Shown here: one piece after another, positions 1-64,000 of the stretch
How positions within the stretch are numbered: the stretch's first letter is position 1
Layout of the letters: each line of letters begins with the position of its first letter
From: Spinacia oleracea
Lineage: Eukaryota > Streptophyta > Magnoliopsida > Caryophyllales > Amaranthaceae
Length of the DNA stretch: 64,000 bases
Assembly: GCF_020520425.1 (NCBI RefSeq)
Contig: NC_079492.1
Location: 114,115,157-114,179,156 of the forward strand
Reading direction: 5' to 3'
Notes under the pieces: generated by a model
What the model saw: the letters and a program-made list of their open reading frames with translations, nothing else
The model's database searches: none
Told to the model about the DNA's origin: nothing
Program-made: the position numbers and the translations under genes

Positions 1-470
1 TTCATGTTAGAGGTTCCTTTTATAGACCGGTGTTACTTGACTTTCTAAGCTGGTGTTACTTATACATTGTATTTGTTGTTACTTTTCTTCCTTTATTGCA
101 ATTTCTTCAATTTCATGTTAGAAGTTCCTTGTATAGACTAGTGTTACTTGACTTTCTATGTTGGTGTTACTTATACATTGTATTTGTTGTTACTTTTCTT
201 CATTTATTGCAGTTTCTTCAACTTCATGTTAGAAGTTCCTTGTATAGATCGGTGTTACTTGACTTCTATGCTGGTGTCACTTATTCATTGTATTCGTTGT
301 TACTTTTCTTGTTTTATCAATTTATTCAATTTCATGTCAGAGGTTCCTTGTATAGACTGGTGTTTTTTGACTTTCTATGCTGGTGTTATATATTGTATTC
401 GTCGTTACTTTTCTTGTTTATTGCAGTTTTATGTTAGAGGTTCCTTGTATAGACTGGTGTTACTTTTAGA
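1..470. repeat. Minisatellite, ~110-bp unit
   Basis: Direct tandem copies recur with the shared start ATGTTAGAGGTTCC (variants AAGTT, ATGTCAG) at positions 4, 115, 226, 334 and 431, giving intervals of 111, 111, 108 and 97 bp. Each unit also has a GGTGTTACTTGACTTTCTA block and a TTGTTGTTACTTTTC block. The array is cut by the window start, so its full length is unknown. Phe/Leu/Tyr-rich reading frames through it simply follow the repeat and I do not regard them as genes. Confidence 0.9.
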
Positions 471-919
471 TTTTGTTAACCAACATGATGGACTTTAAAC
501 GTGTTGGGTTTATTTATAAGTGTGAACACACCACACCATCAACTTGATGGTGTGACTGGTCACATATAACACTTGAGGTCAATGTTTTTAATATTTATCT
601 TTTTTATATGAGATTTCAACATTTTATGCAATCTTTATCTTATAGGAGTACTATATAAATCTACAATAAAAAGATTTTAATTTAAAATCTCTAATCTATT
701 TCAATTCTTTAGCTTTTACTTGTGTGAAATTTGAAAATTTTAATTCTAAATTAGATTCTTTATCTCTATTTTCATTCGTCAAATATTAAAGATTACCTAG
801 CTAGGTGGCATTCTAACAGCTGAACAAATATACATCCTTTGTATTTTATTAAATTGTTAAGTTCAAATAAAACTCCTATATATACCAACTTCTATATTTT
901 ATATATTAAATTAGATTAG
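471..919. other. AT-rich spacer, no gene seen
   Basis: This stretch is AT-rich and has no coding signature on either strand. A short imperfect palindrome, ACCACACCATCAACTTGATGG, lies near 528-549 (CCATCAACTTGATGG is its symmetric core). I see nothing else to annotate. Confidence 0.6.
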
Positions 920-1645
920 TTTTTTTTATTTTGGATTGAATTTCATTTTAGATTTATTTTTTAATTATTAGAGTGTTTGATTTTGGATGAAGTTGTATAT
1001 GCGTAATATTAGTAATTAATTAATAAAAATATCTACGTGTCACTCGACCTTTTTAATTCAAAAATGATTCCGAAGTCTTTTTTTCATTTGCCTAAACCAT
1101 TATATTTCCTACGTGGCGCTCTAATATTGATCTTGGATGAATTATAGATTTTTTTTTTTGGATGAATTTTATTTTAGATTTATTTTTTTAGTTATTAGAG
1201 TATTTTATTTTGGATGGAGTTGTATACTCCGTATATTATTAATTAATTAATTAATTAATTAAAATATTTATGTGGCACATAATTAATTATCTACGTGTCA
1301 CCCGACTTTTTTAATTCAAAAGCAATTCTGAAATCTTTTTCTTTTATTGGCTGATACCATTAGATTTCCTACGTGGCGCTCTAATATTGATTTTGGAACT
1401 TTGGATGAATTTTAGATTATTGTTTGATTTTGGATGAATTTATTTTAGATTTATTTTTTAATTATTAGAGTATTTGATTTTGGATGGAATTGTATATATT
1501 AGTAATTAATTAATTAATTAATTAATTAAAATATCTATGTGGCACATAATTAAATATCTATGTTGCACTCGATTATTTTACTTCAAAAATTTATTTTCCT
1601 TTGACCGAAACCATTAGATTCCGTACGTGGCGCTCTAATAATTTA
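920..1645. repeat. Tandem repeat, ~240-270-bp unit, three copies
   Basis: Three direct copies share a TTTTAGATTTATTTTTTA block, an ATTAATTAATTAATTAA tract and the block TACGTGGCGCTCTAATA. The last block lies at about 1110, 1370 and 1624, so the units are about 260 and 254 bp long. The copies differ by small indels, mainly in the TTAA tracts. No coding potential is seen. Confidence 0.85.
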
Positions 1646-1658
1646 GCAAATATGCCTT

Positions 1659-1768
<110 letters not shown>

Positions 1769-1878
1769 ATTAAAAAAGTCCCCATTCTAGGGTTTAGCGT
1801 TAGTACCAGTTTCTGCCTCTTTTCCGGCTATCTTCTCTACCGGAGTCCGTGTCCCTCTTCACGGGATTGCTGGTGACA

Positions 1879-3329
1879 ATGGACGAGAGCCTTTTGGAGG
1901 AGTGGAAGAAGTTACAACTTACGGAGGAGGAGAGTAAGGTGTTAGGTAGCAATTTTGAGGATTCGAATGATGTAAGCATGAGAGCCCAAATTTCAATCAC
2001 CCTCATAGGGAAGATGCTTACCGGAAGACCTTTTAACAGCGAGGCCCTGAAACGTACGCTGACCTCGATTTGGAGACTTCGAGACGGAGTATCTGCGAAT
2101 GATGGAATCGAATCTGTTTGTGTTTCAATTCTTCTGTGAGGAGGACAAGGAAAGAGTTCTGGAAGGAAGGTCGTGGAGTTTTGATAACCAAACTTTCCTT
2201 CTGCAAGAGATGAAGGGAGATGAACAACCGTCCGATGTCACTTTTGCCCGTTCTCCTTTCTGGGTTCATCTCTTGGATGTTCCCTTTGGCAAAAGAAACC
2301 CTTCCTTTGCATATGATATTGGAGAGGATCTTGGGGGTTTCCTTGAGTATGATGATTCAGACCCTTTAGGTTGGGAGGAGTATATGCGAATCAAGATTTC
2401 CCTGGACATTGAAAAACCTCTTAGGCGGGGTTGCACAATTGCCAACGGACGGGACTCCTCTCTATGGATTGGCTTGAAGTACGAGCGGCTTGGTGACTAT
2501 TGCTTCTTATTGTGGGAAGCTTGGACACACAGAAAGGGATTGTCAGACCATTATGCCGCCACCTGACAATGGGTAGGCGATTGTGTTTCAAATATGGCCC
2601 TTTTCTTCGAGCCTCACCACATAAAAAACCCAGAATTCCGTTTGCAGAGAGAGAACGTACGAGAAAGTGGGTGGAGAGCGTGTTAGTGAAGAAACCGGTT
2701 CGTAGAGCCTCATAAAGTGATCCGAATGCAGTCCGATTGGGGCCACCGGGTGCTGCACGTAAGTTGGTATTTTCGTCCCCTCAACCAGCTAAGGAAGGAA
2801 TGACCTTGGCTCATCACTCAGAGGAGGAGAGACTCCCCCCCCCCCCACACCCCCCCTTCCACCCTTATTTCTGTTGAAGTCTCTCAATGGGGAGGGGAGT
2901 GGCTTGGTGGGAGTAACAGGAGAAGCTCAGCAGCATGAGTTCGGGGTGGAAGGTAAGGAAGTGGGTAAAGAATAGGAAAGTGTGGACTTGACTGGAGAGG
3001 TGACTACAAAGGAGATCTCAAGCCAAAAAGAAGAACCAATTCTGGGTGCCTCCTTGAAGGTGGTCCTCGTGCCACCATTATCTGGTCCTGTTGAGGTAAA
3101 TGTAGGGTCCCATGTTAGAAAGAACTGGAAAAGGCTAGCAAGAGAATCAGAGAGGCAAGAAGGGGGTAAGAGTGATAAAACTCAAAAGAGGCAGTTGGAG
3201 AGTTCGAGCATGGAGATAGATGGAGATGTGGTGTCCCTTGGGAAGCGGGTGAAGACAATCCCTGTGGCAGTTTCAAATCCTTCTAGTTCGGCGACGGTTG
3301 GCTTAGACCAATCCCGCCAATCGCAATGA
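1879..3329 (+). pseudogene. LINE-A ORF1, gag-like nucleic-acid-binding protein, broken
   Basis: In plant LINEs ORF1 makes an RNA-binding protein that packages the element's RNA. The likely start is ATG at 1879, followed by MDESLLEEWKKLQLTEEE. A DUF4283-type body follows (IWRLRDGV, then FQFFCEEDKERVLEGRSWSF, then FWVHLLDVPFG). A frameshift near 2090-2100 moves the frame. A one-base insertion at about 2501-2508 breaks the CCHC zinc knuckle just after its first Cys; the remaining YCGKLGHTERDC residues lie in the next frame. From about 2566 to 2980 the frame is full of stops, next to a poly-C run near 2835. The C-terminal Lys/Ser-rich part is open from about 2982 to the TGA at 3327-3329. Assignment is by domain pattern and by position before ORF2. 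Confidence 0.8.
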
Positions 3330-6273
3330 ATTCCTTATGTTGGAACTGCCGGGGCTTGGGCAATCCCCGGTCAGTTAATGCACTCCGTAATTGGTGTGCC
3401 TCTCTTGCCCCCGACCTTGTATTTATTTCTGAAACTAAAATCAATAATATTGCGGCAGAAAATGTCAAATACAGGTAGGGTTACTCGTGTGCATTTGGTG
3501 TCAGTAGCTCGGGCCTAGCAGGTGGTTTGTGTATTTATTGGAAGGAAGATAATATTTCTTTTTCCCTTGTCTCATACTCAAAAAATCGTACTTGTGGGGT
3601 GATCTCTTTGCCCTCGGGTGTGTCCTGGCACTTTATTGGTATTTATGGTTGGCCGGAAACGGCTAACAAGCATAAAACATGGGACCTCATCCGTCAATTA
3701 TGTGCTAACATTAATGGACCGCTCGTATTAGGGGGTGACTTCAACGAAATTTTGAGTTACGATGAGAAGGAAGGGGGGGGGGGGGGGCTGACTCGAAGAG
3801 GCGAGCGATTCCAGAATTTCGGGATATGCTAGATGACTATGACCTCCGTGATCTTGGTTTCGAGGGACAGTGGTACACTTGGGAAAGAGGTCTTACGGCA
3901 TCGACTATGGTCCGAGAGAGACTCGACAGATTCCTTGGTAATCATGCGTGGTGCTCCCTTTTTCCAGCAGCATCTGTCAAACACTTGGTCCGTTTTAAGT
4001 CGGATCATACGCCGATTGCTCTTACTTGCGAGGCTCCAAAAAATAAAAGAAAGCGGCGTCGACGTTCTTTTAAATTCGAGTCTGCATGGTTAGTGGATGA
4101 GAAGTGTGAACAGGTAGTTCGCGATTCTTGGGGTAGGTCTGAGGGGGGTTCAATGCTGGAACGTTTGGAGTTACTTGGAGGGGATTTGAAAGGGTGGAGT
4201 AGGGATAATTTGGAGAACCTGAGCAAGAAGATTGGTGTAGCGGAAAAGGCCCTGCAAGAGGCGCAAAGCCTTAGTATTTCGGAGGACTGCATTGAGCAGT
4301 GTCGTCAATTAGAGAAAAAAGTGGATGAGCTATACGAGAAACACGAAGCCTACTGGTATATGAGATCGAGAATGGCGGAAATTCGGGACGGGGACAAGAA
4401 CTCAAAGTACTTTCACCACAAATCCTCTCAAAGGAGGAGCAAGAATGCGATAAAGGGTCTGCTAAACGAAGACGGAGAATGGGTCACTGAGGAGGAGGAC
4501 CTGGAGCTCATTGTCCAAAATTTCTATGAGTCCCTTTTTACTTCCTCGGATCCGTCAGCAGATGCTTGTTCGAAGGTCCTTGATGCAGTTGAGCCGGTTA
4601 TTGACGATGAGGTTAATGCCACTCTTCTCAGTCCCTACACCAAGGCGGAGGTCTTTGCGGCCCTTTCCTCTATGCACCCATGTAAAGCCCCGGAACTTGA
4701 CGGTATGCATGCTATATTTTATCAACGGTTCTGGCATATTGTAGGGAATGATGTTACTAGGCTTGTTTGTGACATTCTCCACAGTTCGTTCTCACTGAAG
4801 GCCATTAACACTACCAATGTGGCCCTCATCCCCAAGGTTAAATCGCCCAAATCCATGTCCGAGTTCAGGCCGATAGCCCTATGCAATGTTCTGTACAAGA
4901 TTGCCTCAAAAGCCCTTGTTATGAGGCTTAAAACCATTCTCCCGGGAGCTATTTCTGAGAACCAAAGTGCCTTTGTTCCGGGCAGGTTGATAACGGACAA
5001 TGCTTTGATTGCTCTAGAGCTCTTCCATACGATGAAGAAGAGAAGTAAGAGTCGAAAGGGGATGGTTGCAATGAAACTTGATATGAGTAAGGCGTATGAC
5101 AGGGTGGAGTGGTCTTTTCTAGAGCGTCTGCTTGTTAGACTGGGTTTTGCAGATCAATGGGTCAAGGTGGTTATGGATTGTGTGACTACGGTGTCGTACT
5201 CCTTTATTGTTAATGGGCAAGGTTGTGGCTCGGTTACTCCGAGGAGAGGCCTTAGGCAGGGAGACCCTCTCTCTCCTTATTTGTTTATTATGGTTGCTGA
5301 TGCTTTTTCAGGTTTAATAAAAAAAAGCAGCGAGTGATAATCTTATCCATGGGGCGCGGGCTAGCCGGAATGGCCCGGAAATAACTCATCTCCTTTTTGC
5401 GGAGGATAGCTTACTTTTTGCTAGAGCGAACCGGAACGAGTGCTCGAAAATCGTTGATATCCTCAACTTATATGAGGCAGCGTCCGGTCAAAAAATCAAT
5501 TATGACAAATCAGAAGTCTCATTTAGCAAAGGAGTAAGTAGTGAAATGCAGGGGGGGCTTTTAGGAGTTCTTAACATGTGTCGGGTGGAGGAGCATGCCA
5601 AGTACCTGTGGATTCCGACCATCATAGGTAGGTCTAAAAAATCCATTTTTGCATCCGTAAAAGACCGTATATGGAAAAATCTCCAAGGGTGGAAGGAGAA
5701 ACTCTTATCGAGAGCGGGAAAGGAAGTGCTCATAAAAACTGTGATTCAAGCCATCCCCTCCTACTTAATGGGGGTGTACAAGCTGCCTACGTGTATTATC
5801 AATGACATCCACTCTATGACCGCGAAGTTCTGGTGGGGGAGCAATGATGCCCAACGGAAAGTTCATTGGAAGAGTTGGGATTTCTTAAGCTCGCCGAAAT
5901 GCCTAGGGGGGATGGGGTTTTGAGACATGGAGGTTTTTAACCTCGCACTCCTTAGACGGCAGGCCTGGAGGATTCTCTCGGCCCCGGAATCTCTCATGGC
6001 TCGTGTTATGTTAGCAAAATACTTCCGAACTCCGGGTTCCTTGACTCGGCCTTAGGGCCCATAAGTAGCTTCTGGTGGCGTGGGATTTGGGCCGCAAAAT
6101 CTCTTCTGAAGGAGGGCTTAATTTGGAGGGTAGAGAATGGGGTGGACATAAGCATATGGGATGATTGTTGGGTAGCTGATGAGTTGGGAGGCAAGATCAC
6201 TTCCCCGCGAGTTGAGGGGCTGTCAAAGGTGAGTGAGCTAATCTCGAATGGTGCTTGGAATTACGAGCTCATT
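3326..6273 (+). pseudogene. LINE-A ORF2, endonuclease and reverse transcriptase part
   Basis: ORF2 nicks the target DNA and copies the element RNA. The ATG at 3326 overlaps the ORF1 stop (ATGA). Endonuclease motifs are NCRGLG near the start, GGDFNE before 3760 and KSDHTPIAL near 3997. Reverse transcriptase motifs include [26 protein letters not shown] and [13 protein letters not shown] (5249-5287). Breaks seen: TAG at 3476, a frameshift in the G15 run at 3773-3787, a one-base shift in the A8 run at 5319-5326, and TGA near 5921. The catalytic FADD box reads FAED at 5396-5407, so one catalytic Asp is replaced by Glu. The reading continues into [13 protein letters not shown] and is cut by the inserted element at 6274; the rest is at 14192-15325. 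Confidence 0.88.
6269..6273. other. Left 5-bp target site duplication TCATT
   Basis: TCATT stands directly before TGTAACAGCCC and again directly after GGGCTATTACA at 14187-14191. This fixes both ends of the inserted element to the base. Confidence 0.85.
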
Positions 6274-7234
6274 TGTAACAGCCCACACTTTTGAACTGCT
6301 ATTTAGAATTACTTATTTCTCACTAATTACACTTAGAATTCAATTTACAAAACAAAACCTGAACTAACCCTTTTAATCAACTATAAATACACAAGAGATC
6401 TTAACCTATCATAACCTTTGATGGCCTCATAACATTTTAGCAAATTATTCCTTCCTCAATCACATCTGTAATCCACATCCGAGCTTACACAATACCTGCA
6501 AAATTACTAAAAAGGATTCTGCCCCCACCAGGACAGGTTCAAAGAACAAAGTCAGGGAAATTGAGTACACATTGCCCAACCTGAAACTCATTTTAGAGGC
6601 TTAAAATATAATATCGTGTTTTATTTATTTCAAAGATAAAACTGCTTCGATTTGAATCAAATCCTATTCAAATTAAACACAGTAATCGAATTGCAATAAT
6701 TTAAAGCACATAAACAATTGAACACAACTTTGATGTTTATAATTGATAAATAAATCAAGCAAATGTTTGCACTCAGTCACCAGGTGTTTTCCAAAGATCG
6801 TACGATTTATATTTTCAGAAATCCTTAAATCCATTTTTCAACATAACTAATCTCATCTGTTTGGAGAATAAATCCATCACATATTCTCAACTCCTATCTT
6901 AGAGTCCACCCGAGTTTCAACAACTAACTCAATTCTATTAAGACTAATTCTCATTCCCCAATACAACTTGAACAAATTCTCATGTTGAGGCTCACATCCA
7001 AATCACACATATATATTCCTTTTGAAAACAATGAATTCAAATACGGATTGGTCTTGACAATTTATTTTGGAAATAATATCAAACATGTATTTCTTAGAAA
7101 TACTTTAAAATTCAAAGCTTGCACAAAATCAATGATTTAAGAGATATTTTCTTTTTCTAGCAAATTATTTACATTTCAAATCACACACATTGACAAGCTT
7201 CACAATATTCGCTACTTCTAGCAAAATCAGACAC

Positions 7235-10043
<2,809 letters not shown>

Positions 10044-10164
10044 TTTTTTTTTTTTTTTGATAATTTGTAATCTTTATTAATTCATAAGATTACAGAGTTC
10101 CAGGGCACAGAAAGTAGAGTAGCCAAAATGCAATTAGTACAACTCTACGAGAATGAAATGCAAA

Positions 10165-12005
10165 TTATGTCCATGCTATAAATTCGGAGCTACGGTGAAG
10201 GCCCTGCTTTGCAAGGGAGTCAGCCACCATGTTTGAGGATCGACCCTTGTGAACAATAGTGAAAGGTGGGTCGTGCAGGCGCATGTTCCTGATGCAGTTG
10301 AGGTGGAAATTTAGGTTCCATGGTCCTCCGGTGTCGCTGTTGCACCATGTCACCGCATTCGCGGAGTCTGATTCTAGCACGAAGGAGGAATGTTGGAGCT
10401 GTGTGCTAGCTAGAGTGATGGTGACGGCTCTGTGAATGGCTAGGACTTCCGCACAGTTTATTTCCATGGGGGGGATTGGAGAAGAGAATAGACATATGAA
10501 GTTGCCTTGGTGATTGCGTAGCACGCCCCCAATGGATGATTTTGATGTTATTGGATTGACCGACGCATCCACATTCCATTTCAGTTGTTCACGGTCAGGA
10601 GCTGTCCATATTTGGTGAGTTGCAGTAATATATTGGCTTTGTAGTGATGGTTTGTTTCCACCCCATAATAAGCATATTGGATTTCGTTGAATATCAGTGG
10701 GTGAGTATGGGAAAGGTTCATTCCATCCACTAATCCACCAGCCTAGTCGTAGCAAGACTAGATTGTGTAGTTCTGAGATAGGACTGCTAGTATTCTTGAA
10801 GATTCGCGAGTTCCTTTATTTCCATATTGTCCATATGATGATAAAAAAGCTTGCAGTCCACACTTTTTTAAAAAAGACGTTCTTGTTTGGAGGGTTCCAA
10901 TGTTCAAAGGCGGCTCTTATGCGACTGGGATGGACCCATTTGATGTTCCATAGATCGAGCCAAGAGGCCCATAGTTGGCTGGAGAAGGAGCAATGTAGGA
11001 GAAGATGATCGTGGCTTTCAATATCGGAGTTGCATAACACACATAGATCTTCTGAATTCGGGATGATGCCTAATCTGGCAAGCCTATTCTTTGTATGTAT
11101 TCTGCCAAGGAGAGCAGTCCATACAAATATCTCAACTCTGTGAGGCACGAAACCACACCATATGCCCTTGATTGCGTCCCCTTGGGGGTGAGGGTCTGCT
11201 TTTGCCAATTCTTTTGTAAAAGACTTTGTTGAGAAGGTACCTGATTTATCGTGTGTCCAAGCCAATGAATCAGAGTTTGACAAAGATAAGTGAGCCTGTT
11301 GGAGGAGGAGATTCAACTCTTTTTTGGCTTCGATGTCACGAGGCCTTAATTGGCGTGTCCATGAGAAGCTCCACGCCCAATACAAGCCATCCCAATACGG
11401 ATGAGATGCCACAGTTGCATCTTGGTTTAAAGCAAGGCGGAAGAGCCGCGGGAAACGGACTTTTAGTGGTAATGCTTCCAGCCAAGTTTCATGCCAGAAA
11501 AGAGTGTTCGATCCATCCCCGACCCTTTTGCGGATGCCGTTTAAGGCTAGTTGTTTCGCCTGTGGGTGCTGTAGGAGGGACGCACAAATGCCCCGCCATG
11601 GACCCCCCGTTTTAGGGAGTTGTAGCTCACCAATTGTGAGGGATTGAGGGTACCTGTATTTTTCTTGAATGACTTGTCTCCACAGTGAGGGTGGATTATT
11701 GAAATAGTTCCATACCCATTTAAACAGCAGTGCCATATTTCGATGAAGGATATTTCCGATGCTTAACCCGCCCATATTTTTTGGGAGCTCCACAATCTCC
11801 CATGCTATCAAAGGCATGGCTTTCTTGTCCAAAGACCCACACCACAAAAATTGTCTCTGAATTTGGTTGATTTTGTTAATGACTCCCTTTGGAATGGGGA
11901 AGAGTGACATGAAGTATAAGGGGAGGCTTGAAAGTGAGGATTTTATGAGTGTGACTCGCCCTCCGATCGAGAGTAGCCTTCCTTTCCAAGCATCCAGTTT
12001 TTTTT
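10165..12005 (-). pseudogene. LINE-B ORF2 C-terminal part: zf-RVT and RNase H
   Basis: This is the continuation of the LINE-B ORF2 after a frameshift. The zf-RVT domain shows FVPHRVEIFVWTALLGRI, then CVLCNSDIESHDHLLLHC. The RNase H domain has its four acidic positions in WNVDAS, INCAEVLAIH, ESDSANAV and VADSLAK, so that domain looks complete. A single in-frame TAA at 10816-10818 separates zf-RVT from RNase H. The stop of the last part is at 10165. Confidence 0.87.
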
Positions 12006-13737
12006 CATACGGTCAATAATGGGTTCCCAACTGTTAATACGGGAGATATTACTCCCAATTGGCAGTCCGAGGTACGTGAAAGGGAGGTTGCCTACTTTGC
12101 ATAGCATCACTTCTGCTGCTCGATTTAACCAAGCCTCAGAAACATTAATACCAATCAATGAGCTTTTGTGGAAATTTACCTGCAAGCCAGACACAAGGTG
12201 GAACAAGATGAGGGCTTTTTTGATGTTTTGTAGGTATTGGATTTTTGGAGGGCAGAAAATGATTGTGTCGTCCGCGTATTGCAAGTGTGTGATTTTAGTA
12301 CCTCCAGGGCTTATTTCCACCCCTTCCCAGTGACCAATTGAGGTGGCTTTTTTAATCAAGAGATTGAGGCTTTCCACGACAAGTACAAATAGAAACGGAG
12401 ATAATGGATCGCCTTGGCGTAGGCCTCTTTGTAATTTGAAGGGAGCAGTAGGGGAGCCATTAATTAGGATCGAAGAGGAAGCCGTCATCACACATGACCT
12501 GATCCAATTGCGCCATAATATGGGGAAGTTCATTTTTTCAAGTTTCCAGTCAAGAAAGTTCCATGAAACACTGTCAAAGGCTTTATGAAAATCAATTTTG
12601 AGGATCGAGGACGGGGTCTTTTTCTTCTTGCAGGACTCGATTAATTCACCCGCTACTAGGGCGCCATCGAGGATTTGTCGGCCCTCAATGAAGGAGGATT
12701 GAAGTGGCCCAATGATAGAATTCATGACACTTTGTAGCCGGATTGATAAGAGTTTGGCTATGATCTTATAGAGGCAGCCGACCATGCTGATTGGTCTGTA
12801 GTCTTTAAAGCCTGTTGGATGCTTCGTCTTTGGGATAAGAGTTATGAACGCCAGATTACAGCCATTGGGGATTTTGGATGAGGCCCAAAATTTATTTATT
12901 ATGTCATATATGTCTCCCTTGATGATCTCCCATGCATTCTTTATAAACTTGAAATTGAAACCATCAGGCCCCGGTGCTTTGTCTGGGTTGCAAGAAGCCA
13001 TTGCTATGTCGATTTCTTCCGTGGAGAAGGGGCTGATTAGTGATGCCGCTTGGGCTTGTGACAGCTTCTTGAAGGGAAGACCCTCTAGGGTTGGCCTCTT
13101 ATTATATTCTTCTCTGAAAATATCTTTAAAGAAGGCAGTAGCCTCCCTTTTGATTGTCATGGGGTCGCTTGCTGGGGTGCCATCAACCAAGACTGATGGG
13201 ATTGTGTTTCTTCGTTTCCTGTTAGAGGCAACCACATGGAAAAATTTTGTGTTGCGGTCCCCCTCCTTGAGCCATTGCACTCTGGAATTTTGTGCCCAAT
13301 ATGTCTCTTTGCGCTTAGCCCATGACCACAGCTCAAGTTGTGTGGCTTTCTTATTTTGCAACTCACTGTCATTGAGATCCCTGGTATTGGAGATGTCATC
13401 AAAGTGTTTTATGAGTTTTTCCAGGCGATTTATATTCGATTCTATATTGCCGAATTCATTGACATTCCAGTGGAGCAGTTCTTTCTTGACTCTTTTTAGC
13501 TTTTTTCCAAAGGGGAGAGCCTCAGATTGGAGCCATGAGTTTTTTATAATTTTCATGCATTTAGGGTCAGAGAGCCAGCAGTTCTGGGATCTGAAAGGCT
13601 TCGGTCCCCAATTTTTCTTTTGTGACTGTAGTAGCAGCGGGCAGTGGTCAGACAGATCACGATTGAGCAGGGAGACTTTTAAGTGTGGGGAGTGCGCAAG
13701 CCATTCAGGGCTTGCGAAAATTGATTAACTTTTCAAG
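11943..13737 (-). pseudogene. LINE-B ORF2 N-terminal part: endonuclease end and reverse transcriptase
   Basis: The minus-strand frame opens with the end of the endonuclease (SLLNRDLSDHCPLLL) and continues into a well kept reverse transcriptase: [67 protein letters not shown] and the catalytic QYADDTIIF, intact. The frame is lost in the A-run near 11997-12006 (minus strand), just after DRMKKNW, and the protein would end at 11943. A second frame slip lies near 13715 at the 5' truncation. The core RT is unbroken over more than 500 codons, so this copy is younger than LINE-A. Confidence 0.88.
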
Positions 13738-14186
13738 GGCTACAATTTTCATGAAGGAAGAATTGGCCAAATATGCGATAATGATGGAGGTAATGAGGGA
13801 AACAGAAACGACAGTAGTAAAACAAAGAGTATTATGTTTTTGAGTTGTTAAGTTTAAGGCTTTATCAAATGGAGAAGATGGGTCGGTGAGGTGATTAAGT
13901 GATTGACAACATCAAGGATTTAGAAGTTTTGGCATTTTCTCACAATGACACCAGTAGAGGAAATGAATAGAAAGCTGACTATGCAATGAGGGTTAAATTG
14001 GAACTTCAATTTATGTCACCAACAAAATCACATTTTTATTTAAGAAAATAAATAAAAAGCTAATGACATATAACTAGTAAATAAATAAAACTCATTTTTA
14101 CAAAAATAAAAGTAAATTTGGTGATTAATATATTAAAATATAATTACCCTTTAATTAAAGGCTGCTTAAAAATCTGGGCTATTACA
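13738..14186. other. Right remainder of the long LTR-like element
   Basis: About 450 bp of AT-rich DNA between LINE-B and the GGGCTATTACA terminus. No gene is seen. Confidence 0.6.
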
Positions 14187-14191
14187 TCATT
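14187..14191. other. Right 5-bp target site duplication TCATT
   Basis: Matches the TCATT at 6269-6273 exactly and marks the point where LINE-A resumes. Confidence 0.85.
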
Positions 14192-15325
14192 TCTCAGCAT
14201 TTTAACGAGAGGGATGTGAGGTGTATTCTCACCATTCCCTTTAGTGAACGGCCGACGAGGGATGTAATCACATGGGCCTATTCCAACGACGGTCTATACT
14301 CGGTGAAAACAGCGTATATGATTCGTAAGTCATGCAATTTAGATGATTTTCATCAAGCTTGGGTGGAGGTGTGGAAGCAAGAAGTTACACCAAAAGCACG
14401 CCACTTTCTGTGGCGGGTCTGCACAGGCACTCTGCCGGTAAGATCACTCCTGGTTCAGCGGCATATGCATAATTCCTCGAGCTGTCCCTGGTGTGAGGGA
14501 GTGGAGGAGACTGTGGAACATGCCCTCTTCGATTGTAGAACAGTGCAGCAGCTTTGGCTTGATTGTGGCTTGTCATTAGTTGATACACGGGCGGAGTTCA
14601 AGCTCCTTTGTAGAACTGATGGTGGCCTGGAAGAGTGCGAATGCCAAGGTAAAGAAGAAAGGTGCGTTTTTATGTGGCCATTATAGAAGAGGCGTAACGA
14701 TAAAGTCTTCAAAAATAAAGAAACTCCAGCACCGATTATTTTGGACCGAGTTGTCAGACTTTCAGAGGATTTTAATAGCTACAATGCCCGCATCTATGGT
14801 GCAAAGCGACCAGCTGTTACTGCTCGTGTACCAAAGAAATGGCTCCCTCCCCCAACCAGTGTGATCAAGATAAATTGTGACGCGGCTTTGGCAGGCGATG
14901 GTTGGGTGGGGTTAGGTGCGGTGGCGAGAAATGAGAAGGGGGAGGTGCTCTTTGCAGCAGTTCGTCGAGCTAGAGGCTACTGGGATGTAAGCGTCGCAGA
15001 ATGCAAGGTTGTTGCCATGGGGGTGAGACTTGCGAGGAAGCACAAGCTAGCCAACGTGATTGTGTAAACAGATAGCCTTACAGTGGTCAATCGACTCGCT
15101 AAGGAAGCCATCTTTCTCTCGGACCTCGACTCTATTCTAGAAGATGTCATGGTTTGTAGCTCGTTTTTTACTTCTATTGTTTGGTCTCATGTCAAAAGGG
15201 ATGGAAATTATGTTGCCCATCACCTTGCTAAATTAGTGCCTTTTGGAGTAGAACAAGTTTGGGTCAATCATAGCCCACCCGAAATTACTCCGTATGTAAT
15301 CATGGACAATTTGTCCCTTGACTAA
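14192..15325 (+). pseudogene. LINE-A ORF2 C-terminal part: zf-RVT and RNase H
   Basis: This continues LINE-A ORF2 after the 7.9-kb insertion. The zf-RVT domain reads TPKARHFLWRVCTGTLPV, then CPWCEGVEETVEHALFDC. A frameshift follows near 14640-14700. RNase H follows with KINCDAALAG and SVAECKVVAMG, then a TAA at 15065-15067, then TDSLTVVNRLAK and a final GNYVAHHLAK, so the acidic residues are present but separated by the stop. The frame ends at 15325. The tail CTCAAAAACAAAAATAAAAA is the likely 3' end of the element. Confidence 0.87.
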
Positions 15326-15366
15326 TAGTATGCACTAATTTTTTCCCTCAAAAACAAAAATAAAAA

Positions 15367-15383
15367 ATATATATATATATATA
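15367..15383. repeat. Short TA run at the LINE-A 3' junction
   Basis: This TA run directly follows the LINE-A A-rich tail and mirrors the long (TA)n before its 5' end. It probably includes the target site duplication. Confidence 0.6.
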
Positions 15384-16084
15384 GGACCAGGTTCTGGTGA
15401 GAACCTTCCTTAAGATGAGAACCACCTTATAATGAGAACCTTTGTAAACCGTTAGATTTAGGTGAAACAAGTGGCTGAGATCGTATCTCGCGAATTAAAT
15501 CATGCGCGGTTCTTTTCAATCTCACGATTCAAGTGACATTTTATCTCTCTACAACCCTTATTCACTCACTCGCGTTATTTCTCTCTCCTCACTCAAATTC
15601 AAACGCAATCGTCTCTCCTCAACTGATTTTCTTGAAATTACGCTTCAAAAACCGCCAATTATATCTTAATTTCGCGAAGATTACAAAGATTTTGAGGTAC
15701 TTTACTTAATTATTTCGATTTTGTTCCTTTTTTTAATGTAGAATTTGCTCGATTTTTCGCGGTTTTTGTTCGAAATTCTGCGATTTTTTGCTCGAGTTTC
15801 TGCGGTTTTTGCTTGAATTTATGTGGTTTTTGCTCGAGTTTCTGCAAATTACACCACATCATGTTAATCCAACTGTTTTGAAGAATTTGCAGCTTGAACA
15901 TTGCATTTTCTGGTGCCGGAGCTTCGATTTTTCCGGCGACTGAACTACTAAGGTTTTTTTTTCTCTCTCCTCCCTTTGTTTTAGAATATTTCGTGTTTTG
16001 TTTTAAATTTTTTGAATTTTTTGTTGTGAAAATTTTCTGTGTAATTTTTTCTGTGTTTCCTGTTTATTTATTTTAACAGAAAAA

Positions 16085-16115
16085 ATGTCGAAAAATGAGG
16101 AAATTCCACAACAAG
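16085..16115 (+). CDS. Possible first coding exon, function unknown
   Basis: After the putative acceptor at 16071-16079, an ATG at 16085 starts MSKNEEIPQQ and runs to AAG|GTAATG, a possible splice donor at 16116. Ten codons are too few to recognise a family. The call rests only on the start codon lying between plausible splice sites. Downstream exons would lie beyond the Copia insertions, or be lost. Confidence 0.25.
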
Positions 16116-16208
16116 GTAATGCAACCTAATTTTTGTTTACTTTTGAAGATATTAAATTTACCTTTGAAATAATGCTTTGTTTACTTTTGAAAACTGAGAT
16201 GGTCTAAC

Positions 16209-16750
16209 TTTTAGGGTACATTATTTATGTTTTAGACCTTAATTGATGATTTTGCTGAGAATAATTGATTCTAGATTTTAGGTTTTCTATTTTTAGCCGT
16301 GAATAGTTGGTTGAATTTGGTAAGCTCTTCACATTAATGTTACATGTTCTTTTAGTGTGCCCGGTTCAGATTTTGATTTCTATTATTAGTATGTTTATAT
16401 GTCTGATTAGTTTTTTCTAATTTGGGTACTGTTCTGATCTTTTGTTTTCTGTTGTTCTGCTTATTTGTTGAGAAAATTTCTTCTGTGAAGCTATGAGCTA
16501 TCACTTGTTTTTAGGGTACATTATTTCAGTTTTTAGACCTTAATTGATGATTTTGTGAGAATAATTATAGGTTTTCTATTTTTCCCTGAATTGTTGGTTG
16601 AATTTGGTGAGCTCTTCACATTATTGTTACATGTTCTTTTAGTGTGCCCAGTTCAGATTTTGTTTTCTATTATTAGTATGTTGATATGTCTGCTTAGTTT
16701 TCTAATTCGGATGTTACGTTTTCTGCTGTTCTTCTTATTTGCTTCACTTT
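16209..16750. repeat. Tandem duplication, 300-bp offset
   Basis: TTTTAGGGTACATTATTT occurs near 16210 and again exactly 300 bp later, and the following order of blocks (TTAATTGATGATTTTG, GCTCTTCACATTA, ACATGTTCTTTTAGTGTGCCC) is repeated. The second copy is about 60 bp shorter. It lies in what looks like intron sequence. Confidence 0.85.
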
Positions 16751-17181
16751 GATGTGGCTTGTAGGTTTATCTGATGTTACTTGTTATTCCAAGTGTCTTT
16801 TTGGGTATGAACTAGTCTAATAGCACCATTAACCAGGTACTTCTAATATTTTTTGGATAGTGGTAACTTGATGTAGCTGTGGGCAGGGATTTCTGTGTTT
16901 TCGGCTTGTTATCGTGGCAGGACATTAGGCAAAAATGGGGCGGATAGGTAGTGGTCTTCTGTATTCCTATGGGTGGACTTGTTAATTCTATTTGCAGAGG
17001 TTGTAGAGGTAGAGTAGCCATACATATACGTAAAATTATTATGCCTACTTATAGGAAGAAATACTAGACAACATTTAGGATCTGTTGTCTTTTTTACAGC
17101 CCAAGATACTACCAGATGTGTTAAAGTAAACAAAATTTTTGCAAAAGTAAACTAAATCTCGCGAAGTCTCTAGATTATTAG

Positions 17182-18546
17182 TGTTAGGTTATGATACATA
17201 TGACAATTCATAAATCATGCGGAAAAACCATAAAGCCAGGAAAACATATTATTTACACATAATCATTTAGCATAGTTTAGATGCATACTCTTTGTTGCGT
17301 GCCTTCCCTAGCTGCGTCCGAACCGAACAAGAACAAGTCTTTAGGATTCCAAGTGTCGTCCCTCCGTAGATAGTCCACAGCACGTCCGGATCCTCCTTAA
17401 GATTGACCAACTAGAATCGCCCTTAACGTACTACTTATTTTCGGCTAAATGGGCAAGAGTTATGGCTGATTTTTCTGCTTAAAAATCCTAGCTTTTGAAT
17501 ACTTAAAAACTTGTGTATAAATAATGACCCTAGGCCCTTATTTATAGAGGTATGGAAAAGGAATTGTAATCCTACTAGGATGTGGATTTGTTAATTAGAA
17601 CTTTATTAGGACTCTAAATAACAAAGCAAATCTAATAAGATTAGGATTTTAATCTTCGCACGAATCCTAATAGAATTAGGATTTCCCGCACACGCATTGT
17701 ACAAGCCGTGAACCCGCGCAGGCCTTGCGGCCCACGACAAGCGCACAGCCCATGTGCGGTGCTGCGTGCGCGCGCGCCCTTGGGTGGGCCTGGCCTTGCG
17801 CTGGGCCTGGTCGAGGCGTGCGTAGCTGCGTGCGGCTCGCTGGGCGATGGCCTGGCTTCGTGCTGGGCCTTCGTCTAGCGGGCCTCGTCCGATGCTAATT
17901 CGTACGATACGCTTCCGATTAAATTCCCGATTCCGGAATTCATTTCCGATACGAACAACATTTAATATTTCCGATTCCGGAATTAATTTCCGTTTCGAAC
18001 AAATATTTAATATTTCCGTTTCCGGAATTATTTTCCGATTCCGATAATATTTCCGATTCTGACAATATTTCCGTTTCCGGCAATATTTCCGATTCCGGCA
18101 ATATTTCCTTTTCCGATAATATTTTCCGATACGTACCATGTTTCCGTTTCCGGCAACATCTACGACTTGGATAATATTTATATTTCCGATACGATCCATA
18201 TTTCCGTTTCCGGCAATATCATCGTTTCCGGAGTATTCATTTCTTGCCTGTGACGATCTCAGCTCCCACTGAAACCAAGATCCGTCGATTCCGAATATCC
18301 ATAGATGGAGTATTTAATGCCATTAAATACTTGATCTGTTTACGTACTATTTGTGTGACCCTACGGGTTCAGTCAAGAGTAAGCTGTGGATTAATATCAT
18401 TAATTCCACTTGAACTGAAGCGGCCTCTAGCTAGGCATTCAGCTCACTTGATCTCACTGAATTATTAACTTGTTAATTAATACTGAACCGCATTTATTAG
18501 ACTTAACATAGAATGCATACTTGGACCAAGGGCATTATTTCCTTCA
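17182..18546 (-). repeat. C1 3' LTR (1365 bp)
   Basis: On the minus strand the LTR runs from TGAAGGAAATAATGCCC (18546) to CATAACCTAACA (17182), with TG...CA ends. A TATA box TATAAATA lies at 17546-17539 (minus). The first part holds the CGGAAATATT iteron block and a GC-rich segment near 17700-17880. In its last third this LTR matches the copy at 46288-47449 better than C2. Confidence 0.92.
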
Positions 18547-18563
18547 GTCTCCCACTTGTCCTT
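18547..18563 (-). promoter_or_regulatory. C1 polypurine tract
   Basis: On the minus strand AAGGACAAGTGGGAGAC lies directly before the 3' LTR. It primes plus-strand DNA synthesis. The same tract stands in front of the C2 3' LTR. Confidence 0.85.
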
Positions 18564-19411
18564 AGGGACAAGTGTGCATTTCCTAATTCCTTTGTCGCTC
18601 GATGCTTGCTCTTGAACATAAGGTAAGAGTTGTCATCCTTATTATGTCCAGAGGTGTTCCTCGGTTTCAGAGTTCAACTGATCAAATAAACAGATAATCA
18701 TAGCCTATGATTCATCCGAGCACGGCCATGCATTTCACAGTTTCTAGCTCTCCGAGTGGCCTTGTACAACTTTTAAGCATCTCATCCCAATTTATGGGAG
18801 GACAATCCCAATCTTGCGATCTTGAGATTAGACTTTGTTTGATAGGTGATTACCTGAGCGTTGCTTTTATAGCCTCCTTTTACGGTGCGACGGTTGGTCA
18901 ACGTCAAAGCAACCAGTTCTCAAACAAGTAATCTCAAATCACTCAGGTATTAAGGATTTAGTGTCTAATAATTTTAATGAAATTTACTTATGACAGATTT
19001 TCATCTCTTACAGTAAAGTTTCATAGGTCTTGTCCGATACTAGTCTTCCCAAAGTAAGTATCTATGCAAATGATTATGACATTGCCATGTCCACATAGTT
19101 CAAGAAACAGAACTACTAGTCATCTTGCATTCTAATCGTCTAACGTTTTCTATGCGTCCAATTTTATAGAAAACTCCGACTAGGGACCATTTTCAACCTT
19201 TGACATTCAAGTTCACTTGATAGACATTTCTTAGTCACAGGACTGGTCCTGACAGTCTATCTTGAATATATTGTCAAATTGAAGGGACTCATCATTTAAT
19301 AAACCACAAATTAAATGGAAAAATGAATTCTTTTCATTTATTGTGAATGATTAACCAATAATGTTTTACAAAGATTTAAACTCTAAAACTTTAAAACATT
19401 AAACAGGGATA
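18564..19411 (-). other. C1 3' untranslated region
   Basis: About 850 bp between the pol stop and the polypurine tract, nearly identical to the matching stretch of C2 (35196-36043). No gene is seen in it. Confidence 0.75.
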
Positions 19412-22400
19412 TCAAAGCCATTCTCCAATATGCTTGATTCCCATAGCTGCAGTGTGCGAGTTGTGCTTCGCCTGCGGCAGAGGTTTAGTCAATGGATCTG
19501 ATATGTTGTCATCAGTTCCAATCTTGTTTATCTCGACTTCTTTTCTTTCAACGAACTCTCGTAGAAGGTGAAATCTACGAAGTACATGCTTGACTCTCTG
19601 GTGGTGTCTAGGCTCCTTTGCCTGTGCAATAGCTCCGTTATTATCACAATACAGGGCTATTGGTCCTTTAATGGAGGGGACTACACCAAGTTCACCTATG
19701 AACTTCCTTAGACATATAGCTTCCTTTGCTGCTTCATGTGCAGCAATGTACTCCGCTTCAGTTGTAGAATCCGCAATGGTGCTTTGCTTAGCACTTTTCC
19801 AGCTTACTGCACCCCCGTTGAGGCAGAAGACAAACCCAGACTGTGATCTGAAATCATCTTTGTCGGTTTGGAAACTTGCGTCCGTATAGCCTTTAACAAT
19901 TAATTCATCATCTCCACCATAGACCAGGAAGTCATCTTTGTGCCTTTTCAGGTACTTCAGAATATTCTTGGCAGCAGTCCAATGTGCCTCTCCTGGGTCT
20001 GACTGGTATCTGCTCGTAGCACTGAGTGCGTACGCAACATCCGGGCGTGTACATATCATAGCATACATTATTGAACCAATCAATGATGCATATGGAATCC
20101 CATTCATTTGTCTACGCTCATCAAGTGTTTTTGGGCACTGAGTCTTGCTTAGAGTTATTCCATGAGACATGGGTAGGTAGCCTCGCTTGGAGTCCTCCAT
20201 CTTGAACCTATCAAGCACCTTATTGATATAAGTGCTTTGACTAAGTCCAATCATCTTTTTAGATCTATCTCTGTAAATCTTGATGCCCAATATGTACCGT
20301 GCTTCTCCTAGATCTTTCATCGAAAAACATTTCCCAAGCCAAATCTTGACAGAGTTCAACATAGGAATGTCATTTCCGATTAGTAGTATGTCGTCGACAT
20401 ATAATACTAGGAAAACAATTTTGCTCCCACTGACCTTCTTGTATACACAAGATTCGTCTGCGTTCTTGATGAAACCAAAGTCACTTACTGCTTCATCAAA
20501 ACGTATATTCCAGCTCCTGGATGCCTGCTTCAATCCGTAGATTGACTTCTTTAGCTTGCATACCTTTTTAGCATTCTTTGGATCCTCAAAACCTTCAGGT
20601 TGTGTCATAAACACAGTTTCTGTTAAAACGCCGTTTAAGAAAGCAGTTTTGACATCCATCTGCCATATTTCGTAATCGTAATATGCAGCGATTGCTAACA
20701 TTATCCGAATAGACTTTAGCATTGCAACTGGTGAAAAAGTTTCATCATAATCCACACCGTGGACTTGCCTATAACCTTTTGCAACCAATCTAGCTTTGAA
20801 AACTTCAAGTTTCCCATCCTTGTCCTTTTTCAGTTTGAAAACCCATTTGCTTCCAATGGCTTGGTAGCCATCTGGCAAATCGACCAAATCCCATACTTGG
20901 TTTTCAGACATGGAGTCTAATTCAGATTGCATGGCTTCTTGCCATTGCTTGGAGCTAGGGCTCGTCATAGCTTGTTTGTAAGTCGCAGGTTCATCACTTT
21001 CAAGTAATAGAACGTCATAGCTCTCGTTCGTCAAAATACCTAAGTACCTTTCCGGTTGAGATCTATATCTTTGCGATCTACGCGGGGTAACATTTCTAGA
21101 TTGACCATGATTCTCACCAGATTCTTCTAAAGATCTCTGAGTTTCATCCTGAATGTCATCTTGAGCATTCTCTAGAGTTTGTTGTTCGAGTCGAATTTCT
21201 TCGAGGTCTACTTTTCTCCCACTTGTCATTTTGGAAATGTGATCTTTCTCCAAAAAGACACCATCTTGAGCAACAAACAACTTGTTCTCAGATGTATTGT
21301 AGAAGTAATACCCCTTTGTTTCCTTTGGATAGCCCACAAGGATACATTTGTCAGATTTTGGATGAAGTTTGTCTGAAATTAATCGTTTGACGTATACTTC
21401 ACATCCCCAAATCTTCAGAAAAGACACATTTGGAGGCTTTCCAAACCATAATTCATATGGAGTCTTTTCGACAGCTTTAGACGGAGCTCTATTTATAGTG
21501 AGTGCAGCTGTATTTAGTGCATGTCCCTAAAATTCTAATGGAAGTTTGGCCTGACCCATCATTGACCTGACCATGTCTAGCAAGGTTCTGTTCCTCCGTT
21601 CCGACACACCGTTCCATTGTGGTGTTCCAGAAGGAGTCAATTCTGATAGAATTCCACATTCTTTCAGATGGTCATCAAATTCATAGCTCAGATATTCACC
21701 GCCTCTATCAGACCGCAGTGCCTTAATCTTCTTGCCTAATTGATTCTCTACTTCACTCTGAAATTCCTTGAATTTGTCAAAGGATTCAGACTTATGCTTC
21801 ATTAGGTAGACATAACCATATCTACTGAAGTCATCAGTGAAAGTGATAAAGTAGCTGAAACCACCTCTAGCATTTGTACTCATTGGTCCACATACATCTG
21901 TATGGATTAAACCCAATAGTTCATTTTCTCTTTCTCCAACTTTAGAGAAAGGTTGCTTTGTCATTTTGCCAAGTAAACATGATTCGCATTTACCATAATC
22001 CTCTAAGTCAAATGGTTCTAGAATTCCTTCCTTTTGAAGTCTTTCTAAGCGTTTCAAGTTTATATGGTCTAATCGATAATGCCACAGATAGGTGAGATCT
22101 GAATCATCCTTTTTGGCCTTTTTGGTATTTATGTTATATACTTGTTTGTCGTGATCTAATAAATAAAGTCCATTGACTAATCTAGCAGATCCATAAAACA
22201 TCTCTTTAAAATAAAACGAAAAACTATTGTCTTTTATTAAAAAGGAAAATCCCTTAGCATCTAAGCAAGAAACTGAAATGATGTTTTTAGTAAGACTTGG
22301 AACATGGAAACACTCTTCCAGTTCCAAAACTAGCCCGGAGGGCAACGATAAATAATAAGTTCCTACAGCTAATGCAGCAATCCGTGCTCCATTTCCCACT

Positions 22401-23398
22401 CGTAGGTCGACTTCACCCTTGCTTAACTTTCTACTTCTTCTTAGTCCCTATGGATTGGAACATAAGTGTGAGCCACAACCTGTATCTAATACCCAAGAAG
22501 TTGAATTAGCAAGTATACAGTCTATAACGAAAATACCTGAAGATGGAATGACTGTCCCGTTCTTCTGATCTTCCTTTAGCTTTGGACATTCTCTTTTGTA
22601 ATGGCCTATTCCATCACAATAAAGACAACTTGATGTGGACTTGTCCTGCTTTGATTTAGCATCGCCCTTGGACTTTCCACTTTTCTTGAACGGTCTCCTT
22701 CTAGCCTTGAGTAAATCTTTGGCTTCACAGTCCAGTATTATTTCAGCTTTTCTGACAAGGTGAACAAATTCTGCAACTGTTTCTTCTCTTGGTTCACTTA
22801 GGTATAGTTGCTTGAAGCGACCAAACCCACTGTGTAGTGAATTGAGCAAGATAGAGACTGCCATCCTTTCGCTTATTGGTGTTCCTAGTAGACTTAGGCG
22901 ATCAAAGTATGAACGCATAAGATCCACATGGAATCTCAGTGGGACGCCTACCCTCTGTTTAGTGCGAAGGAGCTGAACATGTGTTTCTTGGACTTCCATC
23001 CTATAACACCTGTTGGGAGAACTAACCTTTAGACCAGACATTGATTCAATCAACTCATGGACGTTCAGGTCCTTGTCCTCCGTGCTTCAACGAAAGATAT
23101 CCCTCAGATTCTTGATGAGCGTAAAAGGTTCATAGGCTACAAACCTTCTAGCCCAATCATCAGGGATATTGTTCAGCATGAGACTCATAACCTTTTTGAG
23201 ATCCGCATCCCAGGCGTAAAATCTCTCAGGGGTCATGTCTCTGGCATAGTAGCTTGGCATGGGATTGGTCAGTACATACTCAAGTCCATTGAGTCTGACT
23301 ATTTCAACTAGCTTAGCTTCCCATTCAAGAAAATTTGCTAGGTTCAGCTTGACCATAAGCTCAGAACCCATGATGATGTTTTGATTGTTGTTTGCCAT
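19412..23398 (-). pseudogene. C1 Copia gag-pol polyprotein with three nonsense codons
   Basis: The polyprotein builds the particle and carries out reverse transcription and integration. The chosen start is the ATG at 23398 (MANNNQNII), because it directly precedes the gag-like sequence. Motifs in order: gag zinc knuckle CLYCDGIGHYKREC, protease VLDTGCGSH, integrase zinc-binding region and DDE core (IHTDVCGPMS, LRSDRGGEY, WNGVSERRNRT), RT with YVDDILLIGND, RNase H with YTDASF and LYCDNNGAIAQ. In-frame stops: TGA at 23089-23087 (Gly in C2), TAG at 22450-22448 (Gln in C2), TAG at 21529-21527 (Trp in C2). No frameshift is seen. In the integrase finger one His is replaced (LDHINL against LGHINL in C2 shows Gly to Asp). 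The RT-RNase H part is open from 21427 to the stop at 19412. Confidence 0.92.
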
Positions 23399-26262
23399 AT
23401 TTAAAACTACAATTGAAAAGAATAAACAAATAAATAACCATTCACAGTTTCTCTTAATAAACTTAAATTCTAGCATACATGCATAATTCAATGTTCATTA
23501 AGCACTTTATTCAAGTTATGTGTTTCGGCAGGTGTGAATAAAATGATTCCAAGATCCTAAAATCATTGAAGAACTAAGCACAGTTTGTCGACTTAATCCT
23601 AAAACATCTTAGGTAAGCAAAAGCCTTTTGCTAATAGTCTAGAAACTATTCTTGGTTGATAGGTACGTCTAAGAACTTATTAGGTAAACCTATCGATTTT
23701 GCCACGACATAAAAGGACTCCTTACTTATATCGTTGAGTTTCACCAAAACTAACATGTACTCACAATTATTTGTGTACCTTGCCCCTTTAGGACCAATAA
23801 GTAACACCTCGCTGAGCGAAAACTATTACTAGATTGATGTAAAGGATATCCAAGCAAGTGTATATTTTGGCATGACACCTTTTAACTCAATTTTTAAGTT
23901 TGGAACTTAAGGCTCTTACTATGTTGGTTAGATTTTAAGTGAACTAAAATCCTTAATCATGCAACATAATCAAGCTTTTGATCTCATGCATTTTAAGACA
24001 TATTTAAAAACAATAAATAACTTAAAACATGCATAAGATAAATGTGATCTAGTATGGCCCGACTTCATCTTGAAGCTTTAACTTCAAAGTCCGTCTTGAA
24101 AATCTCCGTGGGAGGCACCATTTTCTTCAAATAGAATAAGCTATAATTAAAACTAATTACAACTATTTGATGGTACGCAGACCATATTTGAATTGAAAAA
24201 CAACTTTGGTACTTTAGACCAATTATATTCAAATTAATGGTACGCAGACCATATTTTCTATCCTATTTGGGCCATACTAGTCACTTCATAACCTGCAAAA
24301 CAGTACATATACAATATATACCATTCACCCATTCATTAACATGAATGGCCCACATAGCTGGTTAGTAAAACACATTATGCATCACATAAACATTTGCATC
24401 AATTAATCAAGGGCACCAATAATCTACAAATTATTCAGTCCTTATTAATTCTAATCAAGTTGTTTTAACCTTAAGGTTTTGTAGACCTAATCAAGAGTTT
24501 ATGACTAAAAGGGGCTCCCACTTAAACCAATAAATTCATATGCTTTACTAATTTTAAACATAAAAATGTATTTCTAGTCTAACCGGAAACATACAAATTT
24601 AATTAAAATTTAAAGCTCATATAAATTTATAATTGAATCCACAAAGTTTAATTTAATTTCAGTCGTATTTAAATTAATTCATGATTTTAATTTTAGTAAA
24701 ATAATTAGAATAAATAAAATTTATTATAATTACAATATTCAAAATTAAAATCCAAGAAAATAATTTAAATTATTAATTTTAAAATTAATTAAAATTACGT
24801 AAACTGAAAATTTCAAATTAAAATTTCAAAACGATCTAATCGCAACGCAACAATCCCACGCAACGCACGCCCATGGGCCACACGCACACAGCCATCGCTG
24901 GCCATGTGCGCGCAGCCCATGCGCTGCCTCGCATCGCTGCTGCTCACCATCGCAAGGCATCACGCATGGTGCTCGCTGCGCGCGCCAGCGCTCGACGCAC
25001 GAGCATGCTGCCGCAGCCCTTCGCTGGGCGCAACGCTCGTCGCACGTCGCAACACGCACCCGCACGCCATCGCTGGGCGCAGCGCTCGTCGCACTCACAA
25101 TAGCGCACGCACGCCATCGCTGGGCGCAGCGCTCGTCGCACGCACAATAGCGCTCACACGCCATCGCTGGGCGCAGCGCTCGTCGTACGCACAACAGCGC
25201 TCGCTGCGCGCGAGCGATCGATGCTTGGCGCAGCACTTGTGGCACGCGCGAGGCTCCGCTCGCTTGCGCGAGGCAGTGCGCGCTGTGGCGCAGCTCGCTT
25301 GCTGCCCACACGCGACTGCTCGTGCCTTGCTCTCGCCCTCGCCCATTCGCCTATTGCACACAACCCACGACACAAGGCAAGGCTGCTGCCTTGTGCTCGT
25401 GCACCATGGCCTTGCTCATTGCATTCGTACCGCATGGGCGACGAGCTCCCTTGCTCGTCGTCACATGCCCGCACGATACAACACCCCTTAAGGGTAACAC
25501 GTAGCGTCCATTGCTTTGTGCGTGCAAGTTATATGAGAAAATCGCATAAAAAATTTAAAATTTATATTCAAAATTAATGACAAATTAATAAATAATATTA
25601 ATTTCATAATTTCAGGGCGAAAAATCGAAAATTTATTATTCAATTGATTTCCGATTAACATGGATTCAAGTCTAGGTCATAAAATTTAAAATTTAACATA
25701 AAGTTACAATTTTTACGGTGGTTTTTAATCACAGGTATCTAATTAAATTATAACTAATTATGAAAATCAAATTAATTCTAAATTATTCCAATTTTCAACA
25801 AATTAATCATAATTACAAATTAGATTGCATAATTAACAAGGCTAGGCATTCAAACTTGTTAAACATATACAGTAGGTCAATCAAAAATTCAAGATTTATC
25901 AACAAGAATCGCAAATATTTAATTTAACATCTTAAATTTACGAAATTTTGCATTCGAAAAACTAAAACCTCCGAAAAGTCATAGTTAGGCTTCGAATTTG
26001 AGAATTCTGGGTTCGGCCGAAAAATACTGTTTTTGTCAAAATTTTAGAATGCCTTTTACATGCGGAATTGACACAAAAATCACTCGATTTGGATGAGTAA
26101 CGAAGAAACTGCCGAAAAACTGCGTACGTATAATTAAATAAACGCAATTTGCGATTAATTAACAATTACGAAAATTAATCACCCCTTTTAATTCTTGCAA
26201 ATTTATAATATTTAACCATGTTCATGCAATTTAGATTATGAAAATAATAAGAGGCTCGTGAT
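23399..26262 (-). other. C1 leader between PBS and gag, with GC-rich island
   Basis: A long untranslated leader of about 2.9 kb. Most of it is AT-rich, but 24840-25505 is a sharply bounded GC-rich island with a repeated block of about 39-45 bp (CGCTGGGCGCAGCGCTCGTC at about 25070, 25118 and 25166). Overlapping Ala/Arg-rich frames occur in it on both strands and are composition artefacts. The same island, diverged, occurs in C2. A direct repeat GGTACGCAGACCATATTT lies at about 24171 and 24239. Confidence 0.7.
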
Positions 26263-26276
26263 ACCACTGTTAGGTT
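26263..26276 (-). promoter_or_regulatory. C1 primer binding site (initiator Met tRNA type), one base inserted
   Basis: On the minus strand TGGTATCACGAGCC lies one base after the LTR. The usual initiator-Met site is TGGTATCAGAGCC; here a C is inserted after TGGTATCA. C2 has the same form. Confidence 0.8.
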
Positions 26277-26277
26277 A

Positions 26278-26707
26278 TGATACATATGACAATTCATAAA
26301 TCATGCGGAAAACCCATAAAGCCAGGAAAACATATTATTTACACATAATCATTTAGCATAGTTTAGATGCATACTCTTTGTTGCGTGCCTTCCCTAGCTG
26401 CGCCCGAACCGAACAAGAAAAAGTCTTTAGGACTCCAAGTGTCGTCCCTCCGTAGATAGTCCACAGCACGTCCGGATCCGCCTTAAGATTGACCAACTAG
26501 AATTGCCCTTAAGGTACTATTATTTTCGGTACTTTTATAGGCAATTGTGTAATTGAATTTTGCTCTCAAAAACTCACTTTGAATACTTGAATGCTCGATG
26601 TAAATATGTGACCCTAGGCACCTATTTATAGAGTTATGGAAAAGGATTTGGAATCCTATTAGGATACTAATTTATTTAATTATAATCCTACTAGGACTCT
26701 AATTAAA
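26278..26707 (-). repeat. C1 5' LTR remnant (last 430 bp)
   Basis: Only the downstream part of the 5' LTR remains, ending in CATAACCTAACA at 26278. It is cut at 26707, about 960 bp short of a full LTR. Its sequence is almost the same as the matching part of the C2 LTRs, and clearly unlike C1's own 3' LTR. Confidence 0.9.
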
Positions 26708-27003
26708 TAAACTTTTTCGAAAGAGTATGTCAACATCTAAGTTGGGGTCAGGGATCCCTGAAAAAGAATTTGAGCAGAGGGTAGTTCTTGCCTGGTTAAA
26801 GAACGTACCAACACCATCTCTTATCATCTTATAGTATATTACCAGTTTTCCCTCCTATTTTTTGATACAGCTGATAGACACACACATAATTGTCCGATTA
26901 AGTTTGTTTAGGCAGGAGGGTAAAGTTTTTCATTCGCTAAGCCTAAGATGGCAGGAAGACATATGCAAAGTATACATCCTATCGAATCTGGGGTTCACAG
27001 TAC
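26708..27003 (+). other. Short unique segment between C1 and C2
   Basis: About 296 bp, not Copia, between the two inverted elements. An open frame from ATG at 26728 reads MSTSKLGSGIPEKEFEQRVV and ends within about 35 codons. A second coding-like stretch, after TTTTTGATACAG (a possible splice acceptor near 26868), continues in frame into the sequence right of C2 (37456 on). I do not recognise the protein. Confidence 0.45.
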
Positions 27004-27309
27004 TGAAGGAAATAATGCCCTTGGTCCAAGTATGCATTCAATGTTAAGTCTAATAAATGCGGTTCAGTATTAATTAACAAGTTAATAATTCAGTGAGATC
27101 AAGTGAGCTGAATGCCTAGCTAGAGGCCGCTTCAGTTCAAGTGGAATTAATGATATTAATCCACAGCTTACTCTTGACTAAACCCGTAGGGTCACACAAA
27201 TAGTACGTAAACGGATCAAGTATTTAATGGCATTAAATACTCCATCTATGGATATTCGGAATCGACGGATCTTGGTTTCAGTGGGAGCTGAGATCGTCAC
27301 AGGCAAGAA

Positions 27310-27650
27310 ATGAATACTCCGGAAACGATGATATTGCCGGAAACGGAAATATGGATCGTATCGGAAATATAAATATTATCCAAGTCGTAGATGTTGCCGG
27401 AAACGGAAACATGGTACGTATCGGAAAATATTATCGGAAATGGAAATATTGCCGGAATCGGAAATATTGCCGGAAACGGAAATATTGTCAGAATCGGAAA
27501 TATTATCGGAATCGGAAAATAATTCCGGAAACGGAAATATTAAATATTTGTTCGAAACGGAAATTGATTCCGGAATCGGAAATGTTGAATATTGTTCGTA
27601 TCGGAAATGAATTCCGGAATCGGGAAATTAATCGGAAGCGTATCGTACGA
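27310..27650 (+). repeat. CGGAAATATT iteron block in the C2 5' LTR
   Basis: The block is made of short degenerate units of about 15-18 bp, such as CCGGAAACGGAAATATTG and CGGAATCGGAAATATTAT, repeated more than a dozen times. It lies about 400-700 bp upstream of the TATA box. The same block occurs in all full LTR copies of this family here (for example 17890-18230, 36370-36700, 46600-46900, 48560-48900, 56290-56610). Its role is unknown; a U3 enhancer array is an inference. Confidence 0.8.
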
Positions 27651-28035
27651 ATTAGCATCGGACGAGGCCTGCCAGACGAAGGCCCAGCACGAAGCCGGGC
27701 CATCGCCCAGCAAGCCAGCGCGCCACAAACGCACCAGCCAAGGCTGCGCCAGGCCCACCGCAAGGCAGGCCCAGCGCGCGCCAAGGCTACGGCAGCGTGT
27801 GGGCTTGCGGCAGTGGGCTGCGAGCTCGCGGGCTGCGCGCGCGCGCATGGCGCCCCTCGTGGGCTGCTGTGCGTGCGTGTGTGTTTGTGTGCTACTCGAA
27901 TCCTAAAGCTACCGGGATTTGTCATATGATTAAATCTAATCCTAAAAGATTTAGTTTATTTAATTAGAGTCCTAGTAGGATTATAATTAAATAAATTAGT
28001 ATCCTAATAGGATTCCAAATCCTTTTCCATAACTC

Positions 28036-28043
28036 TATAAATA
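28036..28043 (+). promoter_or_regulatory. TATA box of the C2 5' LTR
   Basis: TATAAATA preceded by CATAACTC. The same box recurs at the same place in the C2 3' LTR (37093-37100) and the solo LTR (57027-57034). Transcription would start about 30 bp further on, near the CCTAGGGTCACAT block. Confidence 0.65.
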
Positions 28044-28399
28044 GGTGCCTAGGGTCACATATTTACATCGAGCATTCAAGTATTCAAAGTGAGTTTTTGA
28101 GAGCAAAATTCAATTACACAATTGCCTATAAAAGTGCCGAAAATAATAGTACCTTAAGGGCAATTCTAGTTGGTCAATCTTAAGGCGGATCCGGACGTGC
28201 TGTGGACTATCTACGGAGGGACGACACTTGGAGTCCTAAAGACTTGTTCTTGTTCGGTTCGGGCGCAGCTAGGGAAGGCACGCAACAAAGAGTATGCATC
28301 TAAACTATGCTAAATGATTATGTGTAAATAATATGTTTTCCTGGCTTTATGGGTTTTCCGCATGATTTATGAATTGTCATATGTATCATAACCTAACAG

Positions 28400-28413
28400 T
28401 GGTATCACGAGCC
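28400..28413 (+). promoter_or_regulatory. C2 primer binding site, one base inserted
   Basis: TGGTATCACGAGCC one base after the LTR; like C1, it has an extra C compared with the initiator-Met tRNA complement TGGTATCAGAGCC. The fragment at 47804-47816 keeps the canonical form. Confidence 0.8.
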
Positions 28414-31208
28414 TCTTATTATTTTCATAATCTAAATTGCATGAACATGGTTAAATATTATAAATTTGCAAGAATTAAAAGGGGTGATTAATTTTTGTAA
28501 TTGTTAATCAATTGCAAATTGCGTTTATTTAATTATACGTACGCAGTTTTTCGGCAGTTTCTTCGTTACTCAACCAAATCGAGTGATTTTTGTGTCAATT
28601 CCGCATGTAAAAGGCATTCTAAAATTTTGACAAAAATAGTGTTTTTCGGCCGAACCCAGAATTCTCAAATTCGAAGCCTAACTATGACTTTTCGGAGGTT
28701 TTAGTTTTTCGAATGCAAAATTTCGTAAATTTAAGATGTTAAATTAAATATTTGCGATTCTTGTTGATAAATCTTGAATTTTTGATTGACCTACTGTATA
28801 TGTTTAACAAGTTTGAATGCCTAGCCTTGTTAATTATGCAATCTAATTTGTAATTATGATTAATTTGTTGAAAATTAGAATAATTTAGAATTAATTTGAT
28901 TTTCATAATTAATTATAATTTAATTAGATACCTATGATTAAAAACCACCATAAAAATTGTAAATTTATGATAAATTTTAAATTTTTATGACCTAGACTTG
29001 AATCCATGTTAATCGGAAATCAATTGAATAATATATTTTCGATTTTTTCGCCCTAAAATTATGAAATTAATATTATTTATTAATTTGTCATTAATTTTAA
29101 ATATAAATTTTTTAAATTTTATGCGATTCGTTCATATAACTTGCACGCACAAAGCAATGGACGCTACGTGTTACCCTTAAGGGGTGTTGTATAGTGCGGG
29201 CATGTGACAACGAGCAAGGGAGCTCGTCGCCCATGCGGCACGAATGCAATGAGCAAGGCCATGGTGCACGAGCACAAGGCAGCAGCCCTGCCTTGTGTCG
29301 TGGGCCGTGAGCAATGGACGAATGGGCGAGGGCGAAAGCAAGGCACAGCAGTCGCGTGTGGGCAGCAAGCGAGCTGCGCCACAACGCGCACTGCCTCGCG
29401 CAAGCGTGCGGAGCCTCGCGCGCAGCGAGGGCAAGCTCGCGTGCCACGAGTGCTACGCCCAGCGTCGATGCCTCGAGCAGCGAGCGATGGCTCGCAGGAT
29501 CGAGCGCTGGCAAGCGCGCGCAGCAAGCGCTGGCGAGCGCACGCAGCGAGCGCTGGCTCGCATGAAGCGAGCGCTGGCGAGCGAGCGCAGCGAGCGATGG
29601 CTCGCGTGCATCGAATGCTGGCGCGCGCAGCGAGCACCAGCTCGCGTGATGCCTTGCGATGGTAAGCAGCAGCGATGCAAGGCAGCGCATGGGCTGCGCG
29701 CACATGGCCAGCGATGGCTGTGTGCGTGTGGCCCATGGGCGTGCGTTGCGTGAGGTTGTTGCGTTGCGATTAGATCGTTTTGAAATGTTAATTTGAAATT
29801 TTCAGTTTACGTAATTTTAATTAATTTTAAAATTAATAATTTAAATTATTTTCTTGGATTTTAATTTTGAATATTGTAATTATAATAAATTTTATTTATT
29901 CTAATTATTTTACTAAAATTAAAATCATGAATTAATTTAAATACGACTGAAATTAAATTAAACTTTTTGGATTCAATTATAAATTTATAAGAGCTTTAAA
30001 TTTTAATTAAATTTGTATGTTTCCGGTTAGACTAGAAATACATTTTTATGTTTAAAATTAGTAAAGCATATGAATTTATTGGTTTAAGTGGGACCCCTTT
30101 TAGTCATAAACTCTTGATTAGGTCTAAAAATCCTTAAGGTTAAAACAACTTGATTAGAATTAATAAGGACTGAATAATTGGTAGATTATTGGTGCCCTTG
30201 ATTAATTTCTGCAAATGTTTACGTGATGCATAATGTGTTTGACTAACCAGCTATGTGGGCCATTCATGATAATGAATGGGTGAATGGTATATATTGTATA
30301 TGTACTGTTTTGCAGGTTATGAAGTGACTAGTATGGCCCAAATAGGATAGAAAATATGGTATGCGTACCATTAATTTGAATGTAATTGGTCTAAAGTACC
30401 AAAGTTGTTTTTCAATTCAAATATGGTCTGCGTACCATCAAATAGTTGTAATTAGTTTTAATTATAGCTTATCCTATTTGAAGAAAATGGTGCCTCTCAC
30501 GGAGATTTTCAAGACGGACTTTGAAGTTAAAGCTTCAAGATGAAGTCGGGCCATACTAGATCACATTTATCTTATGCATGCTTTAAGTTATTTATTGCTT
30601 TAAATATGTCTTAAAATGCATGAGATCAAAAGCTTGATTATGTTGCATGATTAAGGATTTTAGTTCACTTAAAATCTAACCAACATAGTAAGAGCCTTAA
30701 GTTCCAAACTTAAAAATTGAGTTAAAAGGTGCCATGCCAAAATATACACTTGCTTGGATATCCTTTACATCAATCTAGTAATAGTTTTCGCTCAGCGAGG
30801 TGTTACTTATTGGTCCTAAAGGGGCAAGGTACACAAATAATTGTGAGTACATGTTAGTTTTGGTGAAACTCAACGATATAAGTAAGGAGTCCTTTTATGT
30901 CGTGGCAAAATCGATAGGTTTACCTAATAAGTTCTTAGACGTACCTATCAACCAAGAATAGTTTCTAGACTATTAGCAAAAGGCTTTTGCTTACCTAAGA
31001 TGTTTTAGGATTAAGTCGACAAACTGTGCTTAGTTCTTCAATGATTTTAGGATCTTGGAATCATTTTATTCACACCTGCCGGAACACATAACTTGAATAA
31101 AGTGCTTAATAAACATTGAATTATGCATGTATGCTAGAATTTAAGTTTATTAAGAGAAACTGTGAATGGTTATTTATTCGTTTATTCTTTTCAATTGTAG
31201 TTTTAAGT
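28414..31208 (+). other. C2 leader with GC-rich island
   Basis: About 2.8 kb between PBS and gag. The island at about 29140-29760 is GC-rich with repeated GAGCGATGGCTCG, GCGCTGGCGAGCG and AGCGAGCGCTGGC blocks, many of them palindromic, between AT-rich flanks. Long Ala/Arg/Cys-rich frames there run on both strands and in several phases, which speaks against a real protein. The flanking leader is almost identical to that of C1, but the island itself has diverged. Confidence 0.7.
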
Positions 31209-34200
31209 ATGGCAAACAACAATCAAAACATCATCATAGGTTCTGAGCTTATGGTCAAGCTGAACCTGGCAAATTTTCTTGAATGGGAAGCTAAGCTAGT
31301 TGAAATAGTCAAACTCAATGGACTTGAGTATGTACTGTCACATCCCATGCCAAGCTACTATGCCAGAGACATGACCCCTGAGAGATTTTACGCCTGGGAT
31401 GCGGATCTCAAAAAGGTTATGAGTCTCATGCTGAACAATATCCCTGATGATTGGGCTAGAAGGTTTGTAGCCTATGAACCTTTTACGCTCATCAAGAATC
31501 TGAGGGATATCTGTCGTGGAAGCACGGAGGACAGGGACCTGAACGTCCATGAGTTGATTGAATCAATGTCTGGTCTAAAGGTTAGTTCTCCCAACAGGTG
31601 TTATAGGATGGAGGTCCAAGAAACACATGTTCAGCTCCTTCGCACTAAACAGAGGGTAGGCGTCCCACTGAGGTTTCATGTGGATCTTATGCGTTCATAC
31701 TTTGATCGCCTAAGTCTACTAGGAACACCAATAAGCGAAAGGATGGCAGTCTCTATCTTGCTCAATTCACTACACAGTGGGTTTGGTCGCTTCAAGCAAC
31801 TATACCTAAGTGAACCAAGAGAAGAAACAGTTGCAGAATTTGTTCACCTTGTCAGAAAGGCTGAAATAATACTGGACTGTGAAGCCAAAGATTTACTCAA
31901 GGCTAGAAGGAGACCGTTCAAGAAAGGTGGAAAGTCCAAGGGCAATGCTAAATCAAAGCAGGACAAGTCCACATCAAGCTGTCTTTATTGTGATGGAATA
32001 GGCCATTACAAAAGAGAATGTCCAAAGCTAAAGGAAGATCAGAAGAACGGAACAGTCGTTCCATCTTCAGGTATTTTCGTTATAGACTGTATACTTGCTA
32101 ATTCAACTTCTTGGGTATTAGATACAGGTTGTGGCTCACACTTATGTTCCAATCCACAGGGACTAAGAAGAAGTAGAAAGTTAAGCAAGGGGGAAGTCGA
32201 CCTAAGAGTGGGAAATGGAGCACGGATTGCTGCATTAGCTGTAGGAACTTACTATTTGTCGTTGCCCTCCGGGCTAGTTTTGGAACTGGAAGAATGTTTC
32301 CATGTTCCAAGTCTTACTAAAAACATCATTTCAGTTTCTTGCTTAGATGCTAAGGGATTTTCCTTTTTAATAAAAGACAATAGTTGTTCGTTTTATTTTA
32401 AAGAGATGTTTTATGGATCTGCTAGATTAGTCAATGGACTTTATTTATTAGATCACGACAAACAAGTATATAACATAAATACCAAAAAGGCCAAAAAGGA
32501 TGATTTAGATCTCACCTATCTGTGGCATTGTCGATTAGGCCATATAAACTTGAAACGCTTAGAAAGACTTCAAAAGGAAGGAATTCTAGAACCATTTGAC
32601 TTAGAGGATTATGGTAAATGCGAATCATGTTTACTTGGCAAAATGACAAAGCAACCTTTCTCTAAAGTTGGAGAAAGAGCAAATGAACTATTGGGTTTAA
32701 TCCATATAGATGTATGTGGACCAATGAGTACAAATGCTAGAGGTGGTTTCAGCTACTTTATCACTTTCACTGATGACTTCAGTAGATATGGTTATGTCTA
32801 CCTAATGAAGCATAAGTCTGAATCCTTTGACAAATTCAAGGAATTTCAGAGTGAAGTAGAGAATCAATTAGGCAAGAAGATTAAGGCACTGCGGTCTGAT
32901 AGAGGCGGTGAATATCTGAGCTATGAATTTGATGACCATCTGAAAGAATGTGGAATTCTATCAGAATTGACTCCTCCTGGAACACCACAATGGAACGGTG
33001 TGTCGGAACGGAGGAACAGAACCTTGCTAGACATGGTCAGGTCAATGATGGGTCAGGATAAACTTCCATTAGAATTTTGGGGACATGCACTAAATATAGC
33101 TGCACTCACTATAAATAGAGCTCCGTCTAAAGCTGTCGAAAAGACTCCATACGAATTATGGTTTGGAAAGCCTCCAAATGTGTCTTTTCTTAAGATTTGG
33201 GGATGTGAAGTATACGTCAAACGATTGATTTCAGACAAACTTCATCCAAAATCTGACAAATGTATCCTTGTGGGCTATCCAAAGGAAACAAAGGGGTATT
33301 ACTTCTACAATACATCTGAGAACAAAGTGTTTGTTGCTCGAGATGGTGTCTTTTTGGAGAAAGATCACATTTCCAAAATGACAAGTGGGAGAAAAGTAGA
33401 CCTCGAAGAAATTCGAGTCGAACAACAAACTCTAGAGAATGCTCAAGATGACATTCAGGATGAAACTCAGAGATCTTTAGAAGAATCTGGTGAGAATCAT
33501 GGTCAAACTAGAAATGTTACCCCACGTAGATCGCAAAGATATAGATCTCAACCGGAAAGGTACTTAGGTATTTTGACGAACGAGAGCTATGACGTTCTAT
33601 TACTTGAAAGTGATGAACCTGCGACTTACAAACAAGCTATGACGAGCCCTAGCTCCAAGCAATGGCAAGAAGCCATGCAATCTGAATTAGACTCCATGTC
33701 TGAAAACCAAGTATGGGATTTGGTCGATTTGCCAGATGGCTACCAAGCCATTGGAAGCAAATGAGTTTTCAAACTGAAAAAGGACAAGGACGGGAAACTT
33801 GAAGTTTTCAAAGCTAGATTGGTCGCAAAAGGTTACAGGCAAGTCCACGGTGTGGATTACGATGAAACCTTTTCACCAGTTGCAATGCTAAAATCTATTC
33901 GGATAATGTTAGCAATCGCTGCATATTACGATTACGAAATATGGCAGATGGATGTCAAAACTGCTTTCTTAAACGGCGTTTTAACAGAAACTGTGTTTAT
34001 GACACAGCCTGAAGGTTTTGAGGATCCAAAGAATGCTAAAAAGGTATGCAAGCTAAAGAAGTCAATCTACGGATTGAAGCAGGAATCCAGGAGCTGGAAT
34101 ATACGTTCTGATGAAGCAGTCAGTGACTTTGGTTTCATCAAGAACGCAGACGAATCTTGTGTATACAAGAAGGTCAGTGGGAGCAAAATTGCTTTCCTAG

Positions 34201-35195
34201 TATTATATGTCGACGACATATTACTTATCGGAAATGACATTCCTATGTTGAACTCTGTCAAGATTTGGCTTGGGAAATGTTTTTCGATGAAAGATCTAGG
34301 AGAAGCACAGTACATATTAGGCATCAAGATTTACAGAGATAGATCTAAAAGGATGATTGGACTTAGTCAAAGCACTTATATCAATAAGGTGCTTGATAGG
34401 TTCAAGATGGAGGACTCCAAGCGAGGCTACCTACCCATGTCTCATGGAATAACTCTAAGCAAGACTCAGTGCCCAAAAACACTTGATGAGCGTAGACGAA
34501 TGAATGGGATTCCATATGCATCATTGATTGGTTCAATAATGTATGCTATGATATGTACACGCCCGGATGTTGCGTACGCACTCAGTGCTACGAGCAGATA
34601 CCAGTCAGACCCAGGAGAGGCGCATTGGACTGCTGCCAAGAATATTCTGAAGTACCTGAAAAGGCACAAAGATGACTTCCTGGTCTATGGTGGAGATGAT
34701 GAATTAATTGTTAAAGGCTATACGGACGCAAGTTTCCAAACCGACAAAGATGATTTCAGATCACAGTCTGGGTTTGTCTTCTGCCTCAACGGAGGTGCAG
34801 TAAGCTGGAAAAGTGCTAAGCAAAGCACCATTGCGGATTCTACAACTGAAGCGGAGTACATTGCTGCACATGAAGCAGCAAATGAAGCTATATGGCTAAG
34901 GAAGTTCATAGGTGAACTTGGTGTAGTCCCCTCCATTAAAGGACCAATAGCCCTGTATTGTGATAATAACGGAGCTATTGCACAGGCAAAGGAGCCTAGA
35001 CACCACCAGAGAGTCAAGCATGTACTTCGTAGATTTCACCTTCTACGAGAGTTCGTTGAAAGAAAAGAAGTCGAGATAAGCAAAATTAGAACTGATGACA
35101 ACGTATCAGATCCATTGACTAAACCTCTACCGCAGGCGAAACACAACTCGCACACTGCAGCTATGGGAATCAAGCATATTGGAGAATGGCTTTGA
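31209..35195 (+). pseudogene. C2 Copia gag-pol polyprotein, one nonsense codon
   Basis: Start chosen at ATG 31209 (MANNNQNII), although the frame is open upstream from 31116. Features in order: gag; zinc knuckle CLYCDGIGHYKREC (about 31980-32020); protease DTGCGSH (from 32121); integrase zinc finger HCRLGHINLKRL to CESCLLGK (about 32525-32645); integrase core IHIDVCGPMS, LRSDRGGEY and WNGVSERRNRT; RT with MDVKTAFLNG and YVDDILLIGND (near 34205); RNase H with YTDASF, TTEAEYIA and LYCDNNGAIAQ; stop after 35193. The single break is TGA at 33762-33764, where C1 has TGG (Trp) in the motif GSKWVFKLK. It is a G-to-A change. About 1,330 codons in all, a usual Copia length. Confidence 0.94.
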
Positions 35196-36043
35196 TATCC
35201 TTGTTTAATGTTTTAAAGTTTTAGAGTTTAAATCTTTGTAAAACAATATTGGTTAATCATTCACAATAAATGAAGAGAATTCATTTTTCCATTTAATTTG
35301 TGGTTTATTAAATGATGAGTCCCTTCAATTTGACGATATATTCAAGATAGACTGTCAGGACCAGTCCTGTGACTAAGAAATGTCTATCAAGTGAACTTGA
35401 ATGTCAAAGGTTGAAAATGGTCCCTAGTCGGAGTTTTCTATAAAATTGGACGCATAGAAAACGTTAGACGACTAGAATGCAAGATGACTAGTAGTTCTGT
35501 TTCTTGAACTATGTGGACATGGCAATGTCATAATCATTTGCATAGATACTTACTTTGGGAAGACTAGTATCGGACAAGACCTATGAAACTTTACTGTAAG
35601 AGATGAAAATCTGTCATAAGTAAATTTCATTAAAATTATTAGACACTAAATCCTCAATACCTGAGTGATTTGAGATTACTTGTTTGAGAACTGGTTGCTT
35701 TGACGTTGACCAACCGTCGCACCGTAAAAGGAGGCTATAAAGGCAACGCTCAGGTAATCACCTATCAAACGAAGTCTAATCTCAAGATCGCAAGATTGGG
35801 ATTGTCCTCCCATAAATCTGGATGAGATGCTTAAAAGTTGTACAAGGCCACTCGGAGAGCTAGAAACTGTGAAATGCATGGCCGTGCTCGGATAAATCAT
35901 AGGCTATGATTATCTGTTTATTTGATCAGTTGAACTCTGAAATCGAGGAACACCTCTGGACATAATAAGGATGACAACTCTTACCTTATGTTCAAGAGCA
36001 AGCATCGAGCGACAAAGGAATTAGGAAATGCACACTTGTCCCT
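35196..36043 (+). other. C2 3' untranslated region
   Basis: About 850 bp from the pol stop to the PPT, nearly identical to C1. No gene is seen in it. Confidence 0.75.
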
Positions 36044-36060
36044 AAGGACAAGTGGGAGAC
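36044..36060 (+). promoter_or_regulatory. C2 polypurine tract
   Basis: AAGGACAAGTGGGAGAC directly before the 3' LTR, the primer for plus-strand DNA synthesis. Confidence 0.85.
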
Positions 36061-37455
36061 TGAAGGAAATAATGCCCTTGGTCCAAGTATGCATTCAATG
36101 TTAAGTCTAATAAATGCGGTTCAGTATTAATTAACAAGTTAATAATTCAGTGAGATCAAGTGAGCTGAATGCCTAGCTAGAGGCCGCTTCAGTTCAAGTG
36201 GAATTAATGATATTAATCCACAGCTTACTCTTGACTGAACCCGTAGGGTCACACAAATAGTACGTAAACGGATCAAGTATTTAATGACATTAAATACTCC
36301 ATCTATGGATATTCGGAATCGACGGATCTTGGTTTCAGTGGGAGCTGAGATCGTCACAGGCAAGAAATGAATACTCCGGAAACGATGATATTGCCGGAAA
36401 CGGAAATATGGATCGTATCGGAAATATAAATATTATCCAAGTCGTAGATGTTGCCGGAAACGGAAACATGGTACGTATCGGAAAATATTATCGGAAATGG
36501 AAATATTGCCGGAATCGGAAATATTGCCGGAAACGGAAATATTGTCAGAATCGGAAATATTATCGGAATCGGAAAATAATTCCGGAAACGGAAATATTAA
36601 ATATTTGTTCGAAACGGAAATTGATTCCGGAATCAGAAATGTTGAATATTGTTCGTATCGGAAATGAATTCCGGAATCGGGAAATTAATCGGAAGCGTAT
36701 CGTACGAATTAGCATCGGACGAGGCCTGCCAGACGAAGGCCCAGCACGAAGCCGGGCCATCGCCCAGCAAGCCAGCGCGCCACAAACGCACCAGCCAAGG
36801 CTGCGCCAGGCCCACCGCAAGGCAGGCCCAGCGCGCGCCAAGGCTACGGCAGCGTGTGGGCTTTCGGCAGTGGGCTGCGAGCTCGCGGGCTGCGCGCGCG
36901 CGCATGGCGCCCCTCGTGGGCTGCTGTGCGTGCGTGTGTGTTTGTGTGCTACTCGAATCCTAAAGCTACCGGGATTTGTCATATGATTAAATCTAATCCT
37001 AAAAGATTTAGTTTATTTAATTAGAGTCCTAGTAGGATTATAATTAAATAAATTAGTATCCTAATAGGATTCCAAATCCTTTTCCATAACTCTATAAATA
37101 GGTGCCTAGGGTCACATATTTACATCGAGCATTCAAGTATTCAAAGTGAGTTTTTGAGAGCAAAATTCAATTACACAATTGCCTATAAAAGTGCCGAAAA
37201 TAATAGTACCTTAAGGGCAATTCTAGTTGGTCAATCTTAAGGCGGATCCGGACGTGCTGTGGACTATCTACGGAGGGACGACACTTGGAGTTCTAAAGAC
37301 TTGTTCTTGTTCGGTTCGGGCGCAGCTAGGGAAGGCACGCAACAAAGAGTATGCATCTAAACTATGCTAAATGATTATGTGTAAATAATATGTTTTCCTG
37401 GCTTTATTGTTTTTCCGCATGATTTATGAATTGTCATATGTATCATAACCTAACA
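36061..37455 (+). repeat. C2 3' LTR (1395 bp)
   Basis: Same length as the 5' LTR, with TG...CA ends. Differences noticed by eye include GGCATTAAA/GACATTAAA, GCTTGCGG/GCTTTCGG and GGAGTCC/GGAGTTC, six or seven in all. Confidence 0.95.
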
Positions 37456-38070
37456 AGAACCATCTTCCTCTTTATGAGTTTTCTCCTACGTGCATCCCTA
37501 AATTAGAGGGGGTCTGGTATACTAGACCGGAAATGGAACTTCAAGACCATAGGTTATGTTTTGCTCTTTTGTCTCCCAGTTTTCGTCTTGGATCTCCTTG
37601 TTGATATGGTTGGCCCCAAAGTCTGACGTGGAAAGATTAGAGTGTTGAGAAGATTTCCTGAACAATTCACGACATTATTGGAGGTTGCTTGTATCAGGCC
37701 AAACTGTTATTGCTTGCATATATCCCTTGTTGTGTACAATAATCCATGGACTGTTTGCCATCGTCCTAACCACTTACCTGTTGTTGCTTGGGAGGCGGAT
37801 GGTTGCGTCAGTCATCAACAAAGGGTTGCAGAAGAGAGTTTACATACTTATATTTCTTGCTTCAAGTTTCCTTCCTTTGAGGGTTATTTTGCTTGGGTTT
37901 TCAGTTTTGGCTAGACAAGAGCATTTTCTCTTTAAAGCTCTTGTCTTTTATGGTTTTCTTGTGCTTTTTTTGTACGTTGTAGTGGGTATTTTTATGGTTG
38001 TTTACTTACCTGTTGCGGAATTAAATCAGGATTTTAATGGTTTTAACCTTTGTAGTCATTAATCAAGTTA
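37456..38070 (+). pseudogene. Unrecognised coding-like fragment right of C2
   Basis: The frame from about 37459 reads HLPLYEFSPTCIPKLEGVWY, then a segment ending in CFALLSPSFRLGSPC before a TGA near 37602. It joins in frame with GRKTYAKYTSYRIWGSQ just left of C2, so C2 split one reading frame. A second open frame from about 37642 (CIRPNCYCLHISLVVYNNPW) overlaps a hydrophobic frame. I do not recognise a family. It may be part of the same unit as 15384-17181. Confidence 0.35.
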
Positions 38071-38777
38071 GTTTGTGGACGTTTAAGATAAATCAAAAAT
38101 GTTTTTCTCCTCCATTTCGTGTCGGGTATTTTTGTATCTTTCCGGCTATCCCTCCTTGTCTAGCATATGAGATTTACTTTTAAATTAGTTTCATTTACTT
38201 CTTTTAGTTATTATTTACTTTTAAGCAACTTGAGATTGTGTCTATGTGAATTACTTTAAATCTGTTCCATAAACTTTAAAATTAGTTCCATTTACTTTTC
38301 AGACTTAATTATCTACTTTTGTTAAATGCATTACCAATCTAGCTTCTTGATAGCAACCTCATGGCATGTCTCTGAATTCACAGCAGCACCGGAAAAAAAA
38401 GTGTTTTCTCTTACATTTATCAACCCAATTTGTAAAAAATTGTATAGGAAATCAGATATTCTTTTCTCTTATTTTGAAAAGTAGATCAAAATCTGATAAA
38501 AGTAAATAATTAAGCTGAGAAGTAAATACGCGAAGCTAGTTGTGAATTCTTTTGAGCCATTGCCATAAATGTCATACTTGAGCTATGAAGCATAGACTTA
38601 TATGCTTTGAGTTGGAATAATAGTTGATAATGAAGATGGTGTCTTGACTCAAACAGCTAAAGTAACTATATTGTGCATAGTAAACTAAATCTCTCCCAAA
38701 GTAAACAAAATCTCTCTAAAAGTAAATTAAATAACAATGAAACATCAATTATAATTTTCTCTTAAATTTTTTGTGAA

Positions 38778-38848
38778 AACCTATTAGCTCAAATGGTAGA
38801 GCACTATACAGATGTATAGGGGATGTAGGTTCGATTCCTACATAGGTT
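38778..38848 (+). ncRNA. tRNA-like gene 1 (71 nt)
   Basis: It folds as a tRNA: acceptor AACCTAT with ATAGGTT (seven perfect pairs), D arm GCTC/GAGC, T arm GTAGG-TTCGATT-CCTAC. The internal promoter boxes are excellent: A box TAGCTCAAATGG and B box GGTTCGATTCC. The anticodon arm is abnormal: CTATAC-AGAT-GTATAG forms six pairs with a four-base loop (or five pairs with a six-base loop), so no standard seven-base anticodon loop with U33 exists. It is unlikely to decode. A T11 run follows 12 nt downstream. It may be a Pol III transcript or a remnant of a tRNA-derived element. Confidence 0.65.
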
Positions 38849-38859
38849 GTCTCTAGAAG

Positions 38860-38870
38860 TTTTTTTTTTT
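38860..38870 (+). terminator. T-run, probable Pol III terminator of tRNA-like gene 1
   Basis: Eleven T residues start 12 nt after the tRNA-like body, followed at once by about eleven A residues, so the T11A11 block is itself a palindrome. Runs of four or more T end Pol III transcription. Confidence 0.55.
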
Positions 38871-39254
38871 AAAAAAAAAAACTCTAAGGTAAATCAACAT
38901 ATGTACACTAAGTAAATGAAACTTGTAGCAACCAAGATCTACGTGATGAGCTAAATTATACAAAACTCTTGGTCACCGACTTTCATCTCTCTGCAAGATG
39001 AGATAAATTATAAAATAGAAGTACACGTGAGTATGTCAAAGTAAATGATTTCATATTAAAAGTAAATTAAACAATACAAAAAGTAAATGAAAAAGTAAAA
39101 AACTAATTAAACGAAGAACTAAACTCTAATTAGAAAAAATCAAAAGTAAATTAGAAAATTTTCGAAAGTATTTTGATAACATAAAAACTCCAATTATTGG
39201 AGTATATGGAGGCCAAAGTAAAGGTTTTCAAACGAAAAGTAAACAAAAGAATGC

Positions 39255-39259
39255 AAAAA
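39255..39259 (-). terminator. T5 run, probable Pol III terminator of tRNA-like gene 2
   Basis: On the minus strand TTTTT begins about 10 nt after the 3' end of the second tRNA-like gene, the usual distance for a Pol III terminator. Confidence 0.5.
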
Positions 39260-39268
39260 GTAAAGATG

Positions 39269-39336
39269 AACCTACGTGGGATTCGAACCCACATCTGTGC
39301 ATTTGCACAATGCTCTACCAATTGAGCTAGTAGGCT
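39269..39336 (-). ncRNA. tRNA-like gene 2 (68 nt), convergent with gene 1
   Basis: On the minus strand: acceptor AGCCTAC with GTAGGTT (one G-T pair), A box TAGCTCAATTGG, D arm GCTC/GAGC, T arm GTGGG-TTCGAAT-CCCAC, B box GGTTCGAATCC. The anticodon arm TTGTGC-AAAT-GCACAG has the same odd design as gene 1: six pairs closing a four-base ARAT loop, with almost every stem base different but pairing kept. The acceptor and T arms also change in a compensating way. The two genes face each other with their 3' ends about 420 bp apart. The sequence is not a standard tRNA that I can name. Confidence 0.65.
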
Positions 39337-39480
39337 AGTGGTATCTTAGTATCTTACCATACAATAGGAATAGTTAGAACACTATCATACACTTTGAATT
39401 TTGTTCAATTGAAAATGTAGATACATAACTTGTTAAAGTAAATAGAATTAATTCGAAAGTAAGTAATCATCAAATAGAAG

Positions 39481-41009
39481 ACTGAATAAATCAGAACAAC
39501 TAACTGCAGAATATAAAAAGTATTCAGAACCAAAACGAGTAGACTGCAGACTGGCAACAACGAGCAATTTCAGCAAGGGCTGTAGTTTCTGAATTTGACA
39601 ACTTCTAGCTTCGGAAAAATCTGGCCTTATGGTTTATTTCATGGTTATGTGTCGCTAATGACGGTGATTTGTTAACTCTCTGAACTTAATTCTACCCATG
39701 TGGCTACGTATCAACTACCACAACATCAATCAATCACCAAATGGATAATGAAAATGAATGTGTAAATGGCTTGTCCACACATGCTTGTTGAACAAATAAT
39801 ATTATGCCAGCCCTATTTAATCGCATAAACAAAGCTAATACGGTACAATTATCAGAAAGACAATGAAGCTAATTAATTATTTAGGAAACCAAACTAACAT
39901 GAAATGATATGTTGAATCTTCAAATTGTTTGATACCGCAATGCAAGTTGTCGTGCATACACGACTGGTCCACTGTCGATTGATTCAGTACAATAATAAAT
40001 TAAAGACAATTAAAATCATACTACCCTAGCAAGCATTGACAACCACTACCCCTGCAGCAACAACACACACACACACAACAGCAAGACAACTACCCAACAA
40101 TAAATCAATTCAGCATACCATCCTTGACTGACCTGCAACAATGGAGTTTCATATCGACTGACCTATCAAATCCCCTGAAACCACATTCATAATGATAAAA
40201 AAACAAGGCACACAAACAACAAGTCAACTCTGGTAAAGTTGACCAGAATTAACAAACAAAAGACAACACGCAACCTCAAAACCATCAAGCCAACATCACC
40301 AAACAACATCCCAGCTTACTAGCCTGATCAAACCTGCTACACTAGCCATCCATTCATGACATCTAGTCTGAATCCCGGCAGTTGTCAGACCTAAGGTTAA
40401 GACTTAAGAGTAGTGAAATAATGGTACTTTTATCTCAGATTGCATATGAACACCTTGCATAACAAAAAAAAAAGTAAACTGATCCTAGCTCCTAAATTGG
40501 GAGCTTTAATTAAACAAAGATGTTGAAATTCATTTGCCCCGGACAGACTCAAGACAAAGTGTTCGAGTATATAAGGAAGACAAGGAACCCAAACAAACTT
40601 TTGAAATTCAAGTATGTTCTTTCCCCTGTACTAGTGTATTAAGAATCAGGTATGTATTCCTGATATTAGGAAGAGCATCAGTAGGAGCTAGAACACCTAA
40701 GTTTCACCATTCTGAATCGCAAAACACCTAATATCAACAATAAAATCGAAATCGCAATTTGAAAATCCCAATTTTAGAAATCAAAATCACAAACAATGTA
40801 ACAAATCGAAGAAGTATTGCCTAATAATAGAGATAAGGAGAGAGTAGAGCTAAGGAACAAGATGCCAAAGTCATTCTAAACACAGAAAAATAATCTCATT
40901 TCTCTTTCACTGTCATAATCATAACAAACCAAAAATAGGATCCTGTTAAATTTCAAGCCAATGTAAAAGGTTTTGGGTTGAACCTTAACAGTAAAGCTTA
41001 AATACATAG
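39481..41009. other. AT-rich region, no gene seen
   Basis: About 1.5 kb between the tRNA-like pair and the Gypsy G2 LTR. A short (CA)n stretch lies near 40062-40080. I see no open frame of note, RNA gene or terminal repeat. Confidence 0.55.
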
Positions 41010-41875
41010 TGTGAGGGGGTCGAAAAAGCACGAGGCTAATGCGTGACCTCGTCCCTCGTGGGTGTGACGCTTCTTTTTTGTCAAATCAAGTGTAATTGGA
41101 TTTCATGTGAGTTTACACCCAATTGACTAGTAATATAGGAGTCGCCATTCAGTTTTTAACGACAATGAGAAAAACTGACAAAACCCGGTTATCGTGACAT
41201 AAAGGGAGTGCAATTATGTTTGACCACGACGGCCGTAGGTTCCCTTGTGATCCCTGGTGTGGGGATCTCTCAACATACACCTGCAAGGTAGAGATTGAGG
41301 GTTCGGGGACTGTAACTATCGAGAGGAGTACTCGCTCTTCGATAACTCCAGAGGCAGGATATCCTTACTAGCTCAGCATAAATAATTGAAGGGACATGCG
41401 TTAACTATTAAACTAATCTGAGTTGATTTTAACAATATGCAACATATAATACTAGATCGAGCGCGATTATCTGATTTAGATTCTATTAAGGGACCTAGCA
41501 TGATAATCCAATTTCCCGAAAATGTTATCTTTATTAGGCGTGATAGAACAATCAGATTTAATTAGTTTAACAGTTCGTAAAAGGGCGAGGAAAGCAATTA
41601 AACCATGGAAAAGGGACACATTACGACGCACCCTTGAGAGGCGCGTCACGGTTCTCAGAAAACTAACCACTTTGACTTTGCTATTTCTCCTTTTATTTAA
41701 CGAATCTCAAATTACGGGACAGGATACGTTCTGTTCAATTTTTGGATCGATTGCGACAGAACGCGTGATCAATTTCGCAGCGCGAGGCTTAGGCTTAGGG
41801 GTTTAGAGTCAATACTCAGAATATGAATTGTGTGTTGTGTTCCTTTCACGTCGAACTTGGGGCCATATTTATAGA

Positions 41876-41883
41876 AAAGAGTT
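41876..41883 (-). promoter_or_regulatory. TATA box in the G2 LTR
   Basis: TATAAATA on the minus strand. The same box lies at 49785-49792 and 60530-60537 in the G1 LTRs, which supports a conserved promoter. Confidence 0.6.
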
Positions 41884-41950
41884 CGTGGAAAGATAGAATT
41901 GTAGAACTCTAATCCATGAGGAATTAGGAAAGAACACGTCCCAGGTAATT

Positions 41951-42005
41951 TCAGCGCTCAGGGCTGGGCGCCGAAGATTTCGGCGCCCAAAGCCAGGCGT
42001 TGAAA
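41951..42005. repeat. Palindromic hairpin pair, copy in G2 LTR
   Basis: Two adjacent near-palindromes: CAGCGCTCAGGGCTGGGCGC and GGCGCCCAAAGCCAGGCGTT, in TTTCA...TGAAA context. Same motif as in the other eight copies in this window. Confidence 0.75.
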
Positions 42006-42464
42006 ATAGGGTCTGGGCCGTTTCTTTGTCAGATTCAGACTCTTAGAATCCGGAGTGTATGAGACTTAATCGAGTCTTTTAGTGCGTATTAATTTTATGA
42101 CAGAATGCATCTGGGCCCGTTACGAACTCTAGGCTCGTTAGGATTTTAATTAATACGTAACTCTTATTTTCGAATCGTATTAGGAATAGGATTCTCTCGC
42201 AATTTCTATCTCATTTAGGATTTATGTTGGAGTGCAACACCTAATTCTGACAGGTTTCTATCTTTTATGACTTGCCACTTTTAACAACTACCCATTACGG
42301 CAGTTACTACTTTTAGCAGGTTTCCATAAATAGCAGGTTTCGGGTAAAATGAAAAGGGTGATTGAGATTCGTTATTTTATAGGAGATGCGTTGTCAAGTG
42401 GAGATTTATGTTCTCATCATCGAACCTTCCCTTTCGGGAATAGGGACAAAAGTAGGTGTCTACA

Positions 42465-42480
42465 GTTAGCCCCCACTTTG
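42465..42480 (-). promoter_or_regulatory. G2 polypurine tract
   Basis: CAAAGTGGGGGCTAAC on the minus strand directly before the 3' LTR. The matching stretch is missing in G1. Confidence 0.8.
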
Positions 42481-42964
42481 ACTGAGTCTTGGAGTAAGAC
42501 GATGGTCAAAGTATTAGACGGAGTGCGTCACACAAGCCATGGTGACCTGCTTTTGCGAGGGTCTCACAAGCCCCCGAGTGATAACATTTGACTTAAGGGT
42601 CATCACTTGAAGTGTCGACATATCCCTCACGTGTCATTGGGATTTGTCAACGGATAGTATAGAAACTCCCTCACTTTGTCATTGGAAGTATCTAAGGAGG
42701 CGTAGAAACTCCCTCACTTTGTCATTGGGAGTAGCTACAGATGTTTTCGAAATTAAAGCTATCAAGTGTAATTGGGCCTGGCCAAGCCTAACCACGAGGT
42801 ATTTAAAGATTCTCATTTTCAGGGCTAGCTAAACGAGAAAACCCCCTTGTTTTTATGGGACGTAAAACGAAGGAAAATCCAGCACATCGTTCTTTTTTGG
42901 AAAAACGGAAAACCAATCCTTTTAATTTTTTGGAAAAAAGGAAAACCAAAAAAAGTCATCGCTG
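42481..42964 (-). other. G2 3' UTR, before the tandem repeats
   Basis: Non-coding stretch with a direct repeat of TAGAAACTCCCTCACTTTGT near 42660 and 42707, and one copy of the block TTTTTATGGGACGTAAAACG (near 42853), which is amplified fivefold in G1 (59496-59697). Confidence 0.6.
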
Positions 42965-43390
42965 CAGCGACTAAGGACCTGCGCGGTTAGTGACGCAGAC
43001 CCCGCCGGCTAAAGATGGCGAGCCTGTCCGCTAAGGGTGGACACCCCGTCCGATAGAAGTGGACGAATATGTTTTTGAATTTTGAAAATAAGGACCTACG
43101 CGGTTTGTGACGTAGACCCCGCCGGCTAAGGATGGCGAACCTGTCCGCTAAGGGTGGACACCCCGTCCTATAGAAGTGGACGAATCTATTTTGAATTTCG
43201 TTTGTGCTTTTTGAAGATAAGGACCTACGTGGTTTGTGACGTAGACCCCGCCGGCTGAAGATGGCGAGCCTGTTTTATTTCGTTTTTGAAGATTCTATTT
43301 TTCGAAAACTGAGGACCTGCGCGGCTAGTGAGGCAGACCCCCGCCCGCTGAGGGTGGGCGAGCCCATTTTGAATTTCTTACTTTCTTTTC
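42965..43390 (-). repeat. GC-rich tandem repeat, ~90-130-bp unit, four copies
   Basis: On the plus strand the block AAGGACCTRCGCGG recurs near 42974, 43089, 43220 and 43312. Each is followed by GACGTAGACCCCGCCGGC and most by TGTCCGCTAAGGGTGGACA, which are rich in inverted repeats (for example GTCCGC/GCGGAC-like arms). The same array, inverted, lies in G1 at 58880-59480. Confidence 0.82.
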
Positions 43391-43620
43391 ATTTTGCCTA
43401 GGTAGAAGGGCTTTTGTGATTACAACCTGTTGGTGGGTCGCAATATTTCCTGATTAGGTGTGTCCTATAAGTGGGCCCACACTGTGTATATTTCTGTTAA
43501 CGATACTTTTAAAATACCGTTTTTTCTTTGGGAAAGAAATATCAAGATAACGGATGTCTTACACAAATAGGGGAATCGCGCGTGTCCGACAGCGAATATT
43601 CGCTGTCTGGGAAGCATTTT

Positions 43621-43677
43621 CATCGCCCATCTCTGGGCGCGAGAATTTCTAACGCCCAAGGCTGGGCGTTGAAAATG
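43621..43677. repeat. Palindromic hairpin pair, upstream of the PMD gene
   Basis: CATCGCCCATCTCTGGGCGC followed by AACGCCCAAGGCTGGGCGTT. It lies about 20 bp before the TTTAAAAG box of the PMD gene. A related palindrome AGCGAATATTCGCT lies at 43591-43604. Confidence 0.75.
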
Positions 43678-43699
43678 CAAAGGGGAGACTGGTCTTTAA

Positions 43700-45067
43700 A
43701 AGACGCAGACTGTCTCCCTCCTTTCCCATTTCCACCATTTTCGTTCTCGCTTCTCCGCTTCATTCTACTGATTTTTGCTCGTTTTCTTCACTTTTCTTCA
43801 CGAATTCCACTCCAAATCACTTCCCAATCTTCCCAATGTAAGTAATTTTCAGTAATTTTGAGCTATTCTATTCAATTTCAGGATTTTTGTCAAGCATTTT
43901 TGTGCATGAAATTGATTTGGGGTTATTGATTTTGTGCCCCTTTCCTTCAATTAGATAGTTGGAAATGTTCTATATGACATGTTAATCAGTTTGTGCATGT
44001 TGATTTTTGCAAGTATGTTGGTTTTTGTTGATTTTGGGCATGTTTATAATAGCCCCCAAGTATACCTACGATTCTAGTATTTTCTTGCAATGTAGGTGTT
44101 CTTGGTATATTGCTTGCGTTCCTCATAATTCACGAGTGACAAATTATGGAAGAATTTTGATTTTGCTGGAGTTAATTTTTACTTAGGGAATTTTTGCTAA
44201 GTATGAACTTATTATCATGTTTTTAGGGAACAAAAATTGTATGACTCCATTTCATGAGTGGAATGCACTCTTTTTAGGGATTGGTGTGAGTGCCGATTTT
44301 GTCAAAGGTATAATGCCTTGTTGTATTGTTGATCAGCATGTCTGACGAGTCGTCACCTCCCTCTGGCGGCCACGAGGAGCGTGGCATGACGCGTCAGTCC
44401 ACTGGCGCGGGACCCCTATGGGTGGGTCCTGAGTACTACGACGGTCGGGACCTGCACTACGACCTGGAGCATCACGTGACTACCCGCCTTCACGCGAGGA
44501 GGGACACCACAGTTCGTGGCTATAGTGCGGCGACGAGCGAGACTGTTTTCGGTTACCTGAGCTCGGACGCCCAGGCTGAGGGCGAGCTCGTTGTTTCCGG
44601 TGGTTGAGACTTTTTGGGAGATACTGCGACTCAACATCTCTCTATCTTTTCTGCGGTCATTCATGAGGTGGTGGTGGGATACCACCAACACTTTTCACTT
44701 TCCTTGGGGTGAGATGACGGTCACTCCTGAGGACTACACGGCTTTGACGGGCTTGACCTTTACAGGGAACCCCGTTCGCCTGAGGTCGGATGGCCCACCG
44801 CCGACCGTTGCAGAGGGTACCAGGCTCCTGGGCTCGTGGCTGGGTACGAGATTGCCTTCGTACCAGCCCCGTGGGATACCTTTTGCTGACCTGATGTGGG
44901 CCTTGGAGCGTGGGGTGGAGGAGTCGTCTTTGAGACAGGCCCGGCTGTTCTACCTCCATTTCATCACTTCCACTTTTCTGTCGGGTCCTACTGACACCTT
45001 TGACCTGAGGTGGATAGGCCTGGTAAAGGACGTGTCTACGCTGGGCGACTATTGCTGGGGCGATTTG
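43700..45067 (+). pseudogene. Plant mobile domain (PMD) gene, 5' part, frameshifted and cut
   Basis: PMD proteins are plant nuclear proteins, some tied to gene silencing and many carried by transposons. A TTTAAAAG box (43694-43701) precedes a CT-rich 5' UTR exon ending at 43837. A 499-bp intron follows (GTAAGT at 43838, GATCAG to 44336), then ATG at 44338 (MSDESSPPSGGHEERG). Near 44590, at GTTGTTT, the frame shifts by one base. The PMD core then reads FLRSFMRWWWDTTNTFHF, PWGEMTVTPEDYTALTGLTF and LGDYCWGDL, up to 45067, where a hAT-type element and the G1 block intervene. The gene resumes at 61383. It is antisense to the surrounding G2 element. Confidence 0.82.
45060..45067. other. Left 8-bp target site duplication GCGATTTG
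   Basis: GCGATTTG stands at 45060-45067 and again at 46282-46289, directly outside the hAT-type element. An 8-bp duplication is the mark of hAT transposition. Confidence 0.88.
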
Positions 45068-46281
45068 TAGACCTGGCAAACGGGTCGTGTCGTGTCGTGT
45101 TCGTTTTCGTGTCAACTTATAAACGGGTTGGGAACCCTAAACACGAACACGACCCGTTTAATAAACGGGTCAGAATGCCAAACACGGACACGACCTGTTC
45201 ATTAAACGGGTAACACGAACCTAACACGCCTAACCTGTTTAGTTAATCGGGTCGTGTTCGTGTCATCTTTTTCAACCCAATTAAAAAAAATTATTGAGAG
45301 AAATACTAAATAAACGATTAATAATTTCGTTAAATAAATTAATGGCCAAAAAAATATAGTTTTTTCCAACGGATTCCAATATGTTACAGACCAAATAAAC
45401 GGTTCAAAAACCTTAGATTACAAATAATCTAGACTTTTCAGGTGTTTAACTAGACGTTTCAGTTTGTAAAAATCTTCATCTTGTTTCCAAACGCTTGAAG
45501 CAAACCTTATTGCAAATAGACTACCTGAGAAAATGAGAATGTATAAAATTAATAAAATATTAAAGAGAACGAATAAAAATTGAAGGGATTAAATAAAATG
45601 ATATGTTTTGCTTAATTATGATTCATAATACATTAATCCATTAGAAACTAGAAAAAAATCAAATCTTATCCTCATCAAATGAATAAAATCAATGATAAAA
45701 GGAATCAAACAAACAAAACTAACACTTCGTATTACCTTAGAAAAAGAAGAGAGAATGGGAGCATATTTGAGCAAAAAATCTACACACAAGAAGGAAATAT
45801 CAGAAAACCATGAATTAACAGTGACAAAAGGGAACTTAAGAACAAATTTGTAAGAAAGATGGGAGAGATAAGAGCAGGCGATGGATGGAGAGAGTGAGAA
45901 ATATGCTTCTAAAGTTTCATTTGCTATACATATATATATCGGCTGGGAACATGAGAAGGGGTTTTTTTAGGGTTTTTCCTTTGGGCTGTTAGTTTATTGG
46001 GCCTTAGTGAAGTAAATAAAGTTAGAGCCTACATATCATACGTTTTTTCTTATGTTAAGCGGGTAAACGGGTCTGACACGACACGACCCACTTAATTAAG
46101 CGGGTTAACTCGTGTCAGATTCGTGTTGAAAATTTCAACACTAACCCGACCCATTTAATTATCGTTTCGTGTCGTGTTAACCCATTTAACTAAACGTGTC
46201 GAAAATTCTCAACACTAACCCGCTTTTTTCGTGTCCGGTTCGTGTCGTGTTGTCGTGTCGTGTCAGCTTTTGCCAGCTCTA
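45068..46281. mobile_element. Non-autonomous hAT-type element, 1214 bp
   Basis: The ends TAGACCTGGCAAA and (inverted) TAGAGCTGGCAAA form terminal inverted repeats of about 13 bp with one mismatch, flanked by the 8-bp duplication GCGATTTG. Both subterminal regions (45080-45270 and 46050-46265) are packed with GTGTCGTGTTCGTGTC, AACGGGTC and ACACGACCC motifs, likely transposase-binding repeats. The AT-rich middle has no transposase frame, so the element must be moved by a hAT transposase made elsewhere. Confidence 0.9.
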
Positions 46282-46289
46282 GCGATTTG
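46282..46289. other. Right 8-bp target site duplication GCGATTTG
   Basis: Its last two bases, TG (46288-46289), are also the first two bases of the Copia LTR that follows. The hAT-type element thus inserted after the Copia junction had formed. Confidence 0.85.
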
Positions 46290-47449
46290 AAGGAAATAAT
46301 GCCCTTGGTCCAAGTATGCATTCTATGCTAAGTCTAATAAATGCGGTTCAGTATTAATTAACAAGTTAATAATTTAGTGAGATCAAGTGAGCTGAATGCC
46401 TAGCTAGAGGCCGCTTCAGTTCAAGTGGAATTAATGATATTAATCCACAGCTTACTCTTGACTGAACCTGTAGGGTCACACAAATAGTACGTAAACGGAT
46501 CAAGTATTTAATGGCATTAAATACTCTAACTATGGATATTCGGAATCGACGGATCTTGGTTTCAGTGGGAGCTGAGATCGTCACAAGCAAGAAATGAATA
46601 CTCCGGAAACGATGATATTGCCGGAAACGGAAATATGGATCGTATCAGAAATATAAATATTATCCAAGTCGTAGATGTTGCCGGAAACGGAAACATGGTA
46701 CGTATCGGAAAATATTATCGGAAATGGAAATATTGCCGGAAACGGAAATATTGTCAGAATCGGAAATATTATCGGAATCGGAAAATAATTCAGGAAACGG
46801 AAATATTAAATATTTGTTCGAAACGGAAATTGATTCCGGAATCGGAAATATTAAATATTGTTCGTATCGGAAATGAATTTCGGAATCGGGAATTTAATCG
46901 GAAGCGTATCGTACGAATTAGCATCGGACGAGGGCCCCCAAGACGAAGGCCCAGCACGAAGCCAGGCCATCTCCCAGCGAGCCGCACACACCAACGCACG
47001 CCTCGACCAGGCCCAGCCAAGGGCGCGCACGCGCGAGAGCACAGCAGCGTGGGCTGTGCGCCTGTCGTGGGCCGCAAGGCTTGCGCGGGTGCACGGCTCG
47101 TGCAATGCTTGTGCGGGAAATCCTAATCCTATTAGGATTTGTGCAAAGATTAAATCCTAATCCTATTAGATTGGTTTTGTTATTTAGAGTCCTAATAAAG
47201 TTCTAACTAGCAAATCCACATCCTAGTAGGATTACAATTCCTTTTCCATACTCCTATAAATAGGTGCCTAGGGTAACAATTTATGGGTACGATTGAAGTA
47301 TTCAAAAGGTAAGTTTTTGAAATAAAAATCAGCCATACACTTGCAAACACTAGGCGAAATCCCTAAGCACCTTAAGGGCGATTCTAGTTGGTCTAACTTG
47401 AGGCGGATCCGGACGTACTGTGGACTATCTACGGAGGGACGACATTTGG
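46288..47449 (+). repeat. Copia-family LTR, plus orientation, 3' end missing
   Basis: Starts TGAAGGAAATAATGCCC and runs through the iteron block, a GC-rich segment and a TATA region to GACGACATTTGG, then stops about 240 bp short of the usual CATAACCTAACA end. It joins abruptly to C-family internal sequence in the opposite orientation at 47450. Confidence 0.88.
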
Positions 47450-47817
47450 CGCAAATATTTAATTTAACATCTTAAATTTACGAAATTTTGCGTTCGAAAA
47501 ACTAAAACCTCCGAAAGGTCATAGTTAGGCTTCGAATTTTAGAATTCTGGGTTCGGCCGAAAAATACTGTTTTTGTCAAAATTTTAGAATGCCTTTTACA
47601 TGCGGAATTGACACAAAAATCACTCGATTTGGATGAGTAACGAAGAAACTGCCGAAAAACTGCGTACGTATAATTAAATAAACGCAATTTGCAATTAATT
47701 AACAATTACGAAAATTAATCACCCCTTTTTAATTCTTGCAAATTTGTAATATTTAACCATGTTTATGCAATTTAGATTATGAAAATAATAAGAGGCTCTG
47801 ATACCACTGTTAGGTTA
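47450..47817 (-). mobile_element. Copia-family leader fragment with canonical PBS, minus orientation
   Basis: Matches the C1 leader near 25910-26277. Its PBS on the minus strand is TGGTATCAGAGCC (47816-47804), the canonical initiator-Met form without the extra C seen in C1 and C2. Confidence 0.88.
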
Positions 47818-49209
47818 TGATACATATGACAATTCATAAATCATGCGGAAAAACCATAAAGCTAGGAAAGCATATTATTTACACATAATCATTTAGCATA
47901 GAATAGATGCATACATGTTGTAGCGTGCCTTCCCTAGCTGCGCCCGAACCGAACAAGAACAAGTCTTTAGGACTCCAAATGTCGTCCCTCCGTAGATAGT
48001 CCACAGTACGTCCGGATCCGCCTCAAGTTAGACCAACTAGAATCGCCCTTAAGGTTACTAGGAATTTCGGCTAGCGTTTGCAAGTGTATGGTTAATTTTA
48101 TTTCAAAAACTTACCCTTTGAATACTTCAATCGTCACTGCAAATAATGACCCTAGGCCCTTATTTATAGAGGTATGGAAAAGGAATTGGAATCCTAGTAG
48201 GATACGATTTAATTAAACTTAGAATCCTAAAAGGACTCTAATTAATTAAATAATCCTAATAGGAATAGGAATTTAATCATACATCAAATCCTAATAGTTT
48301 TAGGAATTATGCATGGACACAAACACACACACGAGCATGACCCGCAAGCATGCAGGCCATGCCCGCGCACAGCCCACACGCCCACGAAGCCCATGCGAGC
48401 TACTGCAGCCCACGAGGCTGCCATGGCCTAAGCTGCGCGCTGGGCCTGCCTTGCAGTAGGCCTGCCGCAGCCTTGGGTTGTGTTGTGGCGCGCCATTGCT
48501 TGCTGGGCGATGGCCTGGCTTCGTGCTGGGCCTTCGTCCGGCAGGCCTCGTCCGATGCTTATTCGTACGATACGCTTCCGATAAAATTCCCGGTTTCGGA
48601 ATTCATTTCCGATACGAACAATATTTAATATTTCCGATTCCGGAATTAATTTCCGTTTCGAACAAATATTTAATATTTCCGTTTCCGGAATTATTTTCCG
48701 ATTCCGATAATATTTCCGATTCTGACAATATTTCCGTTTCCGGCAATATTTCCGATTCCGGCAATATTTCCATTTCCGATAATATTTTCCGATACGTACC
48801 ATGTTTCCGTTTCCGGCAACATCTACGACTTGGATAATATTTATATTTCTGATACGATCCATATTTCCGTTTCCGACAATATCATCGTTTCCGGAGTATT
48901 CATTTCTTGCTTGTGACGATTTTAGCTCCCACTGAAACCAAGATCCGTCGATTCCGAATATCCATAGATAGAGTATTTAATGCCATTAAATACTTGATCC
49001 GTTTACGTACTATTTGTGTGACCCTACGGGTTCAGTCAAGAGTAAGCTGTGGATTAATATCATTAATTCCACTTGAACTGAAACGGCCTCTAGCTAGGCA
49101 TTCAACTCACTTGATCTCACTGAATTATTAACTTGTTAATTAATACTGAACCGCACTTATTAGACTTAACATAGAATGCATACTTGGACCAAGGGCATTA
49201 TTTCCTTCA
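47818..49209 (-). repeat. Copia-family LTR, minus orientation, complete (1392 bp)
   Basis: On the minus strand from TGAAGGAAATAATGCCC (49209) to CATAACCTAACA (47818). It is the 5' LTR of the fragment at 47450-47817. Together with the plus LTR at 46288 it makes an inverted composite. The right flank enters the G1 LTR at its 73rd base; no TSD is seen around the composite. Confidence 0.9.
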
Positions 49210-50636
49210 CAACGCATCTCCTATAAAATAAACGAATCTCAATTCCCCTTTTCATTTCACCCGAAACCTGTTATTTATGGAAACCTGCTAAAAATAGTAA
49301 CTGCCGTAAAGGGTAGCTTCTAAAAGTGGCAAGTCATAAAAGATAGAAACCTGTCAGAATTAGGTGTTGCACTCCAACATAAATCCTAAATGAGATAGAA
49401 AACTGCAAGAATCCTATTCCTAATATGATTCGGAAATAAGAGTTACGTATTAATTAAAATCCTAACGAGCCTAGAGTTCGTAACGGGCCCAGACGCATTC
49501 CGTCATGAAATTGATACGCACTAAAAGACTCGATTAAGTCTCAAATACTACGGATTTCAGGAATCCGAATCTGACTAAGAAAACGGCCCAAACAGCAATT
49601 TCAACGCCCAGCCCTGGACGCTGAAATTGCCTGGATCATATTTTCAACGCCCAGAGCTGGGCGCCGAAATCATTGACGCCCAGCCCTGGGCGCTGAAAAT
49701 ACCTGGGTACGTGTTTTTTCCTAATTCTTTGTGGATTAGAACTCTGCAATTCTATCTTTCCACGAACTCTTCCCTATAAATAGACCCCTAAATTCGACGT
49801 GAAAGACACACAACACATAATTATATTCTGAGTATTGACTCCAACCCTTAGCCTAAGCCTCTCGCTGCGAAATTGTTCACGCGTTCTGTCGCAATCGATC
49901 CATAAATCGAACAGAACGTATCCTGTCCCATAATTGAGATTCGTTAAATAAAAAGGAGAAATAGCAAAGTCAAAGTGGTTAGTTTTCTGAGAACCGTGAC
50001 GCACCTCTCAAGGGTGCGTCGTAATGTGTCCCTTTTCGATGATTTAACTGCTTTCCTCGCCCTTTTTATGAACTGTTAAACTAACCTAATCTGATTGTTC
50101 TATCACGCCTAACAAATATAATATTTTTGGGAAATCGGATTATCATGCTAGGTCCCTTAATGCTATTTAAATCAGATAATCACGATCGAATTAGTATTAT
50201 ATGTTGCATATTGCTAAAATCAATTCAGATTAGTTTAATAGTTAATGCATGTCCCTTCAATTATTTATGCTGAGCTAGTAAGGATATCCTGCCTCTGGAG
50301 TTATCGACGAGCGAAGTACTCCTCTCGGTAGTTACAGTCCCCCGAACCCTCAATCTCTACCTTGCGGGTGTATGTTGAGAGATCCCCACACCAGGGATCA
50401 CAAGGGAACCTACGGCCGTCGTGGTCAAACATAATTGCACTCCCTTTATGTCACGATAACCGGGTTTTGTCAGTTTTTCTCATTGTCGTTAAAAGATGAA
50501 TGGCGACTCCTATATTACTAGTCAATTGGGTGTATACTCACAGGAAATCCAATTACACTTGATTGAATAAAAGAATCGTCACACCCACGAGGGACGAGGT
50601 CACGCATTAGCCTCGTGCTTTTTCGACCCCCTCACA
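49210..50636 (+). repeat. G1 5' LTR, first 72 bp missing
   Basis: Aligns base for base with 60027-61381 except for a 72-bp extra segment (within 49604-49690) between hairpin repeats. Ends TTCGACCCCCTCACA at 50636. Confidence 0.9.
49602..49702. repeat. Three palindromic hairpins in the G1 5' LTR
   Basis: AACGCCCAGCCCTGGACGCT, AACGCCCAGAGCTGGGCGCC and GACGCCCAGCCCTGGGCGCT in a row, joined by short spacers. The 3' LTR keeps only one. Confidence 0.85.
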
Positions 50637-50637
50637 G

Positions 50638-50654
50638 TGGCGACTCCACTGGGA
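50638..50654 (+). promoter_or_regulatory. G1 primer binding site
   Basis: TGGCGACTCCACTGGGA begins two bases after the LTR end. Sites of this form are typical of Tat/Ogre-branch Gypsy elements; which tRNA pairs with it cannot be settled from the sequence alone. Confidence 0.7.
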
Positions 50655-53085
50655 TAGTGAAGGAAATACTCGTGCTTGTAGATAATCAAAATAGCCGAAG
50701 GGTGAAATGATCCTACCCCGCGTTTATTTCCCCATCAAGTTGGGACGACCTGAAAATCAGCATATTAATGTGAACGGGCAGAACCGCATAACGAATCTCG
50801 GCTCCCTCGGGAGTTGGGACTAAGGATACCTTTTTTCGCCAATAGGGGGGTGCATATGCCGCGCATGTTGCCCACTCGGTACTTGTGCAGGTAGTACACC
50901 TATCCCGAACCCAATCGCTCGCTCATTAGGTCCCTCTCGCCTGCATGCCCCCTTGGCTTGCACTTGCGGGTTGGCCTCTTGGGCGAAATTCGTCTGTTGA
51001 AGACACTACCTTGACCGGGGCATGTGTTGGATCTACGATAGAAGCGGTACCAAGCCAGGCGCAAATACTACCCATAGAAGCCTATCATAAACTACGTGAC
51101 ATATTTAAGTTTCAAATCCATGTTTGTAATGTAGTTATGTGTAGCGAACTATGTGAATATGTTATGATTGTGCGTACGAATAATGCTAGACAAATAATGA
51201 TAGGAAACCAACGACCTTAAAAATTGCCCAAACATTCGTGAACCAATTGGCCAAAGAGTTATACCAAAATGCGTGTTCCGCAAGCCCGAACGATCGCCAC
51301 AAAAATAAGCGACGCTCGGGATGGCGGTAACGAATCCCACAAACGTTGCACAACGCGTAAAGGACGTTATAGGGCAAGCACGCAAATTTAAAGTCGCAAA
51401 AACAAAAGTAGACGAAAACTGAAAACGAGAACCAGCCAGGGACGCATTTTCAACGCCCCTGGCTGGGCGCCGAAATTTCCCACGCCCATTGCTGGGCGCT
51501 GAAGTTGCTGTCTGGCCTTTTGGTCAGGCACAGCAGCCTCGGTGCCCGCGCATAAAAAATATACGTAGCAAAAAAAGAAACTTTTTGAAAAAATTGCTGC
51601 GAGAGCGTATGAAAGGCACTCGATTCTAAAAAGCGACTTGTGAAAAATTAAATAACTCTTTGTGTCATTGTTAGGCCTCCTACGACGACAATGCTCGGCA
51701 CCAAAACCGAGCATGCTAATTAAACGACCTTGAATGTCACATGGGCAAAGAATTTAAAAAAATGGTGTTCGAATAAAGTCTTCAAAAAATAATGTAAATC
51801 CGAGTCTAGACTAGGCTATGCCAAAGTACAATCTAAATCCTAAGTCTTGGTTGTCTTATCCATAGAATCGGTCCTAATGCTTGGTGTCGTTCTGCAAATT
51901 AAAAGATTAAACCATATTGAGTCTCCCTTTCTAACATTTAAATCAATAAAGCACCCATATGTAATTGTCATCCCTTGCTAAGAGTCTACGGCCTCAATAC
52001 TCTCTCTCACCAATAAAAAGAATATATTATAGTATTTGCAAAATGGAAACAGTCACATTCTGAAAATCATTCCCACATAGTCGCACAACCCCCAAAGTGA
52101 ACCTAAGGTGTCAACACCATTGGCAAAGAAAAAAATTAATGGCCTCAAGGCTTATAATCACATTGGGTCACGACTATCATAGTCCTCTCGAGTCACTCGC
52201 TCCTTGAAATACTACTAAGTACGGACTAAAAGATTTTCCATGAATGCAACATGACCAACCATGAAAATACCCAAATCGGCATACCATAAGACTAACATTG
52301 GGGTAAAGCAATACACACTAAGAGAGAAGCCGCACTAATGATTCTAGTTTTGCAAAAATAAAAATTCCATCTCCCCAACTAACTACCTTGCCAACATTAA
52401 GCAAAATGGCGCCTGACAAGTGAACACCCAAGGGTTAAAATCTAAAGTGTCAACCAACAAAAGTTATGGTCCAATTAGCCTAAGTCTGAGAGTCGCTTGG
52501 TCAAGTATTATAGGCTTACGCCATGTCATTATTTTGAGTCTAGGCCACCTCCTTGTATTCATACACGGGTTATAATCAGAAAAATTAATGAAAGTTCGAG
52601 TCTAAATCACAACTTCCAGTTAAATCCCGGAAACCGGAATCTGAAAAGAAGCAAAAAATTATCTTCGATGTAATTCTTTCGTTAAATTTCAATAAGGTAA
52701 AAATAACATTTTGAATCTACGCTATTTGCACATTTTAAGAAACGACTAAATACGCTTGCAAAGTAAGACAATTAAAAGGTCCACCCTAGGCCAACAAAAA
52801 TTAAAAGGTCCACCCTAGGCCTACTAAAATTAAAGGTCCACTATAGGCCTACCAAACGAGGCTCATTCAGTCTCGCCTCGTGACTCAAAGACCACAGCCA
52901 TCTACCTTTTAGCCCAAATAAAAAAATTTATGTTGAATGGGGAAATCCCGAGCAAAAAAGGAAAAAATAGAAAGAGAAAAGGGAGAGCGAAAAGAGCAAG
53001 CCATGAAATACTTAGCCCGTACCTCCCAAAGTGCGAAATTTACACAAGTAAAACGAAGGAAGAGAATTGAGTCAACCAATCCAAA
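50655..53085 (+). other. G1 internal region, non-coding
   Basis: No retrotransposon protein is seen. The stretch holds one hairpin pair (51451-51502) and a triple short repeat of AAAGGTCCACCCTAGGCC near 52776-52850. The longest frames are without recognisable motifs. Confidence 0.6.
51451..51502. repeat. Palindromic hairpin pair in G1 internal region
   Basis: CAACGCCCCTGGCTGGGCGC and CACGCCCATTGCTGGGCGCT separated by CGAAATTTCC. Confidence 0.8.
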
Positions 53086-53481
53086 TCATAAAGTTCTACG
53101 ATGTCTACCCTTTCCAATCCTTATGTTCTTAGACGCCTTCGCTCTGGGGTCCCTGTTCAGCTCATTTAACCCATCCATGCTTTCATTGCCATAAACCAAG
53201 AAACCATTACCTCGACTCTTGTTCCTGAACTTGTTGTCAAACGCAAACCACGCACGGCCATTGACACGTGCGTCATACCCATTATTTCCAAAACCGTCTC
53301 TTACATCACCATTAGCATAATGACCATATAACTTGTTTGAATACACCCTGTTGATATACCCTTGAGCCGTCCCCATGCTACTCATTAGACTTGGTTGATG
53401 TAAATTCATGACACTAGCTCGAGGCTGCAAATTGTGAGTCCTAGCGGATGTAATCCTCATGCTTGACCAATACCTGTACAA
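53086..53481 (-). pseudogene. Captured fragment of a YTH-domain (ECT-like) m6A reader gene
   Basis: The minus-strand frame of 131 codons resembles the region just before the YTH domain in plant ECT proteins: GYINRVYSNKLYGHY, NGRAWFAFDNKF, SRGNGFLVYGNESMDG and LNELNRDPRAKASKN match the family's NGRGW...GLNELNRGPRAK pattern as I know it. ECT proteins bind N6-methyladenosine in mRNA in the cytoplasm. The YTH domain itself is absent, so the fragment cannot bind m6A. It is antisense to G1 and has no promoter of its own that I can see. The frame is open throughout, which hints at recent capture, perhaps from a spliced transcript. Confidence 0.72.
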
Positions 53482-53670
53482 ATTATCCTATCGCATTCAA
53501 CCCATCTTTCAAACCGTCTTGAGTCACGAATAAAAAAATGAAGACAAATGAAAAGTACAAAAAAGTAATAAAAAATAAAAAGGGAACTTTGCAAAGCGCC
53601 TCTAAAGTTAGTCTAAAAAGAAAACAGGAGCATTTAGCGCACCAAAAAAGATCCGCCCAGAAATAATTTT

Positions 53671-53723
53671 CAGCGCCCACAGCTGGGCGCCGAAATCTTT
53701 AGCGCCCCAGCCTGGGCGCTGAA
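53671..53723. repeat. Palindromic hairpin pair in G1 internal region
   Basis: CAGCGCCCACAGCTGGGCGC and AGCGCCCCAGCCTGGGCGCT, preceded by GCCCAGAAATAATTTT as in the copies at 55764 and 58221. Confidence 0.82.
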
Positions 53724-55763
53724 TCTCTCTGCTCGCCAAATTTTGTCCAGAAGTGCTCGTCATTTTATCCGCACATGCACGGAAAAATAACGAACACTTG
53801 GAGGGGTACAACACGTATTCAGACATACGTACCACCAAAAAATACATGTACTCAAAAAATATATAAAACAAATTTTTGGCTTACGGCAAAGCAGTAGATT
53901 AAAATAATAATAAACTTCACTTATTCTACCATTTCAAATAATATGTTTCCACCTCAGAACGTACTTGTTTAAAATCGGCATTCTAAGAAACCATTTTCTT
54001 GGCTAAGAACTACGCAAGACCTGATTCCAAATTAAATCTATTTAAAGCGGATACGTAGGCAATCCATGATTCGGTCCAACCAATTTGCAAAAATATTAAA
54101 GCCTATAGAATAACAAGAATAAGAAATAGCGTCCTTTATTGAAATTTAATTACTTGCAATCCAAGTCGAAAGAAAAATTTAAGGAAGAATCCAAGTCATC
54201 AATATGCCAAAATTAAATGAGCACACATCGAAAAATAATAAGGGCACGTACCCTTGCCAGAAGGAGCACTCACACTCCTAGGCACTTAGCCAAGACTCAA
54301 AAGACCGCGTTGCCTCAATTGAATGGGGGCTAGCGCAAGCGTCCGTGACCTCTAAAGTACTCGACTTGACCCTCCCTAAAGCGAACTAACTCACTTAAAG
54401 ACTTTCTTTCACCACTAGACATAGTCGTTCGCTTAAAGACCTTCTTTCACCACTAGACACAGTCATGATCGCCAACAAGTAGTAAGGGCAGTAAGCTTGC
54501 AATAAAGAGGATTGTTCTACGGCATCGCCCCATCGTTCCTTCGAACTCAGGGCACCCGTTCATGGTAATTCAAATGCTTGCTAATCCCCTTTGAAAAAAA
54601 ATATAAAAAATGGTACATTGTCAATAGGACTTGGCACTTAACCAAGGCTCACCCTACTCAGGAATATGACATGGGCATCTAAAATCGAAATCTGAAAGCA
54701 TCATTAATGGGAAGACATAACAGCAACTAGGGGCTAAAAAGTGAAATGAAAGAGCTAGGGAAAGAACTAAGTATACCTTGACCTTTTGTGCAGACATACA
54801 CCAAGTAAATCTAAGTCAATTTGAAAACGGTTTATATTCCCGCAATTCTGGAAAAGATGGCCCTAAAAGCCTAAAGCACATGCCAAACGGGCACAAGTAT
54901 ATCTTGACGCCTGCACCCTGGCTTCCAGCAAATCCTTAGACAGCATTCCAAAAATCGTAACAGTATTTTGATTCACTCATGTAATCTTGTACGAACCCTT
55001 CTATAAGTCAACCTACTTAGGACACCTCGGATTGTACACAGTAGGACTCGGATTTTAAATAATTTTCAAATGATTTTTAAAGACTTCTTCGGACAAATAA
55101 AGTGTCGTTGGTTTAAGCTTAGTGTGCGTCCATCTCAACGTTGCAAGTGAGTCAAAAAGATTTTTAAATATGATTATGGGTAAAGAAAAGCACCTAGCTT
55201 TTAGTCAAGGCACACTTCAACATGTGACTACCTTGACCATGGCAATGTCACACAATGCGACATTTACAAGAGAAGTAGCAAATCACTACTCGAACATACC
55301 CCGCACTAAACGAGTCTGGTTCAAACTATTCATGATCCGTGTCACCATGAATGCATAAAAACGTATGCAAAGCATTATAGCACCAAGCCAATCCCGTAGC
55401 TACAATTGGGGGCTTGAGAAAAACACTCTAAAAATGCTCAAAATGACGATTTTATCGCAAATTCTCGACGCTAATGCTATACATATGTCATAGGGGCTCA
55501 ATCCTAAGCTTTAATCGTGCAAAACGAACCTTAGAATGGCTACAACCCCTCCCAAATTCTAAAGCACTACTTAGAATATATAAAGTCACCCCACTAACAA
55601 GGGTAACTGAAAATCGCGAGTCACCAAAACTCCGATCAAACCACTGCACATAACACTCGCCCTATAAAGCGCCTGTTACACAGTCTACATCGTTCCAAAG
55701 CAAAAGCGAAAGAAAAAAAAAATCAAAAAAAAAACTGTCAAAGTTCTGCCCAGAAATCATTTT

Positions 55764-55815
55764 CAACGCCCAGAGCTGGGCGCCGATATCTTTAACGCCC
55801 CAGCCTGGGCGCTGA
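55764..55815. repeat. Palindromic hairpin pair in G1 internal region
   Basis: CAACGCCCAGAGCTGGGCGC and AACGCCCCAGCCTGGGCGCT, again preceded by GCCCAGAAATCATTTT. Confidence 0.82.
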
Positions 55816-55980
55816 ATATCTCTGCTTGCTAAATCTTGCCCTGATATAAAAACAAAGAAACACCTATGAATCCTCGCATCGAACGAAGTAATAAGCCGTG
55901 CAAACCCACGCAGAAGGTGCTACACTTATTCGAGCACCTGAACAAGGCATGATGAAATACTCCAATGCAAATGATATCCC

Positions 55981-57388
55981 TGAAGGAAATAATGCCCTTG
56001 GTCCAAGTATGCATTCTATGTTAAGTCTAATAAATGCGGTTCAGTATTAATTAACAAGTTAATAATTCAGTGAGATCAAGTGAGCTGAATGCCTAGCTAG
56101 AGGCCGCTTCAGTTCAAGTGGAATTAATGATATTAATCCACAGCTTACTCTTGACTGAACCCGTAGGGTCACACAAATAGTACGTAAACGGATCAAGTAT
56201 TTAATGGCATTAAATACTCCATCTATGAATATTCGGAACCGACGGATCTTGGTTTCAGTGGGAGCTAAGATCGTCACAGGCAAGAAATGAATACTCCGGA
56301 AACGATGATATTGCCGGAAACGGAAATATGGATCGTATCGGAAATATAAATATTATCCAAGTCGTAGATGTTGCCGGAAACGGAAACATGGTACGTATCG
56401 GAAAATATTATCGGAAATGGAAATATTGCCAGAATCGGAAATATTGCCGGAAACGGAAATATTGTCAGAATCGGAAATATTACCGGAATCGGAAAATAAT
56501 TCCGGAAACGGAAATATTAAATATTTGTTCGAAACGGAAATTAATTCCGGAATCGGAAATATTAAATATTGTTTGTATCGGAAATGAATTCCGGAATCGG
56601 AAAATTTAATCGGAAGCGCATCGTACGAATAAGCATCGGACGAGGCCTGCCGGACGAAGCCCAGCACGAAGCCAGGCCATCGCCCAGCAAGCCAAGCGCG
56701 CCGCACAAACAGCCACGCCAGGCCCAGCGCAAGGCCAGGCCCAGCAGGCTGCGCAGCGCGCACAGCGCGCACAGCGCGCGCAGCGCGCAGCGCGCGCGGG
56801 CGCTGCGTGGGCTGCGGCTCGCGCGCACGCATGGGGGCCCATCGTGGCTGCCGTGCGTGTGTGTGCAAGTGTTTGTGTTCGTGCACGTTTCCTAAAACAT
56901 GCAGAGTTCGGTTAATGATTAAATTCCTAATTCTATTTGATAAATTAATTAAATTAGAGTTCTTGTAGGATTCTAGGTTTAATTAATTTGTATCTGAATA
57001 GGATTTCGATTCCCTTTCCATACCCCTATAAATATGAGGCTAGGGCTCACAATTTATAAGAAGTTTCAAAGTATTCAAAGTGAGTTTTTGAGAGAAAAAT
57101 TCAGTCACACATTTGCCTATAAAGTGCCGAAAATAATAGTACCTTAAGGGCGATTCTAGTTGGTCAATCTTAAGGCGGATCCGGACGTGCTGTGGACTAT
57201 CTACGGAGGGACGACACTTGGAGTCCTAAAGACTTGTTCTTGTTCGGTTCGGGCGCAGCTAGGGAAGGCACGCAACAAAGAGTATGCATCTAATCTATGC
57301 TAAATGATTATGTGTAAATAATATGTTTTCCTGGGTTTATGGTTTTTCCGCATGATTTATGAATTGTCATATGTATCATAACCTAACA
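55981..57388 (+). mobile_element. Solo LTR of the Copia C family inside G1
   Basis: A full 1408-bp LTR (TGAAGGAAATAATG... to ...CATAACCTAACA) flanked by the 5-bp duplication ATCCC (55976-55980 and 57389-57393). There is no internal sequence, so it arose by recombination between the two LTRs of a full element. Its GC-rich segment carries a GCGCGCAGCGCGCA-type run (about 56750-56795). The TATA box is at 57027-57034. Confidence 0.95.
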
Positions 57389-58879
57389 ATCCCAACACCT
57401 GGAAGAATGTTCTAAGACACGCCGTTAGGCCACACAACCCTACGTCGCACCATAAGTTCAACCGTCCCACGGTACAAGTCTAAAAGAAGAGTAAGGCATG
57501 TTGCACTAATGTAGGCACGACCAAGAGCATGTGTAAAAGAGGCAAAGACTACTTATCGCCCAAATTCAAAATGCAAGCCACACGACTTCTATATTAAGGA
57601 TTAAAGGTAGCAAAATATTACCTACCACGGAAGGGATAGCTCGCACCTACACGAGCGGAACCCCAAGGCATCTTTCTCGAAAGAACCTACAAAAATCGTA
57701 CGCCAAAAGGAAGCATCCCAACATGCATACTTGGGAGCTCCAAGCTACGAAACAACCATAGCAAAATAAAAATAAAAAAATCTCGAAGAAAATGTTTGAA
57801 CAATCGAAAGGGCACGATGTTTGAGCCCACTTCATGAATGGGCCTGAACCCTATCAAGCTTCTAAGCAAACTATTCAAAATCAGTCGTTGCTCAAAAAAA
57901 AATGAAACAATTCAAGCAATCTGATTAATGGACCGCACACAACGGCCATTCTATGAACGCTCGTTCGCACATACATATCATCATTCACGAATACATTCAA
58001 AAAAAATATAAGAGCGATCAAAGTCTTACACCTCAAGGTATGTTCCTCGGGCCATATAGACTCGCCCAACTATTGCAATAACTGTACGCCTTAAGAGAAA
58101 CAGTTCCTTAAAATAATCGCCCCAAAGCAACAAGCACCGTAGTCCACCAATCGGCTACGGCTTCTCAAGAAAATCATCACGTTCTAAAAACAAAGAAAAA
58201 AACCTCGCCAGAAATTATTTTCAGCGCCCAGCGCTGGGCGCCGAAATCTTTAACGCCCAGGCTTGGGCGCCGAAAATGATCACAGACCCAAAAAAAAATA
58301 GCTCTGACTTCTATAGGGCCTTGCCATATTCATTCGGCTTTAAAATTGCCGAAAGTCGCACCTCACGGCTTTGTTAAAAGTAGCACGCCACTACAAAGAT
58401 CGTTCGCACTTACGAGCGCAATCCCAAACACGATCAAGGACATTACGAAATGCGTATCCCCAAGGAACCTCTTCAACAAGAAATGACCGTCAAGCACGAA
58501 TTCTTGGGGGCTCGAAAGAAAATATAGAGTATACAAAGTTAAAAACAATATTCCCAGACTACGCTATACGAAGTCCCGTGTTTGGATGTCTCAAAAAATA
58601 AAAAAATAAACCGGTTTACGACCTCAAGACAAAGGTCGCCGTTGATACCTATACATAGTCCCCTAATCAAGGACCCAGGTAGTGGCAAAATTGAGCCGTA
58701 AGGACTAACTCAAAACCATAAAGGATGATGACCACAAGACAATGATCCGTCTAAGCATGTTGTCAACCCACATTCAGGTTGCAACTAAATCCGAGCATCC
58801 CTCGAAAGAATTCACTCCTACAAGAATAAATAAAAAGAGATTCTCAAAAGAAATCACAAAGAAATAAGAACTTGTCCAT
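57389..58879 (+). other. G1 internal region, non-coding
   Basis: One hairpin pair (58221-58275). No recognisable protein on either strand. Confidence 0.6.
58221..58275. repeat. Palindromic hairpin pair in G1 internal region
   Basis: CAGCGCCCAGCGCTGGGCGC (a near-perfect palindrome) and AACGCCCAGGCTTGGGCGCC, preceded by GCCAGAAATTATTTT. Confidence 0.85.
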
Positions 58880-59480
58880 CTTCAGTCGGCAAGATCGCGT
58901 CACCAACCGCGCGAGTTCCCAAATCGAAAAAACGAATTCAGGGACGTCCACCCTTAGCGGACAGGGCTCGCCCACCCTCAGCGGGCGGGGTCTGCGTCAC
59001 TAGCCGCGCAGGTCCTCAGTTTTCGAAAAAATAAAGTCTTCAAAATTAAAACAGGCTCACCATCTTCAGCCGGCGGGGTCTACGTCACAAACCGCGTAGG
59101 TCCTTATTTTCAAAAAAGCAAAACAAATTTCAAAATAGATTCGTCCACTTCTATCAGACGGGGTGTCCACCCTTAGCGGACAAGGTTCGCCATCTTTAGC
59201 CGGCGGGGTCTACGTCACAAACCGCGTAGGTCCTTATTTTCAAATTTCAAAAACAGATTCGTCCACTTCTATCGGACGGGGTGTCCACCCTTAGCGGACA
59301 AGGTTCGCCATCTTTAGCCGGCAGGGTCTACGTCACAAACCGCGTAGGTCCTTATTTTCAAATTTCAAAAACAGATTCGTCCACTTCTATCGGACGGGGT
59401 GTCCACCCTTAGCGGACAGGCTCGCCATCTTTAACCGGCGGGGTCTGCGCCATTAAACCGCGCAGGTCCTTAGTCGCTGC
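58880..59480 (+). repeat. GC-rich tandem repeat in G1, ~90-130-bp unit
   Basis: Blocks ending GCGYAGGTCCTTA recur near 59006, 59094, 59224, 59342 and 59460, each with GCCGGCGGGGTCTACGTC and most with GGACGGGGTGTCCACCC. It is the inverted counterpart of 42965-43390 in G2. Confidence 0.85.
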
Positions 59481-59495
59481 AGCGATAACTTTTGC

Positions 59496-59697
59496 TGGAT
59501 TTTCCTTCGTTTTACGTCCTATAAAAACAAGGGTGCTGGATTTTCCTTCGTTTTACGTCCTATAAAAACAAGGGTGCTGGATTTTCCTTCGTTTTACGTC
59601 CTATAAAAACAAGGGTGCTGGATTTATCTTCGTTTTACGTCCTATAAAAACAAGGGTTGGATTTTCCTTCGTTTTACGTCCTATAAAAACAAGGGGG
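59496..59697 (+). repeat. 41-bp tandem repeat, five copies
   Basis: TGGATTTTCCTTCGTTTTAC starts at 59496, 59537, 59578, 59619 and 59658 (steps 41, 41, 41, 39). Each unit contains CCTATAAAAACAAGGG. G2 has one copy of this unit, near 42850-42890. Confidence 0.93.
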
Positions 59698-59954
59698 TTT
59701 TCTCGTTTAACTAGCCTTGAAAATGAGAATCTTTAAAAACATTTTACCTCGTGATTGGGCTTGGCCAGGCCCAATTACACTTTATAGCTTTGATTTCGAA
59801 AACATCTGTAGCTACTCCCAATGACAAAGTGAGGGAGTTTCTACGCACCTTTAGATCCTTCCAATGATAAAGTGAGGAAGTTTCTATACTATCAGTTGAC
59901 AAATCCCAATGACACGTGAGGGATATGTCGACATTTCAAGTGATGACCCTTAAC

Positions 59955-61381
59955 TGTAGACACCTACTTTTGTCCCCATTCCCGAAAGGGATAGGTTCGA
60001 TGATGAAAGCATGAATCTCCACTTGACAACGCATCTCCTATAAAATAAACGAATCTCAATTCCCCTTTTCATTTCACCCGAAACCTGCTATTTATGGAAA
60101 CCTGCTAAAAATAGTAACTGCCGTAAAGGGTAGCTTCTAAAAGTGGCAAGTCATAAAAGATAGAAACCTGTCAGAATTAGGTGTTGTACTCCAACATAAA
60201 TCCTAAATGAGATAGAAAACTGCAAGAATCCTATTCCTAATATGATTCAGAAATAAGAGTTACGTATTAATTAAAATCCTAACGAGCCTAGAGTTCGTAA
60301 CGGGCCCAGACGCATTCCGTCATGAAATTGATACGCACTAAAAGACTCGATTAAGTCTCAAACACTACGGATTTCAGGAATCCGAATCTGACTAAGAAAA
60401 CGGCCCAAACAGCAATTTCAACGCCCAGCCCTGGGCGCTGAAAATACCTGGGTACGTGTTTTTTCCTAATTCTTTGTGGATTAGAACTCTGCAATTCTAT
60501 CTTTCCACGAACTCTTCCCTATAAATAGACCCCTAAATTCGACGTGAAAGACACACAACACATAATTATATTCTGAGTATTGACTCCAACCCTTAGCCTA
60601 AGCCTCTCGCTGCGAAATTGTTCACGCGTTCTGTCGCAATCGATCCATAAATCGAACAGAACGTATCCTGTCCCATAATTGAGATTCGTTAAATAAAAAG
60701 GAGAAATAGCAAAGTCAAAGTGGTTAGTTTTCTGAGAACCGTAACGCACCTCTCAAGGGTGCGTCGTAATGTGTCCCTTTTCGATGATTTAACTGCTTTC
60801 CTCGCCCTTTTTATGAACTGTTAAACTAACCTAATCTGATTGTTCTATCACGCCTAACAAATATAATATTTTTGGGAAATCGAATTATCATGCTAGGTCC
60901 CTTAATGCTATTTAAATCAGATAATCACGATCGAATTAGTATTATATGTTGCATATTGCTAAAATCAATTCAGATTAGTTTAATAGTTAACGCATGTCCC
61001 TTCAATTATTTATGCTGAGCTAGTAAGGATATCCTGCCTCTGGAGTTATCGACGAGCGAAGTACTCCTCTCGGTAGTTACAGTCCCCCGAACCCTCAATC
61101 TCTACCTTGCGGGTGTATGTTGAGAGATCCCCACACCAGGGATCACAAGGGAACCTACGGCCGTCGTGGTCAAACATAATTGCACTCCCTTTATGTCACG
61201 ATAACCGGGTTTTGTCAGTTTTTCTCATTGTCGTTAAAAACTGAATGGCGACTCCTATATTACTAGTCAATTGGGTGTATACTCACAGGAAATCCAATTA
61301 CACTTGATTGAATAAAAGAATCGTCACACCCACGAGGGACGAGGTCACGCATTAGCCTCGTGCTTTTTCGACCCCCTCACA
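59955..61381 (+). repeat. G1 3' LTR (1427 bp)
   Basis: From TGTAGACACCTACTTTTGTC to TTCGACCCCCTCACA. It is preceded by GATGACCCTTAAC without a polypurine tract. TATA box at 60530-60537; one hairpin at 60419-60445. Confidence 0.92.
60419..60445. repeat. Single palindromic hairpin in the G1 3' LTR
   Basis: AACGCCCAGCCCTGGGCGCT in CAATTTC...GAAAAT context. It corresponds to a fusion of the first and third hairpins of the 5' LTR. Confidence 0.85.
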
Positions 61382-61382
61382 G

Positions 61383-62495
61383 GTGGTCTGGACCCCATGG
61401 CTCTCCTTTAGGGGTGCTTATACTTCGGTCAGGGATAGCTATGCCCTGAGCCAAATGCGGGTTTTGTTCGTTGGCCGCCGCGACCCTATCTGGTACCTGG
61501 GAGAGCGGGTACGTATGCAGACTATCGGGGTTTTTTCGGTGCCTCAGCCTCCACCTGCGACCATGCTGTCTACTCGTTCGATAGGTGAGGTGTGGAGGGT
61601 CCATTCGAGGACTGGCGTGCCGGCGACGGAGTTGGTGATAGCGGGAGCTAGCTATCATCAGTTCATCCAGTATTCTCTTCGTCTCCCGGAGCCCGGCGCT
61701 GTAAGTTACTCTTTTTTCCTTATTGATTTTTCTCAGTGTCTTCATGTTCGTGCCCATGTGTTTATGTTTACTGTGTTTTGTGCAGGATGTTCCTGACCCT
61801 TCGTTAGGGGGATGGGTGCTTCCCGATGCTCGGATCTCGTATATCGGGGAGAGTGGATCCGAGATTGTGGAGACTGTCCCGAAAGGCCGGGTTTTCCATG
61901 CTCCGCTCCCTGAGGGAGTACAGGCGGTATGCACCTTTTATTTATGCATCCTTCTTATATCTTTTGTTTTTCCTTTTGTTACTAACATTCCCGTTTCAGG
62001 TTCCGGCCCGCACGGCCAACGCGATGGTGGGGGTGATCCACCGGTTGAAGTCCGCATTGGTTCGGGCCCGATCTGCACTTTCTTGCAGGAGCCCCCACTC
62101 CACTCGGGTAATGTGCCGTTTTTCCTTTTGATATGTACCTTTTATTTGGCTTTCCGTCACTCACTTTCCTTTTTTTGTCTCTGCAGACGGGGACCGGACG
62201 AGCCGGGGCCGACGACGCAGGACCATCGGGTGGGGGACGCGGTCCTGGGGAGAGGGAGAGGGCACGGCACTCGCCCCTACGGCATCGCCGTTCTGATGTG
62301 GGGGCGAGTCCTTCAGGGGAGAGGTCCGAGCCGGAGCGTAGGCGACGTTCCGTGTCGGTGGCTCGAGAGCCTAGCCCCGAGTTGCAGCCACAGCCTCATT
62401 TTTGGGGCGATTCTGGCTGGGGGTCCTCATACTACGGGGAGTGGAGCGGATGGACCGGCGAGGCTTGGAGACATGAAGCCGATGACGAGTCTTAG
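61383..62495 (+). pseudogene. Plant mobile domain gene, 3' part, four clean exons
   Basis: The PMD gene resumes after G1 with VVWTPWLSFRGAYTSVRD. Exons 61383-61700, 61786-61926, 62000-62107 and 62187-62495 are joined by introns with GTAAGT, GTATGC and GTAATG donors and TGCAG/TTCAG/TGCAG acceptors. Every exon is a multiple of three, all junctions are phase 0, and the frame stays open to TAG at 62493-62495. Exon 1 has the conserved WYLGERVRMQ-type block; exon 2 has GGWVLPDARISY; the last exon is Arg/Ser/Pro-rich and ends in WGSSYYGEWSGWTGEAW. This half is undamaged, unlike the 5' part. It lies antisense to G2. Confidence 0.82.
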
Positions 62496-63365
62496 GCTTG
62501 CCTCCTCTTTTGTATTTATTCATTCTTGTATTTTGCGTGTATATATATTTTATTTAGTTTTGCGAATTCATGGTGCAAGAATGTTTTGAGCCTTCCATGG
62601 GCTTTGCTATGAGGCCTCGACATATTATAGCAGTACTAGCTTTCTAAACCAACGACGAATTTTGAAAAAAAAGGAAAGAATTCCATATATAAAAATGAGT
62701 TCATACAAGAGTGCACACATGTTTTTAGACTAGCCGACTACTTGGGGTATTACATATGCATGTTTTCCTTATGTCTGTATTTGGGATTTTCGTTTTTTGC
62801 CGACTCGTGCCATACTCCTTTGTTGGGCTTGCTCCTGAAAACTCTTGTGGCTCCGTTTTCGTTCTATTTGGCCTTGCCCGTGCATGGGTTAGGGTATAGT
62901 TCCCTTTATAATATCCTTTCCTCTTGATGTGTTCCATGACTTTATTATTATTTAATTTTTTTATTGGACCAAATCCGTAAGGATTGCCTACGTATCTTGT
63001 CAGAATCAGGTCGCGCGTAGTTCTAGCTATATGTTTTTTTTTGAAAGGGGTGTTCATTACACATCTGCTACCCCCCCAAGTGTTCATGGTTCTTTTGATG
63101 ATCCATCAAAGGAGTACGAACACTTGTATAAGCGGGAGAGTTGGTGGCAAGAGGGAATGACGCCCAAGCATGGGCGTTGGAAATTTAGGCGCCTAGGCCT
63201 GGGCGTGGAAAATAACAGCGCCCAGACCAGGGCGTTGAAACTGCGGTCTTCTCCCTTTCTACTTTAGCAAGTTTTATGCCGTTTTGTTTAGAGTAATGCG
63301 CATAATGCTTGCTTATGAGTTTTTAATGTGTATTATTAGATGCCTTAACTCCGGACTGAATTTTA
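62496..63365. other. Spacer between the PMD stop and G2 integrase
   Basis: About 870 bp with no recognisable gene. TGTATATATATTTTATTTAG (about 62538) may serve the PMD 3' end. It contains a hairpin group at 63159-63241. Confidence 0.55.
63159..63241. repeat. Three hairpin-like repeats between PMD and integrase
   Basis: GACGCCCAAGCATGGGCGTT, GGCGCCTAGGCCTGGGCGTG and AGCGCCCAGACCAGGGCGTT follow one another, so the PMD gene has hairpin groups on both sides. Confidence 0.75.
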
Positions 63366-64000
63366 TTAAATATAGTACTTTTTCAATTGGTCTAAATTCG
63401 TGAGGTTAGCGAATTCCGCTCCATCTATGTCGGCTAGTTGGACCGCTCCGCCAGGTAGGATGGTCTTTACAAAATATGGTCCGGTCCAATTAGGCCGAAA
63501 TTTTCCTCGAGGGTCCGTAGTAGGTGCGCGGACTTCTTTTAACACAAATTCGCCTTCTTTGATATTTCGAGGTTTGACTCTTTTGTTGAATTGCCTTGCG
63601 ATGCGTTTTTGATACACTTGCACGTGATGTAAAGCTCTCAACCTCCGTTCGTCTAAAAGGACGAGCTCGTCGTACCTAGCTTGAACCCAATCGGCCTCGG
63701 GCAGCTTGCTTTCTAGGACGATTCGGAGGGAGGGAATTTCCAACTCGATCGGTTGAACTGCTTCCATTCCATATACCAAGGAGTAGGGTGTTACTCCAAT
63801 GGAGGTGCGGATTGAGGTTCGGTAACCCCATAATGCAAAGTGTAATTTGTTAGGCCAATCCTTATAATTCTCGGCCATTTTTTCGATTATAACTTTAATG
63901 TTTTTGTTGGCCGCCTCTACCGCGCCGTTCATTTGCGGCCTGTAGGGAGAGGATTTATGATGTTTGACATGATATTTTTCGAGCAGGTCTTGGACTTCGA
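63366..64000 (-). CDS. G2 Gypsy integrase, C-terminal part (continues past the window)
   Basis: The minus-strand frame is open from the window edge to a stop at 63366. It starts within the catalytic core (EKYHVKHHKSSPYRPQ), carries the catalytic Glu in MNGAVEAANKNIK, then WPNKLHFALWGYRTS and TPYSLVYGMEAVQP. After a linker (ARYDELVLLDERRLRAL) comes the GPY/F module with WTGPYFVKTILPGGAVQLAD, and the end LTNLDQLKKYYI. Integrase inserts the element's cDNA into chromosomes. The upstream RT and RNase H would lie outside the window. No break is seen in this part. The PQMNGAVEAANK form fits the Tat/Ogre branch. Confidence 0.92.
   Translation of the reverse strand, partial: EVQDLLEKYHVKHHKSSPYRPQMNGAVEAANKNIKVIIEKMAENYKDWPNKLHFALWGYRTSIRTSIGVTPYSLVYGMEAVQPIELEIPSLRIVLESKLPEADWVQARYDELVLLDERRLRALHHVQVYQKRIARQFNKRVKPRNIKEGEFVLKEVRAPTTDPRGKFRPNWTGPYFVKTILPGGAVQLADIDGAEFANLTNLDQLKKYYI

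Follow-up and report, generated by a model that had tools for sequence, protein, structure and literature searches.

MULEs that target TA microsatellites are the closest described systems. MuTAnT of Medicago (PMC4486113) and SaTar of guayule and rice (PMC5907723) carry terminal inverted repeats (TIRs) beside (TA)n and comprise many non-autonomous copies. The spinach family analyzed here resembles MuTAnT, SaTar, Micron of rice and TAFT of maize in that its TIRs lie directly beside (TA)n. Additionally, elements joined through one TA tract are common to SaTar (PMC5907723) and to the spinach family. However, the TA-targeting MULEs compared here are mostly short, unlike the long spinach elements with tRNA-like genes, and neither PMC5907723 nor PMC4486113 uses the word "tRNA" in its main text.

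The second comparison is with Helenus, Ajax and Cassandra, the TRIMp3 elements. These non-autonomous LTR retrotransposons have a Pol III promoter that derives from a tRNA or from 5S, and for many Helenus families the prediction is that the tRNA-like portion does not function as a tRNA (PMC10886601). TRIMp3 and the spinach family are alike in being non-autonomous mobile elements that carry a small-RNA-derived, Pol III-type unit. Each LTR of TRIMp3 contains such a unit, from which the template RNA is probably made, whereas the spinach elements hold two differing, convergent genes inside a TIR element. The spinach elements end in TIRs beside (TA)n, and not in the two LTRs that enclose the tRNA-like unit of TRIMp3.

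Like SINEs, the spinach genes are tRNA-like, carry A and B boxes and belong to a multicopy repeat, but they have no shared body or tail, keep a full acceptor stem and occur as a pair within a DNA transposon. SINEs and LTR-type TRIMs are known cases of mobile DNA with Pol III units, which there produce the RNA that is copied. A cut-and-paste element needs no RNA copy of itself, and thus a tRNA-like pair that is conserved in long copies asks for another reason. VANDAL elements are a MULE type with arrays of a short motif bound by VANC. The likeness to VANDAL lies in the short-motif arrays of a MULE-type element and is an analogy only, since the spinach motif is AAAGTAAA and tRNA-like genes are present in addition. 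PMC7678280 and PMC11700998 list few undetermined plant tRNAs and otherwise have no bearing on the pair, and the titles and abstract openings of the open-access literature yielded no description of tRNA-like genes inside a TIR transposon.

The window, which is the whole stretch of spinach DNA that was analyzed (64 kb, on contig C6), contains two tRNA-like genes, A and B, that face each other:

38778..38849, plus strand: tRNA-like gene A (class A), 72 nt, Rfam tRNA 53.7 bits, all 22 pairs standard; acceptor arm 7 bp, D arm 4 bp, variable loop 5 nt, T arm 5 bp
38785..38796, plus strand: A box of gene A, TAGCTCAAATGG, read from the sequence
38804..38819, plus strand: hairpin of gene A at the anticodon position, 6 bp, CTATAC AGAT GTATAG
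38828..38838, plus strand: B box of gene A, GGTTCGATTCC, read from the sequence
38860..38870, plus strand: T11 run that follows gene A and may serve as a Pol III terminator
39255..39259, minus strand: T5 run after gene B, within a AAAGTAAA motif read on the opposite strand
39268..39336, minus strand: tRNA-like gene B (class B), 69 nt, Rfam tRNA 48.7 bits, all 22 pairs standard
39279..39289, minus strand: B box of gene B, GGTTCGAATCC, read from the sequence
39295..39310, minus strand: hairpin of gene B at the anticodon position, TTGTGC AAAT GCACAG
39318..39329, minus strand: A box of gene B, TAGCTCAATTGG, read from the sequence

Both genes exceed the Rfam tRNA gathering score of 29, and the two cloverleaves that a sequence-only reading of this DNA had placed here are thereby borne out. 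A laxer Rfam scan (E up to 5) over the 64-kb window found no tRNAs other than A and B. ARAGORN reported copy A alone, as tRNA-???, with an anticodon that could not be named. The earlier claim of a closed six-pair stem holds for copy A, whose hairpin has CTATGC ANAT GCATAG as its commonest form across the genome. Copy B is a 3-nt-deleted version of the usual 72-nt B; the deletion left a U-G as the sixth pair of an arm that is usually UUGUGC/GCACAA. The statement that the stem bases differ almost everywhere was too strong, as 5 of the 12 anticodon-stem bases and three of the six pairs differ. The T-runs, given as 10-12 nt away, begin 11 nt past copy A and 9 nt past copy B.

Genes A and B differ by 14 substitutions and one 3-nt gap, and 10 of the substitutions fall in stems, where they leave four pairs with both bases changed and two G-U pairs with a single change. 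When 10 stem substitutions were placed at random, the probability that no pair would be broken was 0.0002-0.012 and that of at least four double compensations was 0.0001-0.002; under one-way C-to-T decay, the absence of breaks together with the compensations had a joint probability of 0.001-0.004. The compensating change that had been noticed between the two window copies is therefore well founded, with pairing kept and low chance probabilities. The similarity between A and B stops at the gene ends, and the 60- and 200-nt flanks on both sides score like shuffled sequence. At pair 31-38, gene A of the window has A-U, a local double change from the usual G-C that is also present in locus L021, and G-U forms of this pair occur in L014, L016 and L020.

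We searched the spinach genome (894,210,420 bases, 242 contigs) for relatives of both genes. A search with gene A as DNA query yielded 660 first-look candidates; the 40 that were scored all had an identity of 96% or more. Gene B gave 804 candidates, of which 41 were among the matches listed. Exact patterns that leave the anticodon arm free found 110 A copies (100 listed) and 143 B copies (100 listed) genome-wide; a third pattern found 90 further copies, comprising 83 of a second A class (A2) and five with an A-type arm. Reversed patterns, used as a control, had no match in the genome for any of the three. With 110 A, 83 A2 and 143 B exact-pattern copies, the proposal that the genes form a family accords with the genome. 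The tRNA annotation of such a genome may hold many of these genes as undetermined tRNAs or pseudogenes. Exact-pattern relatives numbered zero both in viral contigs and in the genomes of bacteria and archaea. No plasmid matched A in blastn, and the sole match of B against phages was a 79% piece of a tRNA-Ala with 77% covered.

The facing order is a property of the family. Among 20 regions of 9.9 kb sampled by gene A, a facing B gene was located downstream of A in 18 (in L027 by partial matches only) and was not found downstream of A in the regions L020 and L023. Among the matches listed (127 B and 108 A entries), all 18 A-B pairs no more than 4 kb apart were convergent, at distances of 482-1907 bp, and the same was true of all seven listed pairs that involve third-pattern copies (by their arms, five A2 and two A). 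Decayed extra B-like genes were observed at L017:5199-5270 and L027:5300-5371, and their downstream flanks are alike in both loci.

A comparison of the three classes indicates that the fold is probably under selection. Their commonest anticodon-position arms are CUAUGC/GCAUAG in A, UUGUGC/GCACAA in B and AUGUGY/GCACAU in A2. At pair 27-42, A has C-G, B has U-A and A2 has A-U; pair 29-40 is A-U or G-C by class. Between classes, pair 7 of the acceptor stem and one pair of the T arm also swap U-A for C-G and A-U for G-C. An alignment of 30 distinct genes had 96.5% of its cells paired, and sliding the stem partners dropped pairing to 25-52%. In this alignment, seven pairs were changed on both sides (a number reached by 6 of 500 shuffles), and 49 cells were doubly changed, compared with 17.6 after shuffling (reached by 0 of 500). 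Further pair types were no more numerous than after shuffling (14 compared with 15.2; reached by 500 of 500 shuffles). These shuffles keep the kinship of the copies as a confounder, and A2 was left out at pair 27-42 because MAFFT shifted its base 42 by one column. The earlier proposal that structure is kept by compensating changes is supported between classes A, B and A2.

Variation within a class was of another kind. All six arm pairs were standard in 80 of the 100 listed A copies, 74 of the 100 listed B copies and 74 of the 83 A2 copies. Compensating pairs are rare within one class, where a stem change usually breaks a pair. Random loss of pairing, which the sequence-only reading had named as the observation that would speak against it, is therefore seen in part: pairing is kept between classes, but single copies decay within a class. 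The innermost B pair, 32-37, was standard in just 83 of the 100 listed B copies, so the actual B arm may consist of five base pairs and a 6-nt loop. The arms of some A copies (for example C1:63584156, C5:118195609 and C1:106556968) end in ...GCATAT, with a C.U mismatch at 27-42, and are a possible intermediate between the A (C-G) and A2 (A-U) arms.

These arms also bear on whether the genes decode. A 7-nt anticodon loop with U33 and a readable anticodon was not observed; in its place, there is a 6-nt loop or a closed hairpin. Working tRNAs with a short anticodon loop, used for instance in frameshifting or for AUN codons (the A loop being C-A-N-A-U-G), would accommodate the finding that base 34 of the A loop takes all four bases while the stems hold (G 43, T 25, A 22 and C 10 in the 100 listed A copies). 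However, the 6-nt loop lacks U33, and the loops of A2 are mostly CATT and those of B mostly AAAT, so that no anticodon is shared. We consider working tRNAs very improbable. From a closed hairpin without U33, normal decoding is not to be expected.

The carrier was delimited by coverage with other copies, which revealed elements with sharp ends. The left end is GGACCAGGTTCTGGTGAGAACCTCCCTTAAGATGAGAACC, immediately 3′ of a TA tract; it runs GGACCAGGTTCTGGTGAGAACC..CTTAAGATGAGAAC, and the right end is its inverse with differences, immediately before a TA tract. Left and right ends cross-match in blastn, as terminal inverted repeats similar at both ends. In the 20 regions, eight left and 13 right ends were located, and a TA run of 7-118 nt adjoins every one of them; both ends were located in seven loci, 5.2-7.9 kb apart. 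The exact left-end 31-mer occurs 51 times in the genome and the exact right-end 33-mer 46 times. These defined ends beside (TA)n agree with the earlier suggestion that the genes are carried by a mobile element.

The element interiors are highly variable. Pfam searches with 10 element ORFs found no transposase domain and gave three matches, all below cut-off: Bin3 at L028:3158-3676 (21.4 bits), SLC35F at L025:7040-7465 (17.6 bits) and a third (14.3 bits) that was taken as noise. The Bin3- and SLC35F-like pieces may be captured host gene fragments inside the elements. An autonomous partner was not found among the 150 scored of 1960 PF10551 candidates; for 96 of the 97 exact ends, the 20-kb surroundings contained one scored PF10551 match, which lies outside the element. 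Membership of the family in the TA-targeting MULEs is incomplete because a transposase with these ends was not found in this scored set. At C3:87222275-87222352, two left ends lie back to back (minus and plus strand), 47 bp apart, as if sharing a TA tract, and a junction resembling back-to-back left ends in one TA tract is present at L032:901-973.

The element of the window itself has the following parts:

15384..17181, plus strand: putative left part, with the left end of the family transposon, GGACCAGGTTCTGGTGAGAACC..., next to a TA tract; the same end occurs in other loci
17182..37455, no strand assigned: two inverted copia retrotransposons that split the element and are foreign to it
37456..41009, plus strand: putative rest of the transposon, which holds genes A and B; the right end is missing, and an LTR-like repeat begins at 41010

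Positions 15388-15945 match the left end of L016 at 87%. The two outer parts appear to be one split element, because L012 and L022 match 16868-16931 and then 38166-38222 at a spacing of about 0.45 kb. Positions 40756-40785 match sequence that in L010 and L013 precedes the right end by 0.46-0.68 kb; a right end was not found in the window, and thus the last few hundred bases of its element are probably missing. No convincing pair of TIRs with target duplications was found in the immediate surroundings of the motif field, which the much greater length of the element explains. The two copia copies (17182-26713 and, inverted, 37455-27953) are 95% identical over 9.6 kb, with copia-type Pfam domains at 31116-33761.

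Several minor observations concern the same stretch. In L020, at 5448-9901 (with A turned to the plus strand), a copia element lies just downstream of gene A and is 94.7% identical to window positions 17180-21624, so the same copia family seems to have struck this transposon family at least two times. We rejected A and B as primer tRNAs of the copia elements in the window: the sequence after one LTR is GTGGTATCACGAG, and no good match to the 3′ end of A or B was found elsewhere in the window. Neither a 95-aa ORF at 37627-37911 nor the spurious ORF that runs through gene B gave any candidate in protein searches. Two copies of one repeat, at 49523-49634 and 60340-60451, match Rfam frnS at 37.8 and 34.9 bits (threshold 60), probably by chance.

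A copies found by similarity look conserved partly through the method of selection, and we therefore also sampled the family by its ends, taking about 6 kb downstream of each of the first eight plus-strand exact left ends. All three long elements of this sample (L030, L034 and L037) have an A2-type gene followed by a facing B gene, whereas neither gene is present in any of the five short elements (L031, L032, L033, L035 and L036), in which 0.8-0.9 kb separate the left end from a right-end match and the motifs number 15-17. Both ends of L034 were located, 5.6 kb apart, and no right end was found within 6.2 kb in L030 and L037. A complete 0.78-kb relative, L029, likewise has both ends and 14 AAGTAAA motifs and no tRNA-like gene. 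On contig C3 (141177-153230), the short element L036 without the genes and the long element L037 with the pair start about 5.8 kb apart.

The genes are conserved well beyond their surroundings. In the three end-sampled long elements L030, L034 and L037, identity was 0.92 for the A2 genes and 0.84 for the B genes (that of L030 appears damaged in the anticodon arm), compared with 0.37-0.48 for the 72-nt flanks and 0.32-0.41 for shuffled flanks. In the 20 A-sampled regions, the B genes, which were picked without regard to their closeness to B, had an identity of 0.80 over 22 copies compared with 0.27-0.45 for their flanks; this value was 0.88 over the 17 copies left after removal of two arm-deleted copies, two L027 copies and one L017 copy.

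These comparisons bear on two further explanations. Ordinary tRNA pseudogenes could have been picked up once by a Pack-MULE-like element, and the fold would then be an ancestral echo. The highly variable interiors, the weak sub-cut-off Pfam matches in L028 and L025, which are maybe captured fragments, and the broken pairs in many copies agree with such an origin. However, the genes are 80-98% identical (98% applying to A copies chosen by similarity to A) while their flanks are near the shuffled baseline; there are three arm forms with pairing kept and with C-G, U-A or A-U at 27-42, and three of three end-sampled long elements carry both genes in convergent order. We regard pseudogenes as rather improbable. 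The other explanation, a SINE or SINE-like unit inserted in the elements, would account for a tRNA-like head with A and B boxes and seems to us most improbable: the homology of the window genes stops at the gene ends, the acceptor stem is kept, the 72-nt flanks are 0.27-0.56 identical among copies, and the listed pairs keep a fixed convergent order inside one transposon family. A match to a SINE family head, against which the sequence-only reading had guarded itself, does not fit genes with no shared body, poor flanks and a fixed convergent order.

Further evidence concerns transcription. The A boxes of the window match the A-box consensus, TRGYNNARNNGG, and its B boxes match the B-box consensus. 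In the alignment of copies, the A and B boxes are among the most constant stretches of the tRNA-like genes. Downstream of the gene, 10 of 20 A copies and 15 of 22 B copies have a T4 run no more than 25 nt away, compared with a background of 17% and 26%, respectively, at nearby positions of the same strand; this excess is suggestive only, because the copies are related, and the other 10 of the 20 A copies examined have no T4 within this distance. Cmscan with the Rfam tRNA model gave 35.8-57.5 bits for 25 A and B genes (13 of the 20 regions scanned). From these signals, we infer that RNA polymerase III would transcribe both genes into stable tRNA-like RNAs.

The strongest rival is a purely DNA-level role, in which TFIIIC would bind the A and B boxes, making them insulators or anti-silencing sites, and a stable RNA would be irrelevant. 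The constancy of the boxes is in keeping with it, as are T-runs that are not universal and the position of the genes within motif arrays. However, TFIIIC needs no pairing of the acceptor, T and anticodon stems, yet these stems compensate, which argues for an RNA. We consider a purely DNA-level role unlikely.

Overall, we favor the view, with a probability of roughly 60%, that these are Pol III-type, non-decoding tRNA-like genes whose fold is under selection and that they are conserved cargo of a MULE-like, non-autonomous transposon that targets TA microsatellites. In this reading, the family consists of roughly 5-8-kb non-autonomous DNA transposons that lie in (TA)n microsatellites and resemble TA-targeting MULEs, and each gene combines internal A and B boxes and a full cloverleaf with a closed anticodon hairpin (5-6 bp, 4-6-nt loop without U33). 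Transposition probably depends on a source in trans, because short relatives that share the ends and arrays but have no tRNA-like genes have also spread; the pair is thus not required in cis for movement as such. The pair would help long elements persist, most likely in cis, through TFIIIC/Pol III held on the element, which would resist silencing or insulate the AAAGTAAA array between and around the genes; this role in cis against silencing is the one that we infer. We put forward tentatively, and with some doubt, a stronger proposal, that a DNA transposon family partly lives by a dedicated pair of non-coding Pol III genes that mimic tRNAs, a new class of anticodon-less structured RNA that may guard the element from silencing or act on the host tRNA machinery. 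Because the family includes hundreds of natural variants, some with the pair and some lacking it, it lends itself to asking whether Pol III occupancy shields transposons from plant silencing.

The field of AGTAAA motifs that had been noticed around the genes is a real local excess within an unremarkable whole-window count. Within 38150-39470, AGTAAA occurs 19 times, compared with a mean of 3.05 and a maximum of 10 in 1000 dinucleotide shuffles, and over the whole window it occurs 55 times, compared with 54.9 expected. The array consists of two parts in the window:

38172..38320, minus strand: AAGTAAA motifs, part of the motif array
38500..39443, plus strand: AAGTAAA motifs, often 20-21 nt apart

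Elements of the family contain AAAGTAAA arrays with a spacing of about 21 nt, and in the 20 regions the orientation of AAGTAAA is mostly uniform relative to gene A. In the short elements L031 and L033, the AAGTAAA array is reversed relative to the left end.
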